From Siphonodentalium dalli (taxonomy: Eukaryota; Mollusca; Scaphopoda; Gadilida; Siphonodentaliidae), in the NCBI GenBank assembly GCA_032622095.1, contig CP136068.1:162893465-162957464 (forward strand): a stretch of 64,000 nt of DNA, written 5' to 3'. This document shows, piece by piece, positions 1 to 64,000 of the stretch. A model generated the notes under the pieces. The model was not told the DNA's origin and did no database searches. It saw nothing but the letters and a program-made list of their open reading frames with translations. Each line of letters begins with the position of its first letter. Position 1 is the first letter of the stretch. Made by a program: the position numbers and the translations under genes.

Positions 1-2004
1 TGACTCGAATCGACACGTGAATTTGGGAATCGTTACGACCCTACAATGTAAGTATGGAATAATATTATAATATGCCAGGCATATAGCACGACTCGGGCAT
101 AATAGTAAGAGTTATAATTTATTCTAATACGGGTGCTTTACATAATCATAATGATATAGATAAATTGTTGATAAATGAACATTATCGATATGAAGTCGGA
201 AGTAGTAAACATAAACATCGTATTGGCTGCTGATTTCAGAAAAAAAATCAACACTCGCTGCATTTACATGTAAAAATTGATGTGATCTTATAAATAACTC
301 AGATTACATGTGTATGAGCATGGATTAAATGCTCAATCAATACATTAATCAAGATATGGCTCGCCTACATGTAGTGAGGTGAAATCAGTTGTCTGCGAAG
401 ACGACACGGTCAGTCATGTCTGGATTCTGGCCCGCAGAGACAAATGACGCTTTGGCGTCATTACGTCGTAACTGTCTTTATTTTGTTAACAAATGAAACT
501 GATCTAATATACAGGTAATATGAACCTAGTATGTAGGACATATTCATAACAACGTACTGGTTATAACTGAATCAATACAGCAGTTGTCCCTTACCACATA
601 TCGGAAGTTGTGAACTAGAAAATTTGTTTCATATCTGATTCCGCGATATTGTGAAACCACTGCCGGAAGTCACGTGATTTTCTCATGAAAATGTTATGCG
701 AATAAAAATTTCTCCTTCACGGTATACTGTAATGTATGTGTGACGTCACAATTACGCACGCACACCTGTTGCCTATACACGACCCGACCTCGTGCGCGCA
801 AGTGGGGTCATTATGAAGTAGCCAATTTATGTAATGCGACGGGTATGTAATACTCATCGGGCCATAAGGGATTGAAGTCATATACAGTACATAATTATAT
901 AAGACAGAACTCGAGTATAGGCGACGAATACTTAACCTGGCTAACTTCTCATAAAACGTCACACTTAACAATATCCATCATGCACAATCACCGCAAGCCT
1001 GGTGTCAGTTCCACTCAACAAGATATGACTAAATGTACTGCTAATATTACATGCTAATAAACGAAGTCAATGGGGCATAGTGCAGACGAAAATTCAAGAG
1101 AGTGGTATGACGAGATCATTTAAATTTGCAGCGATGTTCGATTGCGATATGTCCCTGATTGGTCGAATGACACAAAAGTGATTAATCAGTGTCACTCGCC
1201 GAGCAGGTCATAATCAGTCATGAAACGACATGGAACCGGAACTGGGATCGTAAAACGACAATCAAATGATGAGTTGAGAAAAGGATCCGGCCCCGTACAG
1301 TCCCACAATTTCAAGAACCGTCGGCGAAACGACATACAAGTACGCCCTGGAGATGCGACCGAGTGCCCCCTCATTCGAGGTTTGTAAAAATTACACTATG
1401 ATGCAGGGGGGGGTCGGAAAAAAATTCCAGGCATGTATGATGGGGTGGGTGGGTGTCTCTTGGGTCCAAAAAACAGTTTTTTCCATATGCCAATTTTTTT
1501 TCCATTCCTGCTATTGAGGCTTATTTTGATGTGTTTTGAACAGAAACAGGTCATATATAGTTAATACTAATGCTATACTACATATATAGGTTATCAGAAG
1601 TTGGATCAGTTGCACAATGGCCAACAATAACCCAAATTCAACTTGATAGAACTAGACACTGCGCTATTGGAAAAATTTAATCAGGATTCCATCTACTGAT
1701 ACAACAAAATAAGAATAACTATGCAGAACTCAGTTGAAAATAAGCAATAAATTGAAAGCACACTTGGGCTATCCATCCATATTATTCCCAATTATTACGA
1801 AGCCTATTACTTCAGGCAGTGGCTACCAACCTGCCATTACACGCTATGACATGTTTCCTCAGTTCTGGTTTCTGAGATGCCCCAAGAAGAGTCACGCATG
1901 TATATCATGGTTATGTTTGGTATTAGCATTATTCTTCAAACTGGGATGAACTGGGATGAACAGTTGTATTTCCACATGGTTTGATAAACAATTTGATTCC
2001 AGCA
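1..2004. other. Gene-free A+T-rich stretch with dispersed-repeat traces
   Basis: I see no supportable gene here. About 361-690 resembles 21,900-22,200: both carry a stretch reading like TCTGGATTCTGGCCC followed by CAAATGACG and a CGTCA-rich segment, so this is an old dispersed repeat. Around 1,405-1,490 lies a G-rich segment (runs of GGGTGGGTG followed by A-rich sequence) of the same kind as 2,474-2,580, 46,901-47,217 and 61,194-61,740. Short open frames on both strands here have no recognisable motif. Confidence 0.5.
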
Positions 2005-2005
2005 A

Positions 2006-2138
2006 TACAGTAATGCCCTAATTAAACGACTCCATAACCACAGCAGAATAATGGGTAATTTTTCAGGATTTAGTCGGAAATTAAATTACCCATTATTCTG
2101 CTGTGGTTATGGAGTCGATTAATTAGGGCATTACTGTA
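2006..2138. mobile_element. Palindromic MITE with TA target duplication
   Basis: Two arms of about 50 bp are near-perfect reverse complements around a loop of roughly 25 nt. The ends read CAGTAATGCCCTAATTAA on the left and its complement on the right. A TA dinucleotide flanks each end (2006-2007 and 2137-2138), as expected for Tc1/mariner-type target duplication. There is no coding capacity. Family assignment rests only on the TA flanks and terminal CAGT. Confidence 0.75.
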
Positions 2139-2473
2139 TATCACATAGCAAATATCAAAATATCAAATAATCTGAAATTTGTTGTACCGGTACCATGTAT
2201 TCTGTAGAATACTCAAATGTGATTATGTGACTAGATCATGTGACTATATATTATGAAAATGAATGTTAATAAAAACCTTGGCACTCTGCCTATATATCCC
2301 TAGAAATGTGATTATGTTGACACATTTCTTGATTAATGACACTTATATGATAAATTCAAATAGTATAGTTATCTCATTGTGCACTGTTCTATTCAAATAT
2401 AGCGCAATAAATTATGATAATGCAGGATAATCACCTATTTGGTTGCTCAATTGATCATTTTTCTCAAATTTAA

Positions 2474-2580
2474 GGGGGGTGGGTGTCCAAAACTGACCGG
2501 AAAAAACTTCCTGAAACGGAAAAAAGGGTGGGTGTCCAAAAATGCCTGGAAAAAAAGGCCGGAAACGGAAGAAATTGGGT
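2474..2580 (+). repeat. G-rich dispersed repeat fragment
   Basis: Runs of GGGGGGTGGGTGT are followed by an A-rich segment reading like CCGGAAAAAACTTCC, repeated about twice. The same vocabulary recurs at about 1,405-1,490, 46,901-47,217, 61,194-61,270 and 61,431-61,742, so it is one interspersed family. Confidence 0.55.
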
Positions 2581-2589
2581 ATGATGTTT

Positions 2590-3985
2590 GATGAGGAAGA
2601 GTGGATGGCCTAATCAAAATAGGAAGATTTCATCAAAGACCTTTTATTGGAAACCCAGGGAGGTGGCGTTGAAATTGATTATAGGACTGGACATATGTGT
2701 CTCGTGTATTTTAAACGCCGCCCCAGAAAAGCAAGTGTATGATCCAAAAGACGGTATAAATGGTCACGGATTAACGTCATGTGAATAAAAATTGATTCGG
2801 CATTTTTCCACGAGAATGGTTATAACTTATCCCATTGGAAACATTATCATGAAATTCGGAAAGCAGAGCCAACCTCAAGCGATATAAAGATTGGATCATG
2901 TAAAAAAAAAACAACAAAAATAAAAACCTGAGAAAATCAAGATTCAAGGCAATAAACATGTAAATTGAACGTAAATGATGTTATGGTCATAATGCATGGT
3001 CTAGTATGTTCAACACAACGTGAAATAAGAACGACAACATTAATATCCACCAAAGTCTAAATACCAGTACAAAAGCAGAAACTCAGTCCTAAGCTAAATT
3101 GGTTGCTAAGTGTTGTTGTTGTTGTAACCGGAGGGTTGGAAGCCGGATAAACATGTATACAAACTTATCAGATAGATACAAAGTATCTTTGAATAACGGA
3201 AGCACCACTGATATTCGGGGGTGTTGACACAGTTATGAATACAACCGCTTTCCGTGGGTATATGGATGTCCTTGACCCTATCGAAAATGGGACGCATACC
3301 TCCTTTCGACTGGCAAAGTACCCCCACGATTTCAGCGGTTGTTTGGGGAGCTAACCCACATTTTCTTGATAATGTTGTCCCCTCTATATCGAGAACGAAT
3401 GTCAATTTACATGAAAACGAGTTAAACCAGAACATTGCAATTGATTTGTAGTTTAACAGGTAAGTTATCGGAAACTGGACAGCTCGTCAGAAAGGTAAAG
3501 AAAAGCGTGACCTCGGTAAAAACCGCGGAAATACACCGCATAACGCAGACAAAAATGTGATACATAGGTACAAACGACCACGGATGTACTATCGACAAAT
3601 GACATGAAGAATTGGTGGCGAATAACGGCCGCGAAAGTCCATAAGACTAATAGTAAAAGACGCTAAATAATTGTCGACCGAGTTGTAGCGAATACTATCA
3701 CTAAAAGGCTGTTTGCTATCCGTGTGATTACCCATGTGACCCGACACCAGACGAAATAGTTCCTCCCTCAATCTCGATTGGCATTGTTCCAATGCCTTAG
3801 CATATACTCGTCCCTTTAGGACAAACAAAGGCATTATCTCAGTTGACAATTAGTGAAGTGAGGAAGGGAAGCTGGCAAATTGAGTGCCTGATTTCCATAT
3901 CGCTCCGCATGTACTGTAGCCTACGTGATTGAATATAATTATGCAGTACTGTCATATCTATTTATAGCCATCGCGGGTTTTCCCT
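2590..3985. other. No recognisable gene
   Basis: Open frames at about 3,106-3,435 (-) and 3,254-3,451 (+) overlap on opposite strands. Neither shows a known motif, splice logic or codon structure I would trust. A (GTT)n run sits near 3,112-3,125. I find nothing else to support. Confidence 0.4.
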
Positions 3986-3989
3986 TCCG

Positions 3990-5450
3990 ATATATATACA
4001 ATGTAGCCACCCGTGGGATAAATGATATGCTGCCGCTTTGCTCTGCATCTCAGTTTTAACCCAAACAAATAAACAATCGTACAATATTTCATTTGAAGGT
4101 AACATCCGCATGTTATGTACTATATCAAGACTAGTATGCTGATATATTATTCGTCTTGTTACTCTTCCACATAATTCAATTCGACTAATGGTCGATTTCA
4201 TAGTGCTAGTTGATATATAGAAATAAGGGAGGGTGTGTTGTTTCGATAATAAATAAAACCAAATAACCCTGGTAAACATTGATCCAACAACGCCTTATTA
4301 TATCTATTACTTCGATCTGTATTGTTGACAAACGAAGCTGGTTTTTTTTTATAAATGGCATGCATAATAATTAATGATGCATATCATCGATCCCAAAATT
4401 CTCTCATTTTTCACAAAAAACATTGTTTTACTCCATTATCGAACCCTAGAGCATTGGCTTACTCCATAATTATCTTACAAAATGTGAAAATGTCTCCCGC
4501 TATTGTTTAGGTGCGTTCCCATCCAAAAATAGACGTAAATGTTATTTAGGTAGCTGGATTCCATTTTTACTGGTTTCATTCACGAAAACGCCTATTTTAC
4601 CCCAACATCAGAAATCGCCCAATATTTCACACAAAAAGGCAACACCACATGTTATCTGCTGTACCAATATGAAACTTTTGATACCTAACTAATCTTGTTA
4701 CTCTTTCAAATGATTCAATTCGAATAAGTGCCGATTCCGGTACCCGCTAATACGTGTGTAGGGGCTATATATAATTACAAGGGGATGCTACTCAGAGTAC
4801 TCAATTCCAGTTTTCACTGATTGTATTAATTCAAATTAGATTACCCTGGTAACCATATAACCTGCCTTATTCAAAAAACATCTTGTTAATTTATTATCTA
4901 CATCTAACACATAATTTTTTAGCATTGAAACTGTGAATTTGTTTTATAAAATGGAATGAATTAATGATGCATATCTTGTTGTGGTAGATTCCAGAATTAT
5001 CTAATTTAAAAAAATAAATAAAGATTTTTACCCCAAAAACGAACCCTAGGACATTGACATACTCCAAAATTATTTTACAAAATGTGAACATGTCCAACCT
5101 CTATTGTTTAGTGGTGTTTGCATAAAAAAATAGATGTAAATGTTATTTAGGAAGCTGGATTCCATTTTTCACTTATTTGATTCACGAAAAAGCCTATTTT
5201 ACTCCAAAATAAGAAATCGTACAACACTACGCGAAAATGCAACACAGGCATGTTATCCGCTGTATCAATACGACATTTTGATATATAATTCACTTTGTTA
5301 CTCTTCCACTTGGTTGAACTCGAAAAATAACACACAATTCTGGTCCCAGCTACTCCACTATAAGTATGTTGGGGCAAATGAGTCGCATAACGAATATTGT
5401 CCGCGCTTTCATCGCGGAGATATCTCCCTTTATCTAAAAAAAATGACATT
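3990..5450. repeat. Three-copy divergent tandem repeat, unit about 540-600 bp
   Basis: Matching landmarks recur in order. A CGTACAATATTTCA-like segment followed by CATGTTATSYRCTGTA and a CTTGTTACTCTT block occurs near 4,075, 4,613 and 5,216. A GAACCCTAG block followed by ACTCCA and TTACAAAATGTGAA occurs near 4,441 and 5,040. Similarity is partial, so the duplication is old. The fairly long open frame inside (5,140-5,574) is best explained by chance in this repeat. Confidence 0.6.
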
Positions 5451-6350
5451 TTACTATCTCGGAATTATGCGGATCAGGGCATCCAAATTTGGACCATATG
5501 CACACCTCGATCTGACATACTGGCATCAAAACGCGTGTCTGCGCGTTCCCTGTGGAGTTACCGCCCATAGATAGTCAAACACCATACACCAGGATGTATA
5601 AACTGAGGTTTTTTCTTCTTTTTTTTTATAAGTCCAGCGCTATTATTTTTTTATCGCATATTCCGAATGGGAAGAGTGATTAGGACCCGAATATACCGAT
5701 TAAAAGTTTGTTCTCCCGGCATTTCCGCTATACGGGAAACTGCAAAATTTCACCTATTCTTCCCGCCAAATCTGAACGGGCTAATTAGAGAGCAAAGTAA
5801 TGCCATAGCAGGTACATTGAGATACTGTATGTACGCCCCCAAAGTTTGACCGCTATCATTTAAAAGTAACCTGCCCAACGGAGAATGCGAGACGGTGTGG
5901 GTTGAGTCTTTTTGAAAATTCACCGAAAATCGCAGTTGGCGAAATTCAAACATCGAGATAAAAATTTGTTTGACATCTGATGGGAAGTGTTCACGAGATT
6001 CTAGAGTGCGATTTTCTAATTTTCAGATGGAACGATTTACTCGTGACAACGCTATATAAAATAAATATGTATAGTAGTCTATCAATAACCTATGAAGGAG
6101 CGAGTTTAATGCATGATCATGTACGTCGGTATATACTGTAGGTACGCCTGCAATATTTGACTGCTCTACTATAAATGCAACCTGCTCAACGGAGAGCTTG
6201 CGTCGGTGGGTTCAGACGGCAAATTCCACCGAAATCAAATGCAGAAAATTACTCCAAAAATCAAACATTGAGATAAAAAAAATTGACGAATGGACGTGGT
6301 TAGAAGTATCCACGCGCAACTTTAGTATGATTGTATACGTTTTAGAGTGG
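5200..6350 (-). repeat. Inverted copy of the 8.3-10.9 kb dispersed repeat
   Basis: Read on the minus strand, this region matches in order the segments at 8,340-9,180 and 9,625-10,860. Shared landmarks are a GGGCGGTAACTCC block, a GAAAGCGCGGAC block, a TTCGGAATATGCAATAA block and a CCGTTG(G)ACAG block. The match is imperfect with indels. No reading frame is conserved between copies, so it is non-coding repeat DNA. Confidence 0.6.
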
Positions 6351-6368
6351 ACCGTTTACTCCTGGTAG

Positions 6369-6895
6369 CAGGATTTCTGCCACACGCAGTTGAGATTTTA
6401 AGAAATGGGGTCAGGACGGGTCACGAAATAGAATCGGGACTCCGAAAATTAATATATTATGCCATTTAATGTGGCGACGAGTGAGTATCACGACATTACA
6501 CGTCCCGATATTGGTATTGATAACGCAGTCAGGGTGAACCATTTCAAACAGGATTTTCGCCACACGCAGTTGAGATTTTAAGAAATGGGGTCAGGACGGG
6601 TCACGAAATAGAGTCGGGACCCGGAAATTAATATATTACGCCATTAAAATTGGTGAAGAGTGCGTATCACGGCCTAACTGTTTGTGATTTCGACAACACA
6701 GCCAGGCCAGATCATTCTGTGCAGGATTTCCGCCACACGCAGTTAAGATGTTGAGAAATGGGGTCAGGGCGGGTCACGAAACAAAGTCGGGACCCCGAAA
6801 ATTCATATATTACGCCATTTAATGTAGCGATGTGTAAATATCACGGCATACCTCTTCGTGATTTCGACAACACAGCCAGGGCAGACAATGGACCG
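6369..6895 (+). repeat. Three tandem units of about 175-180 bp
   Basis: Units start at 6,369, 6,549 and 6,722 with CAGGATTTCYGCCACACGC. Each continues with a GAAATGGGGTCAGG block, a CGGGTCACGAAA block and AATTAATATATTA. Spacings are 180 and 173 bp. The units are well conserved but not identical. Confidence 0.8.
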
Positions 6896-7045
6896 CCCCA
6901 ATTTCAATTATAGCCGATAGCTCAAACCCGGAAGCGACATACGCCTGCAAAGTGATATGAATCGCACTACAAGCAGCTGCCTAGATACCATAGTAAGCTA
7001 GGGAAACTACGAACACGAGAGCAAAATATGTCTTAAAAAGCTACA

Positions 7046-7162
7046 ATGGTGTTGAAATGTGCATGGGGAACATGTCCGGTTGACGAACGATATTTATACA
7101 AATATCCCGGAGTGTTTTTAGTTCGGTTTCCTAAACCAGGACGTACTAAAGACAGCATATAA
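7046..7162 (+). pseudogene. THAP-domain N-terminal fragment
   Basis: A 38-codon frame starts MVLKCAWGTC and continues to FLVRFPKPGR before a stop at 7,160-7,162. It has the start of a THAP zinc-coordinating DNA-binding domain: the first Cys pair (C-x4-C), then the hydrophobic-Phe-Pro-Lys-Pro block about 20 residues on. THAP domains are about 80-90 residues, with a later conserved Trp and a C-x2-H pair; these are absent here. No splice donor follows the last codon. THAP domains occur in host regulators and in P-element-like transposases; this fragment could come from either. The domain call is fairly secure; calling it broken is an inference from the early stop. Confidence 0.6.
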
Positions 7163-7945
7163 TCAACGGGGTATCTTCGAGTTGTTTCAATTTTTCAATC
7201 TCCTGACACAACACTTTTGAAATTCTGTAAATAAATAGAAGCTCATTTAGTATTTAATTTGTTGAACAGATGTGTCCATGAGTAATATATATGTTGTGCT
7301 ACTTTATGAAAACATTTTATCACCTTGCGATAATGTTATAAATTGCCATAGGGGGAATGGGAAGTTAGCAAAACAAACCGTAACACCTCAGCTAGGGGCT
7401 CGATTACTAAATACCAACAGCCCCTTAAATGTTCACACTTCCTATACTGAATGGGGCATGTTGTTTCACAATGCTTTGTCGGTATGATAAAGGTGATGAC
7501 AGGAAGTATGATAATATTAATTTCACTATGTGCTTGCGTAAATACTAATCACTGGTAATAAAATTGAACAATGACAACAAATTGGTCATTAATGATACTT
7601 GAATAAACTAGTTGTATTTTCGTTTGTCGTGGGACAGGCCATTGTCGAGGAACACATGTGCAACTAAGATGTTCGGGAGCAGATGGAATGTTGTGTAACT
7701 TCAAACCCTGTAGAGTTTTATCAATCCAATAACATGAGAGCACATTCCAACTAACCTAAAATAAAAGAGACAGAGATATCCACTGTAACATTCTGTAATA
7801 ACAAAATAAACTAGAGGTCAGATTCCATGGAATCAGATATACTTCCATGGTATTCCATCCCATCCCATCCCATGTGAGTGTTATGCGTGTATGTGTGTTC
7901 CTCTTCATGCGAATGCATATTGGTGCCTTATGATCCGGTGGTAGA
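7163..7945. other. No recognisable gene
   Basis: A+T-rich sequence with no supported coding region. At 7,820-7,875 there are short palindromic TTCCATGGAA-type words and a run of CCCATCCCATC. Similar words recur near 11,090-11,160. Confidence 0.4.
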
Positions 7946-7949
7946 CTTG

Positions 7950-8330
7950 CATTGACATTTCTAAATTTAATATATATTTTGGGACTTCTGTCTGTCTGTT
8001 TGTCCGATAGCTATGGCCGGGAAAACGGCTGGACGGATTTTGACGAAATTTGACAAACGTTGGTACTTTTGTCCAGTGAGTGTTTTGGAGGGGTCGAATC
8101 GTGACCCACGACCTGACCTTGACCTTCAAAAAGGTCAATCGAAGGTAAAATCGGGTAAAACAGACGTATTTCCTCGAAATTTGATACCTAGGGCTACTTT
8201 TGTCCTGAGAGTCTTTTGGGCGGGTCAAGTCGTGACTCCGACCTGACATTGACCTTCAAAATGGTCAGTTCAAGGTCAAATCTGGTAAAACGAACGGATT
8301 TCAACGAAATTTGATTTGGTTTGAGTTTAT
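7950..8330 (+). repeat. Family B-like Helitron interior fragment
   Basis: The segment opens with TTAATATATATTTTGGGAC and a TCTGTCTGTC run. It continues with repeated blocks of a TTTTGTCC segment, a GTTTTGGACGGGTC-like segment, and paired CCTGACCTTGACCTT and TTCAAGGTCAAA. The same modules make up the elements at 19,008-19,633 and 22,369-23,115. No CTAG terminus is present, so this is a truncated or diverged copy. Confidence 0.6.
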
Positions 8331-8339
8331 ATTAGAGAT

Positions 8340-9180
8340 GTCAAATTTTGGAGGCATACCTACAGTATACCGGCTTACGTACCACTGTATTAAACTCGCT
8401 CCTTTAGTAGCCTATTTACATTTGGAGCTAGAAATAGGTTAGTGATAGACTACTTCAGTATACATATTTATGTTATATAGCGTTGTTACGAGTAAACCGT
8501 TGCATCTGAATTTTAGAAAATCGCACTGTAGATGCGTGTGAACACTACCCATCAAATGTACTCGTCAAAAAAATGTTATCTTGATATTTTGAATTCCCGC
8601 CCCCCTTTGCAATTTCGTGAAATTTTCCAAAAGTCTCAACCCATCCGACTCGCATTCTCCGTTGGACAGATTACTTTTAAAGTATAGCGGTCAAACTTTT
8701 GACACGTACATACAGTACCAGCTAGGACATTATCTTGCTCTTTAGTTAGCCAGTTTGGATTTGGCGGGAAAATTAGTGCAATATTTACCTACCTCGTAAC
8801 GCGGAAAGTCCTGAGAAAAAACATTTTTAAGCGGTATATTCGGGTCAGGATTACTCGTCCAATTCGGAATATGCAATAACAAAATTAGAGCTCTGTACTT
8901 AAAAAAAACAACATTGGTTTATTCATTCTGGTGTATAGTGTGTCTCTATTTATGGGCGGTAACTCCTCAGGGAAAGCGCGGACAAAAGTTTTGATGCCCG
9001 TGGACAGTAGGGCATATCGAGGTGTGCATACGGTTCAATTTTCGATACTCTGCTCCTTATAATGTTTGAGATAAGAAAATGACATTTTATTTAGATAAAG
9101 GGAGATAACTCCGTATGGGAAACGCGGACAATAATCGTTATACGACAATATGTTAGAACTCATTCACCCCAACATACGTA
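8340..9180 (+). repeat. Dispersed repeat, direct copy 1
   Basis: Matches 9,625-10,860 directly and 5,200-6,350 in inverted orientation. Landmarks include a CTCGCTCC block, a GAGTAAACCGTT block, CGCACTGTAGATGCG-type sequence, and the GGGCGGTAACTCC plus GGGAGATAACTCC pair near 8,955-9,115. No frame is conserved between copies. Confidence 0.6.
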
Positions 9181-9182
9181 CA

Positions 9183-9605
9183 CTTGCATTAACATTTCTA
9201 AATTTAATATATATTTTGGGACTTCTGTTTGTCTGTTTGTTTGTCTGTTAGCTATGACCGGGAAAACTGCTGGACGGATTTTGACAAAATTTTAAAAATA
9301 TGGGTACTTTTGTCCAGGGAGTGTTTTGGACGGGTCAAATTGTAACCCCGACCTGACCTTGAACTTCAAAATGGTCAATCCAAGGTCAAATCTTGGAAAA
9401 CAGAGGATTTCAACGAAATATGATACCTAGGGATACTTTTGTCCGGGGAGTCTTTTGGGAGGGTCAAATCGTGACCCCGACCTGACATTGACCTTCGAAA
9501 TGGTCAGTTCAAGGTCAAATCGAGTAAAACGAACGGATTTCGACGAAATTTGACCTAGGAAAACTTTTGTACGGGGAGTGTTTTGGACAGGTCAAATCGT
9601 GACAA
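9183..9605 (+). repeat. Family B-like Helitron interior fragment, second copy
   Basis: The start repeats the 7,950 copy almost word for word (a TTGCATTRACATTTCTAAA start, then TTAATATATATTTTGGGAC and a TCTGTTTGTCTG run). It carries three TTTTGTCC modules with TGACCTTGA and TTCAAGGTCAAA half-site pairs. It lies between the two direct copies of the flanking dispersed repeat, so the block from about 7.95 to 10.9 kb is a composite tandem duplication. Confidence 0.6.
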
Positions 9606-9624
9606 TAGGTTACTTTTATAGTAG

Positions 9625-10860
9625 AGCGGGCATACCTATATAGTATATCGGTGAGCATGTTCATGCCTTTGCCTTGCTTCTTGATAAGCTCGTTTGAATT
9701 TGCGTCATGAAGTGAGGGTTTGAATTTGAGTAATATATATCACCTGTTACAACGTTATACACTACCAGCGTTAAACCATCCAATCTAAATCTTTAAAAAG
9801 CGTACTAATCTTGCGTTTAGATACTACTTATCACATCCACTCGTCGAAAAGTTTTTATCTCAATATCTGATTTTCGGAGTAATTTTCCCAATTTGATCTT
9901 CGGTGGAATTTGCCAAATGTGAACCCACCCGACACAAACACTCACTTGAGCAGGTCGCGTTTATAGTAGAGCGGTCAAATTTTGTAGGCGTACCTACAGT
10001 ATACCGGCTTACATGCTCCTGCGTGAATGAAACTCGCTCCTACATTAGCCCGTTTGGATTTGGGGCTAAAAATCGGCTAGTGATAGACTACATAAGTATA
10101 CATATTTATGATATATAGCATTGTCACGAGTAAACCGTTCCATCTGAAAATTAGAAAATTGCGCTCTAGATGCGCGCGAACACTAGCCATCAGATGTATT
10201 CGTCAAAAAAAATTATCTCGATATTTGAATTCCCCCCCCCCCCTTTGCAATTTTCGTGGAATTTTCCTAAAGTCTCAACCCACCCTGACACGCATTCTCC
10301 GTTTGGCATGTTACATTTATAGTATAGCCGTTAAACTTCTGGGACATACATAAAGTATGTCAACGTACTTGCTACGATATTATCTTGCGGTTTTGATTTG
10401 GCAGGAAAAATAGTTGCAATATTTCCGTACCCCGTAACGCGGAAAGTCTTGGGTAAAAACGTTTTTAAGCGCTATATTCGAGTCGGAATCTCTCGTCCAA
10501 TTCGGAATATATAATAACAAATTTAGAGCTCTGTACTTATAAAAAACAAAAAACAAAAACCTTGGTTTATTCATCCTGGTGTGTAGTGTGTCCCTATTTG
10601 TGGGCGGTAACTCTTCAGGGAAAGCGCGGACACAAGTTTTTATGCCGTGGGCAGTAGTGCATATCGAGATGTGCATGCGGTCTAATTTTCGATGCTCTGC
10701 TTCTTATAATTTCCGAGATAATAAAATGACATTTTTTCAAATAAAGGGAGATAACTCCTCGGTGAAAGCGCGGACAAAATCGTTATGGGACATAGGCATA
10801 GGACTCATGTACCCCAACCTATATACCAAGTTTTAGTGTCCTACTTCTTGTACTTTTCGA
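9625..10860 (+). repeat. Dispersed repeat, direct copy 2
   Basis: Second direct copy of the 8,340-9,180 unit, with the same order of landmarks. It ends with GGGCGGTAACTC near 10,600 and GGGAGATAACTCC near 10,745. A poly-C run at about 10,231-10,242 and an (AAT)n run at 10,889-10,905 follow typical slippage patterns. Confidence 0.6.
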
Positions 10861-10869
10861 GTAATAGTG

Positions 10870-11350
10870 ATTACAAAAGTGTCAAGTATAATAATAATAA
10901 TAATAATGCAAAATAATCGCAAAAGGGCCATAACTCCACCAAGAAACATTGGGCAGAAATCCTGATACTATTATATTTAGTAAACCTTCGATGCCTACAT
11001 TCGCTAAAGATTTCGCGTTCCTACTGCAATCAGTTTCTGAGTATTTCGAAATAAACGGAAAATGACCTCAGTAGAAAAACAATATACTTCCTTGGTTACA
11101 CCATGGAAGTATAATAACTAGAATTTTTAAACTTCCAATTGGAAGTTTGATACTTCCATATAATTATCATATATATTCCAATCCAAACCCATCCTCAATC
11201 ATTATCCTTCCCATAACCCAAACCTTAACCATAACCATACCTATCTTCAACCCGTACCATGTTTCAAGGCTAAATGTTTTATACAAGAATAACCTTGCTC
11301 TAGCCGTAACCATAACTACCATAATTCTAACTATATCTATAACTTTAAAA
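10870..11350. other. Gene-free; degenerate AACCATA-rich tract and short palindromes
   Basis: From about 11,160 to 11,345 the plus strand is rich in CCATAACC- and AACCTTAACC-like words without a regular period, a decayed simple repeat. An AAACTTCCAATTGGAAGTTT palindrome lies at 11,129-11,150. No gene is supported. Confidence 0.4.
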
Positions 11351-12425
11351 ATTCATGGAATATAAATAGTGGCTCACCTTTTCGATTGTAATTTTGTTTA
11401 TAACGATTGTTCCGTTCCACAACTATTGAAGTATTTATTTAGTTACCACCATGTATTCATCAGACCTTATATTATGATACATAAACATCATAAACACATT
11501 ATTTCGCAAAAATTAAAAAAACCACGAATGAGGCTACTTTTAAAAAAAAATAATACACACCATTTGTGTGTGTCCCTCTCACCTCTAGACACCACTGAGT
11601 CGAATGACCCACTTGTGACATTCTTAAACCGCACAATTACATTCCTGATATTATGCAGATAAATATTTATAAGATTGGTGCTTATCGGCGTCTAACCAAA
11701 TTATCAAATTTGGTTTCGACCCCTCACCACAATCTCTCACCAATATGCACACGATTAGATTTATCATATCATGGGTAAGAACGTGTATCAATTTGGTAGA
11801 AACTGGGTCTGAAAATATTGTGTATCAATGTTGGTGCCCCTCTCCCTTTCAGTGCACACTGTCGCAAATGAGGCAACTTTTGAAACAAAATTAAGCCACA
11901 CAATTAGACTCCTCATACTATGGGGATGAGTTTGTATAAATGTGGTGGCAATCTACGACAATTCTTCTCAAATTTGATGCCCAACCCCAATTTCTCATCC
12001 AAACGACACTAAGTTAGGCTCTTCTAATCGCACAACTAGATTTCACGAAGAAGAATATACATGTATATCAATTTGGTGGAAATCGGCGCTAAAATTAGTT
12101 TATCAATGTTGGTGCCCCTCCCCCTTCCGTGCATCCCTGACTCGAACGATGACACTTTTGACATATTTAAACTACACCATTAGATTCTTCATATTATGGA
12201 GGTGATTATATGTAAGTTTCGTGGTAATCGGCGACAAATAATCAGCCCCTCCATATTTCCGGCTCCTGACAGCAACGGCGTCACTTTAGAAAATTCTAAC
12301 CCCCACCATTATATTTCTCGTAAAAAGATACCCCTAGTAGACCCTACTAGATGGTCCCCTGTCATTTTTTATAAACCCAGACAGACAGGTATACAGGCAG
12401 ACAGGGAGACATTCGCAAATATAGA
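11351..12425 (-). mobile_element. Family A Helitron-like element, 3'-truncated
   Basis: On the minus strand the 5' end TCTATATTTGCGAATG lies at 12,425 with the expected A just outside. It is followed by a TCTG-rich run, a GGGGACCATCTAG block and then the internal repeat blocks (GGTGGAAATCGGCGC, CCATTAGAYTCCTCAT and ATCGGCGAC words seen on the plus strand). The low-coordinate end contains part of the 3' region shared with 28,190-28,400, but no CTAG terminus is found. No open frame encodes a replicase or helicase. Confidence 0.7.
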
Positions 12426-12885
12426 TATAGATGTAAAGATGTTATTAAATAATTCATGAATTTCAATTTAAATCACATGACGTCAGTTGTACCTGTCCGA
12501 TGACACTCCACGTGACAATCTACCATGTGTACCAATTTTCGTTTGTCATGATCCAACCGGTTGGTCGCCAATAGCAGGTCAGACCGACAAACAAATGAAC
12601 ACACCCAATTGGTTTAATTAGTATAAATACACACATGCGTACAATATATATATTTAATTGGCAACGGAAATAAAGAACATGCGCGGGTTCCCTATACACG
12701 CATGTGTCTATCTCTTGTACCTATATTCCAACGAAAAGACGTGAGATGTTAAAAAGTATATCTGCAATTGAATGTTATATTCTCGTGAAAGATACGAATA
12801 GTTACAGGCTGTCCAACACTGAAGTGTAAAGTTTTGATTCAATGCCGATCTGTAATTTGTTAAGTGTTGGTTTATCAGTTTGTCG
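12426..12885. other. No recognisable gene
   Basis: Between two minus-strand family A copies. There is a TGACGTCA word near 12,479 and an (AT)n run near 12,645. I see no coding or RNA feature. Confidence 0.4.
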
Positions 12886-12889
12886 GGTC

Positions 12890-15110
12890 AGTGATTTCCA
12901 GTTGACAGTTGAGAAGATATAATTGTTCAAGTGACTTAATTGGGTCACCATTTGTCGAGATTGTAAAATTTGAACGCCCAAAACTCCTTAAAATGATATG
13001 GAGATGGCCTGGGTGACTATACATGCATATAACTTATAGGTTGATATTGGCGAATAGCAATCTTATCAATGATAATGCATATCCTCTCGCCATCCGTGAC
13101 CCAAAAACGACACCAAATGTGATTTAATTCGTCGTATCATTACAGGAGAACGTGTATGTTTTTGGTGGAAATTAGTGCTAAATATATTTGTATCAGCTTT
13201 GGTACAACTGCTATCCTCATGGATGGCTTTAACGGCTCCACTTTTGACATATTTAAAGCACGTCCATTAGACTCAACGATGCATGATATACTGGAGATGA
13301 TTATATATAGGTTTGGTGGTAATCCCATCTCTCACCCAAACGGCAGCAATTTGGCGTCTTTAAATCACACGATTATATTCCTCGTATCATAGAGAAGAAT
13401 AATATATAAATTTGGTGGAAATCTGCGCTAGAAATAGTTTATTAAATCAATTGTTGATGCCCCTCTGCAACGCTAACTCGAACAGCGCCATATCGCGGTG
13501 GTGGTTATATATGCGTTTGGTGGAAATCGGCGACAAAACTATTTAACCATATTTTTTTAATTTTGCCAACCTCCCCCTTTTCTTCCTCTGACACCAACAG
13601 CGTCACTTTAGAAAATTTTAACCCACACCAGTATCTTCCTCGTAAAAAGTTACCTCTCTAAAACGCCTTGGTGCCATCTCGGTTGTACCCCGTGAAGTTA
13701 TATATAGAACGCATACAGACAGACAGAAAGACAGACAGCACGATTTGATTTCTCGTATCACTTGAGAAGAATTTGTCTGAATTTGATGGTAATTGCTAAT
13801 AAAATCAGTTGATCCTCCCGTCCCTATTTCGGACTCAAGCGGCGCCACTTTTGTCACCGTTAAACCACACACTTAGACTCATTAGAGATTAGATGCATAT
13901 ATATAAAATGGTAAAAATTGGCGACTATACAAATTCGTATAAAATTTAAGGTCCCTGTATCTCTCACACAGAGGGCACCAATTGGTGTATCTACACCACA
14001 CGATAAGATTCCTCGTATCAAAGAGAATAATATGTATCAATTTGGTGGAAATCGGCGATAAACATATTGTTATAATTTTTTGGGTCCCTCTCACCTCTAT
14101 ACACCACTGACTCGAATGGCCCCACTTGTGACATCCTTAACCACATATTTACACTCCTGATATCATGGATGATTATTCATAAGGTTGGTGCCAATCGGCG
14201 ACTAAATTTGGTGCCAACCCCTCCCCTCTCCATCTCTCACATAAACAGCACCAATATGGCGTCTTTAAATCACACGATTGGATTCATCGTATCATGGATA
14301 AGAACGTGTATCAATTTGGTGGAAATTGGCGCTAAAAATATTGTGTATCAATTGTGGTGCCCCTCTCCTTTTCAGTGTACCCCTGACTCGAATGAGGCCA
14401 CATTTGACAGATTTAAACTACACCATTAGACTCCTCATACCATGGCGATGATTTTGTATAAGTGTGGTGGCAACCGGCGACTAAACCCATTCTTATCAAT
14501 TTAGTGCCAACCCAACCACCCCCCAATATCACCCAAACGACAGCAATTTGGCGTTGTTAAATCGCATGATTAGATTCCTTGAATCATGAAGAAGAATATA
14601 TATCAATTTGGTGGAAATCAGCGCTAAAATTAGTTTTATAAATTTTGGTGCCCCTTTCCCTTTCCGTGCATCCCTGACTCGAACGACGCCACTTTTGACA
14701 TATTTAAACCAGAGCGTTATATTCTTCATATCATGGGGATGATTATATGTAAGTTTCGTGGCAATCGGCGACCAAAAAAGATCCTGCCCCTCCCTCTTTT
14801 CCGGTCTGCCCCTGAATACAACGGCGTCACTTAAAAAAATTATAACCCACACCATTATCTTTCTCGTAAAAAAACTACCCCTAGAATCCTTTGGTATCAT
14901 CTATATGGTCCCCTGTGAATTCCTATAGGCGCTAAAATTAGTTTTATCAATTTTGGTGCTCCTCTCCCCTTCCGTGCATCCCTGACTCGAACGAAGCCAC
15001 TTTTGCCAATTTTAAACCAAACCATTAGATTCATCATATCATGGGGATGATTATATGTAAGTTTCGTGGCAATCGGCGACAAAAACAATTCTGTCCCTAC
15101 CTATATATAC
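12890..15110 (-). mobile_element. Family A Helitron-like element, internal array, rearranged
   Basis: The low-coordinate side matches the family A 3' region at 29,030-29,150. Then come diverged repeats of about 300 bp, each with two related halves marked by GGTGGAAATCGGCGC and GTGGCAATCGGCGAC. A relic of a second 5' terminus (CAGACAGACAG next to a GTGCCATCTCGGTTG block) sits inside at about 13,660-13,745. At 14,920-14,930 the 5'-terminal sequence stops and array sequence restarts, which marks an internal deletion or recombination. Frames longer than 60 codons here shift between units and are not genes. Confidence 0.7.
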
Positions 15111-15118
15111 TATCTATA

Positions 15119-17940
15119 TCTATATTTGCGAATGTCTGTCTGTCTGTCTGTGTTCTATAGAAATTCACAGGGGACCATCTAGATGGCACAAAAAGGGTAT
15201 ACTAGGGGTAACTTTTTACGAGAAAGATAATGGTGAGGGTTGGGATTTTCTAATGTGACGCTGTTGTTGTCAGGGGCAGAAAAGGGGAGGGGCAGAAAAA
15301 AACATTGTCGCCGATTGCCAAGAAACTTATATATAATCATCCCCATGATATAAGGAATCTGATGCTGTGGTTTAAATATGTCAAGAGTGGCGCATTTCGA
15401 GTCAGTGGTGCACGAAAGGGAAGAGGGGCACAAAATCGATAAACTAAGTTTAGCGCCGATGGACCATCTAGATGGCACCAAACGGTCTACTAGGGGTAAC
15501 TGTTTATGAGAAAGATAATGGTGTGGGTTCGAATCTTCTAAAGTGACGCTGTTGTCAGGGGCAGATAATGGGGAGGGTAGAAAAATTGTTTGCCGCCGAT
15601 TGCCACGAAACTTTTATATAATTGTGTTGTTTAAGTATGTCAAACGTTGCGCCATTCGTGTCTGGGATGCACGGAAGGGGAGAGGAGCACCAAAATTGAT
15701 AATATTTATTTTAGCACCGATTTCCACCAAATTGATATATATTCTTCTCCATGATGCAAGGAATCTAATTGAGCGATTCAAAGACTCCCAATTGCTGTCG
15801 TTTAGATGAAAGATTCTGGGAGGGGCACTCAATTTGATAAGAATGGGTTTAGTTGCCGACTGCCACCACACTAAAACAATGTCATCCCCATGGTATGAGG
15901 AGTCTAATTGTGTGGCTTAAATCTGTCAAAGTGACGTCATTCGAGATAGTGTTGAACTGAATGGCAGGGGGGCACCAAAATTGATACGCAATAATTTTAG
16001 CGCCAATTTCCACCCATAATACGAGGAGTCTGATAGAGTGATTAAAAACGCCACGTTGGTGCTGTTTGTGTGAGAGATGGCACTAAATTTGATCAAAATT
16101 GGTATACCAAACTTATCAATAATCATCTCCGTGATATCAGTAGCCTAATTGTGTGGTTTAAGGATGTCACAAGCTGTCGCAAGTGGGGCCATTCGATTCA
16201 GGTGTGCACTGAAATGGAGAGGGGCGCCAACATTGATAACACTATTTTAGCGCCGATTTCCACCAAATGAATACACATTCTTCTCATTGCTACAAGGAAT
16301 TTAGTTGTGTGATTTAAAGACGCCAAATTGCTGTCGTTTGGATGTGAGATTGGGGAGGGGGTAGGCACTAAATTTGGGATAAGAATTGGCTTAGTCACTG
16401 ATTGCTACCAAATTTATACAAAATCATCCACATGGTATGATGTGTCTAATGGTTGGCTTAAAACTGTTAAACGTGGCGCCATTCGAGTCAGGGGTGCACC
16501 GAAAGGGAGAGGGGCATCATAAATAATACACAATCATTTTAGCGCCAATTTCCACCAACATTCTTATCCATGATACGAGGAATCAAATTATTTAATTTAA
16601 AGACGCTATATTGGTGCTGTTTGTCTGAGAGATAGTGTGGGTGGGCCCTAAATTTAATAAAAAAAATTGTTTAGTCGCCGATTAGAACCAAACTTAATTA
16701 TAAATATTTATCTCCATGATATCACAAGTCTAATTGTGTGGTTTAAAGATGTCAAAAGTGGTGCCATTCGATACAGGGATTCACAGAGGGTGAGACACAA
16801 ACATGGATAAACAATATGTTTTGGGTCGATTTCCACCAGACTGATACATATTCTTCTCCATAATACGAGAAATCTAATCGCGTGGTTTAAATATGTCAAA
16901 CTGGTGCCATTTGGGTAAGATATATCGGGGCCTTAAATTTGATACGAATTTGTATACTCGCCAATTTTCAATAATTTTATATATATCATCTCCACAATGA
17001 GTCTAAGTTTGTGGTTTAATGATATCAAATGTGGCGCCGCTTGAGTCCTACATAGGGACGGGCGGGGTCACCACAACTGATAGACATATGCTTAGTTCCA
17101 ATTAACATCAAATTCATACACATTCTTTTCAAATGATACAAGGAATCAAATCGTGCGTGTTAAAACATCACATTTGGTGCCTATATATATAGATGTATAT
17201 GTCTGTCTGTATGTGTTGTATATGTAACTTCACGTACAATCGAGTTGGCACCAAGGCGTTCTAACTGTGGTAACTTTTTACGAGGAAGATAATGGTGCAT
17301 GTTAAAATATTAGAATAGCTCATGCTAATGTTATAGTCTGCCCCATTAAATATAGTTTTCACAAAAAAATTACAAAAGGTATGGAAATGTATAGAAGGCC
17401 TGTTCAACAATAGTGGTCAGTGTGCCGTCAAATATAATTGCTTCTGAGATAAAAGAAAACGGAGTCTGTGGCACATGCCTTTGCAGGATCCTCCAATACT
17501 GCCATATGACAAGGTTATATCTGCCCAATGTACAGAGGATATCTTTCTTGTTTAAGCACAGACTCATCGCCTAAGATAAACAACTTTAAAAAATCTCGCT
17601 CTGCGTCGGCTACATGTAGCTGATATAGTTTTATTGCAACATTTCTTTTAAGAATAATTAGCCAGTATATAGCACGATGAACAGAGGAGCCCCTGGACAT
17701 TTCTTTAAAACATCTCTATATTCATGGAGATATGATAACCAGGTGTCCTCAAAATCTTTGTCAAACCCATTAGATTGATTGATACATGTCTACATGTATG
17801 TAAAACCCAGTTGTCGTTTTTTTATTTTTGCGAACTACTGTGTTTATGATGTTCATGTTATAACATCTGAAGTATACGCAGTTGTAAATAAATAAATAAT
17901 TCTGTATTGGTGGGACGGATTAATCGCGATAAATAAATAG
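15119..17940 (+). mobile_element. Family A Helitron-like element, 5' end intact, 3'-truncated
   Basis: TC at 15,119 opens TCTATATTTGCGAATG followed by (TCTG)n, and the base just outside is A. The internal array follows, with an inner relic of a 5' terminus at about 17,190-17,310. The 3' region then matches 26,740-27,310 and 56,390-57,000. The copy stops at about 17,940 in an (AT)n tract, before the CTAG end. It lies head to head with the minus-strand copy ending near 15,110. Confidence 0.75.
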
Positions 17941-17961
17941 ATATATATATATATGTATATA

Positions 17962-18603
17962 TCTCATATATATTTTGAAGACCTCTGTCTGTATGTCTGT
18001 CTGTCTGTCTGTCTGTCATTAATACAAATCTACGATTCTCGACCGATCGGGACGAAACTTGGTACGTGTGTGTAGTTTGACCAGGCGGTGGACGTTGTCG
18101 TATTGGCGAGCCCGTGCGGCGCCCGCTTCGCGCATGCGCAGACGAGATCTCGGGAACGGGTTTAGCTATCGACTTGAAATTTGCTATGTGAATGTATCTT
18201 GCCCCGGATACGAATTTTATCGGGTCGCCGAGCCCGTGCGACGCCAGCTTCGCGCATGCGCAGACGAGATCTCGGAAACGGGTGGAGCTATCGACTTGAA
18301 ATTTGCTATGTGAATGTATCTTGCCCCGGATACGAATGTTATCGGGTCGCCGAGCCCGTGCGACGCCAGTTTCGCGCATGCGCAGACGAGATCTCGGAAA
18401 CGGGTGGAGCTATCGAATTGAAATTTGGTATGTGAATGTATCTTGCCCCGGATACGAAGTTTATCGGGTCGCCGAGCCCGTGCGACGCCAGCTTCGCGCA
18501 TGCGCAGACCAGATCTCGGAAAAGGGTGGAGCTATCGACTTGAAATTTGGTTTTTGAATAGCCCGGACAACGTCGCCCGGACAACGTCGGGCTCATCGGC
18601 TAG
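17962..18603 (+). mobile_element. Family B Helitron-like element, tandem unit 1
   Basis: Begins TCTCATATATATTTTG with A just outside and ends CTAG at 18,600-18,603. About 10 nt before the end lies a GCCCGGACAACGTCGGGC hairpin (7-bp stem, one bulged G, 3-nt loop). The interior holds four copies of a 122-bp unit, with GAGATCTCGG landmarks at 18,144, 18,266, 18,388 and 18,510. The arrangement is that of non-autonomous Helitron/Helentron relatives with central satellites. The overlapping 84-94-codon frames on both strands arise from the 122-bp repeat and are not genes. Confidence 0.8.
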
Positions 18604-18991
18604 TCTCATATATATTTTGAAGACCTCTGTCTGTCTGTTTGTCTGTCTGTTTGTTTGTCTGTCATTAATACAAATCTACGATTCTCGACCGATCGGGACG
18701 AAACTTGGTACATGTGTGTAGTTGGACCAGGCGGTGGACGTTGTCGTATTGGCGAGCCCGTGCGGCGCCCGATTCGCGCATGCGCAGACGAGATCTCGGA
18801 AACGGGTGGAGCTATCGACTTGAAATTTGCTATGTGAATGTATCTTGCCCCGGATACGAATTGTATCGGGTCGCAGAGCCCGTGCGATGCCAGCTTCGTG
18901 CATGCGCAGACCAGATCTCGGAAACGGGTAGAGCTATCGACTTGAAATTTGGTTTTTGAATAGCCCGGACAACGTCGGGCTCATCGGCTAG
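18604..18991 (+). mobile_element. Family B Helitron-like element, tandem unit 2
   Basis: Starts with TC directly after the CTAG of unit 1 and ends CTAG at 18,988-18,991, followed by T. It has the same 5' sequence and the same 3' hairpin as unit 1, but only two 122-bp landmarks (18,790 and 18,912). The junction CTAG/TC has no extra base. Confidence 0.8.
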
Positions 18992-19007
18992 TATATATAT
19001 ATATATA

Positions 19008-19633
19008 TCTATTATATATTTTGGAAGATCTGTTTGTGTGTCTGTGTGTCTGTGTGTCTGTGTGTATGTGTGTTCACGATGAACTCGAAAACGGCTGAGC
19101 CGATTTCGATGAAACTTAGTATGTGGGGGTATTTTCGGCCGGCGGGTGGCATGGGCCTATTAATTTGTCCGTGCGACGTGACCTTGACCTTGAAATCTGG
19201 TCATTTCAAGGTCAAACGCCCGAATATCACGGGATTTCGATGAAACTTGGTATGTGGGGGTACTTTCTTATGACGAGTCTCATAAGCATATTCATTTGCC
19301 CGTGCGACGTGACCTTGACCTTGAAATTGGGTAACTTCAAGGTCAAATCGCCAAATTTGATGGGATTTCGACGAAATTTGATACGTGGGGTTACTTTTGT
19401 CCACTGATTGTTTTGGACGGGTCCAGTCGTGACCCCGATCAGACCTTGACCTTCAAAATAATCAATTCAAGGTCAAATCGGGTAAAACCGGATGGATTTC
19501 GACGGGCACGTTTGTCGGGTACTTTTGTCCGGGCAGTGTTTTTGGACTGGTCAAATCGTGACCCCACTTGACCTTGACCTTCAAAATGGACAATTCAAGA
19601 TCAAAGCCCGGACGAAGTCGGGTCACCTTCTAG
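19008..19633 (+). mobile_element. Family B Helitron-like element (second subtype)
   Basis: Begins TCTATTATATATTTTG between A and the element, with a TGTG-rich run, then a GATGAACTCGAAAACGGC block. It ends with GCCCGGACGAAGTCGGG and CTAG at 19,630-19,633, then T. The interior consists of modules pairing TGACCTTGACCTTGAAAT with TTCAAGGTCAAA. It has no 122-bp units, unlike the preceding elements. Confidence 0.8.
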
Positions 19634-19644
19634 TATATATATAT

Positions 19645-19747
19645 AGGAAGTATTAATCAATATGATAACACCAATTAAAGACCCATCAAATCTTTAAAAT
19701 GATGATGGATCTTTAATTGGTGTTATCATATTGATAAGAACTTCCTA
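19645..19747. mobile_element. Small foldback MITE
   Basis: Arms of about 43 bp, starting GGAAGTATTAATCAATATG and ending in its imperfect complement, enclose a short loop near 19,690-19,705. TA lies at both outer borders, suggesting TA target duplication. It sits in the short interval between a family B Helitron end and a Penelope-like element. Confidence 0.65.
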
Positions 19748-19876
19748 TTAGACCAGACCCTTACGGCTAAAGATATCAACACTATATATATAGTATCCTC
19801 TGATTTAAACGTGTGCACAGAAAATATATTCAAGTAATGAGAGAAACATGATGTAAAAAATTATCTATTTAATATT

Positions 19877-19922
19877 GTTGTCGAGAGGCCTTTCGTGCAC
19901 GATGCACTCATCAGTAGACATT
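19877..19922 (-). ncRNA. Hammerhead-ribozyme-like core in Penelope-like copy A
   Basis: On the minus strand CTGATGA is followed by a perfect 5-bp stem II (GTGCA-TCG-TGCAC) and then GAAA. After GAAA, a minimal 2-bp stem III (AG...CT) with a 4-nt loop can place a UC cleavage site just before GACA. GACA can pair with the TGTC located upstream of CTGATGA, leaving a TA bulge. Hammerhead motifs with very short stem III are known in Penelope-like elements. The core and stem II are seen directly; stems I and III are inferred and are not canonical. Confidence 0.6.
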
Positions 19923-20039
19923 ATACAAACAAGAATTTCACTGTTTGTAACTTATCTCCATCTGTATGATGACGTCACAAAGCCTACGGGAAATAACTCT
20001 GAATTGCTTCAATCGGGAACCCACCAGTTTGACGTCATA

Positions 20040-20414
20040 TTACACGTTCAACTTTGGTGAATAGCGATCAATGAATATATCTTCTTGAGATGTTCTATTG
20101 ATAGTGTCCCGTGTGAACATTTTGTAGAATAGAAATAGAGTGAATTTGCCATGTCCACAATCGTCCAAATGTGCACTTAAGGGAATGTTTCTGTATTCCT
20201 TTTGCCTTATTTGCTGGCGATGAATGCGAATCCGTTCGCAAAGTTTATTTCCGGTCTGCCCAATATAATATTCTGAGCAGCCGTCGCACACGAATGACAC
20301 GATGCAATATAAGATATTGCGTGTTTTGCAGGACATGTCAGCATTAGGAAACAAATGTTTCCAATTTTTAGTTTTATAATTGTCCCAATTGATATGAGCC
20401 GACATGTTTTGCAC
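20040..20414 (-). pseudogene. GIY-YIG endonuclease domain of Penelope-like copy A
   Basis: A 124-codon frame carries ILYCIV..., then DGCSEYYIGQTGNKL, RIRIHRQQIR and SAHLDDCGHGKF. YYIG is the second half of the GIY-YIG signature; the downstream Arg and His-Arg-Gln-Gln residues fit the Penelope nuclease. The Cys-rich knuckle is in a different frame (about 20,430-20,521), so RT linker and nuclease cannot be read as one protein. A 9-nt duplication (seen as Ser-Phe-Val after YCIV) is shared with copy B and absent from the plus-strand copy at 25.1 kb. In life such a domain nicks target DNA for priming; this copy is very likely inactive. Confidence 0.8.
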
Positions 20415-20590
20415 CTAGAATCCCCGCATTTACTAATGCTGAATTTCTCTTTATTTTCAGAAAATCTGGCTTGAGTCAGAAATGTTTTAAGGTTTTTAGG
20501 TTGCCTTCTGCTTGCCAGCATGTCTCCACGCTCAACCAGTTATCTCATTTTTGAACTTTTGTCTAGAATTGGTACTAGTTTTTTCGCGAA

Positions 20591-21340
20591 AAAAAGTTCA
20601 ATCAAATGGAAAGTTTGTTTACATTTTGCAAAGTTCTCCGCCCCGAGGGTCGTTACTTTCCCTAAACTTTTCTGTCGATATTTTAACAAAATTTCAAACG
20701 AACGGTAAGACCGCAAAATTTTATTTTGCTGGAAAGATGGTTGGAAGCTGACCTCAGGCATGTAATCGGTTTGGTGGAACTCCTATTAGTTTGCGAACTA
20801 GTCGGACTTAAAGTCAGGGTCACGTGGTGTCATCAAGCTTCCACGCGAAGGGCAATAATCCAATTATCTCCACTTCTATTTGACCGATTCGCATGATATT
20901 TCTTTCTAAGAACTCGTATTGTGAAGGCGCACATGTTGCGTGCGATTTCCACATGGATGACATTCGGGCAGTCAATAAAAGGTGTAACCCGATGGCGCCA
21001 AGGTCACATACGTGCGTGTGAAGTCGGTTTTTCTCGCTCGTTCTCCAATGGATTCTAATAAAATTGGGAGCGAATACTCGCATTGGTCAGCGAAAAACAC
21101 TGTTGATTATGTCCATTCTATTGACGTTCCAGTGGCTGCAATCCGTTCATAACTTCATCCAGCACATTCATTGCATCTTAATAATAACAAACATCCTCAC
21201 GGACACAGTACTAGAGTGCTAGAGTGCTATTACGCCGTTATCGAGGTCAATTGTCCTGCGTTTAAGTAAAATTGGGCTGAGGCGCAAAATTGCACATTAC
21301 TCACGATTGCGCTGCATTGCACTAAATAGCAACGCATCCA
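20591..21340. other. No recognisable gene
   Basis: Sequence between the Penelope-like fragment and the 42-bp array. Open frames on both strands overlap and lack motifs. Nothing further is supported. Confidence 0.4.
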
Positions 21341-21344
21341 AATT

Positions 21345-21663
21345 TCGCCGCGTTGCAGCGACATTGCAATATACATGAACGCAATCGCACTGTATTGCAT
21401 CTGCACTCAAGCGCAATTGCACTGCGATGCGGCGACATTGCACTGCGCTCAAGCGCAATTGCACTGCGATGCGGCGACATTTCGCTGCATTCAAGCGCAA
21501 TTGCACTGCGACGCGGAGACATTGCGCAGCACTCAAGCGCAATTGCACTTCGGTGTGGATACATTGCGCTGCACCCAAGCGCAATTGCACTGTTATTTTG
21601 CAACGTTGCGCTGCACTCAAGCGCAATTGAACTGCGATACCCCGACACCGCGCTGCACTCAAT
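21345..21663. repeat. 42-bp minisatellite, about 7.5 units
   Basis: GCGCAATTGCA landmarks recur at 21,411, 21,453, 21,495, 21,537, 21,579 and 21,621, always 42 bp apart. Each unit pairs GCGCAATTGCACTGCGATG with CGACATTGCRCTGC. Because 42 is divisible by three and the unit has few stop codons, long frames stay open on both strands. These frames give 14-residue periodic peptides with no start context or splice signal, so I do not call a gene. Confidence 0.85.
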
Positions 21664-22368
21664 GAACAAAGAAAACCAAACAAACAACACGTGTGTAGGA
21701 GGGGGGGTCTCATATTTATTGTGTACATGTTGAATATAAAATGTATATGTGTTATGCGTGTTACTGATTGATTTGTGTATTTGCAATAAAGCATTCATTT
21801 GCGTACTGGCGAATAAAAAAGATCGAGCTGTTTCCGAATTTCTAACAAAAGCGATTATACGCGGTGCTGATAGAGCCTCTATAGATGTGTGTATGTGTAT
21901 ATATCATGATGTCTAGTGTAGTGATGTGAAATCAGTGTCTTCAGCGGAGACCAAATGTGTCTGGATTCTGGCCCACAAAACCAAATGACGCAAATGACGT
22001 CATGGACCATGTCATGACGTCTTCGCTGGTTTTCGTTGAGCTAAGCAACGAAATTGGCCAAAATTAAACTAATTTATAGGCCTATATCACATAGGAGTTG
22101 TTCGGAAAAACTGAAGTTGCTAATTTCATAATCACCCGCTGGTGCACTGCCGATTCCGTGATTTGACCATTTCATTCTGAGATCAATTGCACCCAGAGGT
22201 GATACCAATTCGGCCCGATGAGGTTGCTATCAGGGCATTATGTACTTATCGAAGTCCACTGGCGTCCAAAACGATTGGCATATAGTTCCACGACCATCTA
22301 CACGATCCTTTGCATTGTCATTCTTCTTACTATTATGTCGGGTCGTTCTATATATGCCTTGCATATTA
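21664..22368. other. Gene-free stretch with dispersed repeat
   Basis: About 21,900-22,200 is related to 361-690 (a TCTGGATTCTGGCCCAC word followed by CAAATGACG and a TGACGTCAT-rich segment). No coding region is supported. Confidence 0.45.
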
Positions 22369-23115
22369 TCATATTATATTTTGGAAGATCTGTCTGTGTG
22401 TGTGTGTGTCTGTGTGTGTGTCTGTTCGCGATGGACTCGAAAACGACCGAACCGATTTCGATGAAACTTGGTATGTGGGGGTAATTCCGGCCGGGAAGTG
22501 ACATAGGCCTATTAATTTGCCCATGCGACGTGACCTTGACCTTGAAATCGTGTAATTTCAAGGTCAAATGCCCGAATATCACGGGATTTCGATGAAACTT
22601 GGTACGTGGGGGTATCTTCGGCCGGGGAGTGGCATAGGCCTATTAATTTGCCAGTGCGACGTGACCTTGACCTTGAAATCGGGTCATTTCAAGGCCAAAC
22701 GCCCGAATATCTCAGGATTTCGATTAAACTTGGTGTTTAGGGATACTTTCGTGTGGGGAGTCTCATAAGCCTATTCATTTGCCCGTTTGACGTGACCTTG
22801 ACCTTGAAATCGGGTCAATTCAAGGTCAAATCGCGAATTTTGATGGGATTTTCACGAAATTTGATACATAAGGTTACTTTTGTCCACTGAGTGTTTTGGG
22901 CGGGTCAAATCGTGACCCCGACCTGACCTTGACCTTCAAAATGATCAATTCAAGGTCAAATCGGGTAAAACAGGATGGATTTCGACGCGCACTTTTGTCG
23001 GGTACTTTTGTCCGGGCAGTGTTTTGGACGGGTCAAATCGTTATCACAACTGACCTTGACCTTCAAAATGGTCAATTCAAGGTCAAAGCCCGGATGAAGT
23101 CGGGTCACCTTCTAG
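22369..23115 (+). mobile_element. Family B Helitron-like element (second subtype)
   Basis: TC at 22,369 follows A and opens TCATATTATATTTTGG, then a TGTG run and GATGGACTCGAAAACGACC. It ends CTAG at 23,112-23,115 with T outside, preceded by a GCCCGGATGAAGTCGGG hairpin. It has five modules with TGACCTTGACCTTGAAAT and TTCAAGGTCAAA, one more than the 19,008 copy. It is followed by a long (TA)n tract and then the 3' end of a Penelope-like element. Confidence 0.8.
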
Positions 23116-23131
23116 TATATACATATATATC

Positions 23132-23167
<36 letters not shown>

Positions 23168-23248
23168 TCCTCTGATTTAAACGTGTGCACAGAAAATATA
23201 TTCAAGTAATGAGAGAAACATGATGTAAAAAATTATCTATTTAATATT

Positions 23249-23294
23249 GTTGTCGAGAGGCCTTTCGTGCATGATGCACTCATCAGTAGACATT
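23249..23294 (-). ncRNA. Hammerhead-ribozyme-like core in Penelope-like copy B
   Basis: Same organisation as the copy A motif: CTGATGA, stem II GTGCA-TCA-TGCAC, GAAA, and a short candidate stem III before GACA. The only change within the stem-loop is in the 3-nt loop (TCA instead of TCG), and all five stem II pairs are intact. The core is directly visible; activity is inferred. Confidence 0.6.
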
Positions 23295-23409
23295 ATACAA
23301 ACAAGAATTTCACTGTTTGTAACTTATCTCCATCTGTATGATGACGTCACAAAGCCTACGGGAAATAACTCTGAATTGCTTCAATCGGGAACCCACCAGT
23401 TTGACGTCA

Positions 23410-23893
23410 TATTACACGTTCAACTTTGGTGAATAGCGATCAATGAATATATCTTCTTGAGATGTTCTATTGATAGTATCCCGTGTGAACATTTTGTAGA
23501 ATGGAAATACAGTGAATTTCCCATGTCCACAATCGTCCAAATGTGCACTTAAGGGAATGTTTCTGTATTCCTTTTGCCTTATTTGCTGGCGATGAATGCG
23601 AATCCGTTCGCAAAGTTTATTTCCGGTCTGCCCAATATAATATTATGAGCAGCCGTCGCACACGAATGACACGATGCAATATAAGATATTGCGTGTTTTG
23701 CAGGACATGTCAGCATTAGGAAACAAATGTTTCCAATTTTTAGTTTTAGAATTGTCCCAATTGATATGAGCCGACATGTTTTGCACCTAGAATCCCCGCA
23801 TTTACTAATGCTGAATTTCTCTTTATTTTCAGAAAATCTGGCTTGAGTCAGAAATGTTTTAAGGTTTTTAGGTTGCCTTCTGCTTGCCAGCAT
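23410..23893 (-). pseudogene. Linker and GIY-YIG nuclease of Penelope-like copy B
   Basis: The first part (23,893 downward) is in frame with the RT and carries SKCGDSRCKTCRLI, the Cys-rich knuckle of the linker. The nuclease (YYIG, then HRQQIR and AHLDDCGHGKF) is read in the -1 frame relative to it, as in copy A. The 9-nt insertion in the YCIV region is shared with copy A. The frame change is present in all three copies in this window, so it predates their separation. Confidence 0.75.
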
Positions 23894-23911
23894 GTCTCCA
23901 CGCTCAACCAG

Positions 23912-25060
23912 TTATCTCATTTTTGAACTTTTGTCTAGAATTGGTACTAGTTCTTTCGCGATCTGTGGCATATTTTGGTGGCGTGGATTATGGGTTGTTA
24001 CAAACGGTATTGAGTCATCGGTTGTTTTTTTCAATCTTGGCACGCGAAGTTCCTTTAATGGGATGAGTTTCGCTCTCTCAATACCATTGATTATCAGTTT
24101 GTGTGGATAGTTTTGTTTAGTTAGAAATTCATGAAGTTCTTCGGGATTTCTCGCCAAATATTGTGCATACCGTCTTGTCAGATTGTATGGTATGTTTCTT
24201 TTGACGTGTGATGGGTGGCACGAGCAGAAATCTAGGTATAGGTGAGTGTCAGTTAGTTTGTAGAACATATTTGTTTCGGTGTTGTTATTTTCTCCTCTCA
24301 TAACCATAAAATCAAGGAAGGAAAGCTGATGACTGTGTTTTTCCATTGTGAATTGGATATATTTGTTAAGGGAGTTCAGAAGGTTAAGGAAGCTCTTGAG
24401 CGACTCCTCCGAATCTTCCCATATTAAGAAACAGTCATCTAAATATCTTTTCCATGTTTTTTTTATATGCGAACTGATCTTTCGTGGAAACAATTGTTCC
24501 GCCTTCTCGTATAATTGAATTTCAAGGAATCCCATGACTAAAGTTTCGTATGTGGGAGCTACTTTGGTTCCCATAGCCGTCCCTTTCTTCTGCAAGTAAT
24601 AGTCATCGTTGAAGAAGAAGGCGTTGTTCTTTAGTATGATTTCAACCCCATCGATAATGAAATTTGGGCAGAATCTATCGTCCAATAGATCCCGGTATTT
24701 ATTAATCCAATATTGTATCGCTTGTATTCCTAGAATGTGATCTATATCTTAATATAGATTATTAATCACGTCACAGCTAACCAGTATTGATTTTTTTTGT
24801 GTTTTCTTTGGCAAATTTGTAATAAAGTCCAAATCATCTTTCAAGAAGCTTTGAACATTTTCGCACAAAGGTTTCAAAATGATATTCATAACGTTGCTGA
24901 GTCAGTTTGTATGACAAGATTGTCCAGCAATGATTGGTCTTAATTTTAAATCTGTCGGTTCTTGGGCGACTATGTATGTAGTATTGTGTGTTTTTATTGC
25001 CTTCTGTATTTCTAAACTGTTGTGCACTTTTGGAAGTCCATATATATTACTATTCCGGTA
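23912..25060 (-). pseudogene. Penelope-like reverse transcriptase, broken by stop codons
   Basis: Starting near 25,042 the minus strand reads YGLPKVH, then LRPIIAGQ, then LKPLCENVQSF and ILVSCDVINNLY, all in one frame but with TGA and TAA stops in between. From 24,685 it continues uninterrupted for 257 codons, with GTAMGTKVAP (residues 35-44) and RYLDDCF with the catalytic YxDD at 81-84. FLDF and KRNIPYN follow in the expected order. It ends at a TAA (23,912) after SKMR, while the same frame goes on into the linker. These are the conserved RT blocks of Penelope-like elements. The role in a live element is target-primed cDNA synthesis. Confidence 0.88.
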
Positions 25061-25093
25061 TTCAAAGTTAAGTATATAGTCTTTTTCTGTATT

Positions 25094-25387
25094 TCTAGGT
25101 GCAAAACATGTCGGCTCATATCAACTGGGACAATCCTAAAACTAAAAAATGGAAACATTTGTTTCCTAATGCTGACATGTCCTGCAAAACACGCAATATC
25201 TTATATTGCATCGTGTGCGACGGCTGCTCAGAATATTATATTGGGCAGACTGGAAATAAACTTTGCAAACGGATTCGCATTCATCGCCAGCAAATAAGGC
25301 AGAAGGAATACAGAAACAATCCCTTAGTGCACATCTGGACGATTGTGGACATGGGAAATTCACTGTATTTCCATTCTACAAAATATT
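25094..25387 (+). mobile_element. Penelope-like GIY-YIG fragment copy C, inverted
   Basis: Plus-strand copy of the nuclease: INWDNPKTKKWKH, ILYCIVCDGCSEYYIGQTG, then HRQQIRQKEY. It starts exactly where the RT of copy B ends on the other strand, giving a head-to-head junction near 25,090. It lacks the 9-nt insertion of copies A and B, so YCIVCDGC is continuous. The Cys knuckle is again in a different frame. A further frame break occurs before HIWTIVDMGN (AHLDD in the other copies). It ends at about 25,387, before the 3' region, so it has no ribozyme core. Confidence 0.8.
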
Positions 25388-25580
25388 AAATAGATATGTT
25401 AGGTCGTGGATAAGATCATCGCGGTTTGGGCTAGATGTTCTAAGAACGGGTTCAATGTTCCTTCCCGATCAATATATGGCCATTTAAGTTAACACTCACT
25501 GGACAAAGAATATTTGAAGCAATGAACAATCATACTGAGTGATTGCCTCCATAAATTAAATCTGATACATACATTTTCAG

Positions 25581-25920
25581 GAATTAGATATGCTGATATG
25601 CAGATCAGTCGACAGTGGTGGGCAGTTCTGTAATGGCCAACTGAACGAAGACGATGATGTTTGCCGTGAATGTGGATGCCCACAAACAAACACTGCAGAA
25701 ATTGTTGTTGGGGAATTAAAATGTCCAGAATGTCAGACCAAATTCACTTCATTAACACAGAAAGTCTGTAAGAGATGTACAAGTAGAATCAACTGCGAAT
25801 GGCTAGCCAATCAGGTGACACAGCTTGCCAAACCAACAATGCAGCATTCGAACATCGTTTCAACAGCGCCTAGAGCACCAATGCAGTCTCCGGACATGGG
25901 TTATTCATATGGATTTCAAG
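25581..25920 (+). CDS. Candidate internal exon with zinc-ribbon-like Cys motifs
   Basis: A TTTTCAG acceptor precedes an open frame of 113 codons, starting ELDMLICR and ending YSYGFQ plus one base, then a GTGAAA donor. Cys residues sit at about 7, 17, 28, 31 and 33, and again as C48-x2-C51 and C63-x2-C66. The second set (LKCPEC ... KVCKRC) is a clean four-Cys zinc ribbon, and the first looks like a partial ribbon, together resembling double-zinc-ribbon proteins. A Pro/Gln/Met-rich low-complexity tail follows. I do not recognise the parent gene and found no flanking exon within the window. The reading frame runs on past the donor, but hydrophobic residues there look like intron translation. It could be a retained exon of a decayed gene. 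Confidence 0.5.
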
Positions 25921-26285
25921 GTGAAATATTTTATGATATATTCTGTTGGCTAGTATTTACCGCTGTGGCTGCCGTCACGCGTATATCGCAGCAGCGATGG
26001 CATAACTATATGTGGTGTTTTATTATGGTACACTTTGGTTTACATCAGATCTAGAAATAATTAATTATGCCAGAACTTGACATAGGAATTTCGCAGTTAT
26101 AAAATTTTGAGTGAAATGATCATTAAAACAGATCCAGATGACTGATGTATCGGTCACTACGCAAGTAAAACCCAATGATTTCCGTCTTTAAAAGTTAGAG
26201 TTTACATCCAACAGTCGGGGCAAACATGATAAGTTCGGCCATGCAACACACGGCGTAATATTTCGTCACGCAGTGCTTGGTAGCG
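25921..26285. other. Probable intron or intergenic sequence
   Basis: Downstream of the candidate zinc-ribbon exon I see no second exon before the repeat at about 26,290. Nothing else is supported. Confidence 0.35.
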
Positions 26286-26289
26286 GGTA

Positions 26290-27592
26290 CAAAACTCATA
26301 CCAATATGTTTAGCACTAACTTCCACCAAATGCATTCACGTTCGTCCCCAATGATGCGAGGAATCAAATAATGTGGGTTAAAGACGCCACATTTGTTGCC
26401 GTTTGTTTCAGGGATGGAGAGAGAAGGGACACTAACATTGACGAAAATTATTTAGTCGCCGATATCCGTCAAAGTTATATATAGTCATCGCCACAATTCG
26501 TTCTAAGGAGTTTTTAACGTTAAAATTTCAGAACCTCGACAAATGATGCCGGATTAAGTCACTTGAACAAATATATCTGCACAACTGTCATGTGTATATG
26601 GGGACGGGAATCAGGGCATTCATATAGCGAGGTAGCATCAACAGATACATAGAAGAAATCATCAAAGGTATATGTATCATTATATTTAAGAGATACATAT
26701 ATTCTTGCAAAATTAGGGACATTGAACCGTGAGAGGCTGCCATGTTGGAATAGCTCATGTATTATAACAATATTGAGTCTGCCCCATTCAACATATTGTC
26801 CACAAAAAGATACAACGTTTCAAGAGAGATGAAACGTATAGAAGGCCTGTTCAAAAATAGTGGTCACAGTGTGCAGTCAAATATAGTTACTTCTGAGATA
26901 AAAGATAACCACAGTCAGTTTGCACATGACTTTTCAGGATCCTCTACTATTGGCGTCATATAGACAAGGGTACATCTGGCCGATACATATTATTTCTTTC
27001 AGTGTTTTAGAACAGACTCATAGCCTAACATAAACAACTTAAAATCTCGCTTTGTGTTGGGCACATGTAGCTGATATATAGTAATATTTCTTTTACACTT
27101 AGAATACTTAGCCAGTGTATAGCACTATCTGTAGAGGAGCACCTGAACATTTCTTAAAGCATCTGTATCGTCATGGATATATGATAACCTGGTGTCATCA
27201 AAATATTAGTTTAACCCACTAGATTGACCTATACATCTCTATGTAAAGCCCAATTGTCGTGCTATGTTTTTTGCAAACTAATGTGTTTATGATGTTCATA
27301 TTTTGATCCCAATAGAAAATATTTAAAACAAAACAAAAACAAACGTCAATTCCAACAACGTCGTCTTTACGATTTAAAAAATGATAATTCTTAAGTACGT
27401 GCAGTTATAAATACCCCATGTATAAGAATGACATTTTGTGGCGCCATTTCGATATAAAATTTATGATAATACGTCTAACACTTACTAACTTAATACGTAT
27501 AACATTAACAAGTATTTGCTATTCCCTCCAAATGTCCACAATAGAGTGTTTCACATCACTTTAACATGGACAACGTCAAGTAACCCTGCTAG
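26290..27592 (+). mobile_element. Family A Helitron-like element, 5'-truncated, 3' end intact
   Basis: Begins inside the repeat array and carries the whole family 3' region (matching 56,040-57,000). It ends with a CACATCACTTTAAC block and AAGTAACCCTGCTAG at 27,589-27,592, followed by T. The terminal hairpin is degraded compared with the copy ending at 28,070. Confidence 0.75.
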
Positions 27593-28014
27593 TATTAAAT
27601 GATCTTCTATAATTACCGTGAACATCAGTAGAGTATAGGAGAGATCATTTCGTTGATCTTACTATTGGGCAGTTACTGTCAGACTAATTATATCTAGGTT
27701 AGTCATTATGTCTAGGCATGGATGATAGTTATTTGGCATAGAATTAAATTCAGATCAACAATTTCTAGGTTAGTTATAATATACATTTCCAGGCTCTGGG
27801 TTATAGTCGGACTGACTATATCTAGGTTAGTTATAAAAATACTCTAATAGTATACAGGAAATGGCATGACTTATAGTTAGTCTAACTATTTCTAGGTTTG
27901 TCACTATATACTACGCTAATGGGTTATAATCAGGCTAACTATTTCTAGGTTAGTCACTATTTTAGCATAATAAAGTATAGTACATATATAGTACATATAT
28001 TAACTGGAATGTGA

Positions 28015-28060
<46 letters not shown>

Positions 28061-28069
28061 ATATATATA

Positions 28070-31014
28070 CTAGCAGGGTTACCCGGCGTTGCCCAGGTTA
28101 AAGTGATGTGAAACCATTTGTTGATATTTGGTGGGAATAGAGAATACCCTTGCTCTCAGAGTGTTACACGTATTCTCATAAAGTGTATATCCAAATGGCA
28201 TCACAAAACATGATTCTTATAAGTAGTGGCTCACCTTGTCAGGTCGGAACATTTATCATTTTATTTATCGCCTTTAATCCGTCCCACCAATAAAGAAGTA
28301 TTTATTTATTTACAACTGTGTATACTTCAGACGTTATAGCATGAAACATGAACATCATAAACATATTAGTTTGAAAAAATAAAAGACCACAATTGTGTTT
28401 TACATAGAGATGTATCAATCAATCAATCTAGTTTATCATATCTTCATGATGATACAGATGTTTTAAAGATATGTCCAGGTGCTCCTCTGTTCTGGTGCTA
28501 TAGACTGGCCAATCATTTTCAGTTTAAAATAATTGATGTGATGCAAGTATAGCAGCTACATGTGCCCGACACAGCGAGATTTTGAGTTGTTTATGTTAGG
28601 CGATGAGTCTGTTCTAAAAAAATGAAAGAAATCCTCTGTATCCGGCAGATATACCCTTGTCAGATGTCAATATTGAATGATTCCGAAACGTCATGTGCCA
28701 CGGACTGCATTTTTTTTCAAAATCTCAGAAGTAACCATATTTGACTGCACACTGTGACCACTATTTTTGAACAGGCCTGCTCTACATTTCCATATCTCTT
28801 GGCAATTGTAACTTTTTTGTGGAAACTATATTGAATGGGACAGACTCAATCGTGTTATAATATATACATGAGTCATTCTAATATGCAATCCTCTGAGGAT
28901 TCAAGGTCCCTCAGTTTGAATGACTATATGTATCTCTTAAATATATTGATATAAATATACTTTCAATGCTTTCTTCTATGTAGCTGTGTTGCAAGAACAT
29001 TATCGGAATGCCCTGATTTCCATCCCCATATAAAGATGACAGTTGAGAAGATATATAATTGTTCAAGTGACTTAATTCGGTCACCATTTGTCGAGATTGT
29101 GAAATTTGAATGCCAAAAACCCCTTAGAACGACCTGGAGATGGCCTGGGAGATGACTATAATATATAACGGCGAATTGAACAATCTTATAAATGCTAGTG
29201 AATCTCCTCTCGCCATCCATGACCCCAAATGTGATTTAATTCATCATATCAATACATATGATGAATTAAATCACCTTATCGGAAGAACGTGCATGAATTT
29301 GGTAGAATCAGTGCTAATTATATTTGTATCAACTTTTGTGCAACTCCCTCATGCATGACTTGATCCACGTAACTTTTGTCATATTTAAACCACGTCTATT
29401 AGACTCATACATGCATTACATAATGGAGATGATTTTATATAAGTTTGGTGGTATTCGGCAACTAAACAAATTCTTATCATAGTTATTGCCCCCCCCCCAT
29501 CTCACCCAAACGGCACCAATTTCGGATCTTTAAACACACGTTTATATTCCTCTTATCGCGGAGAAGAATAATATATCAATTTGGTCGAAATCTATGCTAA
29601 AAATAGCCATCCCCTGACACCAACAACATCACTTTAGAAAATTTTAACCCACACTATTATCTTACTCATAAGAAGTTACTCCTGTTAGACCGCCTTGGTG
29701 CCATCTCGATTGTACTCTTAATGTTATATATAGAAAACAGACATATATTCGCAAATATTATATTCATTGTATCATTTGAGAAGAACGTGTATGAGTTTGA
29801 TGGTAATTGACACCAAACATATTTTTATAAGTTTTTGGTGACCCTCCCGTCCCTATTTCGGATTCAAGCGCGCCATTTTTGACATCATTGAACCACACAC
29901 TTAGACTCATTATAGAGATGAATATATATACAATTTATGAAATATACAATTGATGAAAATTGGCGAGTATACAAATTTGTATCAAATTTAGGGCCACCAT
30001 TGCATATCTCTCACACAAAAGGCACCAATTTGGCGCATTTAAACCACACGATTAGATTATTCGTACCACACAGAAGAATATGTATCAATCATGTGGAAAT
30101 CGGCGCTAAACATATTGTTTATTAATGTTTGTGTCCCTCTCATCCTCTAGGCACCCATGACTCGAATTTCCCCACTTTTGACATCTTTAAACCACACAAT
30201 TAGACTCCTGATATCATGGAGATTATTGTTTGTAAGTTTGGTGCTAATCCGCGACTAAACAATTTTTTTTATCAAATTTAATGCCCACCCCACCCCATCT
30301 CTCACCAAAGCAGCAGCAATATGACGTCTTTAAAATCACACGATGAGATTCCTCATATCATGGATAAGAATGTGTATCAATTTGGTGGAAATTGGCGCTA
30401 AGAATATTGTGTATCAATGTTGGTGCCCATCTCCCTTTCAGTGCACACCTGACTCGAATGACGCCACTTTTGATAACTTTTAGCCACGCCATTAGACACC
30501 TCATACCTTGGGGATGAATTTGTATAAGTTTCGTGGCAATCGGCGATTAAATCAATTCTTGTCAGATTTAGTAAAACCCCAAATCGCCCACCCCAAATCT
30601 CTCATTCCAACGACACCAATTTGGCGTCTTTAAATCACACTATAAGATTCCTTGTATAATAGAGAAGATCTCAGAAGAATGTGCATCAATTTGGTGGAAT
30701 TCGGCGCTAAAATTATTTTAAAACAATTTTGGTACCCCTCTCTCCTTCCGGGTATCCCTGACGCGAACGGTGCGACTTTTGACATATTTAAACCACACCA
30801 TTAGATTCCTCATGTTATGGGGATGAATATATATAAGTTTGGTGGCAATCGGCGACCGTTTTTTTTTGCTCCTGACAACAATGGCGTCACTTTAAAACTT
30901 TCTAACCCTTTTAACGTAAAAAGTTACCCCTATTAGACCCCTTTTGTGCCATCTAGGTGGTCCCCTGTGAACTTCTATAGAACACAGACAGACAGACAGA
31001 CATTCGCAAATATA

Positions 31015-31016
<2 letters not shown>
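28070..31016 (-). mobile_element. Family A Helitron-like element, full-length copy
   Basis: On the minus strand it starts TCTATATTTGCGAATG at 31,016 and ends CTAG at 28,070-28,073, with T just outside the 3' end. The 3' terminus TGGGCAACGCCGGGTAACC plus CTGCTAG resembles Helitron ends with GC-rich inverted bases and CTAG. The order is 5' (TCTG)n block, two blocks of about 300-bp repeats separated by an internal 5'-terminus relic (about 29,690-29,760), then a unique 3' region of about 1.1 kb. The base outside the 5' end is T rather than A, in an (AT)n tract where slippage is likely. There is no Rep or helicase coding sequence, so it is non-autonomous. Confidence 0.8.

Positions 31017-31084
<68 letters not shown>
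31017..31084. repeat. (AT)n microsatellite
   Basis: About 33 uninterrupted AT units at the 5' border of the family A element. The matching place in the right palindrome arm (about 38,168-38,180) has only a short TATATAT stretch, so the tract expanded after the element inserted or was duplicated by slippage. Confidence 0.9.
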
Positions 31085-31088
<4 letters not shown>

Positions 31089-33576
31089 AACAGAGCTAAG
31101 TCCCCCATCATTTTAACGATTGGTGTTACAGAATAATTTGTTCTACTATGTTCAATATAGATTGATAATATATATGTCGTGAATGATGTCAGATACTGTG
31201 TTAAATGTTAACAAATTAAATATTCACAGCGAATAAACACATTCATGTAAAAACCACAGGTCTAACACTGGAATTTTAGGAACGTTCTGCTCACGTAGAT
31301 TAGTAGGCATCACATTTCAAAAACACCCTCTCGAAGTGGTAGAAATCTAAATGTATAACCATTATTGGTTCCTTTAATGAACATGAATGAGGGAATATAT
31401 TCAACTAAAACTACTCATTTTGAAATATTAAAAAATGTTACCTAGAATATGTGTGTTATACCTAATGTAGCTATCCCATAGATAATCAAGCATGTTAAAT
31501 GATAATTAATATGTAATTAATCAGTTGCATATATCACATGGACTTATAGATCTAGATACAAATTGAAAATCTACAGTATTTTACAAAAAAAAACACTGGG
31601 ACAATTAGCAACTATTCTTCTGTCTGTTGATTTGAAGGCAACACATTTCAATTCTGACACAAACTCAATATTTCAGAAGGGTAAAAAACAATCGAAATAT
31701 AAAAATGATGTGCTTTTAATGAAGTTATAAATGTAAAAACATGATAAATAACAAAAAAATCAAAATATGAACATCCAATGTAATTACAATCATCATACAA
31801 CAAATTGTTGAGCAAATACTAAATTGTTCCTATGCGAATATCCCTGTTTATATACGGTAAAACATTAATTTATTCAATCTATCTATAGTCCTAAATAATG
31901 ATGCAATTCGAGCATTCCTCGCATTAAACTACCACATAATATCACAACAGAAATATCCAGCACAGTCTAAATTCCGTACACAAGATATTAAAGCTAATAT
32001 ATTAAATCTATATATAGTCACAAAACATGATGTCATTGTAAGAGATGTCTTCGTCGCATACCTACATCCATTTATTCATGTCAAGCCATTCAGAAGCTGA
32101 AGTTTATCTCTGTCCGCGACAATTAATTTATTCATCTCCACCCTGCTCTACCCCCTCAAAAGTCACATACATACAAAATGTCACTGAGTCTATCATTTCG
32201 TTAATAAGTATCACAGCTGATAAACACTATATAAGTCGAGCGAAAATAGCTGTTCCAGGCATGCTTTACTCTATGGATTTAAAATTGCTATTCGCCAGGT
32301 AAGTTTAATTATATTATGATTTCAAATAACTTTTCGACAATTTATTAATATCTTATACAACCTATGTTTTATGTAATTTATAACAAAATTAGTATAATTA
32401 AACTCAAGTTTGTATGTTTTTCCACTGGCTATCGGAGCAAAACAATGTGTTTATAGATGTATGGTTTTAATGCATAGGAGCTGTTCACCTCAGTCAACTT
32501 AAATGGCACTAATATTTATTTTATTATTTGGATACAGTACACCATGTTTAAAGCAGTTGTCTCAAAATGCTACACAGATTTATATTATTATTTGGATACA
32601 GTTCACCATATTTAACCCTCATTTCTTAAAATGGCACTAAGATTTGCTTTGATACAGGCCATCAAAATGGTTCGAACATCAGAGTTGAAAACGTGTAGGT
32701 ATGGATAATTTTACCCTAGTATTCTTAATAAATAGGTCCCATTCACATCATATTTCTTAAAAGGGTGCTAATAATCAACACAAAAATTATACTAATTTAT
32801 GATATCATAAAAGAGCGTGTATTATCTTTACATGCAACTCATTCACACCCCAGGCCCCTCATATCTGGAAATCTTATTAGATAGGCAACGGTGAAATCAA
32901 ATATCTTAAAAGGGGCATTAATGATTAATTAAATCCGTAAAAATGCTACCTATCTAATAAGATGTGAATTGGACTTATTTATGAAGAATGCTGGGGTAAA
33001 AATATTTATACGTACAAATGTTCAGCTTTGATGTTCGAACCGTTTTGATGACCGGTATCCAAATAAATCTTAGTGCCATTTTAAGACATCAGAGTTAAAC
33101 ATGGTGTACTGTATCCAAATAATATAATAAATCTTAGTACCATTTTAAAACAACTTCTTTAAACGTGGTGTACTGTATCCACACAAAAAAATCTAAGTGC
33201 CATTGTAAGACCACTGAGGTGAACAGCTCCAATGCTTTATAATCATACATCTATAAACACATTGTTTTGCACCGATAGCCAGTGGAAATCATACAAAGTT
33301 GAGTTTAAATATACTAATTTTGTTCTAAATTACATAAAACATAGGTTGTACAAGATACTAATTAATTACCGAAACGATATTTGAAATCACAATATAATTA
33401 AAATTAACTGGCGATTAGCATTTTTAAATCCATAGAGTAAATCATGCCTGGAAGAGCTATTTTCGCTTGACTTGTATAGCGTTTATTGGCAGTGGAATGT
33501 ATACATATACACACTTTGTATGGTGATAAATATGCGACTTATGAATAGTTCGTTCACGAAATGATACTCAGTGACA

Positions 33577-34452
33577 TCTATTATATATTTTGAAAGATCT
33601 GTGTGTGTGTGTATGTGTTTGTTTGTGTGTGTGTGTGTGTGTGTGTTTGAAATCGATGGACTCGAAAACGACTAAGCCAATTTCGATGAAATTTGGTATT
33701 TTAGGGTATTTTCGGCCGGAGACGAACATAGGCATATTTATTTGTCCGTGCGAGGTCAACTTTTCACGTGCGGAGGTCAAATCTATTTTTACGCCGTTTT
33801 TGCGCTAATATATTTCAGTTCGGTGCTCACAAATCGATTCGATATAGCGCGAATAATAAATTGCCAGTCATATAATTTGCACGGTTAGAATCTGTGTGGC
33901 TTCATCTTTCCAACGATATATAATATGTATGTATCCGTTTTAGTTATCTGCCTCAATTATTAGGTACAAGTGGTACGATGCTTTTATCAGGATAAAATCA
34001 ATGCGTAATTTCTATGACGTCGTCAGAGGTCATAAAGTTAGATTACGTTAACTCTCACCCTGCCGATGCATTTGACTGTGTCGCGTTAACTCATCACCGG
34101 CCGAGGTATCCGCAAATGACATTGGGCTATATATCTCGGAAACGGGTGTAGCTATCGACTTGAAATTTGGTATGTGAATGTATCTTGCCCCGGATACGAA
34201 TTTTATCGGGTCGCCGAGCACGTGCGACGCCAGCTTCGCGCATGCGCAGACGAGATCTCGGAAACGGGTTAAGATATTGACTTTAAATTTGGTATGTGAA
34301 TGTATCTTGCCCCGGATACGAATTTTATCGGGTCGCCGAGCACGTGCGACACCAGCTTCGCGCATGCGCAGACCAGATCTAGGAAACGGGTGGAGCAATC
34401 GACTTGAAATTTGGTTTTTTAATAGCCCGGACGAAGTCGGGTCACCTTCTAG
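33577..34452 (+). mobile_element. Family B Helitron-like array, unit 1 of 4
   Basis: TC at 33,577 follows A (GTGACA outside). It starts TCTATTATATATTTTG, then a TGTG run and GATGGACTCGAAAACGACT. The middle is unique (GGTCATAAAGTTAGATTACG and ATCACCGGCCGAGGTATCC). Two 122-bp-type repeats follow, then GCCCGGACGAAGTCGGG and CTAG at 34,449-34,452. Length is 876 bp. The 5' part resembles the 19,008 and 22,369 elements; the 122-bp repeats resemble those at 18.1-18.6 kb. Confidence 0.85.
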
Positions 34453-35202
34453 TCTATTATATATTTTGAAAGATCTGTGTGTGTATGTATGTGTTTGTTT
34501 GTGTGTGTGTGTGTGTGTTTGAAATCGATGGACTCAAAAACGACTAAGCCAATTTCGATGAAATTTGGTATTTGGATGTGTTTTCGGCCGGAGACGAACA
34601 TAGGCATATTTATTTGTCCGTGCGAGGTCAACTTTTCACGTGCGGAGGTCAAATCTGTTTTTACGCCGTTTTTGCGCTAATATATTTCAGTTCGGTGCTC
34701 ACAAATCGATTCGATATAGCGCGAATAATAAATTGCCAGTCATATAATTTGCACGGTTAGAATCTGTGGCGTGTCCTCTTTCCAACGATATATAATATGT
34801 ATGTATCCGTTTTAGTTATCTGCCTCAATTATTAGGTACAAGTGGTCCGATGCTTTTATCGGGATAAAATCAATGCGTAATTTCTATGACGTCGTCAGAG
34901 GTCATAAAGTTAGATTACGTTAACTCTCACCCTGCCGATGCATTTGACTGTGTCGCGTTAACTCATCACCGGCCGAGGTATCCGCAAATGACATTGGGCT
35001 ATATATCTCGCAAACGGGTGTAGCTATCGACTTGAAATTTGGTATGTGAATGTATCTTGCCCCGGATACGAATTTTATCGGGTCGCCGAGCACGTGCGAC
35101 ACCAGCTTCGCGCATGCGCAGACCAGATCTAGGAAACGGGTGGAGCTATCGACTTGAAATTTGGTTTTTGAATAGCCCGGACGAAGTCGGGTCACCTTCT
35201 AG
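34453..35202 (+). mobile_element. Family B Helitron-like array, unit 2 of 4
   Basis: Starts with TC immediately after the preceding CTAG and ends CTAG at 35,199-35,202. Length is 750 bp, with a single 122-bp-type repeat set before the 3' hairpin. It is otherwise almost identical to unit 3 through the 5' and middle parts (both have CTGTGGCGTGTCCTC where units 1 and 4 have CTGTGTGGCTTCATC). Confidence 0.85.
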
Positions 35203-36074
35203 TCTATTATATATTTTGAAAGATCTGTGTGTGTATGTATGTGTTTGTTTGTGTGTGTGTGTGTGTGTTTGAAATCGATGGACTCAAAAACGACTAAGCC
35301 AATTTCGATGAAATTTGGTATTTGGATGTGTTTTCGGCCGGAGACGAACATAGGCATATTTATTTGTCCGTGCGAGGTCAACTTTTCACGTGCGGAGGTC
35401 AAATCTGTTTTTACGCCGTTTTTGCGCTAATATATTTCAGTTCGGTGCTCACAAATCGATTCGATATAGCGCGAATAATAAATTGCCAGTCATATAATTT
35501 GCACGGTTAGAATCTGTGGCGTGTCCTCTTTCCAACGATATATAATATGTATGTATCCGTTTTAGTTATCTGCCTCAATTATTAGGTACAAGTGGTCCGA
35601 TGCTTTTATCGGGATAAAATCAATGCGTAATTTCTATGACGTCGTCAGAGGTCATAAAGTTAGATTACGTTAACTCTCACCCTGCCGATGCATTTGACTG
35701 TGTCGCGTTAACTCATCACCGGCCGAGGTATCCGCAAATGACATTGGGCTATATATCTCGGAAACGGGTGTAGCTATCGACTTGAAATTTGGTATGTGAA
35801 TGTATCTTGCCCCGGATACGAATTTTATCGGGTCGCCGAGCACGTGCGACACCAGCTTCGCGCATGCGCAGACCAGATCTAGGAAACGGGTTGAGATATT
35901 GACTTTAAATTTGGTATGTGAATGTATCTTGCCCCGGATACGAATTTTATCGGGTCGCCGAGCACGTGCGACACCAGCTTCGCGCATGCGCAGACCAGAT
36001 CTAGGAAACGGGTGGAGCAATCGACTTGAAATTTGGTTTTTTAATAGCCCGGACGAAGTCGGGTCACCTTCTAG
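35203..36074 (+). mobile_element. Family B Helitron-like array, unit 3 of 4
   Basis: TC follows CTAG directly; it ends CTAG at 36,071-36,074. Length is 872 bp with two 122-bp-type repeats, like unit 1. The middle carries the same CTGTGGCGTGTCCTC variant as unit 2. Confidence 0.85.
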
Positions 36075-36810
36075 TCTATTATATATTTTGAAAGATCTGT
36101 GTGTGTGTGTGTATGTGTTTGTTTGTTTGAAATCGATGGACTCCAAAACGACTAAGCCAATTTCGATGAAATTTGGTATTTGGATGTGTTTTCGGCCGGA
36201 GACGAACATAGGCATATTTATTTGTCCATGCGAGGTCAACTTTTCACGTGCGGAGGTCAAATCTATTTTTACGCCGTTTTTGCGCTAATATATTTCAGTT
36301 CGGTGCTCACAAATCGATTCGATATAGCGCGAATAATAAATTGCCAGTCATATAATTTGCACGGTTAGAATCTGTGTGGCTTCATCTTTCCAACGATATA
36401 TAATATGTATGTATCCGTTTTAGTTATCTGCCTCAATTATTAGGTACAAGTGGTACAATGCTTTTATCGGGATAAAATCAATGCGTAATTTCTATGACGT
36501 CGTCAGAGGTCATAAAGTTAGATTACGTTAACTCTCACCCTGCCGATGCATTTGACTGTGTCGCGTTAACTCATCACCGGCCGAGGTATCCGCAAATGAC
36601 ATTGGGCTATATATCTCGGAAACGGGTGTAGCTATCGACTTGAAATTTGGTATGTGAATGTATCTTGCCCCGGTTACGAATTTTATCGGGTCGCCGAGCA
36701 CGCGCGACACCAGCTTCGCGCATGCGCAGACCAGATCTAGGAAACGGGTGGAGCAATCGACTTGAAATTTGGTTTTTGAATAGCCCGGACGAAGTCGGGT
36801 CACCTTCTAG
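36075..36810 (+). mobile_element. Family B Helitron-like array, unit 4 of 4
   Basis: TC follows CTAG directly; it ends CTAG at 36,807-36,810 with T outside. Length is 736 bp. The TGTG run is shorter and the middle carries the CTGTGTGGCTTCATC variant shared with unit 1. The sequence then resumes the palindrome arm (TTTTATATACAATG). Confidence 0.85.
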
Positions 36811-38672
36811 TTTTATATACAATGCAACTTTTGAGAGGGTGGAGATGAAGAAATAATTCGCCTCGTACAAAGATAAACTTCAACTTATGAATGGCTCGAC
36901 TCGAATAAATGGATGTAGGTATGCGACAAATACATATCTTACAGTGACATCATGTTTTGTGGCTATATATTGATGGAATATATTAGCTTTTGTGTCTTAT
37001 GTACGGAATTTAGACTGTGCTCGACGTTTCTGTTGTGATATTATGTGGTAGTTTAATGCGGGGAATGCTTACATCTCGAATGACATAACTTTTTGGACAA
37101 TAGATAAATTGAATAAATAAATATTTTACCGTATATAAACAGTCATTCGCATAGGAAAAATTGTATTTGCTCAACAAATTGTTGTATGATGGATTATATG
37201 TTCTTTGATGGGAAAGTAAATCTTGTTATATTACAGCAAACCAGTTACTGTTTTTTAACGATGATTGTGGTACTAAAAACGACTTTTTGTGTGTTTTTTT
37301 AGATGGAGTTTTATTTTTAGTAAAAACATTTTGAAAATTGATTGTTAAATTGTATACGTATATTTAACATTAGTTTGGTTTTTTTAAAGTTAGAATAGTT
37401 AATTACAGTGACATTGGATGTTCATATTTTGATTGTTTTGGAACAACTATGACAAATAATAAAGAATTGTGTTGACGGAAAAAATACTTTACTGATGTTT
37501 TTGTTGTTTATTTATCATTTTATAATTTCATTTAAAGGACATAGATTTTATAGTTCGATTGTTTTCGACCCTTCTGAAATATTGAGTTTGTGTCGGAATT
37601 GAAAAGTGTTGCCTTCAAATCAACCGAAAGAACAGTTGCTAATTGTTGCAGTGGTTTTTTTTGTAAAATACTGTAGATTGTCAATTTGTATACCTATAGC
37701 TATACCTCCATGTGATATATGCAACTAATTAATTACATATCAATTATCATTCAACATGCTTGATTATCTATGGAAAAGCTACATTAAATATAACATACAG
37801 ATATTCTAGGTAACATTTTTTTTATTATTTCAACATGACTAGATTGATTTGAATAAATTCCCTTCATTCATGTCCATTAAAGGATGGTTATACATTTCGA
37901 TTCCTACCACTATGAAATGGTGTTATTGAAATGTGTTGCCTACTAACTAAATGAGAAGAACGTTCCTAACGTCCCAGTGGTTAGACCTGTGGTTTATACA
38001 TGCCTGGTTTTATTCGCTGTGAATATTTAATTTTTGTTTCATTTAACACAGTATGTGACATTATTCTCTAACATATATATTATCAATCGTTTAACATCTA
38101 TATTGAACTTAATAGAACAAATTATTCTGTAACACCAATCGTTCAAATGACGGGGGACCTAATTCTTTATACATATATATACTCACATTCCAGTTAATAT
38201 ATGTAGATTTTGTCACTACACTTTGTTACGATAAAACAGTGACTCACCTAGAAATAGTTAGCCTTACTATAACCCATTTGCCTAGTATATAGTGACTAAC
38301 CTAGAAATAGTTAGACTAACTATAAGTCATGCCCTATAGTCATGGGATGTTAACTTCCTTTTCTTTATATTATTAGCCTAGAAATAGTATTGTTATAACT
38401 AACCTAGATATTGTTAGTCCGACTATAACCCATTAGCCTAGAAATAGTATGTTATGACAAACCTAGAAATAGTTAGTCTGAGGTGAAACCTGTGCCCATT
38501 TAGTCACATGATGTTATCTGCTTTTTCTTTATACTATTAGCCTAGAAATAGTATTTTATGACTAACATAGATATAGCTAGACTATAATCCATGCCTAGAA
38601 ATAGTGACTGTAATATAGTGAAATAATTAATCTGACAATTAGTGTCCTATAACTCTCCTATACACTGCTAAC

Positions 38673-40004
38673 ATCTTAGCTTAATAGTATGTGAGCACTC
38701 TCGTGGTGGGGGTTTATTCACAGACGACCGGGCACGACCCTCATAAGCTTTGTGCTTGGTGTCGAATCCCTCCATAAACTAATAATCATACATAATATTT
38801 TGTATTGTACATATTGAATTATATGTCATAAATACTGTTTACATCAAATAATCTTTCATAACACAGAATGTGTTATAGATAGACAGTGGCCTAGTATCGT
38901 ATGCGGTGTACATCACCGCAGTTTTCTAGACTACATAAGATATCACAGGTCAAACAATATTGCTCTATCCCCCATAAAGAGGGGCACGAAAAATGAAAAA
39001 TTGCGCTTGTTGTATATGTTTACTATACATCGCAGAAATCTTGCTATATATCAATGAAATCGTGACAATTAAATGTATAAAAGTAGGTAGATTATAATAT
39101 GTAAAAATATCGCGTTTCTCTACTTTTATACAAAATATAGCGATTTGTGTTGACTGTTTCCACATTAACCTCTCAAAATCATATTTTGCAACATTTGTAT
39201 ATTTCACACCGGGTTATATCTGGTGCGCAATGTCATAGCCTTCAAATAGATTTATCACAAGCCTTGTATGGTGCCGATGTACTATAAAATTTCTGAAATT
39301 GGTTCCGTCCGCTTCACTATAAGACAAATGCGAACAGGATATAAAAAGGAGCCCCACATGGAACACAATCTTAAGCGATTTAGGTAACAGTTAACCTGCT
39401 TCCGTTAATTAGGCTGATTTGATGAGATGCCACACCTTAGTTTTAGATGTTTCGTCTGCTTTAAATTATCAGGAACGTAAATGTATTTAGAAGGTCTATG
39501 TTGTGTAAGGGGTATCCACCTTACTGCACCCTACACAAAGAGATCAAAGTATCCCAAGTCCGAGAATGCCATTACCACCCCCCCCCCTTTGGTTGGAGTT
39601 TTCCAACGTGTACCTGGAACTTTTTAACTGTTCGAAATAGCTAACCTAACACCTACATACATGGTTGCAAATCAATTCCAAGTATACCATATAATTCAAA
39701 AACATGACTGAATGTAGTCAAAAACATGAATAAAAGTAGGAAAAGATTCGACTTTGGGTCTCGTTACATCAGATCAAAATGTCACGTAAGTTGGTGATAA
39801 ATTCCCTACTAATATACTGTGTAAGGCATTATAATTCGAATGGCTACAATTTTGGCCAAAGTCCCGGATATCTTTGGTACTCTAATCAACAGTTCGCATA
39901 TCCTGGGTACGGTACACGTATATAGTAATGGTATTGGATATTCTTGGTACTCTAATAATTGGAAAATTGCGAACTCGGCAAAGTCAGCAGTAATATAATG
40001 TCTA
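38673..40004. other. Region upstream of the GIMAP-like gene
   Basis: No exon is supported. A poly-C run lies at 39,580-39,588. Duplicated GGTACTCTAAT words occur at 39,878 and 39,947. A first non-coding exon of the GIMAP-like gene may lie here, but I cannot place it. Confidence 0.4.
39340..39347 (+). promoter_or_regulatory. Possible TATA box upstream of GIMAP-like gene
   Basis: TATAAAAA in a GC-richer context (GGATATAAAAAGGAGCC), about 660 bp upstream of the first in-frame ATG of the GTPase gene. A GTAACA donor-like site lies about 35 bp downstream. Such words are common in A+T-rich DNA, so the assignment is weak. Confidence 0.25.
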
Positions 40005-41354
40005 ATGCATACTATTGTTCTATTGACAGTCAACCCACCGAAGGAGCAGGTGAGGATTGTACTATTGGGCAAGACCGGAGTCGGAAAAAGTGCCACAGGA
40101 AATACCATCTTGGGCAAAAAATATTTCCAATCGGCATCGAGCGCAGAATCCGTGACCTCAAAATGTCATGTTGGAATCAAACCAGTGGTCCGCGTTATAG
40201 ACACCCCAGGATTCTATGACAGTCGTGTGTCCAACAACGAAACCGGGAAGGAGCTTATCAAGTGCATCGCAATGTCAACTCCGGGTCCTCATGCTTTTAT
40301 CATGGTTGTCAAACCAGACAGATTCACACAAGAAGAGATTCAAACTGTTGAACTGATAAAGAAAACATTTGGCCAAGAAGTTATGAGATACATGATAGTC
40401 CTGTTCGTGAGAAAAGATGAACTTGATTTTGATGGAATATCCATAGATGCTTTTCTGAAGAAAATTCCAAACGATCTTCGCAAACTGCTTAGTGATTGTA
40501 AGAACGAGTACATTGTATTTAATAACAGAGCAGACGATGCAGAAAAAAATAAGCAATCACGCGACCTCATTGACCGTGTCCATGCTATCACTGCACGTAA
40601 TGGCGGGAAATATTATTCCAGCGATATACTTGAAGCTGCAGAAAAGGCCATGTGCGAAGAGGAGGATAAACGCACTCGTGAGCTCGAAGAAGAGGAGAAT
40701 AAGAAAAACGAAGCCATCAACGAGCGTATTCGGAAAGCTCGCCAGTCCTTAGAGAAGGAGCATCAGGACAGAGCGAGGAAGCAGAAGGAGAAGGAACAAG
40801 TCGCGCGCGTAAAGGAGGAGGCAAAACACAAGCGTCAGATTGAAGACAAGGAGAGGGAATTCAAGGCCAAAGAGGAGGAAAATCAGGACAGAGCGAGGAA
40901 GCAGAAGGAGAAGGAACATGTCGCGCGCGTAAAGGCGGAGGAGAAACACAAGCGTGAGGTGGAAGACAAGCAGAGGGAAGTCGAGGCCAAAGAGAAGGAG
41001 CATCAGGACAGAGCGAGGAAGCAGAGAGAGGAGGAAAGAGTCGTGCGCTCAAAGGCGGATGAGAAACACAGGCGTGAGATGGAATACATGAGGAATGCAT
41101 GTGAGGCCAAAGAGCAGGAGAATCGGGACAGAGCGAGGATGCAGCAGAAAATAGAAGAAGTTGAGCGACAATTGGATGTCATGGAGAAGGAAAAGGAGGA
41201 CACAAAAGCATATTATGCTAAGAAGAAGGGATCAGTTCGTGACGAGGTTGTGAAAGACGTTGAAAATGAATCGTTCAGTATTCTCGATAAGATCGGGAGT
41301 TTCGCGAAATATATATATAATTCTTTGATTGAATTTTTTTTTAGATTAAATTAA
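40005..41354 (+). CDS. GIMAP/AIG1-family GTPase with repeated coiled-coil tail
   Basis: The 449-residue frame opens with an AIG1-type G domain. G1 is GKTGVGKS (22-29), the G2 Thr is 51, G3 is DTPG (66-69), the family box STPGPHAFIMVV follows (91-102), G4 is VRKDEL (135-140) and G5 is FNNR (172-175). From about 205 to 430 the protein is a charged, Glu/Lys/Arg-rich coiled coil containing three exact-length 40-residue repeats starting with (E/K)xxQDRARKQ at 252, 292 and 332, and a partial fourth at 372. The last 17 residues (FAKYIYNSLIEFFFRLN) are hydrophobic/amphipathic and could contact membranes. GIMAPs bind GTP, assemble on membranes and are linked to immune and survival responses; function here is inferred. 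The codons before GTC at 40,029 end in TTGACAG, so the true coding exon may start at 40,030 after splicing and the first eight residues may be intronic. The frame is intact to TAA. Confidence 0.88.
   Translation: MHTIVLLTVNPPKEQVRIVLLGKTGVGKSATGNTILGKKYFQSASSAESVTSKCHVGIKPVVRVIDTPGFYDSRVSNNETGKELIKCIAMSTPGPHAFIMVVKPDRFTQEEIQTVELIKKTFGQEVMRYMIVLFVRKDELDFDGISIDAFLKKIPNDLRKLLSDCKNEYIVFNNRADDAEKNKQSRDLIDRVHAITARNGGKYYSSDILEAAEKAMCEEEDKRTRELEEEENKKNEAINERIRKARQSLEKEHQDRARKQKEKEQVARVKEEAKHKRQIEDKEREFKAKEEENQDRARKQKEKEHVARVKAEEKHKREVEDKQREVEAKEKEHQDRARKQREEERVVRSKADEKHRREMEYMRNACEAKEQENRDRARMQQKIEEVERQLDVMEKEKEDTKAYYAKKKGSVRDEVVKDVENESFSILDKIGSFAKYIYNSLIEFFFRLN
40758..41140 (+). repeat. 120-bp tandem repeat inside the GIMAP-like coding region
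   Basis: ATCAGGACAGAGCGAGG (or ATCGGGACAGAGCGAGG) begins at 40,762, 40,882, 41,002 and 41,122, exactly 120 bp apart. No indels have accumulated, so all units keep the reading frame and the 40-residue coiled-coil period. The repeat also holds several minus-strand frames open; those are Leu-rich mirror images of the coiled coil and not genes. Confidence 0.9.
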
Positions 41355-41396
41355 AAACAAATTCAAAGAGCAGATCAGAGTACAAACTAACAAAAA

Positions 41397-41402
41397 AATA
41401 AA
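41397..41402 (+). promoter_or_regulatory. Polyadenylation signal of GIMAP-like gene
   Basis: AATAAA lies 43 bp after the stop codon, at a position suited to a short 3' UTR. T-rich sequence follows near 41,420. Confidence 0.55.
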
Positions 41403-42463
41403 AAGTTGAATAGAAATAATTGTTTTTAATCAAACTGTTTAAAAGATCAAAATTTGCACGAATCATAAACATGAGTCGGTGTCGCCTAGTGCAAGTGCTG
41501 ATGTGTTCACTTCGGAAAGTCGATCTCGCGTAACAGACAATATTTATATTAAATAAGTCGTATTACAAGTGGGGGGATACTACCGCTGTGGGCATGATCT
41601 CTGTGGAAAGCTCCATTGTCCCAACTACAGCACCCGGGTATAGACTGCGAGTAGCAATCAGAACTATGTGAGCTACATTTACACTTTACCATATGGAATG
41701 CCGGTCACATGCAAGGAAACATGTGAATTCCCCTGATTATGTAAAGGATAATGTTCGAAGCAGAGGGAGTTCGGTAAAAGAATAGACGAGGGCTTGCCCG
41801 AGTCTATTCTTTACCGAATTCCCGACGCTGAGAATATTATCTGACTTAAAACCCACTCATTGAATTGTCATTGGAGCCAACTATCCATTTTGTCTGACCC
41901 ACATCTCTGCCTTGATTACCAGAGTACACGCCTACAGTTCAGCACTGACAGTTTGTGATGTCCGTGTTGTCCACGCCGAAAAGCAACACATTTCAATTAT
42001 TATTTAATTCGAATTAGGACTCGCCAGTTGAGGGACGTTTCTTCCGAAGTTTGTCGTTGCGCCATGGATTCGGACACTGTATATGTGAGCAATATATTAC
42101 TATCCAATTGTGTTTGTTTATTTTTTTTCTTTCTTGATTTAAAGATGCCTCATCTAATTCGACATCAAATACGTTAACATTCCATAATAATTTATCAGGA
42201 AATAAAACATGAAAAATAATGGTAATGATGTAAAAACGCTCTTTATACAATGTGATTTTTCGAATATCCTGGCGCCAACAACACGATACCTGGTAAAACT
42301 GTCTCATTATTAATAAATCGAAAGCACACAAGAAGCTTGCATAAACGGGTTTACTGATTCTTTCCCATTGTTGTCTTGTGTAGAATATGCATGCATAGAA
42401 GTATTATAGTGTTCAATTGTATGGGGTATTTTGAATTTCCAATTATTATCAGAAAGAAACCTA
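41403..42463. other. Gene-free; contains a strong hairpin
   Basis: At 41,765-41,823 GGGAGTTCGGTAAAAGAATA forms a stem of about 22 bp with its complement around a GAGGGCTTGCCC loop. It may be a small foldback element; no clear target duplication is visible. No gene is supported in the rest. Confidence 0.5.
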
Positions 42464-43407
42464 CATGATGTACTTGCTTGAATTTTAAGTATCATCCTAT
42501 GGTTTATACACATGGGCGTGGCTAGACGTGACTCAGAACAACATGACAATTTAATTTCGCACACCAACCCCCTTCATGATGTTTCAACCTGAAAAGTATC
42601 ATAACATTTCCAGTTATTGGACAATTCTTACACGACATGGGCCACCCCCGTTGTTAGCAATTTCCCAACGTGTGATTTCCAAATATTCACTCACCACGAC
42701 GACCTTACATGTACCTTTAAGTATCACCCACAGAAGTTAACAAATGGTTAGTGCGCAAATGTATAATATGTATTATCTTTTCTTCGAAACGGCATACAAT
42801 CGCGTAAATAGTGATTATATATCATTCCAATATATAGTTGATTAGTCACCAGCGACGTGGCTAGAGGGCTCCTGTGATTTTTCGGCTGCATCCCGCCCCT
42901 TTTAACCAGACCGAGCTCGCAATGTCGTGTAATTTCATTTGCTCACACCCCGTGGTTTGGAATTTATTAACTGTACCAATTGTGGGGAGGAATCATGAAA
43001 TAATTTGAGACATGAGCCTGAAATCTGTAAAATCCTAGCATCTATAAAAAAAAGTCTAACTCCATGAAAACTCAGGCCTCGATTTGTTTTGTTTTGTTTT
43101 TAAATTCAGTTGATAATGGAATGTTGTATGCCAGCATTAAACATGGGGTTTTCGCAGTGAGTAAATGTGCACACAATTTTTTTTCAAACGCCAAAACCTC
43201 GTTTTAACTGGATCGCTTATGTTCAACAACAATACTTTCCATGCATTTTGCATACTTATGTGAACAGTACTGTAACATTGCTAGTCATTTTATCGCCAAA
43301 TATTGCTTAATCTCGGTTCTGTTGACCATTTACCAAATAGATTGTATCGATTGTAAAACGACTCGTGCTTCAAGAAATGTAAAACAAAAACGCATGATCA
43401 CTTTATC
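42464..43407 (+). repeat. 944-bp direct duplication, copy 1
   Basis: Starts CATGATGTACTTGCTTG and runs to CACTTTATC just before the same words recur at 43,408. It matches copy 2 across its length with few substitutions and one or two small indels. No gene is seen. Confidence 0.9.
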
Positions 43408-44351
43408 CATGATGTACTTGCTTGAATTTTAAGTATCATCCTATGGTTTATACACAGGGGCGTGGCTAGACGTGACTCAGAACAACATGACAATTTAATT
43501 TCGCACACCAACCCCCTTCATGATGTTTCAACCTGAAAAGTATCATAACATTTCCAGTTATTGGACAATTCTTACACGACATGGGCCACCCCCGTTGTTA
43601 GCAATTTCCCAACGTGTGATTTCCAAATATTCACTCACCACGATGACCTTACATGTACCTTTAAGTATCACCCACAGAAGTTAACAAATGGTTAGTGCGC
43701 AAATGTATAGCATGTATTATCTTTTCTTCGAAACGGCATACAATCGCGTAAATAGTGATTATATATCGTTCCAATATATAGTTGATTAGTCATCAGCGAC
43801 GTGGCTAGAGGGCTCCTGTGATTTTTCGGCTGCATCCCGCCCCTTTTAACCAGACCGAGCTCGCAATGTCGTGTAATTTCATTTGCTCCCACCCCGTGGT
43901 TTGGAATTTATTAACTGTACCAATTGTGGGGAGGAATCATGAAACAATTTGAGACATGAGCCTGAAATCTGTAAAATCCTAGCATCTATAAAAAAAAGTC
44001 TAACTCCATGAAAACTCAGGCCTCGATTTGTTTTGTTTTGTTTTTAAATTCAGTTGATAATGGAATGTTGTATGCCAGCATTAAACATGGGGTTTTCGCA
44101 GTGAGTAAATGTGCACACAATTTTTTTTCAAACACCAAAACCTCGTTTTAACTGGATCGCTGATGTTCAACAACGACACTTTCCATGCATTTTGCATACT
44201 TATGTGAACAGTACTGTAACATTGCTAGTCATTTTATCGCCAAATATTGCTTAATCTCGGTTCTGTTGACCATTTACCAAATAGATTGTATTGATTGTAA
44301 AACGACTCGTGCTTCAAGAAAAGTAAAAAAAAACGCATGATCACTTTATCC
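43408..44351 (+). repeat. 944-bp direct duplication, copy 2
   Basis: Tandem second copy, ending CACTTTATC before CATGTCTTATCG. Differences from copy 1 are scattered single bases, which indicates a fairly recent duplication. No open frame is preferentially conserved. Confidence 0.9.
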
Positions 44352-46900
44352 ATGTCTTATCGACAATCAACACAAGAATAAAACCAATCAATTGTTCAAT
44401 ATTTTCTCTTGGTGATAATGATTTTACAGACCAATGCGAACGCCTTACGTATGTTCACCCTAAAATGTTCAAGTTCGGCCCACATGTTTGATCATACCAT
44501 GAATCTTTACTCTGGCTATATACCCCTGTATATATCATTTTCCATATGTTCAACCCCTGTGAACCTTTTCTATTATCTTCTGACGGGGTTGAAGATTGAA
44601 CAAACCACGCAGGGAATATATTTATGTGTTAATACTGTTCCTGGAAAATAAATCCCCAGCTCGGGGTTGCAAGATTTGTGTAGCTTTGTGAGCCAACATC
44701 AATGAAATTCCAAGCGACGCATTATAGTACAATCGATTAATTCAAGTCCCCCAAACCATGCAAACTCGAGTTAGGACCTTTACCTGCTATAAAATACAAT
44801 GTTATTACGGAACGGGTATATATAGTTAAAATCTGTGTTAAACGGTTTTGTGTTTATTTGACCGACTTAGGGACGTATTTAGATGTTATATATGTGTGTT
44901 TTAGCCTGCCTGTGGACTTTTCTAAATAGTAAGTCCAAATAGCTGTTGGTGTTTTTGTATCAAAGTTTGAAGAAATTTTATTTTATTTTTTGACAATATA
45001 AAATCAAAATCGCTAAATATTTGTCAGTTTTAATTAGCTCAGACAAATTAGAGGTATTCAATCCGATCAAGTAATCCGATCAAGTACTGGGCCAGAAACA
45101 ATTGAAATAACAAAACTTCAAAAAACAATCTGATCACTATGAGCGTTGATAGGTAGGCTTACTCGTCTCGAATCAACCATTTTATCCCCGAAGCCAAAGA
45201 AATAGTAACTTATGAGTGCCCGATCGCATTAAGTACCTTTAAGCTTGCCGATAGGCTCTTGACTCAACATACATGATTGGGGGAGGAGCCACTCTATGAC
45301 GTCCCTCAGTCGATTTAATCCCTCGCGTATTCGTAAAAAATAATGCCCACGGGCATTCTTAAAAAATAATGCCCACGGGCATTCTTAAAAAAGAATGACT
45401 GTTGGCGTTAAAATAATGCTCATGCGATCAAAACGCTTGAGCTTTCTGCCAGATAAGAGCCGTGTCAGGACAAAGGGATAACACGCCGGTGGGTTTTAAA
45501 TTGTATGAAAATTAAACGGGCCCGCTCATTCGAGCTTCCAAATTAAATGTCTACGTAATATGGAAGGAGGTATAAGATAGTTTGACAAATACACGAAATA
45601 TTGATATACAGGTGTCATTATGCACCGAAAAATACATTACATGTGCATAGCCATTTTCAAACTGTTATAAATTGTTCACACATCCGTGAACCAAACGCTC
45701 TTTTTTTCTACCATATCAGGAATTGATTGACACGGAACGCTCTTTTTTCTTTCCAATAGCTATTTGTTTGTTCAAAGTTGTGTTTATGTGTGACATCAAC
45801 GCGTCTTTTCGTGACATGTAATGCTCGTACATTCATAATACACATGTATCATGCATAAAGTCCCGTACTGTTACATTTATAATACACATGTAGCATGCAT
45901 AAAGTTTCTAACACGGTAACAAATTAGATCGTACCCTGATTCTATTAATAGGAAGTTGTGATGGCCAGATATCGACTTTCAAAAGAGGAAGCTTAACAAT
46001 TCCAATGATTGCGTCGTATAACGCTTCTCGCCCAGCATCGGATGATAATTAAGAATGCTCCCGTTTATGAGCTTTTTCGTAATTTTTATAGTCCACGTGT
46101 TATTTCCTGAAGGATGACTTTGTGGATTTTCGTAATGTGGATGATAGCAAACAATTTTACATGTATGTTTTCTTTTAAAAATGTTTAGGTTTTATTTTAG
46201 GCCCGAATATTATGCGCCATTCCGGGTAACCGGGCCGCGCTGTAACAGAAGCGATCATAATTTGGACTTTCAAACCGCCAAGTGACTTTAACTTGAGCAA
46301 GGAGTTTAATCTAAAAAAAATCAATAATTATTTTTTATTCAAAGATACGGTCGGCGTTGGCAGTGGGTATGCTGTTAAAATATTCAGCTCCGTCAAAAAC
46401 CGCCATAAACAGAAAGAATAGTAAAATATAGACATACTTTGTGCTTATATCAATCAGAAATATGGCATAAACAGTATGTTGTCAAATGTTTTTCCTTTGT
46501 TATGTAAACAAAAGCAAAAAACGTTACAGAACCTGGCTTTAATTTGTTCAGATCCGGATATGGTAAACATAAATAGCGTTATTTATTACTGTTTTCCTGA
46601 TATGGAAATAATAAAGAGCGTTCATATCATTTGTGTGTGATTAACCAATAGAATTGCGCTGTGTTATGTACACAGAAGCAAAAATTATGTAGCACGAGCA
46701 GGCTATTGTTTACGTACACCATCGTACGTCTTGACGACAATATACTATTTACGCGCTGATTATGTTTGGCATATGAACAAAACTATATATATTTTTAATA
46801 TTCCTTCCGTTGATGGCGATTTGAACAAATATGAATATTTCTGCAACGAACGCCGCCCGTGCCTTTAAATATTTGTAAATAATCAAAAAGTGCGCGAAAT
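44352..46900. other. Gene-free stretch with small local repeats
   Basis: At 45,330-45,390 a unit of about 27 bp (AATAATGCCCACGGGCATTC) occurs twice, with a palindromic core. At 45,830-45,905 a unit of about 55 bp (TAATACACATGTA plus GCATGCATAAAGT) occurs twice. I see no supportable exon. Confidence 0.45.
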
Positions 46901-47217
46901 CCAAGATGGCCGCTGGCAGCCATGTTTTTTTGGCCGAATGACCTCAAAATGACTCATTCCTATTTACATGTCCATGTTAACATCCATGATAAATAGTATG
47001 CACAGAAATTCATATACAGCTGTTTACAGTGAATTTCCCCCCGCAAATCTCTGTTTTAGTGTTAAAAGGGGGGTGGGTGTCAAAAAATGGTCGGAAAAAA
47101 CTGCCGAAAACGGAAAAACATTTGGCGGTGGGGGTGGGTGGGTACAAAAAATGATCGAAAGGGAAAAAATGCCATACGTGCCTGAAATTTTTTCCGACCC
47201 CCCCCCCCCCCCCCCCC
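46901..47217 (+). repeat. Dispersed repeat with G-rich and C-rich ends, copy 1
   Basis: Near-identical to 61,431-61,742. Starts with a CAAGATGGCCGCTGGCAGCC segment, includes AGGGGGGTGGGTGTC and GGTGGGGGTGGGTGG, and ends in a poly-C run (here about 20 bases). Long frames in it are composition artefacts. Confidence 0.8.
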
Positions 47218-47794
47218 TGCAAAGGGGCGAAATATTAAAGCTCCTGTTTAACAATATAGCCTGTATCAGCTAGTTTGTATATAAATATATTATTATACAT
47301 CAATAGGTTGTCTTTTGTTTCAATGAAGTTTAATGAAACCAAATACAAAAGACAATTGTGGAAAATGCAATGCGATTCACGTTGGGTCTGTCTGTTAACA
47401 TTTCCTTGATATATATACGAGTTTCGCGGTGATCGAATGCCGGTGATCCACTGTGTATCCCGGTGATTCGGTATATGAAGGCTTTCAACTCATTATTTGA
47501 ACAAAACTATATTCAATGTTTAACTCTTATGACTCTTTCTATTTTTGGAAAATCGACATGCTCTTATTTTATTATTACTATATATATTTGTATTCACAAA
47601 TTTATATTTGTATTATCATATTTACGGTGTGCTTAATAAACAATACACTATAATAAATAGTCATTATAGCCATGTCACACAATTAACTGGTGAGTAACTT
47701 GGAAATTCAAATATACCTCCGATATTCATTGTCATGCTGTTGATGTCTTGTGTAACAAAGTACTATTTCCAAGCACATGTGATTCTCCTATATG

Positions 47795-49556
47795 CAACAC
47801 AAGCTACAATATACATTTACATATGGACAATTGCAAGCATAGAACAAGGTGTATGTAGAAACTATTACGAGCAACATATCATATTGGGTATGCCTATTTT
47901 CTACCAACCTACTCCATGCCTTTTTCATTTTCCGGCGTCCCTGATTGACGTTGGTGACCGTTGGCAATAACATATCACAAATGAATGCGATTTACGAAGT
48001 CATATATGGTACGAAACGGCTTCCGTGTCAAATGTCACATGATAACGAAATGGCTGCCTCCACTGCAAAAAGTTTTTATTTCATGTCAGCGAATGTATAT
48101 GGTATAGTCGGCTATGTATGGGATCAGCCTATCATCTCAGTGGTGTTTCGTTTTGGGCTGACTTCGCATTGTGTGCCAATCACCGAAATGTATTGATCGC
48201 TTTGCCGGAGCCGAAGGTCACTCAGGCGGAATGTCAATTCTTAAAGGTACCGGTACACAATCCGATACGATGGTTCCCGTATCATCAGATTCCAACAACA
48301 ACAGAACAATTCCTCAAAAGACGCATTAGTTATCAGAATCGATTAAAATCACCTCAAAATAATGCTATAAACCACTGTCAACTCTAGTATATAAAAAAAC
48401 GTGTTATCAACGTTGTGTTCAACGCAATTAGGTATCGAAAGTATGCCTGTTGGCTCGTCGAATATTTGCTAGGCCGCCAAAAATTGCGGATGGTGAAAAA
48501 TAGAGATTTAATAAAATCGATATCTGATAACTCTGAGCTTTGATGGATGGGTTCCTCGAATTAAATATTTTTTAACCCGGATATCGAAGCCAAAGAAACA
48601 GTAATTTATGAGCGTTAATTCGGATTATGTATCTTTAAGCTTGCATGAATTAATTCAGACATGCGTTTTCAGAATTAAATACGCATGGCACCAAGCCTGG
48701 GTTGTCGTTGCTTGGATAACACACTGTGACACGATAAAGATTACCCAAAGCGAACACTACACCTCTATACTCGGCCACCGTTAAGATCCCCTTTCACTGC
48801 CACTCAGCATCACAGACGGATTCCCCACTGACAAGCAAACAATATATGTATACAAGCATTGTGGGTGTATATATAAGTAACATATGGTATCTCAAGTATC
48901 GCTTGGAATAATGTGTTGAAACTTCATATGTGACTACACAGGCATCGCAAGTTCATAGCCACTCACGCCACCACCATATATGTCAGGTGACCTTGGTGGC
49001 CATCTTGGTTTACACACTAATGGCTGTGTTTGATGCCTATTCATGCATATATGGGTATGTTTATATATGTGATTATGTGTGCTATATATAGAAGCAGAAA
49101 ATAATGTTATTGCCAGAAATTGGTCATTCTCAACATTTATTTATCACGTTAGTTGTCATCTTTCAGGGAGGGACCCATACCCGTACAAACTGTGCTATAT
49201 ATACCCATATTTGAATAGGTCACATGACTGTGGTTTTATTACCATAAACTTATGCGTGAGTAGTCGCATATCCCATGTACATACATGTATAGGTGTGGTT
49301 AATGCATTAACATTTCGATATATCGTAAATGTCTGACATATGTTGTTGGACCATATAGACATATTGATATGTTGGAGCCACATTGGCCACATCAAATTGG
49401 TCACGTGACCTTGGTGGCCATCTTGGATCTAAATGTACATATATCACCAGTATGGCCGCATGTTTTGGGTATTTTCCGACTTCATTGTGTTACAAGCATT
49501 TGATGAACATATCATATTGGGTAGGTTGCTGTATTTGAGTTTCCATTTTGTATTGT
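47795..49556 (+). repeat. 1.75-kb segmental duplication, copy 1
   Basis: Matches 51,240-53,022 in the same order and orientation. Shared landmarks include CTTTTTCATTTTCCGGCGTCC, GTATGGGATCAGCCTATCATC, GCATGGCACC(A/T)AGCCTGGG and GGTCACGTGACCTTGGTGG (each shown only in part). The copies differ by substitutions and small indels. A frame reading CIDRFAGAEG is open in both for about 45 codons but has no known motif. Confidence 0.85.
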
Positions 49557-49800
49557 GAAAACTGTGAGTGCCATAAGTCTGAGTCTTTGGAGATGTAGAT
49601 GCTCACAGTTTGCAAGCTTTACGAGAAAGTCATAATCAGATGTATAGTCGTTATAGATAAAAACGAAAGGCCCTCTCCTGAACTTTCTCCAGTCTGTCGG
49701 TAGAAGACACACTGCAGAACTGCCAGATAAGAAGGCAGTAATTAAAACAAAGATTACTATTTTCAAGCACATGGGATTCTCCTACATGTATATCTCTTTC
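49530..49800 (-). pseudogene. LINE reverse transcriptase C-terminal fragment, frameshifted
   Basis: Two overlapping minus-strand frames together match the C-terminal end of non-LTR retrotransposon RTs. One reads CLLIWQFCS, then LEKVQERAFRFYL and a stop. The other takes over with IYNDYTSDYDFLVK, then LHLQRLRLMALTVF. The pattern VQERALRF-YNDYTSxY-LxxLxxRRLR is typical of CR1/Jockey-like LINEs. The switch lies in a run of T's at about 49,655, consistent with a one-base slip. The upstream RT core is missing. The 3' edge overlaps the end of the segmental duplication. Confidence 0.7.
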
Positions 49801-51239
49801 GCTGCCAAACGCGCATAAATGCGAACGTCGGAGACGCTGCCAATCGCGCATTTTTGCGAATTTGGTATGTAGTCTAATCTATGGGATATAACTCTATTCT
49901 TTCCGGCATGTTTGACAGTGTACAATGTATTTATCTGTAGTACTGTTGCGCGCGAACAATTTAAAGCGACAATGTCCTCAAGGTCATGCTATTTCTGACG
50001 TTATGGGAGTACAGTCAGAGCCGGAATATTGCGCCATTGTTGTTAGCACGTGGTTATCAGTCGAAAATGGCTGCTCGCAAAAGACTCAGGACTGAAGAAG
50101 TTATTGTTATTACCTCTATACTCTAATGATCGAGGGGCGCCTGCGGCGCATAAGATACTTATACCTATTAATTATGTGGGCAGTAGCCTCTATAGGGGCG
50201 CCTGCGGCGCATTAGATACTATGGGTGGCGGGATGGGGTGGTGGGTGGGTAACTAACCTTTATACTCTAATGATCGAGGGGCACCTGCGGCGCATAAGAT
50301 AATTATACCTATTATTTATGTGGGCAGTAGCCTCTATATGGGCCCCTGCGGCGCATAAGATCCTATGGGTGGCGGGATAGGGTGGCGGGTGGGTAACTAT
50401 AACCTCTATACTCTAATGATCGAGGGTCGCTTGCGCGGGCGCATAAGATACTTATACCTATTATTTATAATACACCTTTACTGGTTTTGAACAACCTTTG
50501 TCTATTGTATCGTTTTCCAGTGGTGATAACAGGCAAGTAAATCAATTATGCTGGTGAGTTGACCATGCGTACGCCCGCGTGACCCATATAATTCACATAA
50601 ATCATCGTAAAACCCAATTTTCCTGAAATTCAAGATGGCCGCCAAGATCACGTGACTTATAAGGGGCGGAGCAGGGTCATATGTCCCCCTGCAGGTATAT
50701 ATACATATGGGTATGGTTATATATATATCTATATTTGGAATTGTACCTATCAGGGAATATTCAAGCAACAAAAGCACGAACTCAGCAAAGTGCGCCATTG
50801 TATCCCATTTTGCTACAAATAGGTGGCAACTTGCATAAATCCAAAATGGACGCCAAGGTCACGTGATCTATTTTATGTCCAAAGTGGGTTCATATAGGTA
50901 GCTCCCGTGTACCTTACTGTTGGACATCGTATAATTGGGTTGAAAATTAGAAAACAAACAACACACCCATTCATACCCACACAAAATGTACATATACAGG
51001 CAAATAGCCACTAATCCAAGATGGCCGCCAATGTCACGTGACCTTGGTGGGCGTGTCCACGGTGGCATTCGACAGGGTATACCTATGTCTATATACATGT
51101 GAAGTTTCAACTAATTATATTAGAAACTGCTTGAGATATAATGTATTACCCATATATACCTGAAATACATGGATGTATGTACAGAATGCGTGGCACTGGG
51201 GGGTAAGTCTGTGGTGGCGGGTGGCAACGGAAGAGATAT
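49801..51239. repeat. Gene-free; partial tandem repeat at 50,111-50,440
   Basis: CTCTAATGATCGAGGG recurs at about 50,120, 50,267 and 50,411, giving units of about 145 bp. Inside are GGCGCCTGCGGCGC-type palindromes and GGTGGGTGGGTAACT. Outside this array I see only dispersed CACGTG plus AAGATGG motifs (50,631, 50,841, 51,016). Confidence 0.6.
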
Positions 51240-53022
51240 TCAACACAGGCTACGTGGTGTAGATTTACATATTGGCAATTGCATGCATAGTACAAGATGT
51301 ATGTACAAACTTGTATGAGCAACACAGCGTATTGGGTATGACTATTTTCTACCCACCCGCCCCTGCCTTTTTCATTTTCCGGCGTCCCTGCTTGAAGTGG
51401 TGAAAGTTGACAAAAACTGATCACAACTGAATGCGATTTATGAAGTACGGTACTATATGGTACGAAACGTCTTCCATTTCGTTATCATGTGATATTTATG
51501 TCACATGATAACGAAATGGCTGCCCCCACAGCAAAAAGTTAGTGTTCTCAAACGAAACAATTGTTTTTTTATTTCATGTCAGCGAATGTATATGGTATAG
51601 TCGGCTATGTATGGGATCAGCCTATCATCTCAGTTGTGTTTCGTTTTGGGCCGACTTCGCATTGTGTGCCAATCACCGAAATGTATTGATCGCTTCGCCG
51701 GAGCCGAAGGTTACTCAGGCGGAATGTCAATTCTTAAAGGCACACAATCCGATACGATGGTTCCCGTATCATCAGATTCCAACAACAACAGAACATTTCC
51801 TCAAAAGACGCATTCCTTATCAGAATCGATTAATCACCTGAAAATAATGCTAACCACTGTCAACTCTAGTATAACAAAAAACGTTATCAACGTTGTGTTC
51901 GATCAACGCAATTTGGTATCGAAAGTATGCCGGTTGGCTTGTCGAATATTTGCTAGGCCGCCAAAAATTGCAGATGGTGAAAAATAGAGATTTAATAATC
52001 GATATATGATAACTCTGAGCTTTGTTGGATGGGTTCCTCGACTCGAATTAAATATTTTTTAACCCCGATATCGAAGCCAAAGAAACAGTAATTTGTGAGC
52101 ATTAATTCGGATTATGTATCTTAAAGCTTGCATGAATGAATTCAGACAGGCGTTTTCAGAATTAAATACGCATGGCACCTAGCCTGGGTTGTCGTTGCTT
52201 GGATAACACACACGATAAAGATCACCCAAAGCGAACACTACACCACAATACTCGGCCACCGTTAAGATCCCCTTTCACTACCACTCAGCACCACAGACGG
52301 ATTCCCCACAAGCAAACAATACATGTATATATACAAGCATTGTGGGTGTATATATAAGTAACATAGGGCATCTCAAGTATCGCTTGGAATAATGTGTTGA
52401 AACTTCATATGTGACTACACATAGGCATCGCAAGTTCATAGCCACTCACGCCACCACCATATATGTCAGGTGATCGTGGTGGCCATCTTGGTTTACACAC
52501 TAATGGCTGTGTTTGATGCCTATTCATGCATATATGGGTATATATGTGATTATGTGTGCTATAGAAGCAGAAAATAATTTTATTGCCAGAAATTGGTCAT
52601 TCTCAACATTTATTTATCACGTTAGTTGTCATCTTTCAGGGAGGGACCCATACCCGTACAAAATGTGCTATATATATACCCATATTTGAATAGGTCACAT
52701 GACCGTGGTTATTATCATAAACTTATGCGTGAGTAGTCGCATATCCCATGTACATACATGTATAGGTGTGGTTAATGCATTAACATTTCGATATATCGTA
52801 AATGTCTGACTTATGTTGTTGGACCATATAGACATATTGATATGTTGGAGCCACATTGGCCACATCAAATTGGTCACGTGACCTTGGTGGCCATCTTGGA
52901 TCTACATATAACACCAGTATGGCCGTATGTTTTGGGTATTTTCCGACTTCATTGTGTTATAAGCATTTGATGAACATATCATATTAGGTAGGTTGTTGTA
53001 TTTGAGTTTCCATTTTATATTA
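51240..53022 (+). repeat. 1.75-kb segmental duplication, copy 2
   Basis: Second copy of 47,795-49,556, offset by about 3.46 kb. A hairpin TTATCATGTGAT...ATCACATGATAA-type palindrome lies at 51,477-51,515. It has a 6-nt deletion in the CIDRFAGAEG frame relative to copy 1, and that frame stays open to GEK at 51,985. Confidence 0.85.
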
Positions 53023-53947
53023 TTGGTAAAAATGTGATAGCTAGAGATACACACGTGACCTATGAAAAGACCACGTGACCAAGTGCCCTTATATAACGGT
53101 TCACGTTATACAGTCCTATATACATGCAGAGACTGCCTCTTATCTGCACTATCTCACACTTTTCCTGGTGTTATATAGTCTGGAACTTATAACAAATATC
53201 ATGTGTACATGTATGTGCCCATCACTGGAACGCGTATGCGTTATATTCACTGGACGGCCATATTTACACCACATGTACCCGTCCTGCTGGCAGTATGTAC
53301 CCGATTTCGACTCAAGTCGCTATCGGCAGTGTATGTGTAATTCGACTGTAGTCACGATCGGCAGTGAACGAGTTAAGATCCGCTATTCTGTTCACGTTAT
53401 ATGGTGAACACCGCGCCCCACGCGGCCTGGTTATTGTGGAATGACCTATATAGGCTCGGCATCCATTTCGAGATATTTTGGGTCCGTCATAAATATTTTG
53501 CATATATTATACATAGCCTATATAATTATGCACACCATTCCGTTCAAGTATATATATATGCTAATCCACCCCCGCCAGATTCACAAGTTTGCAGCGAAAC
53601 CCGGGGAGATAAGACGGTTCTGATTGAATGACGCGCCGTTTCTGAGATAAATATCTGTCATTTTGTTAAAGTATCCCCACGGCCCGATTCATAAAGTTTT
53701 ACATATATAGCGAAACGTAGGGGGATGACGATTATAAATATGGATTTGTGAGATTATATGGATGAAAGAACGATACCAGTTGTCGGATACAATAATAATA
53801 ATATCCTGCACAAATACCCACCATTCCGTTCATGCTACCCCCACTCACCCCACCGTCATGATTACCCAAATTTTCAGCGAAACGCGGGGGTGATAATGTG
53901 ACGGAATAACGTAATAACTTGTATAATCTATATATATAATTTATATA
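53023..53947. other. No recognisable gene
   Basis: Open frames at about 53,075-53,407 and 53,401-53,631 have no motif and no splice context. The rest is A+T-rich. Nothing is supported. Confidence 0.4.
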
Positions 53948-56900
53948 TCTATATTTGCGAATGTCTGTCTGTCTGTGTTCTATAGAAATTCACAGGGGAC
54001 CACCTAGATGGCACAAAAGGGGTCTAATAGGGGTAACTTTTTACGAGAAAGATAATGGCGAGGGTTAGAATTTTCTAAAGTGACGCCGCTGTTGTCAGGG
54101 GTAGAAAAGGGGGAGGGGCAGAAAAAAATTGGCGCCGATTGCCACCAAACTTATATATAATCATCCCCATAATATGAGGAATCTAATGGTGTGGTTTAAA
54201 TATGTCAAACGTCGCGCCGTTCGCGTCAGGGATGCCCGGAAGGGGAGAGGGGCACCAAAATTGATCTATATTTGCGAATGTCTGTCTGTCTGTGTTCTAT
54301 AGAAATTCACAGGGGACCACCTAGATGGCACAAAAGGGGTCTAATAGGGGTAACTTTTTACGAGAAAGATAATGGCGAGGGTTAGAATTTTCTAAAGTGA
54401 CGCCGTTGTTGTCAAGGGTAGAAAAGGGAGAGGGGCAGACAAAAAATTGGCGCCGATTGCCACCAAACTTATATATAATCATCCCCATAATATGAGGAAT
54501 CTAATGGTGTGGTTTAAATATGTCAAACGTCGCGCCGTTCGCGTCAGGGATGCCCGGAAGGGGAGAGGTGCACCAAAATTGATCAAAATAATTTTAGCGC
54601 CGAATTCCACCAAATTGATGCACATTCTTCTGAGGTCTTCTCCATGATACAAGGAATATTATTGTGTGATTTAAAGACGCCAAAATGGTGTCGTTGGGAT
54701 GAGATATTAGAGGGGGCGGTGGGTGGGTACTAAATCTGATAAGAATTGGTTTAGTCGCCGATTGCCACGAAACTTATACAAATTCATCCCCATGGTATGA
54801 GGTGTCTAACGGCGTGGCTTAAAGCTGTCACAAGTGGGGTCATTCGAGTCAGGGTGCACTGAAAGGGAGAGGGGCACCAAAATGGATACAACATATTTTT
54901 AGCGCCAATTTCCACCAAATAGATACACATTCTTATCCATGATATGAGGAATCTAATCGTGTGATTTTTAAGACGTCATATTGGTGAGAGATGCTTTGGT
55001 GAGATATTTCGGTGGGGTGGGGTGGGGTTTATCACTAAATTTGATAAAAAATTGTTTAGTCGCGGATTAGCACCAAACTTACAAATAATAATCCCCTGAT
55101 ATCAGGAGTCTAAGTGTGTGGTTTAAAGATGTCAAAAGTGGGGCCATTCGAGTCAGGGGTGCCTAGGTGGTGAGAGGGACACACACATTGATAAACAATA
55201 AGTTTAGCGCCGATTTCCACCTGATTGATGCATATTCTTCTCCGTGATACGAATAATCTAATCATGTGGTTTAAATGCGCCAAATTGGTGGCTTTTTGGT
55301 GAGATATATGCAATGGTGGCCCTAAATTTGATACGAATTTGTATACTCGCCAATTTTAATAAATTATATATATATTCATCTCTATAATGAGTCTAAGTGT
55401 GTGGTTTAATGATGTCAAAAGTGGCGCCGCTTGAATCCGATATAGGGACAGGAGGGTCACTAAAAACTTATAAAAATATGTTTAGTGCCAATTACCATCA
55501 AACTCATACACGTTCTTCTCAAATGATACAATGAATCAAATATTTGCGAATGTCTGTCTGCGTTCTATATATAACTTTAAGGGTACAATCGAGATGGCAC
55601 CAAGGCGGTCTAACAGGGGTAACCCTTTACGAGTAAGATAATGGTGCAGGTTAATATTTTCTAAAGTGACGTTGTTGGTGTCAGGGGATGGCTATATTAG
55701 CGCAGATTTCGACGAAATTGATATATTAGTCTTCTCCTTGATACGAGGAATATAAACGTGTGATTTAAATACGCAAAATTGGTGCCGTTTTGGATGAGAG
55801 ATGGGGGGGGGGTAATAACTATGATAAGAATTTGTTTAGTTGCCGATTATCACCAAACTTATATACAATAATCTCCATTATATAATGCATGCATGAGTCT
55901 AATAGACGTGGTTTAAATATGACAAAAGTGGCACGGTTCAAGTCATGCATGAGTGGAGTTGCACCAAAGTTGATCCAAATATATTTAGCACTGATTCCAC
56001 CAAACTCATGCACGTTCTTCTCTAATGATATGATGAATTAAATGGGGTCGTTTGGGTCACGGATGGCGAGAGGAGATTCACTTTCATTTATAAGATTGTC
56101 CAATTCGCCGATATCCAACAAAATTACATAGTCATCTCCCAGGCCATCTCCATGTCGTTATAAGGAGTTTTTGGCATTCAAATTTCACAATCTCGACAAA
56201 TGGTGACCGAATTAAGTCACTTGAACAATACTATCTTCTCAACTGTCATATTTATATGGGGATGCAAATCAGGGCATTCCTATAATGATCTAGCAACACA
56301 TATACATAGAATAAAGCATTAAAAGTATATTTATATCAATCTATTTAAGAGATACATATATTCATTCAAACCGAGGGACATTGAATCGTCAGAGGATTGC
56401 ATATTAGAATGGCTCATGTATATATTATAACACGATTTAGTCTGTCCCATTCAATATAGTTTCCACAAAAAAAGTTACAGTTGCCAAGAGATATGGAAAT
56501 GTAGAGCAGGCCTGTTCAAAAATAGTGGTCACAGTGTTCAATCAAATATGGTTACTTCTGAGATAAAGGAAAACGCAGTCCGTAGCACATGCCATTTCAG
56601 GATCCTCCAATAGTGACATCTGACAAGAGTATATATATCTGCCCTATACAGAGGATTTCTTTAATTTGTTTAGAACAGACTCATCGCCTAACATAAACAG
56701 CTCAAAATATCGCTGTGTCTGCCACATGTAGCTGCTATACTAGCATAACATCATTTCTTTTAAACTGAAAATGATTAGCCTGTCCAGAGGAGCACCTGGA
56801 CATATCTTTAAAACATATGTATCTTCATGAAGATATGATAAACTTGATTGATTGATTGATTGATACATCTCTATGTAAAACACAATTGTCGTCTTTTATT

Positions 56901-57105
56901 TTTTCGAACTAATGTGTTTATGATGTTTATGTTTCATGCTATAACATATGAAGTATACGCAGTTGTAAATAAATAAATATTTCTTTATTGGTGGGACGAA
57001 TTAAACGCGATAAACAAAATGATAATCGCTCCGACCTGACAAAGTGAGCCACTACTTATATTCCATGTGTACGAATCATGTTTTGTGATACCATTTGGAT
57101 ATACA
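53948..57105 (+). mobile_element. Family A Helitron-like element, 3'-truncated
   Basis: Starts TCTATATTTGCGAATG with A outside. A 317-bp segment (53,948-54,264) comprising the 5' end and first repeat is tandemly duplicated: a second TC 5' end starts at 54,265, again after A. The array continues to about 56,030, interrupted at about 55,543-55,680 by the internal 5'-terminus relic. The 3' region follows to 57,105, where similarity to the 28,070 copy stops about 130 bp before the expected CTAG. Confidence 0.8.
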
Positions 57106-57229
57106 AGACGAAAACGCCCTCATCGAATCTGATCGAAGCGAGCATCATTTGTTGAAACAGTTTACCGAATATTGACGTTCACTTCTGTTAACACTGTGAG
57201 TATATCAATACAAAACAGCCCCATCTCGA

Positions 57230-57945
57230 AAGCAGCTGCCCTCGTGCTAATGCCGACTTGAGTGAGACGGTTTTGGATTAGGCTTAAGACAGATTATGGA
57301 GCTAATCCCTGACGCCGCGTTAGCTGCTGTGCAGAGGAGCCGGATTGTGAATGCTGTCAGTTGGTCTCTCCAGACTGACAGGGGCTCTCTGGTCCTCTGC
57401 GTAGAATTCCGGACAGAAGATGCTGGCATCCAGAGGTCTACTGCCCGGGACAGGACCATCTAGCAGGGACTCCATGGATCTACCGGACGTCCCTGCTGGC
57501 GTCACCACCAAGGCTCCCCTGTGGACTCGGAAATGGAGATTGGTCGACCACCACCGTATCCACAGATGACACCGAAGTACGAAGAGCAGCCGGTGTCACC
57601 CCCCCCCCCCGGGAGAGGGAGTCAAAGAATGAAGACTCGACCGCCTGCACAGCGACCTCCTATACAAACTCCAATATCTATGCACAAAAGCTGACAAAGC
57701 CCTCATCCTCGAAAGAAAGATCTACGAGGGTGCAGATGCGGCCGATCCAGCTGACAGAAAATTCCGACATTCCACCCGGAATGATGCTGGAGTAAAAGAA
57801 ACGCACGTCTACTATCCACCTACTCCTTCGAAACCAGCAGCACGTCCACTAGGGACAGAGAAACAACAAAAAAAGAAGAAACCTTATTGATTATGTCAAA
57901 ATTTGTGTGTGTTTTTTTTTCTTCTTTTTTTCTTGTTCTAAATAA
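57230..57945 (+). pseudogene. Decayed GC-rich coding remnant, unknown family
   Basis: GC content rises sharply against its surroundings. On the plus strand, stretches of about 55-82 codons read in successive frames: one starts MELIPDAALAAVQ and ends TARDRTI-stop; the next includes a Pro-rich segment (GRPPPYPQMTPKYEEQP) broken by a poly-C run at 57,600-57,611; the last reads LLYKLQYLCTKADKALILE and ends in a Lys-rich tail (EKQQKKKKPY-stop). AATAAA follows at about 57,942. This looks like the 3' end of a retroelement ORF or processed gene with frameshifts. I do not recognise the family. Confidence 0.4.
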
Positions 57946-58924
57946 AGGCAAAGGCATGAGGGATTAAGGAGAGGGCCTATCGGCCCTTTCGACAATCCCG
58001 GGGCCAGCCACCCCAAACCACTCTCTCTACATCTCGAAAGCTATGAGAGCGTATAGTTATACACGAGGGAGGGTAGATGTTTCATGTGTTTATCTCAAAG
58101 CATATTATTATAAAAGCGAATATTATTATGTGTATTTTGTAGGGCAAATCTCTATGTGGCTTTAAGTCATATATATAGAAAATAGTTTTATGGTAATCCA
58201 CGTGCATTTCTGGTAATTCGTAGCGAATGATTTTCTAGCGATTCGCCGCTGGATAGTTATATAACAACACCTAATATTTACATAACCCATCCGTGTTACA
58301 ACCCATCCGTGTTACTCCGTGTTACAACCCATCCGTGTTACAACCCATCCGTGTTACACTAAATCCTGTTCGGTGATTGGTCATCATACCACAATAACAC
58401 ACGTTGACATAATTTGACCTAATCACTAAAAGCGGTCAGCAGAATCATGGGCGGATTTGCAAAGTTCAGCCGAATTCCATCTGAAGCCAGTTATTTATAT
58501 CGATATCACGTCGTCGTTGCTAAGTGCTTGAAAATCTTATATTGGTCTGACTTAATGTCCTGCTTAGGCTAGTCTCAAATTCTCGGCAGATTTTGTGAAA
58601 ATAAATAAAAATATACTCAGCTTTTTATGGGAATAAATCATCAAAAAGCTATATAAATTGAAGAAATGAATGTAGTGGGTGTATGAGTTATCGGGGGTTA
58701 CGGCGCTTTGGGCGTTGTGGGAACACTTATTGGGAACCGCTTTGCAGTTCCCACAATGTGTCCCAACGTACACCGCACCATATCCCAAATAACACACACT
58801 ACATTAATTTCTTAAATAAACAATAAGGTGGTTGCTAATCCCTGTAATATGCTAATCAGTGCGAAAATACATTGATGTTGTTATTTGACTCGCTTCATTA
58901 ATGGATTTTTTTAAATTTTTGCAG
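57946..58924. other. Region upstream of NIT2-like exon
   Basis: A GGGCCTATCGGCCC hairpin sits near 57,977. At 58,290-58,355 ACCCATCCGTGTTAC repeats about four times. A first coding exon supplying the start codon of the omega-amidase gene should lie here or further upstream; it must end in phase 1, but I could not identify it with confidence. Confidence 0.4.
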
Positions 58925-59043
58925 CCTTCAGGCTGGGACTTATTCAGCTTGCAGTAAATTCTGACAAACAAGACAACTTAGCTCGAGCGCGGAATCTAGT
59001 GAATGAAGCGGCTAACAAAGGAGCACAAGTTATCTCCCTTCCT
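58925..59043 (+). CDS. NIT2: Omega-amidase (nitrilase superfamily) exon, N-terminal part
   Basis: A T-rich tract ending TTTTTGCAG precedes the exon, which reads (phase 1 in) FRLGLIQLAVNS, then DKQDNLARARNLV, then GAQVISLP, and stops at a GTAAGA donor. This is the first beta strand and helix of the nitrilase fold. The FRLxLIQLxVxSxKxDNxxRA pattern matches NIT2 specifically rather than NIT1 or ureidopropionase. NIT2 hydrolyses alpha-ketoglutaramate and alpha-ketosuccinamate to the 2-oxo acids plus ammonia, in the cytosol and mitochondria. The initiator Met lies on an earlier exon not identified. Joining this exon to 63,672 gives [11 protein letters not shown] without a frame break. The enzyme is constitutively metabolic in animals; nothing here shows regulation. 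Confidence 0.9.
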
Positions 59044-59344
59044 GTAAGATCACTATTAAAAATATTGCAATGTGCAGCTGCGGTTCAGATATCATACTGT
59101 GTTAGTCACATTCAAGGAGCCACTTTGTACTGTATTATAGCTAGTGACTCGCCTGCACGCGCTTAGGGCTCTAACGAGGATAGGCGCTCAATAATTGTAA
59201 TTATTAGTATTATTATGTATACCGTTTACCTGGCTTGGAGCAGAAATGCTCGATCAGAAGTTGTGCCCAGGTTTCGGAGGAAATAATTGCTACATACATT
59301 GAAACTAATTAATGTTCAATGTGTGTAATAAATGAATCAATTAT

Positions 59345-60549
59345 ATATTTTGACCAACCTTATCCACATTTGATTACCGGCATATGTATGATTTTGACCA
59401 ACCTTATCCACATTTGATTACCGGCATATGTATGATTTTGACTAACCTTATCCACATTGGACTACCGGCATATGTATGATTTTGACTAACCTTATCCACA
59501 TTTGACTACCGGCATATGTATGATTTTGACTAACCTTATCCACATTTGACTACCGGCATATGTATGATTTTGACTAACCTTATCCACATTTGACTACCGA
59601 CATATGTATGATTTTGACTAACCTTATCCACATTTGACTACCGGCATATGTATGATTTTGACTAACCTTATCCACATTTGACTACCGGCATATGTATGAT
59701 TTTGACTAACCTTATCCACATTTGACTACCGGCATATGTATGATTTAGACTAACCTTATCCACATTTGACTACCGGCATATGTATGATTTTGACTAACCT
59801 TATCCATATTTGACTACCGGCATATGTATGATTTTGACTAACCTTATCCACATTTGACTACCGGCATATGTATTATTTTGACTAACCTTATCCACATTGG
59901 ACTACCGGCATATGTATTATTTTGACTAACCTTATCCACATTGGACTACCGGCATATGTATGATTTTGACTAACCTTATCCATATTTGACTACCGGCATA
60001 TGTATGATTTTGACTAACCTTATCCACATTTGACTACCGGCATATGTATGATTTTGACTAACCTTATCCATATTTGACTACCGGCATATGTATGATTTTG
60101 ACTAACCTTATCCACATTGGACTACCGGCATATGTATGATTTTGACTAACCTTATCCATGTTTGACTACCGGCATATGTATGATTTTGACTAACCTTATC
60201 CATATTTGACTACCGGCATATGTATGATTTTGACTAACCTTATCCACATTTGACTACCGGCATATGTATGATTTTGACTAACCTTATCCACATTTGACTA
60301 CCGGCATATGTATGATTTTGACTAACCTTATCCATATTTGACTACCGGCATATCATGTATGATTTTGACTAACCTTATCCATATTTGACTACCGGCATAT
60401 CATGTATGATTTTGACTAACCTTGTCCATATTTGACTACCGGCATATCATGTATGATTTTGACTAACCTTATCCACATTTGACTACCGGCATATGTATGA
60501 TTTTGACCAACCTTATCCACATTGGACTACCGGCATATGTATTATTTTG
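59345..60549 (+). repeat. 44-bp minisatellite, about 27 units
   Basis: The unit is ATTTTGACTAACC, then TTATCCACATTTGACTACC and GGCATATGTATG, 44 bp from 59,347 to 59,391 and onward. Three units near 60,350-60,450 carry a 3-bp insertion (CATATCATG), giving 47 bp. Variants are ordered: GACCAACC occurs in the first two units and the last, GACTAACC in between; CACATTTG, CACATTGG, CATATTTG and CATGTTTG alternate in patches. Units are contiguous with no spacers. Confidence 0.95.
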
Positions 60550-61430
60550 TTTGGGGAAAGGCTGTTCTCCTAGAGGGTCATCAATTTTTGGAATTTTAAT
60601 AAATTAATTTATAAAAGATGTAGCTCGATCATATCTTGCAATACCGACATATAAACAATTGTAATCATTAGAATGCATGCCTGCTGCATATTGATACAAA
60701 AGTTTATATATTGGCCTGAAAATATTTACCTTGACATTGTAAGCCAGTGCATTATTGTATATACCCGAAGCTCCGTACGTGAGACTCGCATATATAGCTG
60801 CACCAGTGCAGCTCCCGCCATGAAATGGTTAATTATATAACACATAGAGATGGTGCATTTCTTCCCTGAACTTTCGACACGGATTGAGAAGTATGAACTA
60901 GTTATTAATCAGAGATACAAGTCAACAGGAACTTATGTGACTACAAAATACCGGTAAGTTTCAAGGTGGATTATCTCTTCCGCAACATGATCTATACAGT
61001 TTCATGGGTATGGAATAATAGATACGAATCGAAGACCCCTGCCCAGAAACGCGTCTATCAGTTAATATTGATTTTATTTGGATTTTTTGTTTGTTATAAA
61101 ATAACTCTGTGCCGTTCAATAATGGTCCCTGATATTCACGACCGTCTTTTTTATTTGCGTTTTTGTAGTTATTTTCAGTTATTTTAATCAATCTGGGGGG
61201 GTGAAAAAATTTCTTCCGGCACGTATGCCGGGGTGGGTGGGTGGTCAAAGCCACCAACAAGCAATTTTTTCCGCAACTAAAAAAAAAAATTCCTGCTTGT
61301 TTTTAGTGTTTTGGCAATGAGTTGGGCTTCAAAACCACTTTGAATCAGTTTGAATGAGAGAAATAATGTAATTCTAACTGGTAAACTGACTGCAGGCAGT
61401 TATCGTGTTGTATTTTGTTGCAAATTTTGA
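60550..61430. other. Intronic, gene-free
   Basis: A segment at about 60,990-61,080 is the reverse complement of 62,330-62,450 (AAATAAAATCAATATTARYTG and CGTTTCYGGGC words), forming a loose inverted repeat around the MITE region. A G-rich fragment lies at 61,194-61,270. No gene is seen. Confidence 0.45.
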
Positions 61431-61742
61431 AATCCAAGATGGCCGCTGGCAGCCATGTTTTTTTGGCCGAATGACCTCAAAATTACTCATTCCTATTTAC
61501 ATGTCCATGTTAACATCCATGATAAATAGTATGCAAAGAAATTCATATACAGTTGTTTACAGTGAATTTCCCCCCGCAAATCTCTGTTTTAGTGTTAAAA
61601 GGGGGGTGGGTGTCAAAAAATGGTCGGAAAAAACTGCCGAAAACGGAAAAAAAATTGGCGGTGGGGGTGGGTGGGTACAAAAAATGATCGAAAGGGAAAA
61701 AATGCCATACGTGCCTGAAATTTTTTTCCGACCCCCCCCCTG
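61431..61742 (+). repeat. Dispersed repeat with G-rich and C-rich ends, copy 2
   Basis: Near-identical to 46,901-47,217, with a shorter poly-C end (9 bases) and a few substitutions. It lies 14.5 kb from copy 1 in the same orientation. Confidence 0.85.
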
Positions 61743-61962
61743 CTGGATCTGGATAAATACGTCCAAGTAACCAATTTGGTATGATAGGACGGGCGGTGGG
61801 CTATGTTATTGCGCGGCGCCAACAGACTTATGAAAATAAGCATATGATACACTCTATGTCTTATCTACTTGATTCGCATTTAATATTACAATAGATACAA
61901 TCAATCGAGACATTTGGCGGCTCGCATTCGTTCGGACCAGCACGCTGGAGGCCTCTAGATAA

Positions 61963-62286
61963 GTGCCACCGCAGACGCTACGATTAAAATCGTAAGTGGG
62001 GAAAATCGTAGGTGGAGAAATCGTAGCTTGCCCGCAGACGCTACGGTGCTGCGATCTTTGCAGCTACGATTTTCGTGGTATTTACAACATGACCAGTGCG
62101 ACATGTGGTCATGTGACAGCTACGATCGCGCGCGTTGCCAAAGTCACGCCACGATTTTCCTGGTAAAATCAAACAGTGCTTGATTGCTACGATTTGGCTA
62201 CGATATTGTCGTGGGCATGCGCATTAGATGCTTCCTCCTGCGATTTCCCCCACTTACGATTTTAATCGCAGCGTGTGCGGTGGCAC
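61963..62286. mobile_element. Harbinger-like MITE with TAA target duplication
   Basis: 324 bp with terminal inverted repeats of about 46 bp beginning GTGCCACCGCAGACGCTACG on the left and the near-exact complement on the right. TAA flanks both ends (61,960-61,962 and 62,287-62,289), the 3-bp duplication typical of PIF/Harbinger. Several internal CTACGATT-type words repeat in both orientations. There is no coding capacity. Confidence 0.85.
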
Positions 62287-62289
62287 TAA

Positions 62290-63259
62290 CAGTTCTATTT
62301 ACAGAAAAAAGAAGGTCCCATTAATTGAATACAATAATATCGAAATAAAATCAATATTAGTTGATACAATCGTTTCCGGGCCGGGATTTCCAACTCATAC
62401 GTATTATTTCATAGCGAGGAAACTATCTAAAATTTGTTATTTAAAGAGAACTATAGTTGCGGTAAATCCATTATATCCATATTACTCTTGGGATCCAAAT
62501 AAAAGGAGGGTGCAGAATAAAAGTAGGGGGTGGAAAATATCCCAAAATCAAATAATAGTAACGGGTGGAATAAAATTAGGGGTGTGAACTTTAAAGCTAT
62601 TCTCAAAACCTCGTTCGGATTTTCATTAATACCAAATAATTGAGAAACACAAACAGCATAATACGTGCTTGTAACAATGGTTAGAATATTACCAGAACAT
62701 TGAAATCGAAGCGAATCCCTGTCAATAATATGTAATTAGGTCGGCTAATATGTCGATTATTTTGATAGAAAATTGCCTCCCAGACACCCGCCTATATAAC
62801 TGCAAAATTACAAAATTCTGCCATAATCCTAAAGCAGAGTATTGTGATAAGTTACTATGTCATTGATGTTAACAAACAAAGCAGATGGTAATCTTAAAAT
62901 TACTGTTATATATTCAATAATTGTGAGGCAGGGAGCTGTTGTGATATATCGTACTAGTACTTATACTTATAGAAGATATTAAGTCGCAATATGACCCGCA
63001 GCTGAAACTAAGAGAAAATGGAATCATTTTTGCAAATGTGACTTCCAGAAATAACAAAACGTAGGGGTCCAAATAAGCACAATATGGTGTGATTATTTCG
63101 ACAAAAATGATAAACGTGGGGGTGCGTTTATATGAATACCGAGAGTAGTATATATAACTAGTGTAGCTAAATATGATTATACCAAACCATAATTATTGTC
63201 ATATCGATAATTCTGGAACCCAGTTAACATAACTGGTATTTACATGTAACTCATATTTT
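62290..63259. other. Intronic, gene-free
   Basis: A+T-rich intron sequence. The open frame that runs through the MITE into this region (to about 62,587) has no recognisable motif. Nothing else is supported. Confidence 0.45.
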
Positions 63260-63649
63260 TTTTACCCTGTGCCAATGCATTCTCTTATATATGCGAGTCG
63301 ACCATAGGTCGCCTCGCATATATAAGAGAATGCATTAGCCTAACAATTGTTTAACAATTTTTTTAAATTTTAATAATGTTTTCTTGTATTCTTTAACAAT
63401 TTTATAATTTCACCCATACAGAGCCCCAGACAAACATGAGCAGACGACACTCTTCTATATGCTTCTATATATGTGTGGGGCTCCATGCAGGGTAATGGAT
63501 GTTTTTTATTTTATGTCCTAAAAATTGTCAGAAACATTTATTTAAACAAAAATGATAAAAAATTGTTAGGCCAATGCATTCTCTTATATATGCGAGGCGA
63601 CCTATGGTCGACTCGCATATATAAGAGAATGCATTGGCACAGGGTAAAA
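63260..63649. mobile_element. Element with 89-bp terminal inverted repeats that are themselves palindromes
   Basis: The left end (63,260-63,348) and right end (63,561-63,649) are reverse complements with one mismatch. Each is also a hairpin: CCAATGCATTCTCTTATATA plus TGCGAG pairs with CTCGCATATA plus AGAGAATGCATT around a loop CGACC-ATAGG-TCG. The outer ends read TTTTACCCTGTGCC and GGCACAGGGTAAAA, and TA can be taken as target duplication inside these ends. The 212-bp interior has no gene. It ends 22 bp before the NIT2-like splice acceptor. Confidence 0.8.
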
Positions 63650-63671
63650 CAATATATCTCGTCTCTTTTAG

Positions 63672-63792
63672 GAGTGCTTTAATTCTCCATATGGCTCTTC
63701 ATACTTTAAAGAATACTCTGAGAAGATTCCTGGAGCTTCTACCCAGATGCTTTCATGTGCCGCGAAAGAAAACAATGTCTTCTTAATTGGAG
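63672..63792 (+). CDS. NIT2: Omega-amidase exon carrying the catalytic Glu
   Basis: TCTCTTTTAG precedes GAG TGC TTT. The exon reads [12 protein letters not shown], then [12 protein letters not shown], then NVFLIGG split at a GTGAGA donor (phase 1 out). The first codon, Glu of [10 protein letters not shown], aligns with the general-base Glu of the nitrilase Glu-Lys-Cys triad, so the preceding 4.6 kb intron interrupts the gene right at the active-site residue. The Lys and Cys of the triad would be on later exons outside the window. No frame damage is visible, so the gene is probably functional. The identity as NIT2 is supported by the whole ECFNSPYG-x3-F-x-EY-EKIPG-ST run. Confidence 0.92.
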
Positions 63793-64000
63793 GTGAGATA
63801 ATAAAATAAGGTCAAACGAATTGGATGTTAGCTCACAAAATTCGGTGTTCGTATATGGCAAGCCGTGACATAAAATGTACTTCTGAATAACAGTTGATGT
63901 TGAATTACAAGTTAATGAGGTTTTCAGAATTAGAAATGAGTTACTAGAAATAGCCACTGTTGAAATTGAGCATGACGGTTATCCTCTTGAGTTCGTGGGG
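63793..64000 (+). other. NIT2: Start of the next NIT2-like intron
   Basis: After GTGAGATAA the sequence is A+T-rich with no further exon before the window ends. Confidence 0.7.

Follow-up and report, generated by a model that had tools for sequence, protein, structure and literature searches.

Giant end-to-end palindromes in the scaphopod Siphonodentalium dalli form a family of non-coding transposable elements, probably mobilized by Polintons

The genome of the scaphopod Siphonodentalium dalli contains a family of non-coding elements that insert with an exact 6-bp target site duplication (TSD), mostly possess (AGT)2 ends, and include nearly perfect palindromes of ~14 kb. In the six copies tested, the two arms evolve in concert within each copy. 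The reading that we favor, with a probability of roughly 0.7, is that these are giant end-to-end palindromic non-autonomous transposons, mobilized by Polintons, whose arms are equalized as self-complementary hairpins. Palindromes of kilobase size whose spacer is short or absent are generally regarded as too unstable to persist; here, at least two nearly perfect ~14-kb palindromes, together with a family of related pairs of similar span, occur as mobile elements.

The window, i.e., the whole stretch of 64,000 nucleotides that was analyzed (C8:162893465-162957464), belongs to a nine-contig genome of 2.23 Gb. A first reading of its letters, hereafter the sequence-only reading, had described an 11-kb spacerless palindrome with a different Helitron family in each arm. 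Self-comparison reports inverted matches outside both Helitrons (E down to 0.0), which confirm a palindrome of this size, and the anti-diagonal is present well beyond the center, up to the outer parts of the arms (Table 1). The size of the proposed interval 27628..38672 was right, while its exact limits are corrected to 27627 and 38669, where arm homology is lost in the arm alignment. Likewise, the arms of about 2.4 kb expected once the Helitrons are removed measure 2.3-2.55 kb. The center departs from its description: instead of a spacer below 60 bp, 63 bp separate the halves of a 15-bp inner inverted repeat, and strictly taken it is not spacerless, as the long arm alignments end at 32754 and 32956 and leave ~200 bp, the left arm having ~112 bp extra. 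With the Helitrons set aside, 1,833 of 2,231 aligned positions are identical between the arms, in an alignment that takes in ~150 bp of unrelated flank per side and the unmatched center; over 1,928 three-way columns with the paralogue C8c, the window arms are 86.4% identical. Identity per 100-bp block is mostly ~0.83-0.95, falling to 0.69-0.8 in some outer and gap-rich blocks, and indels break up the arms, such as ~220 bp near 37200-37430 present in the right arm only. Rfam returned nothing in the window at gathering scores.

Table 1. Coordinates of the window palindrome (positions in the window) and of its relatives completed to both ends (contig and position)
Feature	Position	Strand	Length or identity	Remarks
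Left TSD copy	27621..27626	.		AACATC, identical to 38670-38675
Left arm, outer	27627..28069	+		TIR AGTAGAGTATAGGAGAG (15/17 with right end), degenerate subterminal repeats
Helitron-like element A	28070..31016	-		TC...CTAG termini; in (TA)n run of left arm
Left arm, inner	31017..32754	+		64-bp repeats at 32501-32645
Center	32755..32955	.		~112 bp left-only; halves of 15-bp inverted repeat (32871-32885/32949-32963) 63 bp apart
Right arm, inner	32956..33576	-		self-comparison, arm alignment
Helitron-like B array, four units	33577..36810	+		inserted between A and T; left arm is the empty site
Helitron B units	33577-34452, 34453-35202, 35203-36074, 36075-36810	+		CTAG of one joined to TC of the next
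Right arm, outer	36811..38669	-		ends in TIR, reverse complement AGCAGTGTATAGGAGAG
Right TSD copy	38670..38675	.		AACATC, identical to 27621-27626
Inverted match	27750-28029/38481-38168		78.8%	window self-comparison
Inverted match	31072-31762/38181-37493		83.4%	window self-comparison
Inverted match	31791-32144/37191-36836		85.0%	window self-comparison
Inverted match	32212-32754/33494-32956		85.7%	window self-comparison
C9a	C9:25595129-25609066		13,938 bp	TSD GTAGTT
C3a	C3:27377683-27391606		13,924 bp	TSD AACATC
C2a	C2:165423746-165437849		14,104 bp	TSD GACATT
C4a	C4:226841918-226856651		14,734 bp	TSD TATGTC
C1a	C1:212228971-212240004		11,034 bp	TSD GACGGG
C8b	C8:170598646-170606321		7,676 bp	TSD CTCTTC
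C1b	C1:44098674-44106898		8,225 bp	TSD CCCGTC

The exact 6-bp TSD AACATC that flanks the window palindrome marks it as a transposable element rather than a local duplication or a foldback artifact. A 701-bp central query, for which 40 of 474 candidates were scored, returns at least 167 matches in the genome, inverted pairs being frequent among them. Seven of the ten loci fetched could be completed to both ends and flanks, giving elements of 7.7-14.7 kb, larger relatives among them, each with its own TSD. Among the three origins that the sequence-only reading had left open, the TSD, the TIRs, and these relatives speak for a foldback element. The duplication is exactly 6 bp in the seven completed relatives and in the window, that is, in 8/8 copies with both ends, and among lengths 2-12 it is exact at length 6 alone. 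As a chance control, 6-mers drawn at random from the left and right flanks of these seven elements coincide in 168 of 140,000 draws. The borders of C3a, C9a, C2a, and C4a were set by self-alignment before TSDs were looked for; the end motif located C1a and C8b and, together with symmetry, C1b; the window borders were picked by eye jointly with the TSD. Further loci stand outside this count: L016 (ends not fetched), whose arms are ~98.5% alike, L029 and L030 (no end pair), C8c, of which the left end alone is present, and C8d, which lacks both.

A terminal probe made of the terminal 351 bp of C9a reports at least 44 matches (40 of 158 candidates scored). Forty of these matches form at least 16 inverted pairs, C9a as the probe source being one of them; the pairs are known by their ends, with interior sequence in hand for C9a alone. 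Among the matches listed, 14 of the 16 pairs span 13.3-14.9 kb, one 10.1 kb and one 18.8 kb, and the two ends share the same bit score in 10 of the 16. The remaining eight of the 40 matches are unpaired, one of which is the left end of C1a.

The copies differ widely in symmetry. The arms of C9a, which meet without spacer in a palindrome of 13,938 bp, show 4 mismatches in 6,969 positions and no gaps; those of C3a show 7 mismatches in 6,960 positions and 4 gap columns, with a short loop at the center. The arms of C2a are 99.3% identical with 674 gap columns, and those of C4a 98.6% identical, with a center unmatched over ~240 bp. In 500-bp bins, the outer 5 kb of the C1a arms are ~98-100% identical, and the outer 3 kb of the arms ~91-98% in C8b and ~93-97% in C1b; the centers of these three copies no longer match. 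The window arms match the large elements in separate stretches (~64-88%) within the outer half of their arms, and nothing in the window corresponds to the C9a arm beyond ~position 3,735 (of 6,969). With arm identity as the measure of copy age, the window palindrome is most likely an old, worn, and shortened member of this family of giant palindromic elements. Centers are most intact in the two copies whose arms are most alike. The window copy departs from this order, its arms having diverged further than those of any other copy studied while its center is nearly intact, so that center erosion is not strictly tied to arm age.

Arm trees group the two arms of a copy as sister tips in 5/5 elements for the mid region, 4/4 for the inner region, and 3/3 for the outer region, the last count taking in elements with both arms present. 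Each tree took arms covering at least 70% of the reference stretch, and the trees cover six different elements in all: the mid-region tree is without C8b, C1b, and the window, the inner-region tree without C1a, C8b, C1b, and the window, and the outer-region tree without C1a, C2a, C4a, one arm of C1b, and one arm of the window. Within a copy, the arms are 98.5-100% identical in the mid and inner regions, while copies differ from one another by up to 22% (mid region) and 5% (inner region). The weakest sister pair is that of C8b in the outer region, with 95.6% within the copy versus 95.0-95.3% to C1b and a support of 0.79. C9a is closest to C2a in its middle (96.5%) and to C3a in its inner part (99.6%), and this mosaic is the same in both of its arms. 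The sister arms and the shared mosaic imply that arms were equalized after the copies had diverged or recombined. On the evidence of the trees, equalization of the arms takes place separately in every lineage sampled, which amounts to six copies other than the window.

Six of the eight copies have AGTAGT...ACTACT ends, the deviating ones being the window (AGTAGA / AGCAGT) and the right end of C1b (ATTAGT). Mavericks are reported to have 5'-(AGT)2//(ACT)2-3' or (AG)3//(CT)3 ends and a 6-bp TSD (PMC8097293); the palindrome family matches this end motif in 6/8 copies and this TSD length in 8/8. Start-to-stop ORFs of at least 120 aa are absent from the loci L013, L014, L015, and L017, which represent 9.3-9.9 kb from the interior of each of four elements. 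Over the full C9a arm, no stop-to-stop stretch is longer than 143 aa; this one exceeds the maxima of all 20 mononucleotide shuffles (74-121 aa) and overlaps 305-bp tandem repeats. Pfam returned no match for this stretch, nor for six short arm ORFs (four from C9a, two from the window), and protein-coding arms were rejected, the open stretches being short and Pfam-negative. PolB, integrase, or capsid genes of their own were not recognized in the elements examined. As no coding capacity was found, the family is at most non-autonomous. PolB-type ORFs are abundant in the genome, with at least 149 PF03175 matches (69 of 1,596 candidates scored), most of which, among the matches listed, have open frames near 950 or 1,310 aa, and a Polinton helper is therefore plausible. 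No coding Polinton was found to share these termini, 0 of the 40 listed terminal hits (of 158 candidates) lying within 30 kb of the 69 listed PolB loci (of 1,596 candidates), a result that speaks weakly against the Polinton link. The viral contigs gave 0 exact matches to one terminal and one internal motif. A literature search, which left subscription journals mostly outside and is hence no proof of absence, found no palindromic, foldback, or non-autonomous Polinton/Maverick among the papers listed.

The palindromes resemble the foldback-type transposons, to which Drosophila FB belongs. Galileo, Tetris, and Tm1 have copies that are moved in trans and that likewise are non-coding and built largely of long inverted repeats and internal tandem repeats; the scaphopod copies are mainly long inverted repeats, and tandem repeats lie inside the C9a arm. 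They differ from these systems, as described, in size and TSD. Galileo TIRs measure 18-1,250 bp, with two-TIR copies averaging 1.7-2.2 kb (PMC3573991), and the copies named for the nematode Mutator/Foldback element Tm1 measure 1.1-2.6 kb (PMC3169594), whereas the scaphopod palindrome arms reach ~7 kb, in C9a without spacer. The TSD, exactly 6 bp here, is 7-8 bp in Galileo (PMC4168063), mostly 9 bp in Tm1 (PMC3169594), and 8-10 bp in Tetris (PMC4079207). The palindromes share with Polintons/Mavericks the 6-bp TSD, the (AGT)2//(ACT)2 ends, and a similar overall length, intact vertebrate Mavericks measuring 12.7-24.6 kb with inverted repeats of 46-1,447 bp (PMC8097293); they differ in that coding capacity was not found and in that the inverted repeats span the whole element. 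Overall, the family is foldback-like and probably Polinton-mobilized, with a full-length palindromy of unusual size.

Two explanations that would remove the element altogether find little room. Assembly artifacts are known to take the shape of nearly perfect palindromes of 14 kb, which the present ones, as represented in the assembly, resemble; an assembly foldback is nonetheless very improbable and was rejected, since symmetry ends at the element borders with unlike flanks on the two sides, where an artifactual foldback would have repeated the flank too, since every completed copy is bounded by its own TSD, and since the window arms differ by ~14%. Still less credence is due to the idea that template switching during replication produced one local inverted duplication at this site: the window alone, in isolation, would permit it, but it is contradicted by the exact 6-bp TSD at the borders and by relatives with their own TSDs on other contigs, and it was rejected as well. 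Neither of these two origins, both entertained in the sequence-only reading, thus retains support.

The other two alternatives concern how the elements move and how their arms stay alike. The arms of Y-chromosome palindromes are kept alike by gene conversion, and ordinary arm-to-arm conversion in resident copies, rather than a hairpin step, might do the same here. Sister-arm trees fit any within-copy homogenization, and this alternative is conceivable, if on the unlikely side: some resident copies have arms that drifted apart, namely the window, C8b and C1b over their outer 3 kb, and C1a over its outer 5 kb, and, the window excepted, the most similar arms go with the most intact centers. It is distinctly doubtful that the copies are giant foldback elements moved not by Polintons but by another transposase superfamily making 6-bp TSDs. 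No coding partner with matching ends occurs among the matches listed, and foldback structure is said to have arisen independently in several lineages, mostly Mutator (PMC4079207). Against this stand the TSD of exactly 6 bp in 8/8 copies, versus 9 bp in Mutator/Foldback Tm1 and 7-8 bp in Galileo, and (AGT)2 ends that fit the Maverick motif. A Mutator-type foldback in particular was rejected, as 0/8 copies match at length 8, 9, or 10 (at least 5 mismatches each).

If we assume mobilization by Polintons, a Polinton/Maverick integrase would recognize the element ends in trans and insert the element. Copying might proceed by the protein-primed DNA polymerase of the Polinton, or by a displaced single strand folding on itself. 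The self-complementary single strand would fold into a hairpin of ~7 kb, and hairpin repair or self-templated synthesis would render both arms identical at each cycle; arm divergence would therefore date the insertion, much like LTR divergence. After insertion the arms would drift apart, and the center would stop matching, as it has in three of the copies whose arms are less similar. If arms are indeed equal at birth and then age, every insertion amounts to a dated experiment on the decay of long palindromes. If the Polinton link is true, the palindromes are gene-free parasites of a virus-like element and offer indirect evidence on Polinton replication.

A bolder extension, speculative and rather unlikely as a whole, would make them hyperparasites of Polintons: self-complementary gene-free genomes of ~14 kb, a capsid-like size, that the Polinton machinery replicates as snap-back hairpins and perhaps packages, and that are re-symmetrized at every cycle. 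Snap-back or panhandle defective genomes of protein- or hairpin-primed DNA viruses are self-complementary, built from one end, and helper-dependent; the palindromes differ from them in being known here as chromosomal insertions. If the hyperparasite reading is true, they would be the chromosomal equivalent of the palindromic defective interfering genomes of viruses.

Helitrons are recognized by TC...CTAG termini, a target between A and T, and head-to-tail tandem units. The two Helitron-like families of the window, one per arm, lie where the sequence-only reading had placed them, the opposite arm presenting an empty site each time; they are insertions into the palindrome and no part of it. Both A and B have a TC 5' end, a CTAG 3' end, and no target duplication, although the exact target of A is blurred by the (TA)n run. 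The B units are mutually 96.3-98.9% identical. The empty site of A is found in the right arm and also in the paralogue C8c (C8:162.738 Mb), in which the left flank, the left TSD copy, and the left arm are present and Helitron A is absent. C8c is 94.6% identical to the window left arm, versus 86.4% between the window arms, which indicates that, barring conversion between paralogues, much of the window arm divergence predates Helitron A. Helitron A would thus have entered the left arm after much of the divergence, and the tandem B array would have inserted in the right arm. The idea that Helitron insertion stabilized the palindrome by breaking its symmetry is therefore unsupported for A, the one insertion on which the A-free paralogue bears. 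Far larger and nearly perfect palindromes, C9a and C3a, occur in the same assembly. Copies related to Helitron A are also found elsewhere in the window.

The locus has a paralogue on the same contig, C8, in two apparent pieces, termed C8c (162.738-162.741 Mb) and C8d (162.783 Mb) and lying ~43 kb apart. C8c comprises the left flank followed by the left arm as far as the palindrome centre, while C8d holds the inner right arm and the right flank, as if the paralogue had been broken close to the centre of the palindrome. To the right of the palindrome, window positions 40005-41354 (+) encode a 449-residue ORF of the AIG1/GIMAP GTPase family (Pfam, E 1.3e-62). Since C8d carries related, repeated sequence at ~84%, this ORF may be a member of a tandem gene cluster.

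Further Helitron pieces and a tandem array occur in the window (table below). The second A-type piece ends ~30 bp outside the left border of the palindrome, and the B-like pieces share their terminal motif with the B Helitrons, their inner repeats being of 122-131 bp.

Additional repeats in the window
Feature	Position	Description
Second A-type Helitron piece	26408-27595	Opposite orientation (self-comparison)
More similar copy of Helitron A	53922-57105	87% over 2.9 kb
B-like Helitron pieces	18054-19643, 22375-23130	CTTCTAG end, inner tandem repeats
Tandem array, 44-bp unit	59347-60549	27 copies, 96% matches

Among the inverted pairs listed for the terminal probe (the terminal 351 bp of a palindromic relative on C9), the largest, C9:155263822-155282579, spans 18.8 kb; its size, above that of the other pairs, may reflect an insertion or a coding core between the two ends. 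Among the matches listed, open frames for PolB-type polymerases (PF03175) are numerous on contigs C1-C9 and fall into two main size classes (~950 and ~1,310 residues), which suggests recent activity of Polintons in the S. dalli genome.
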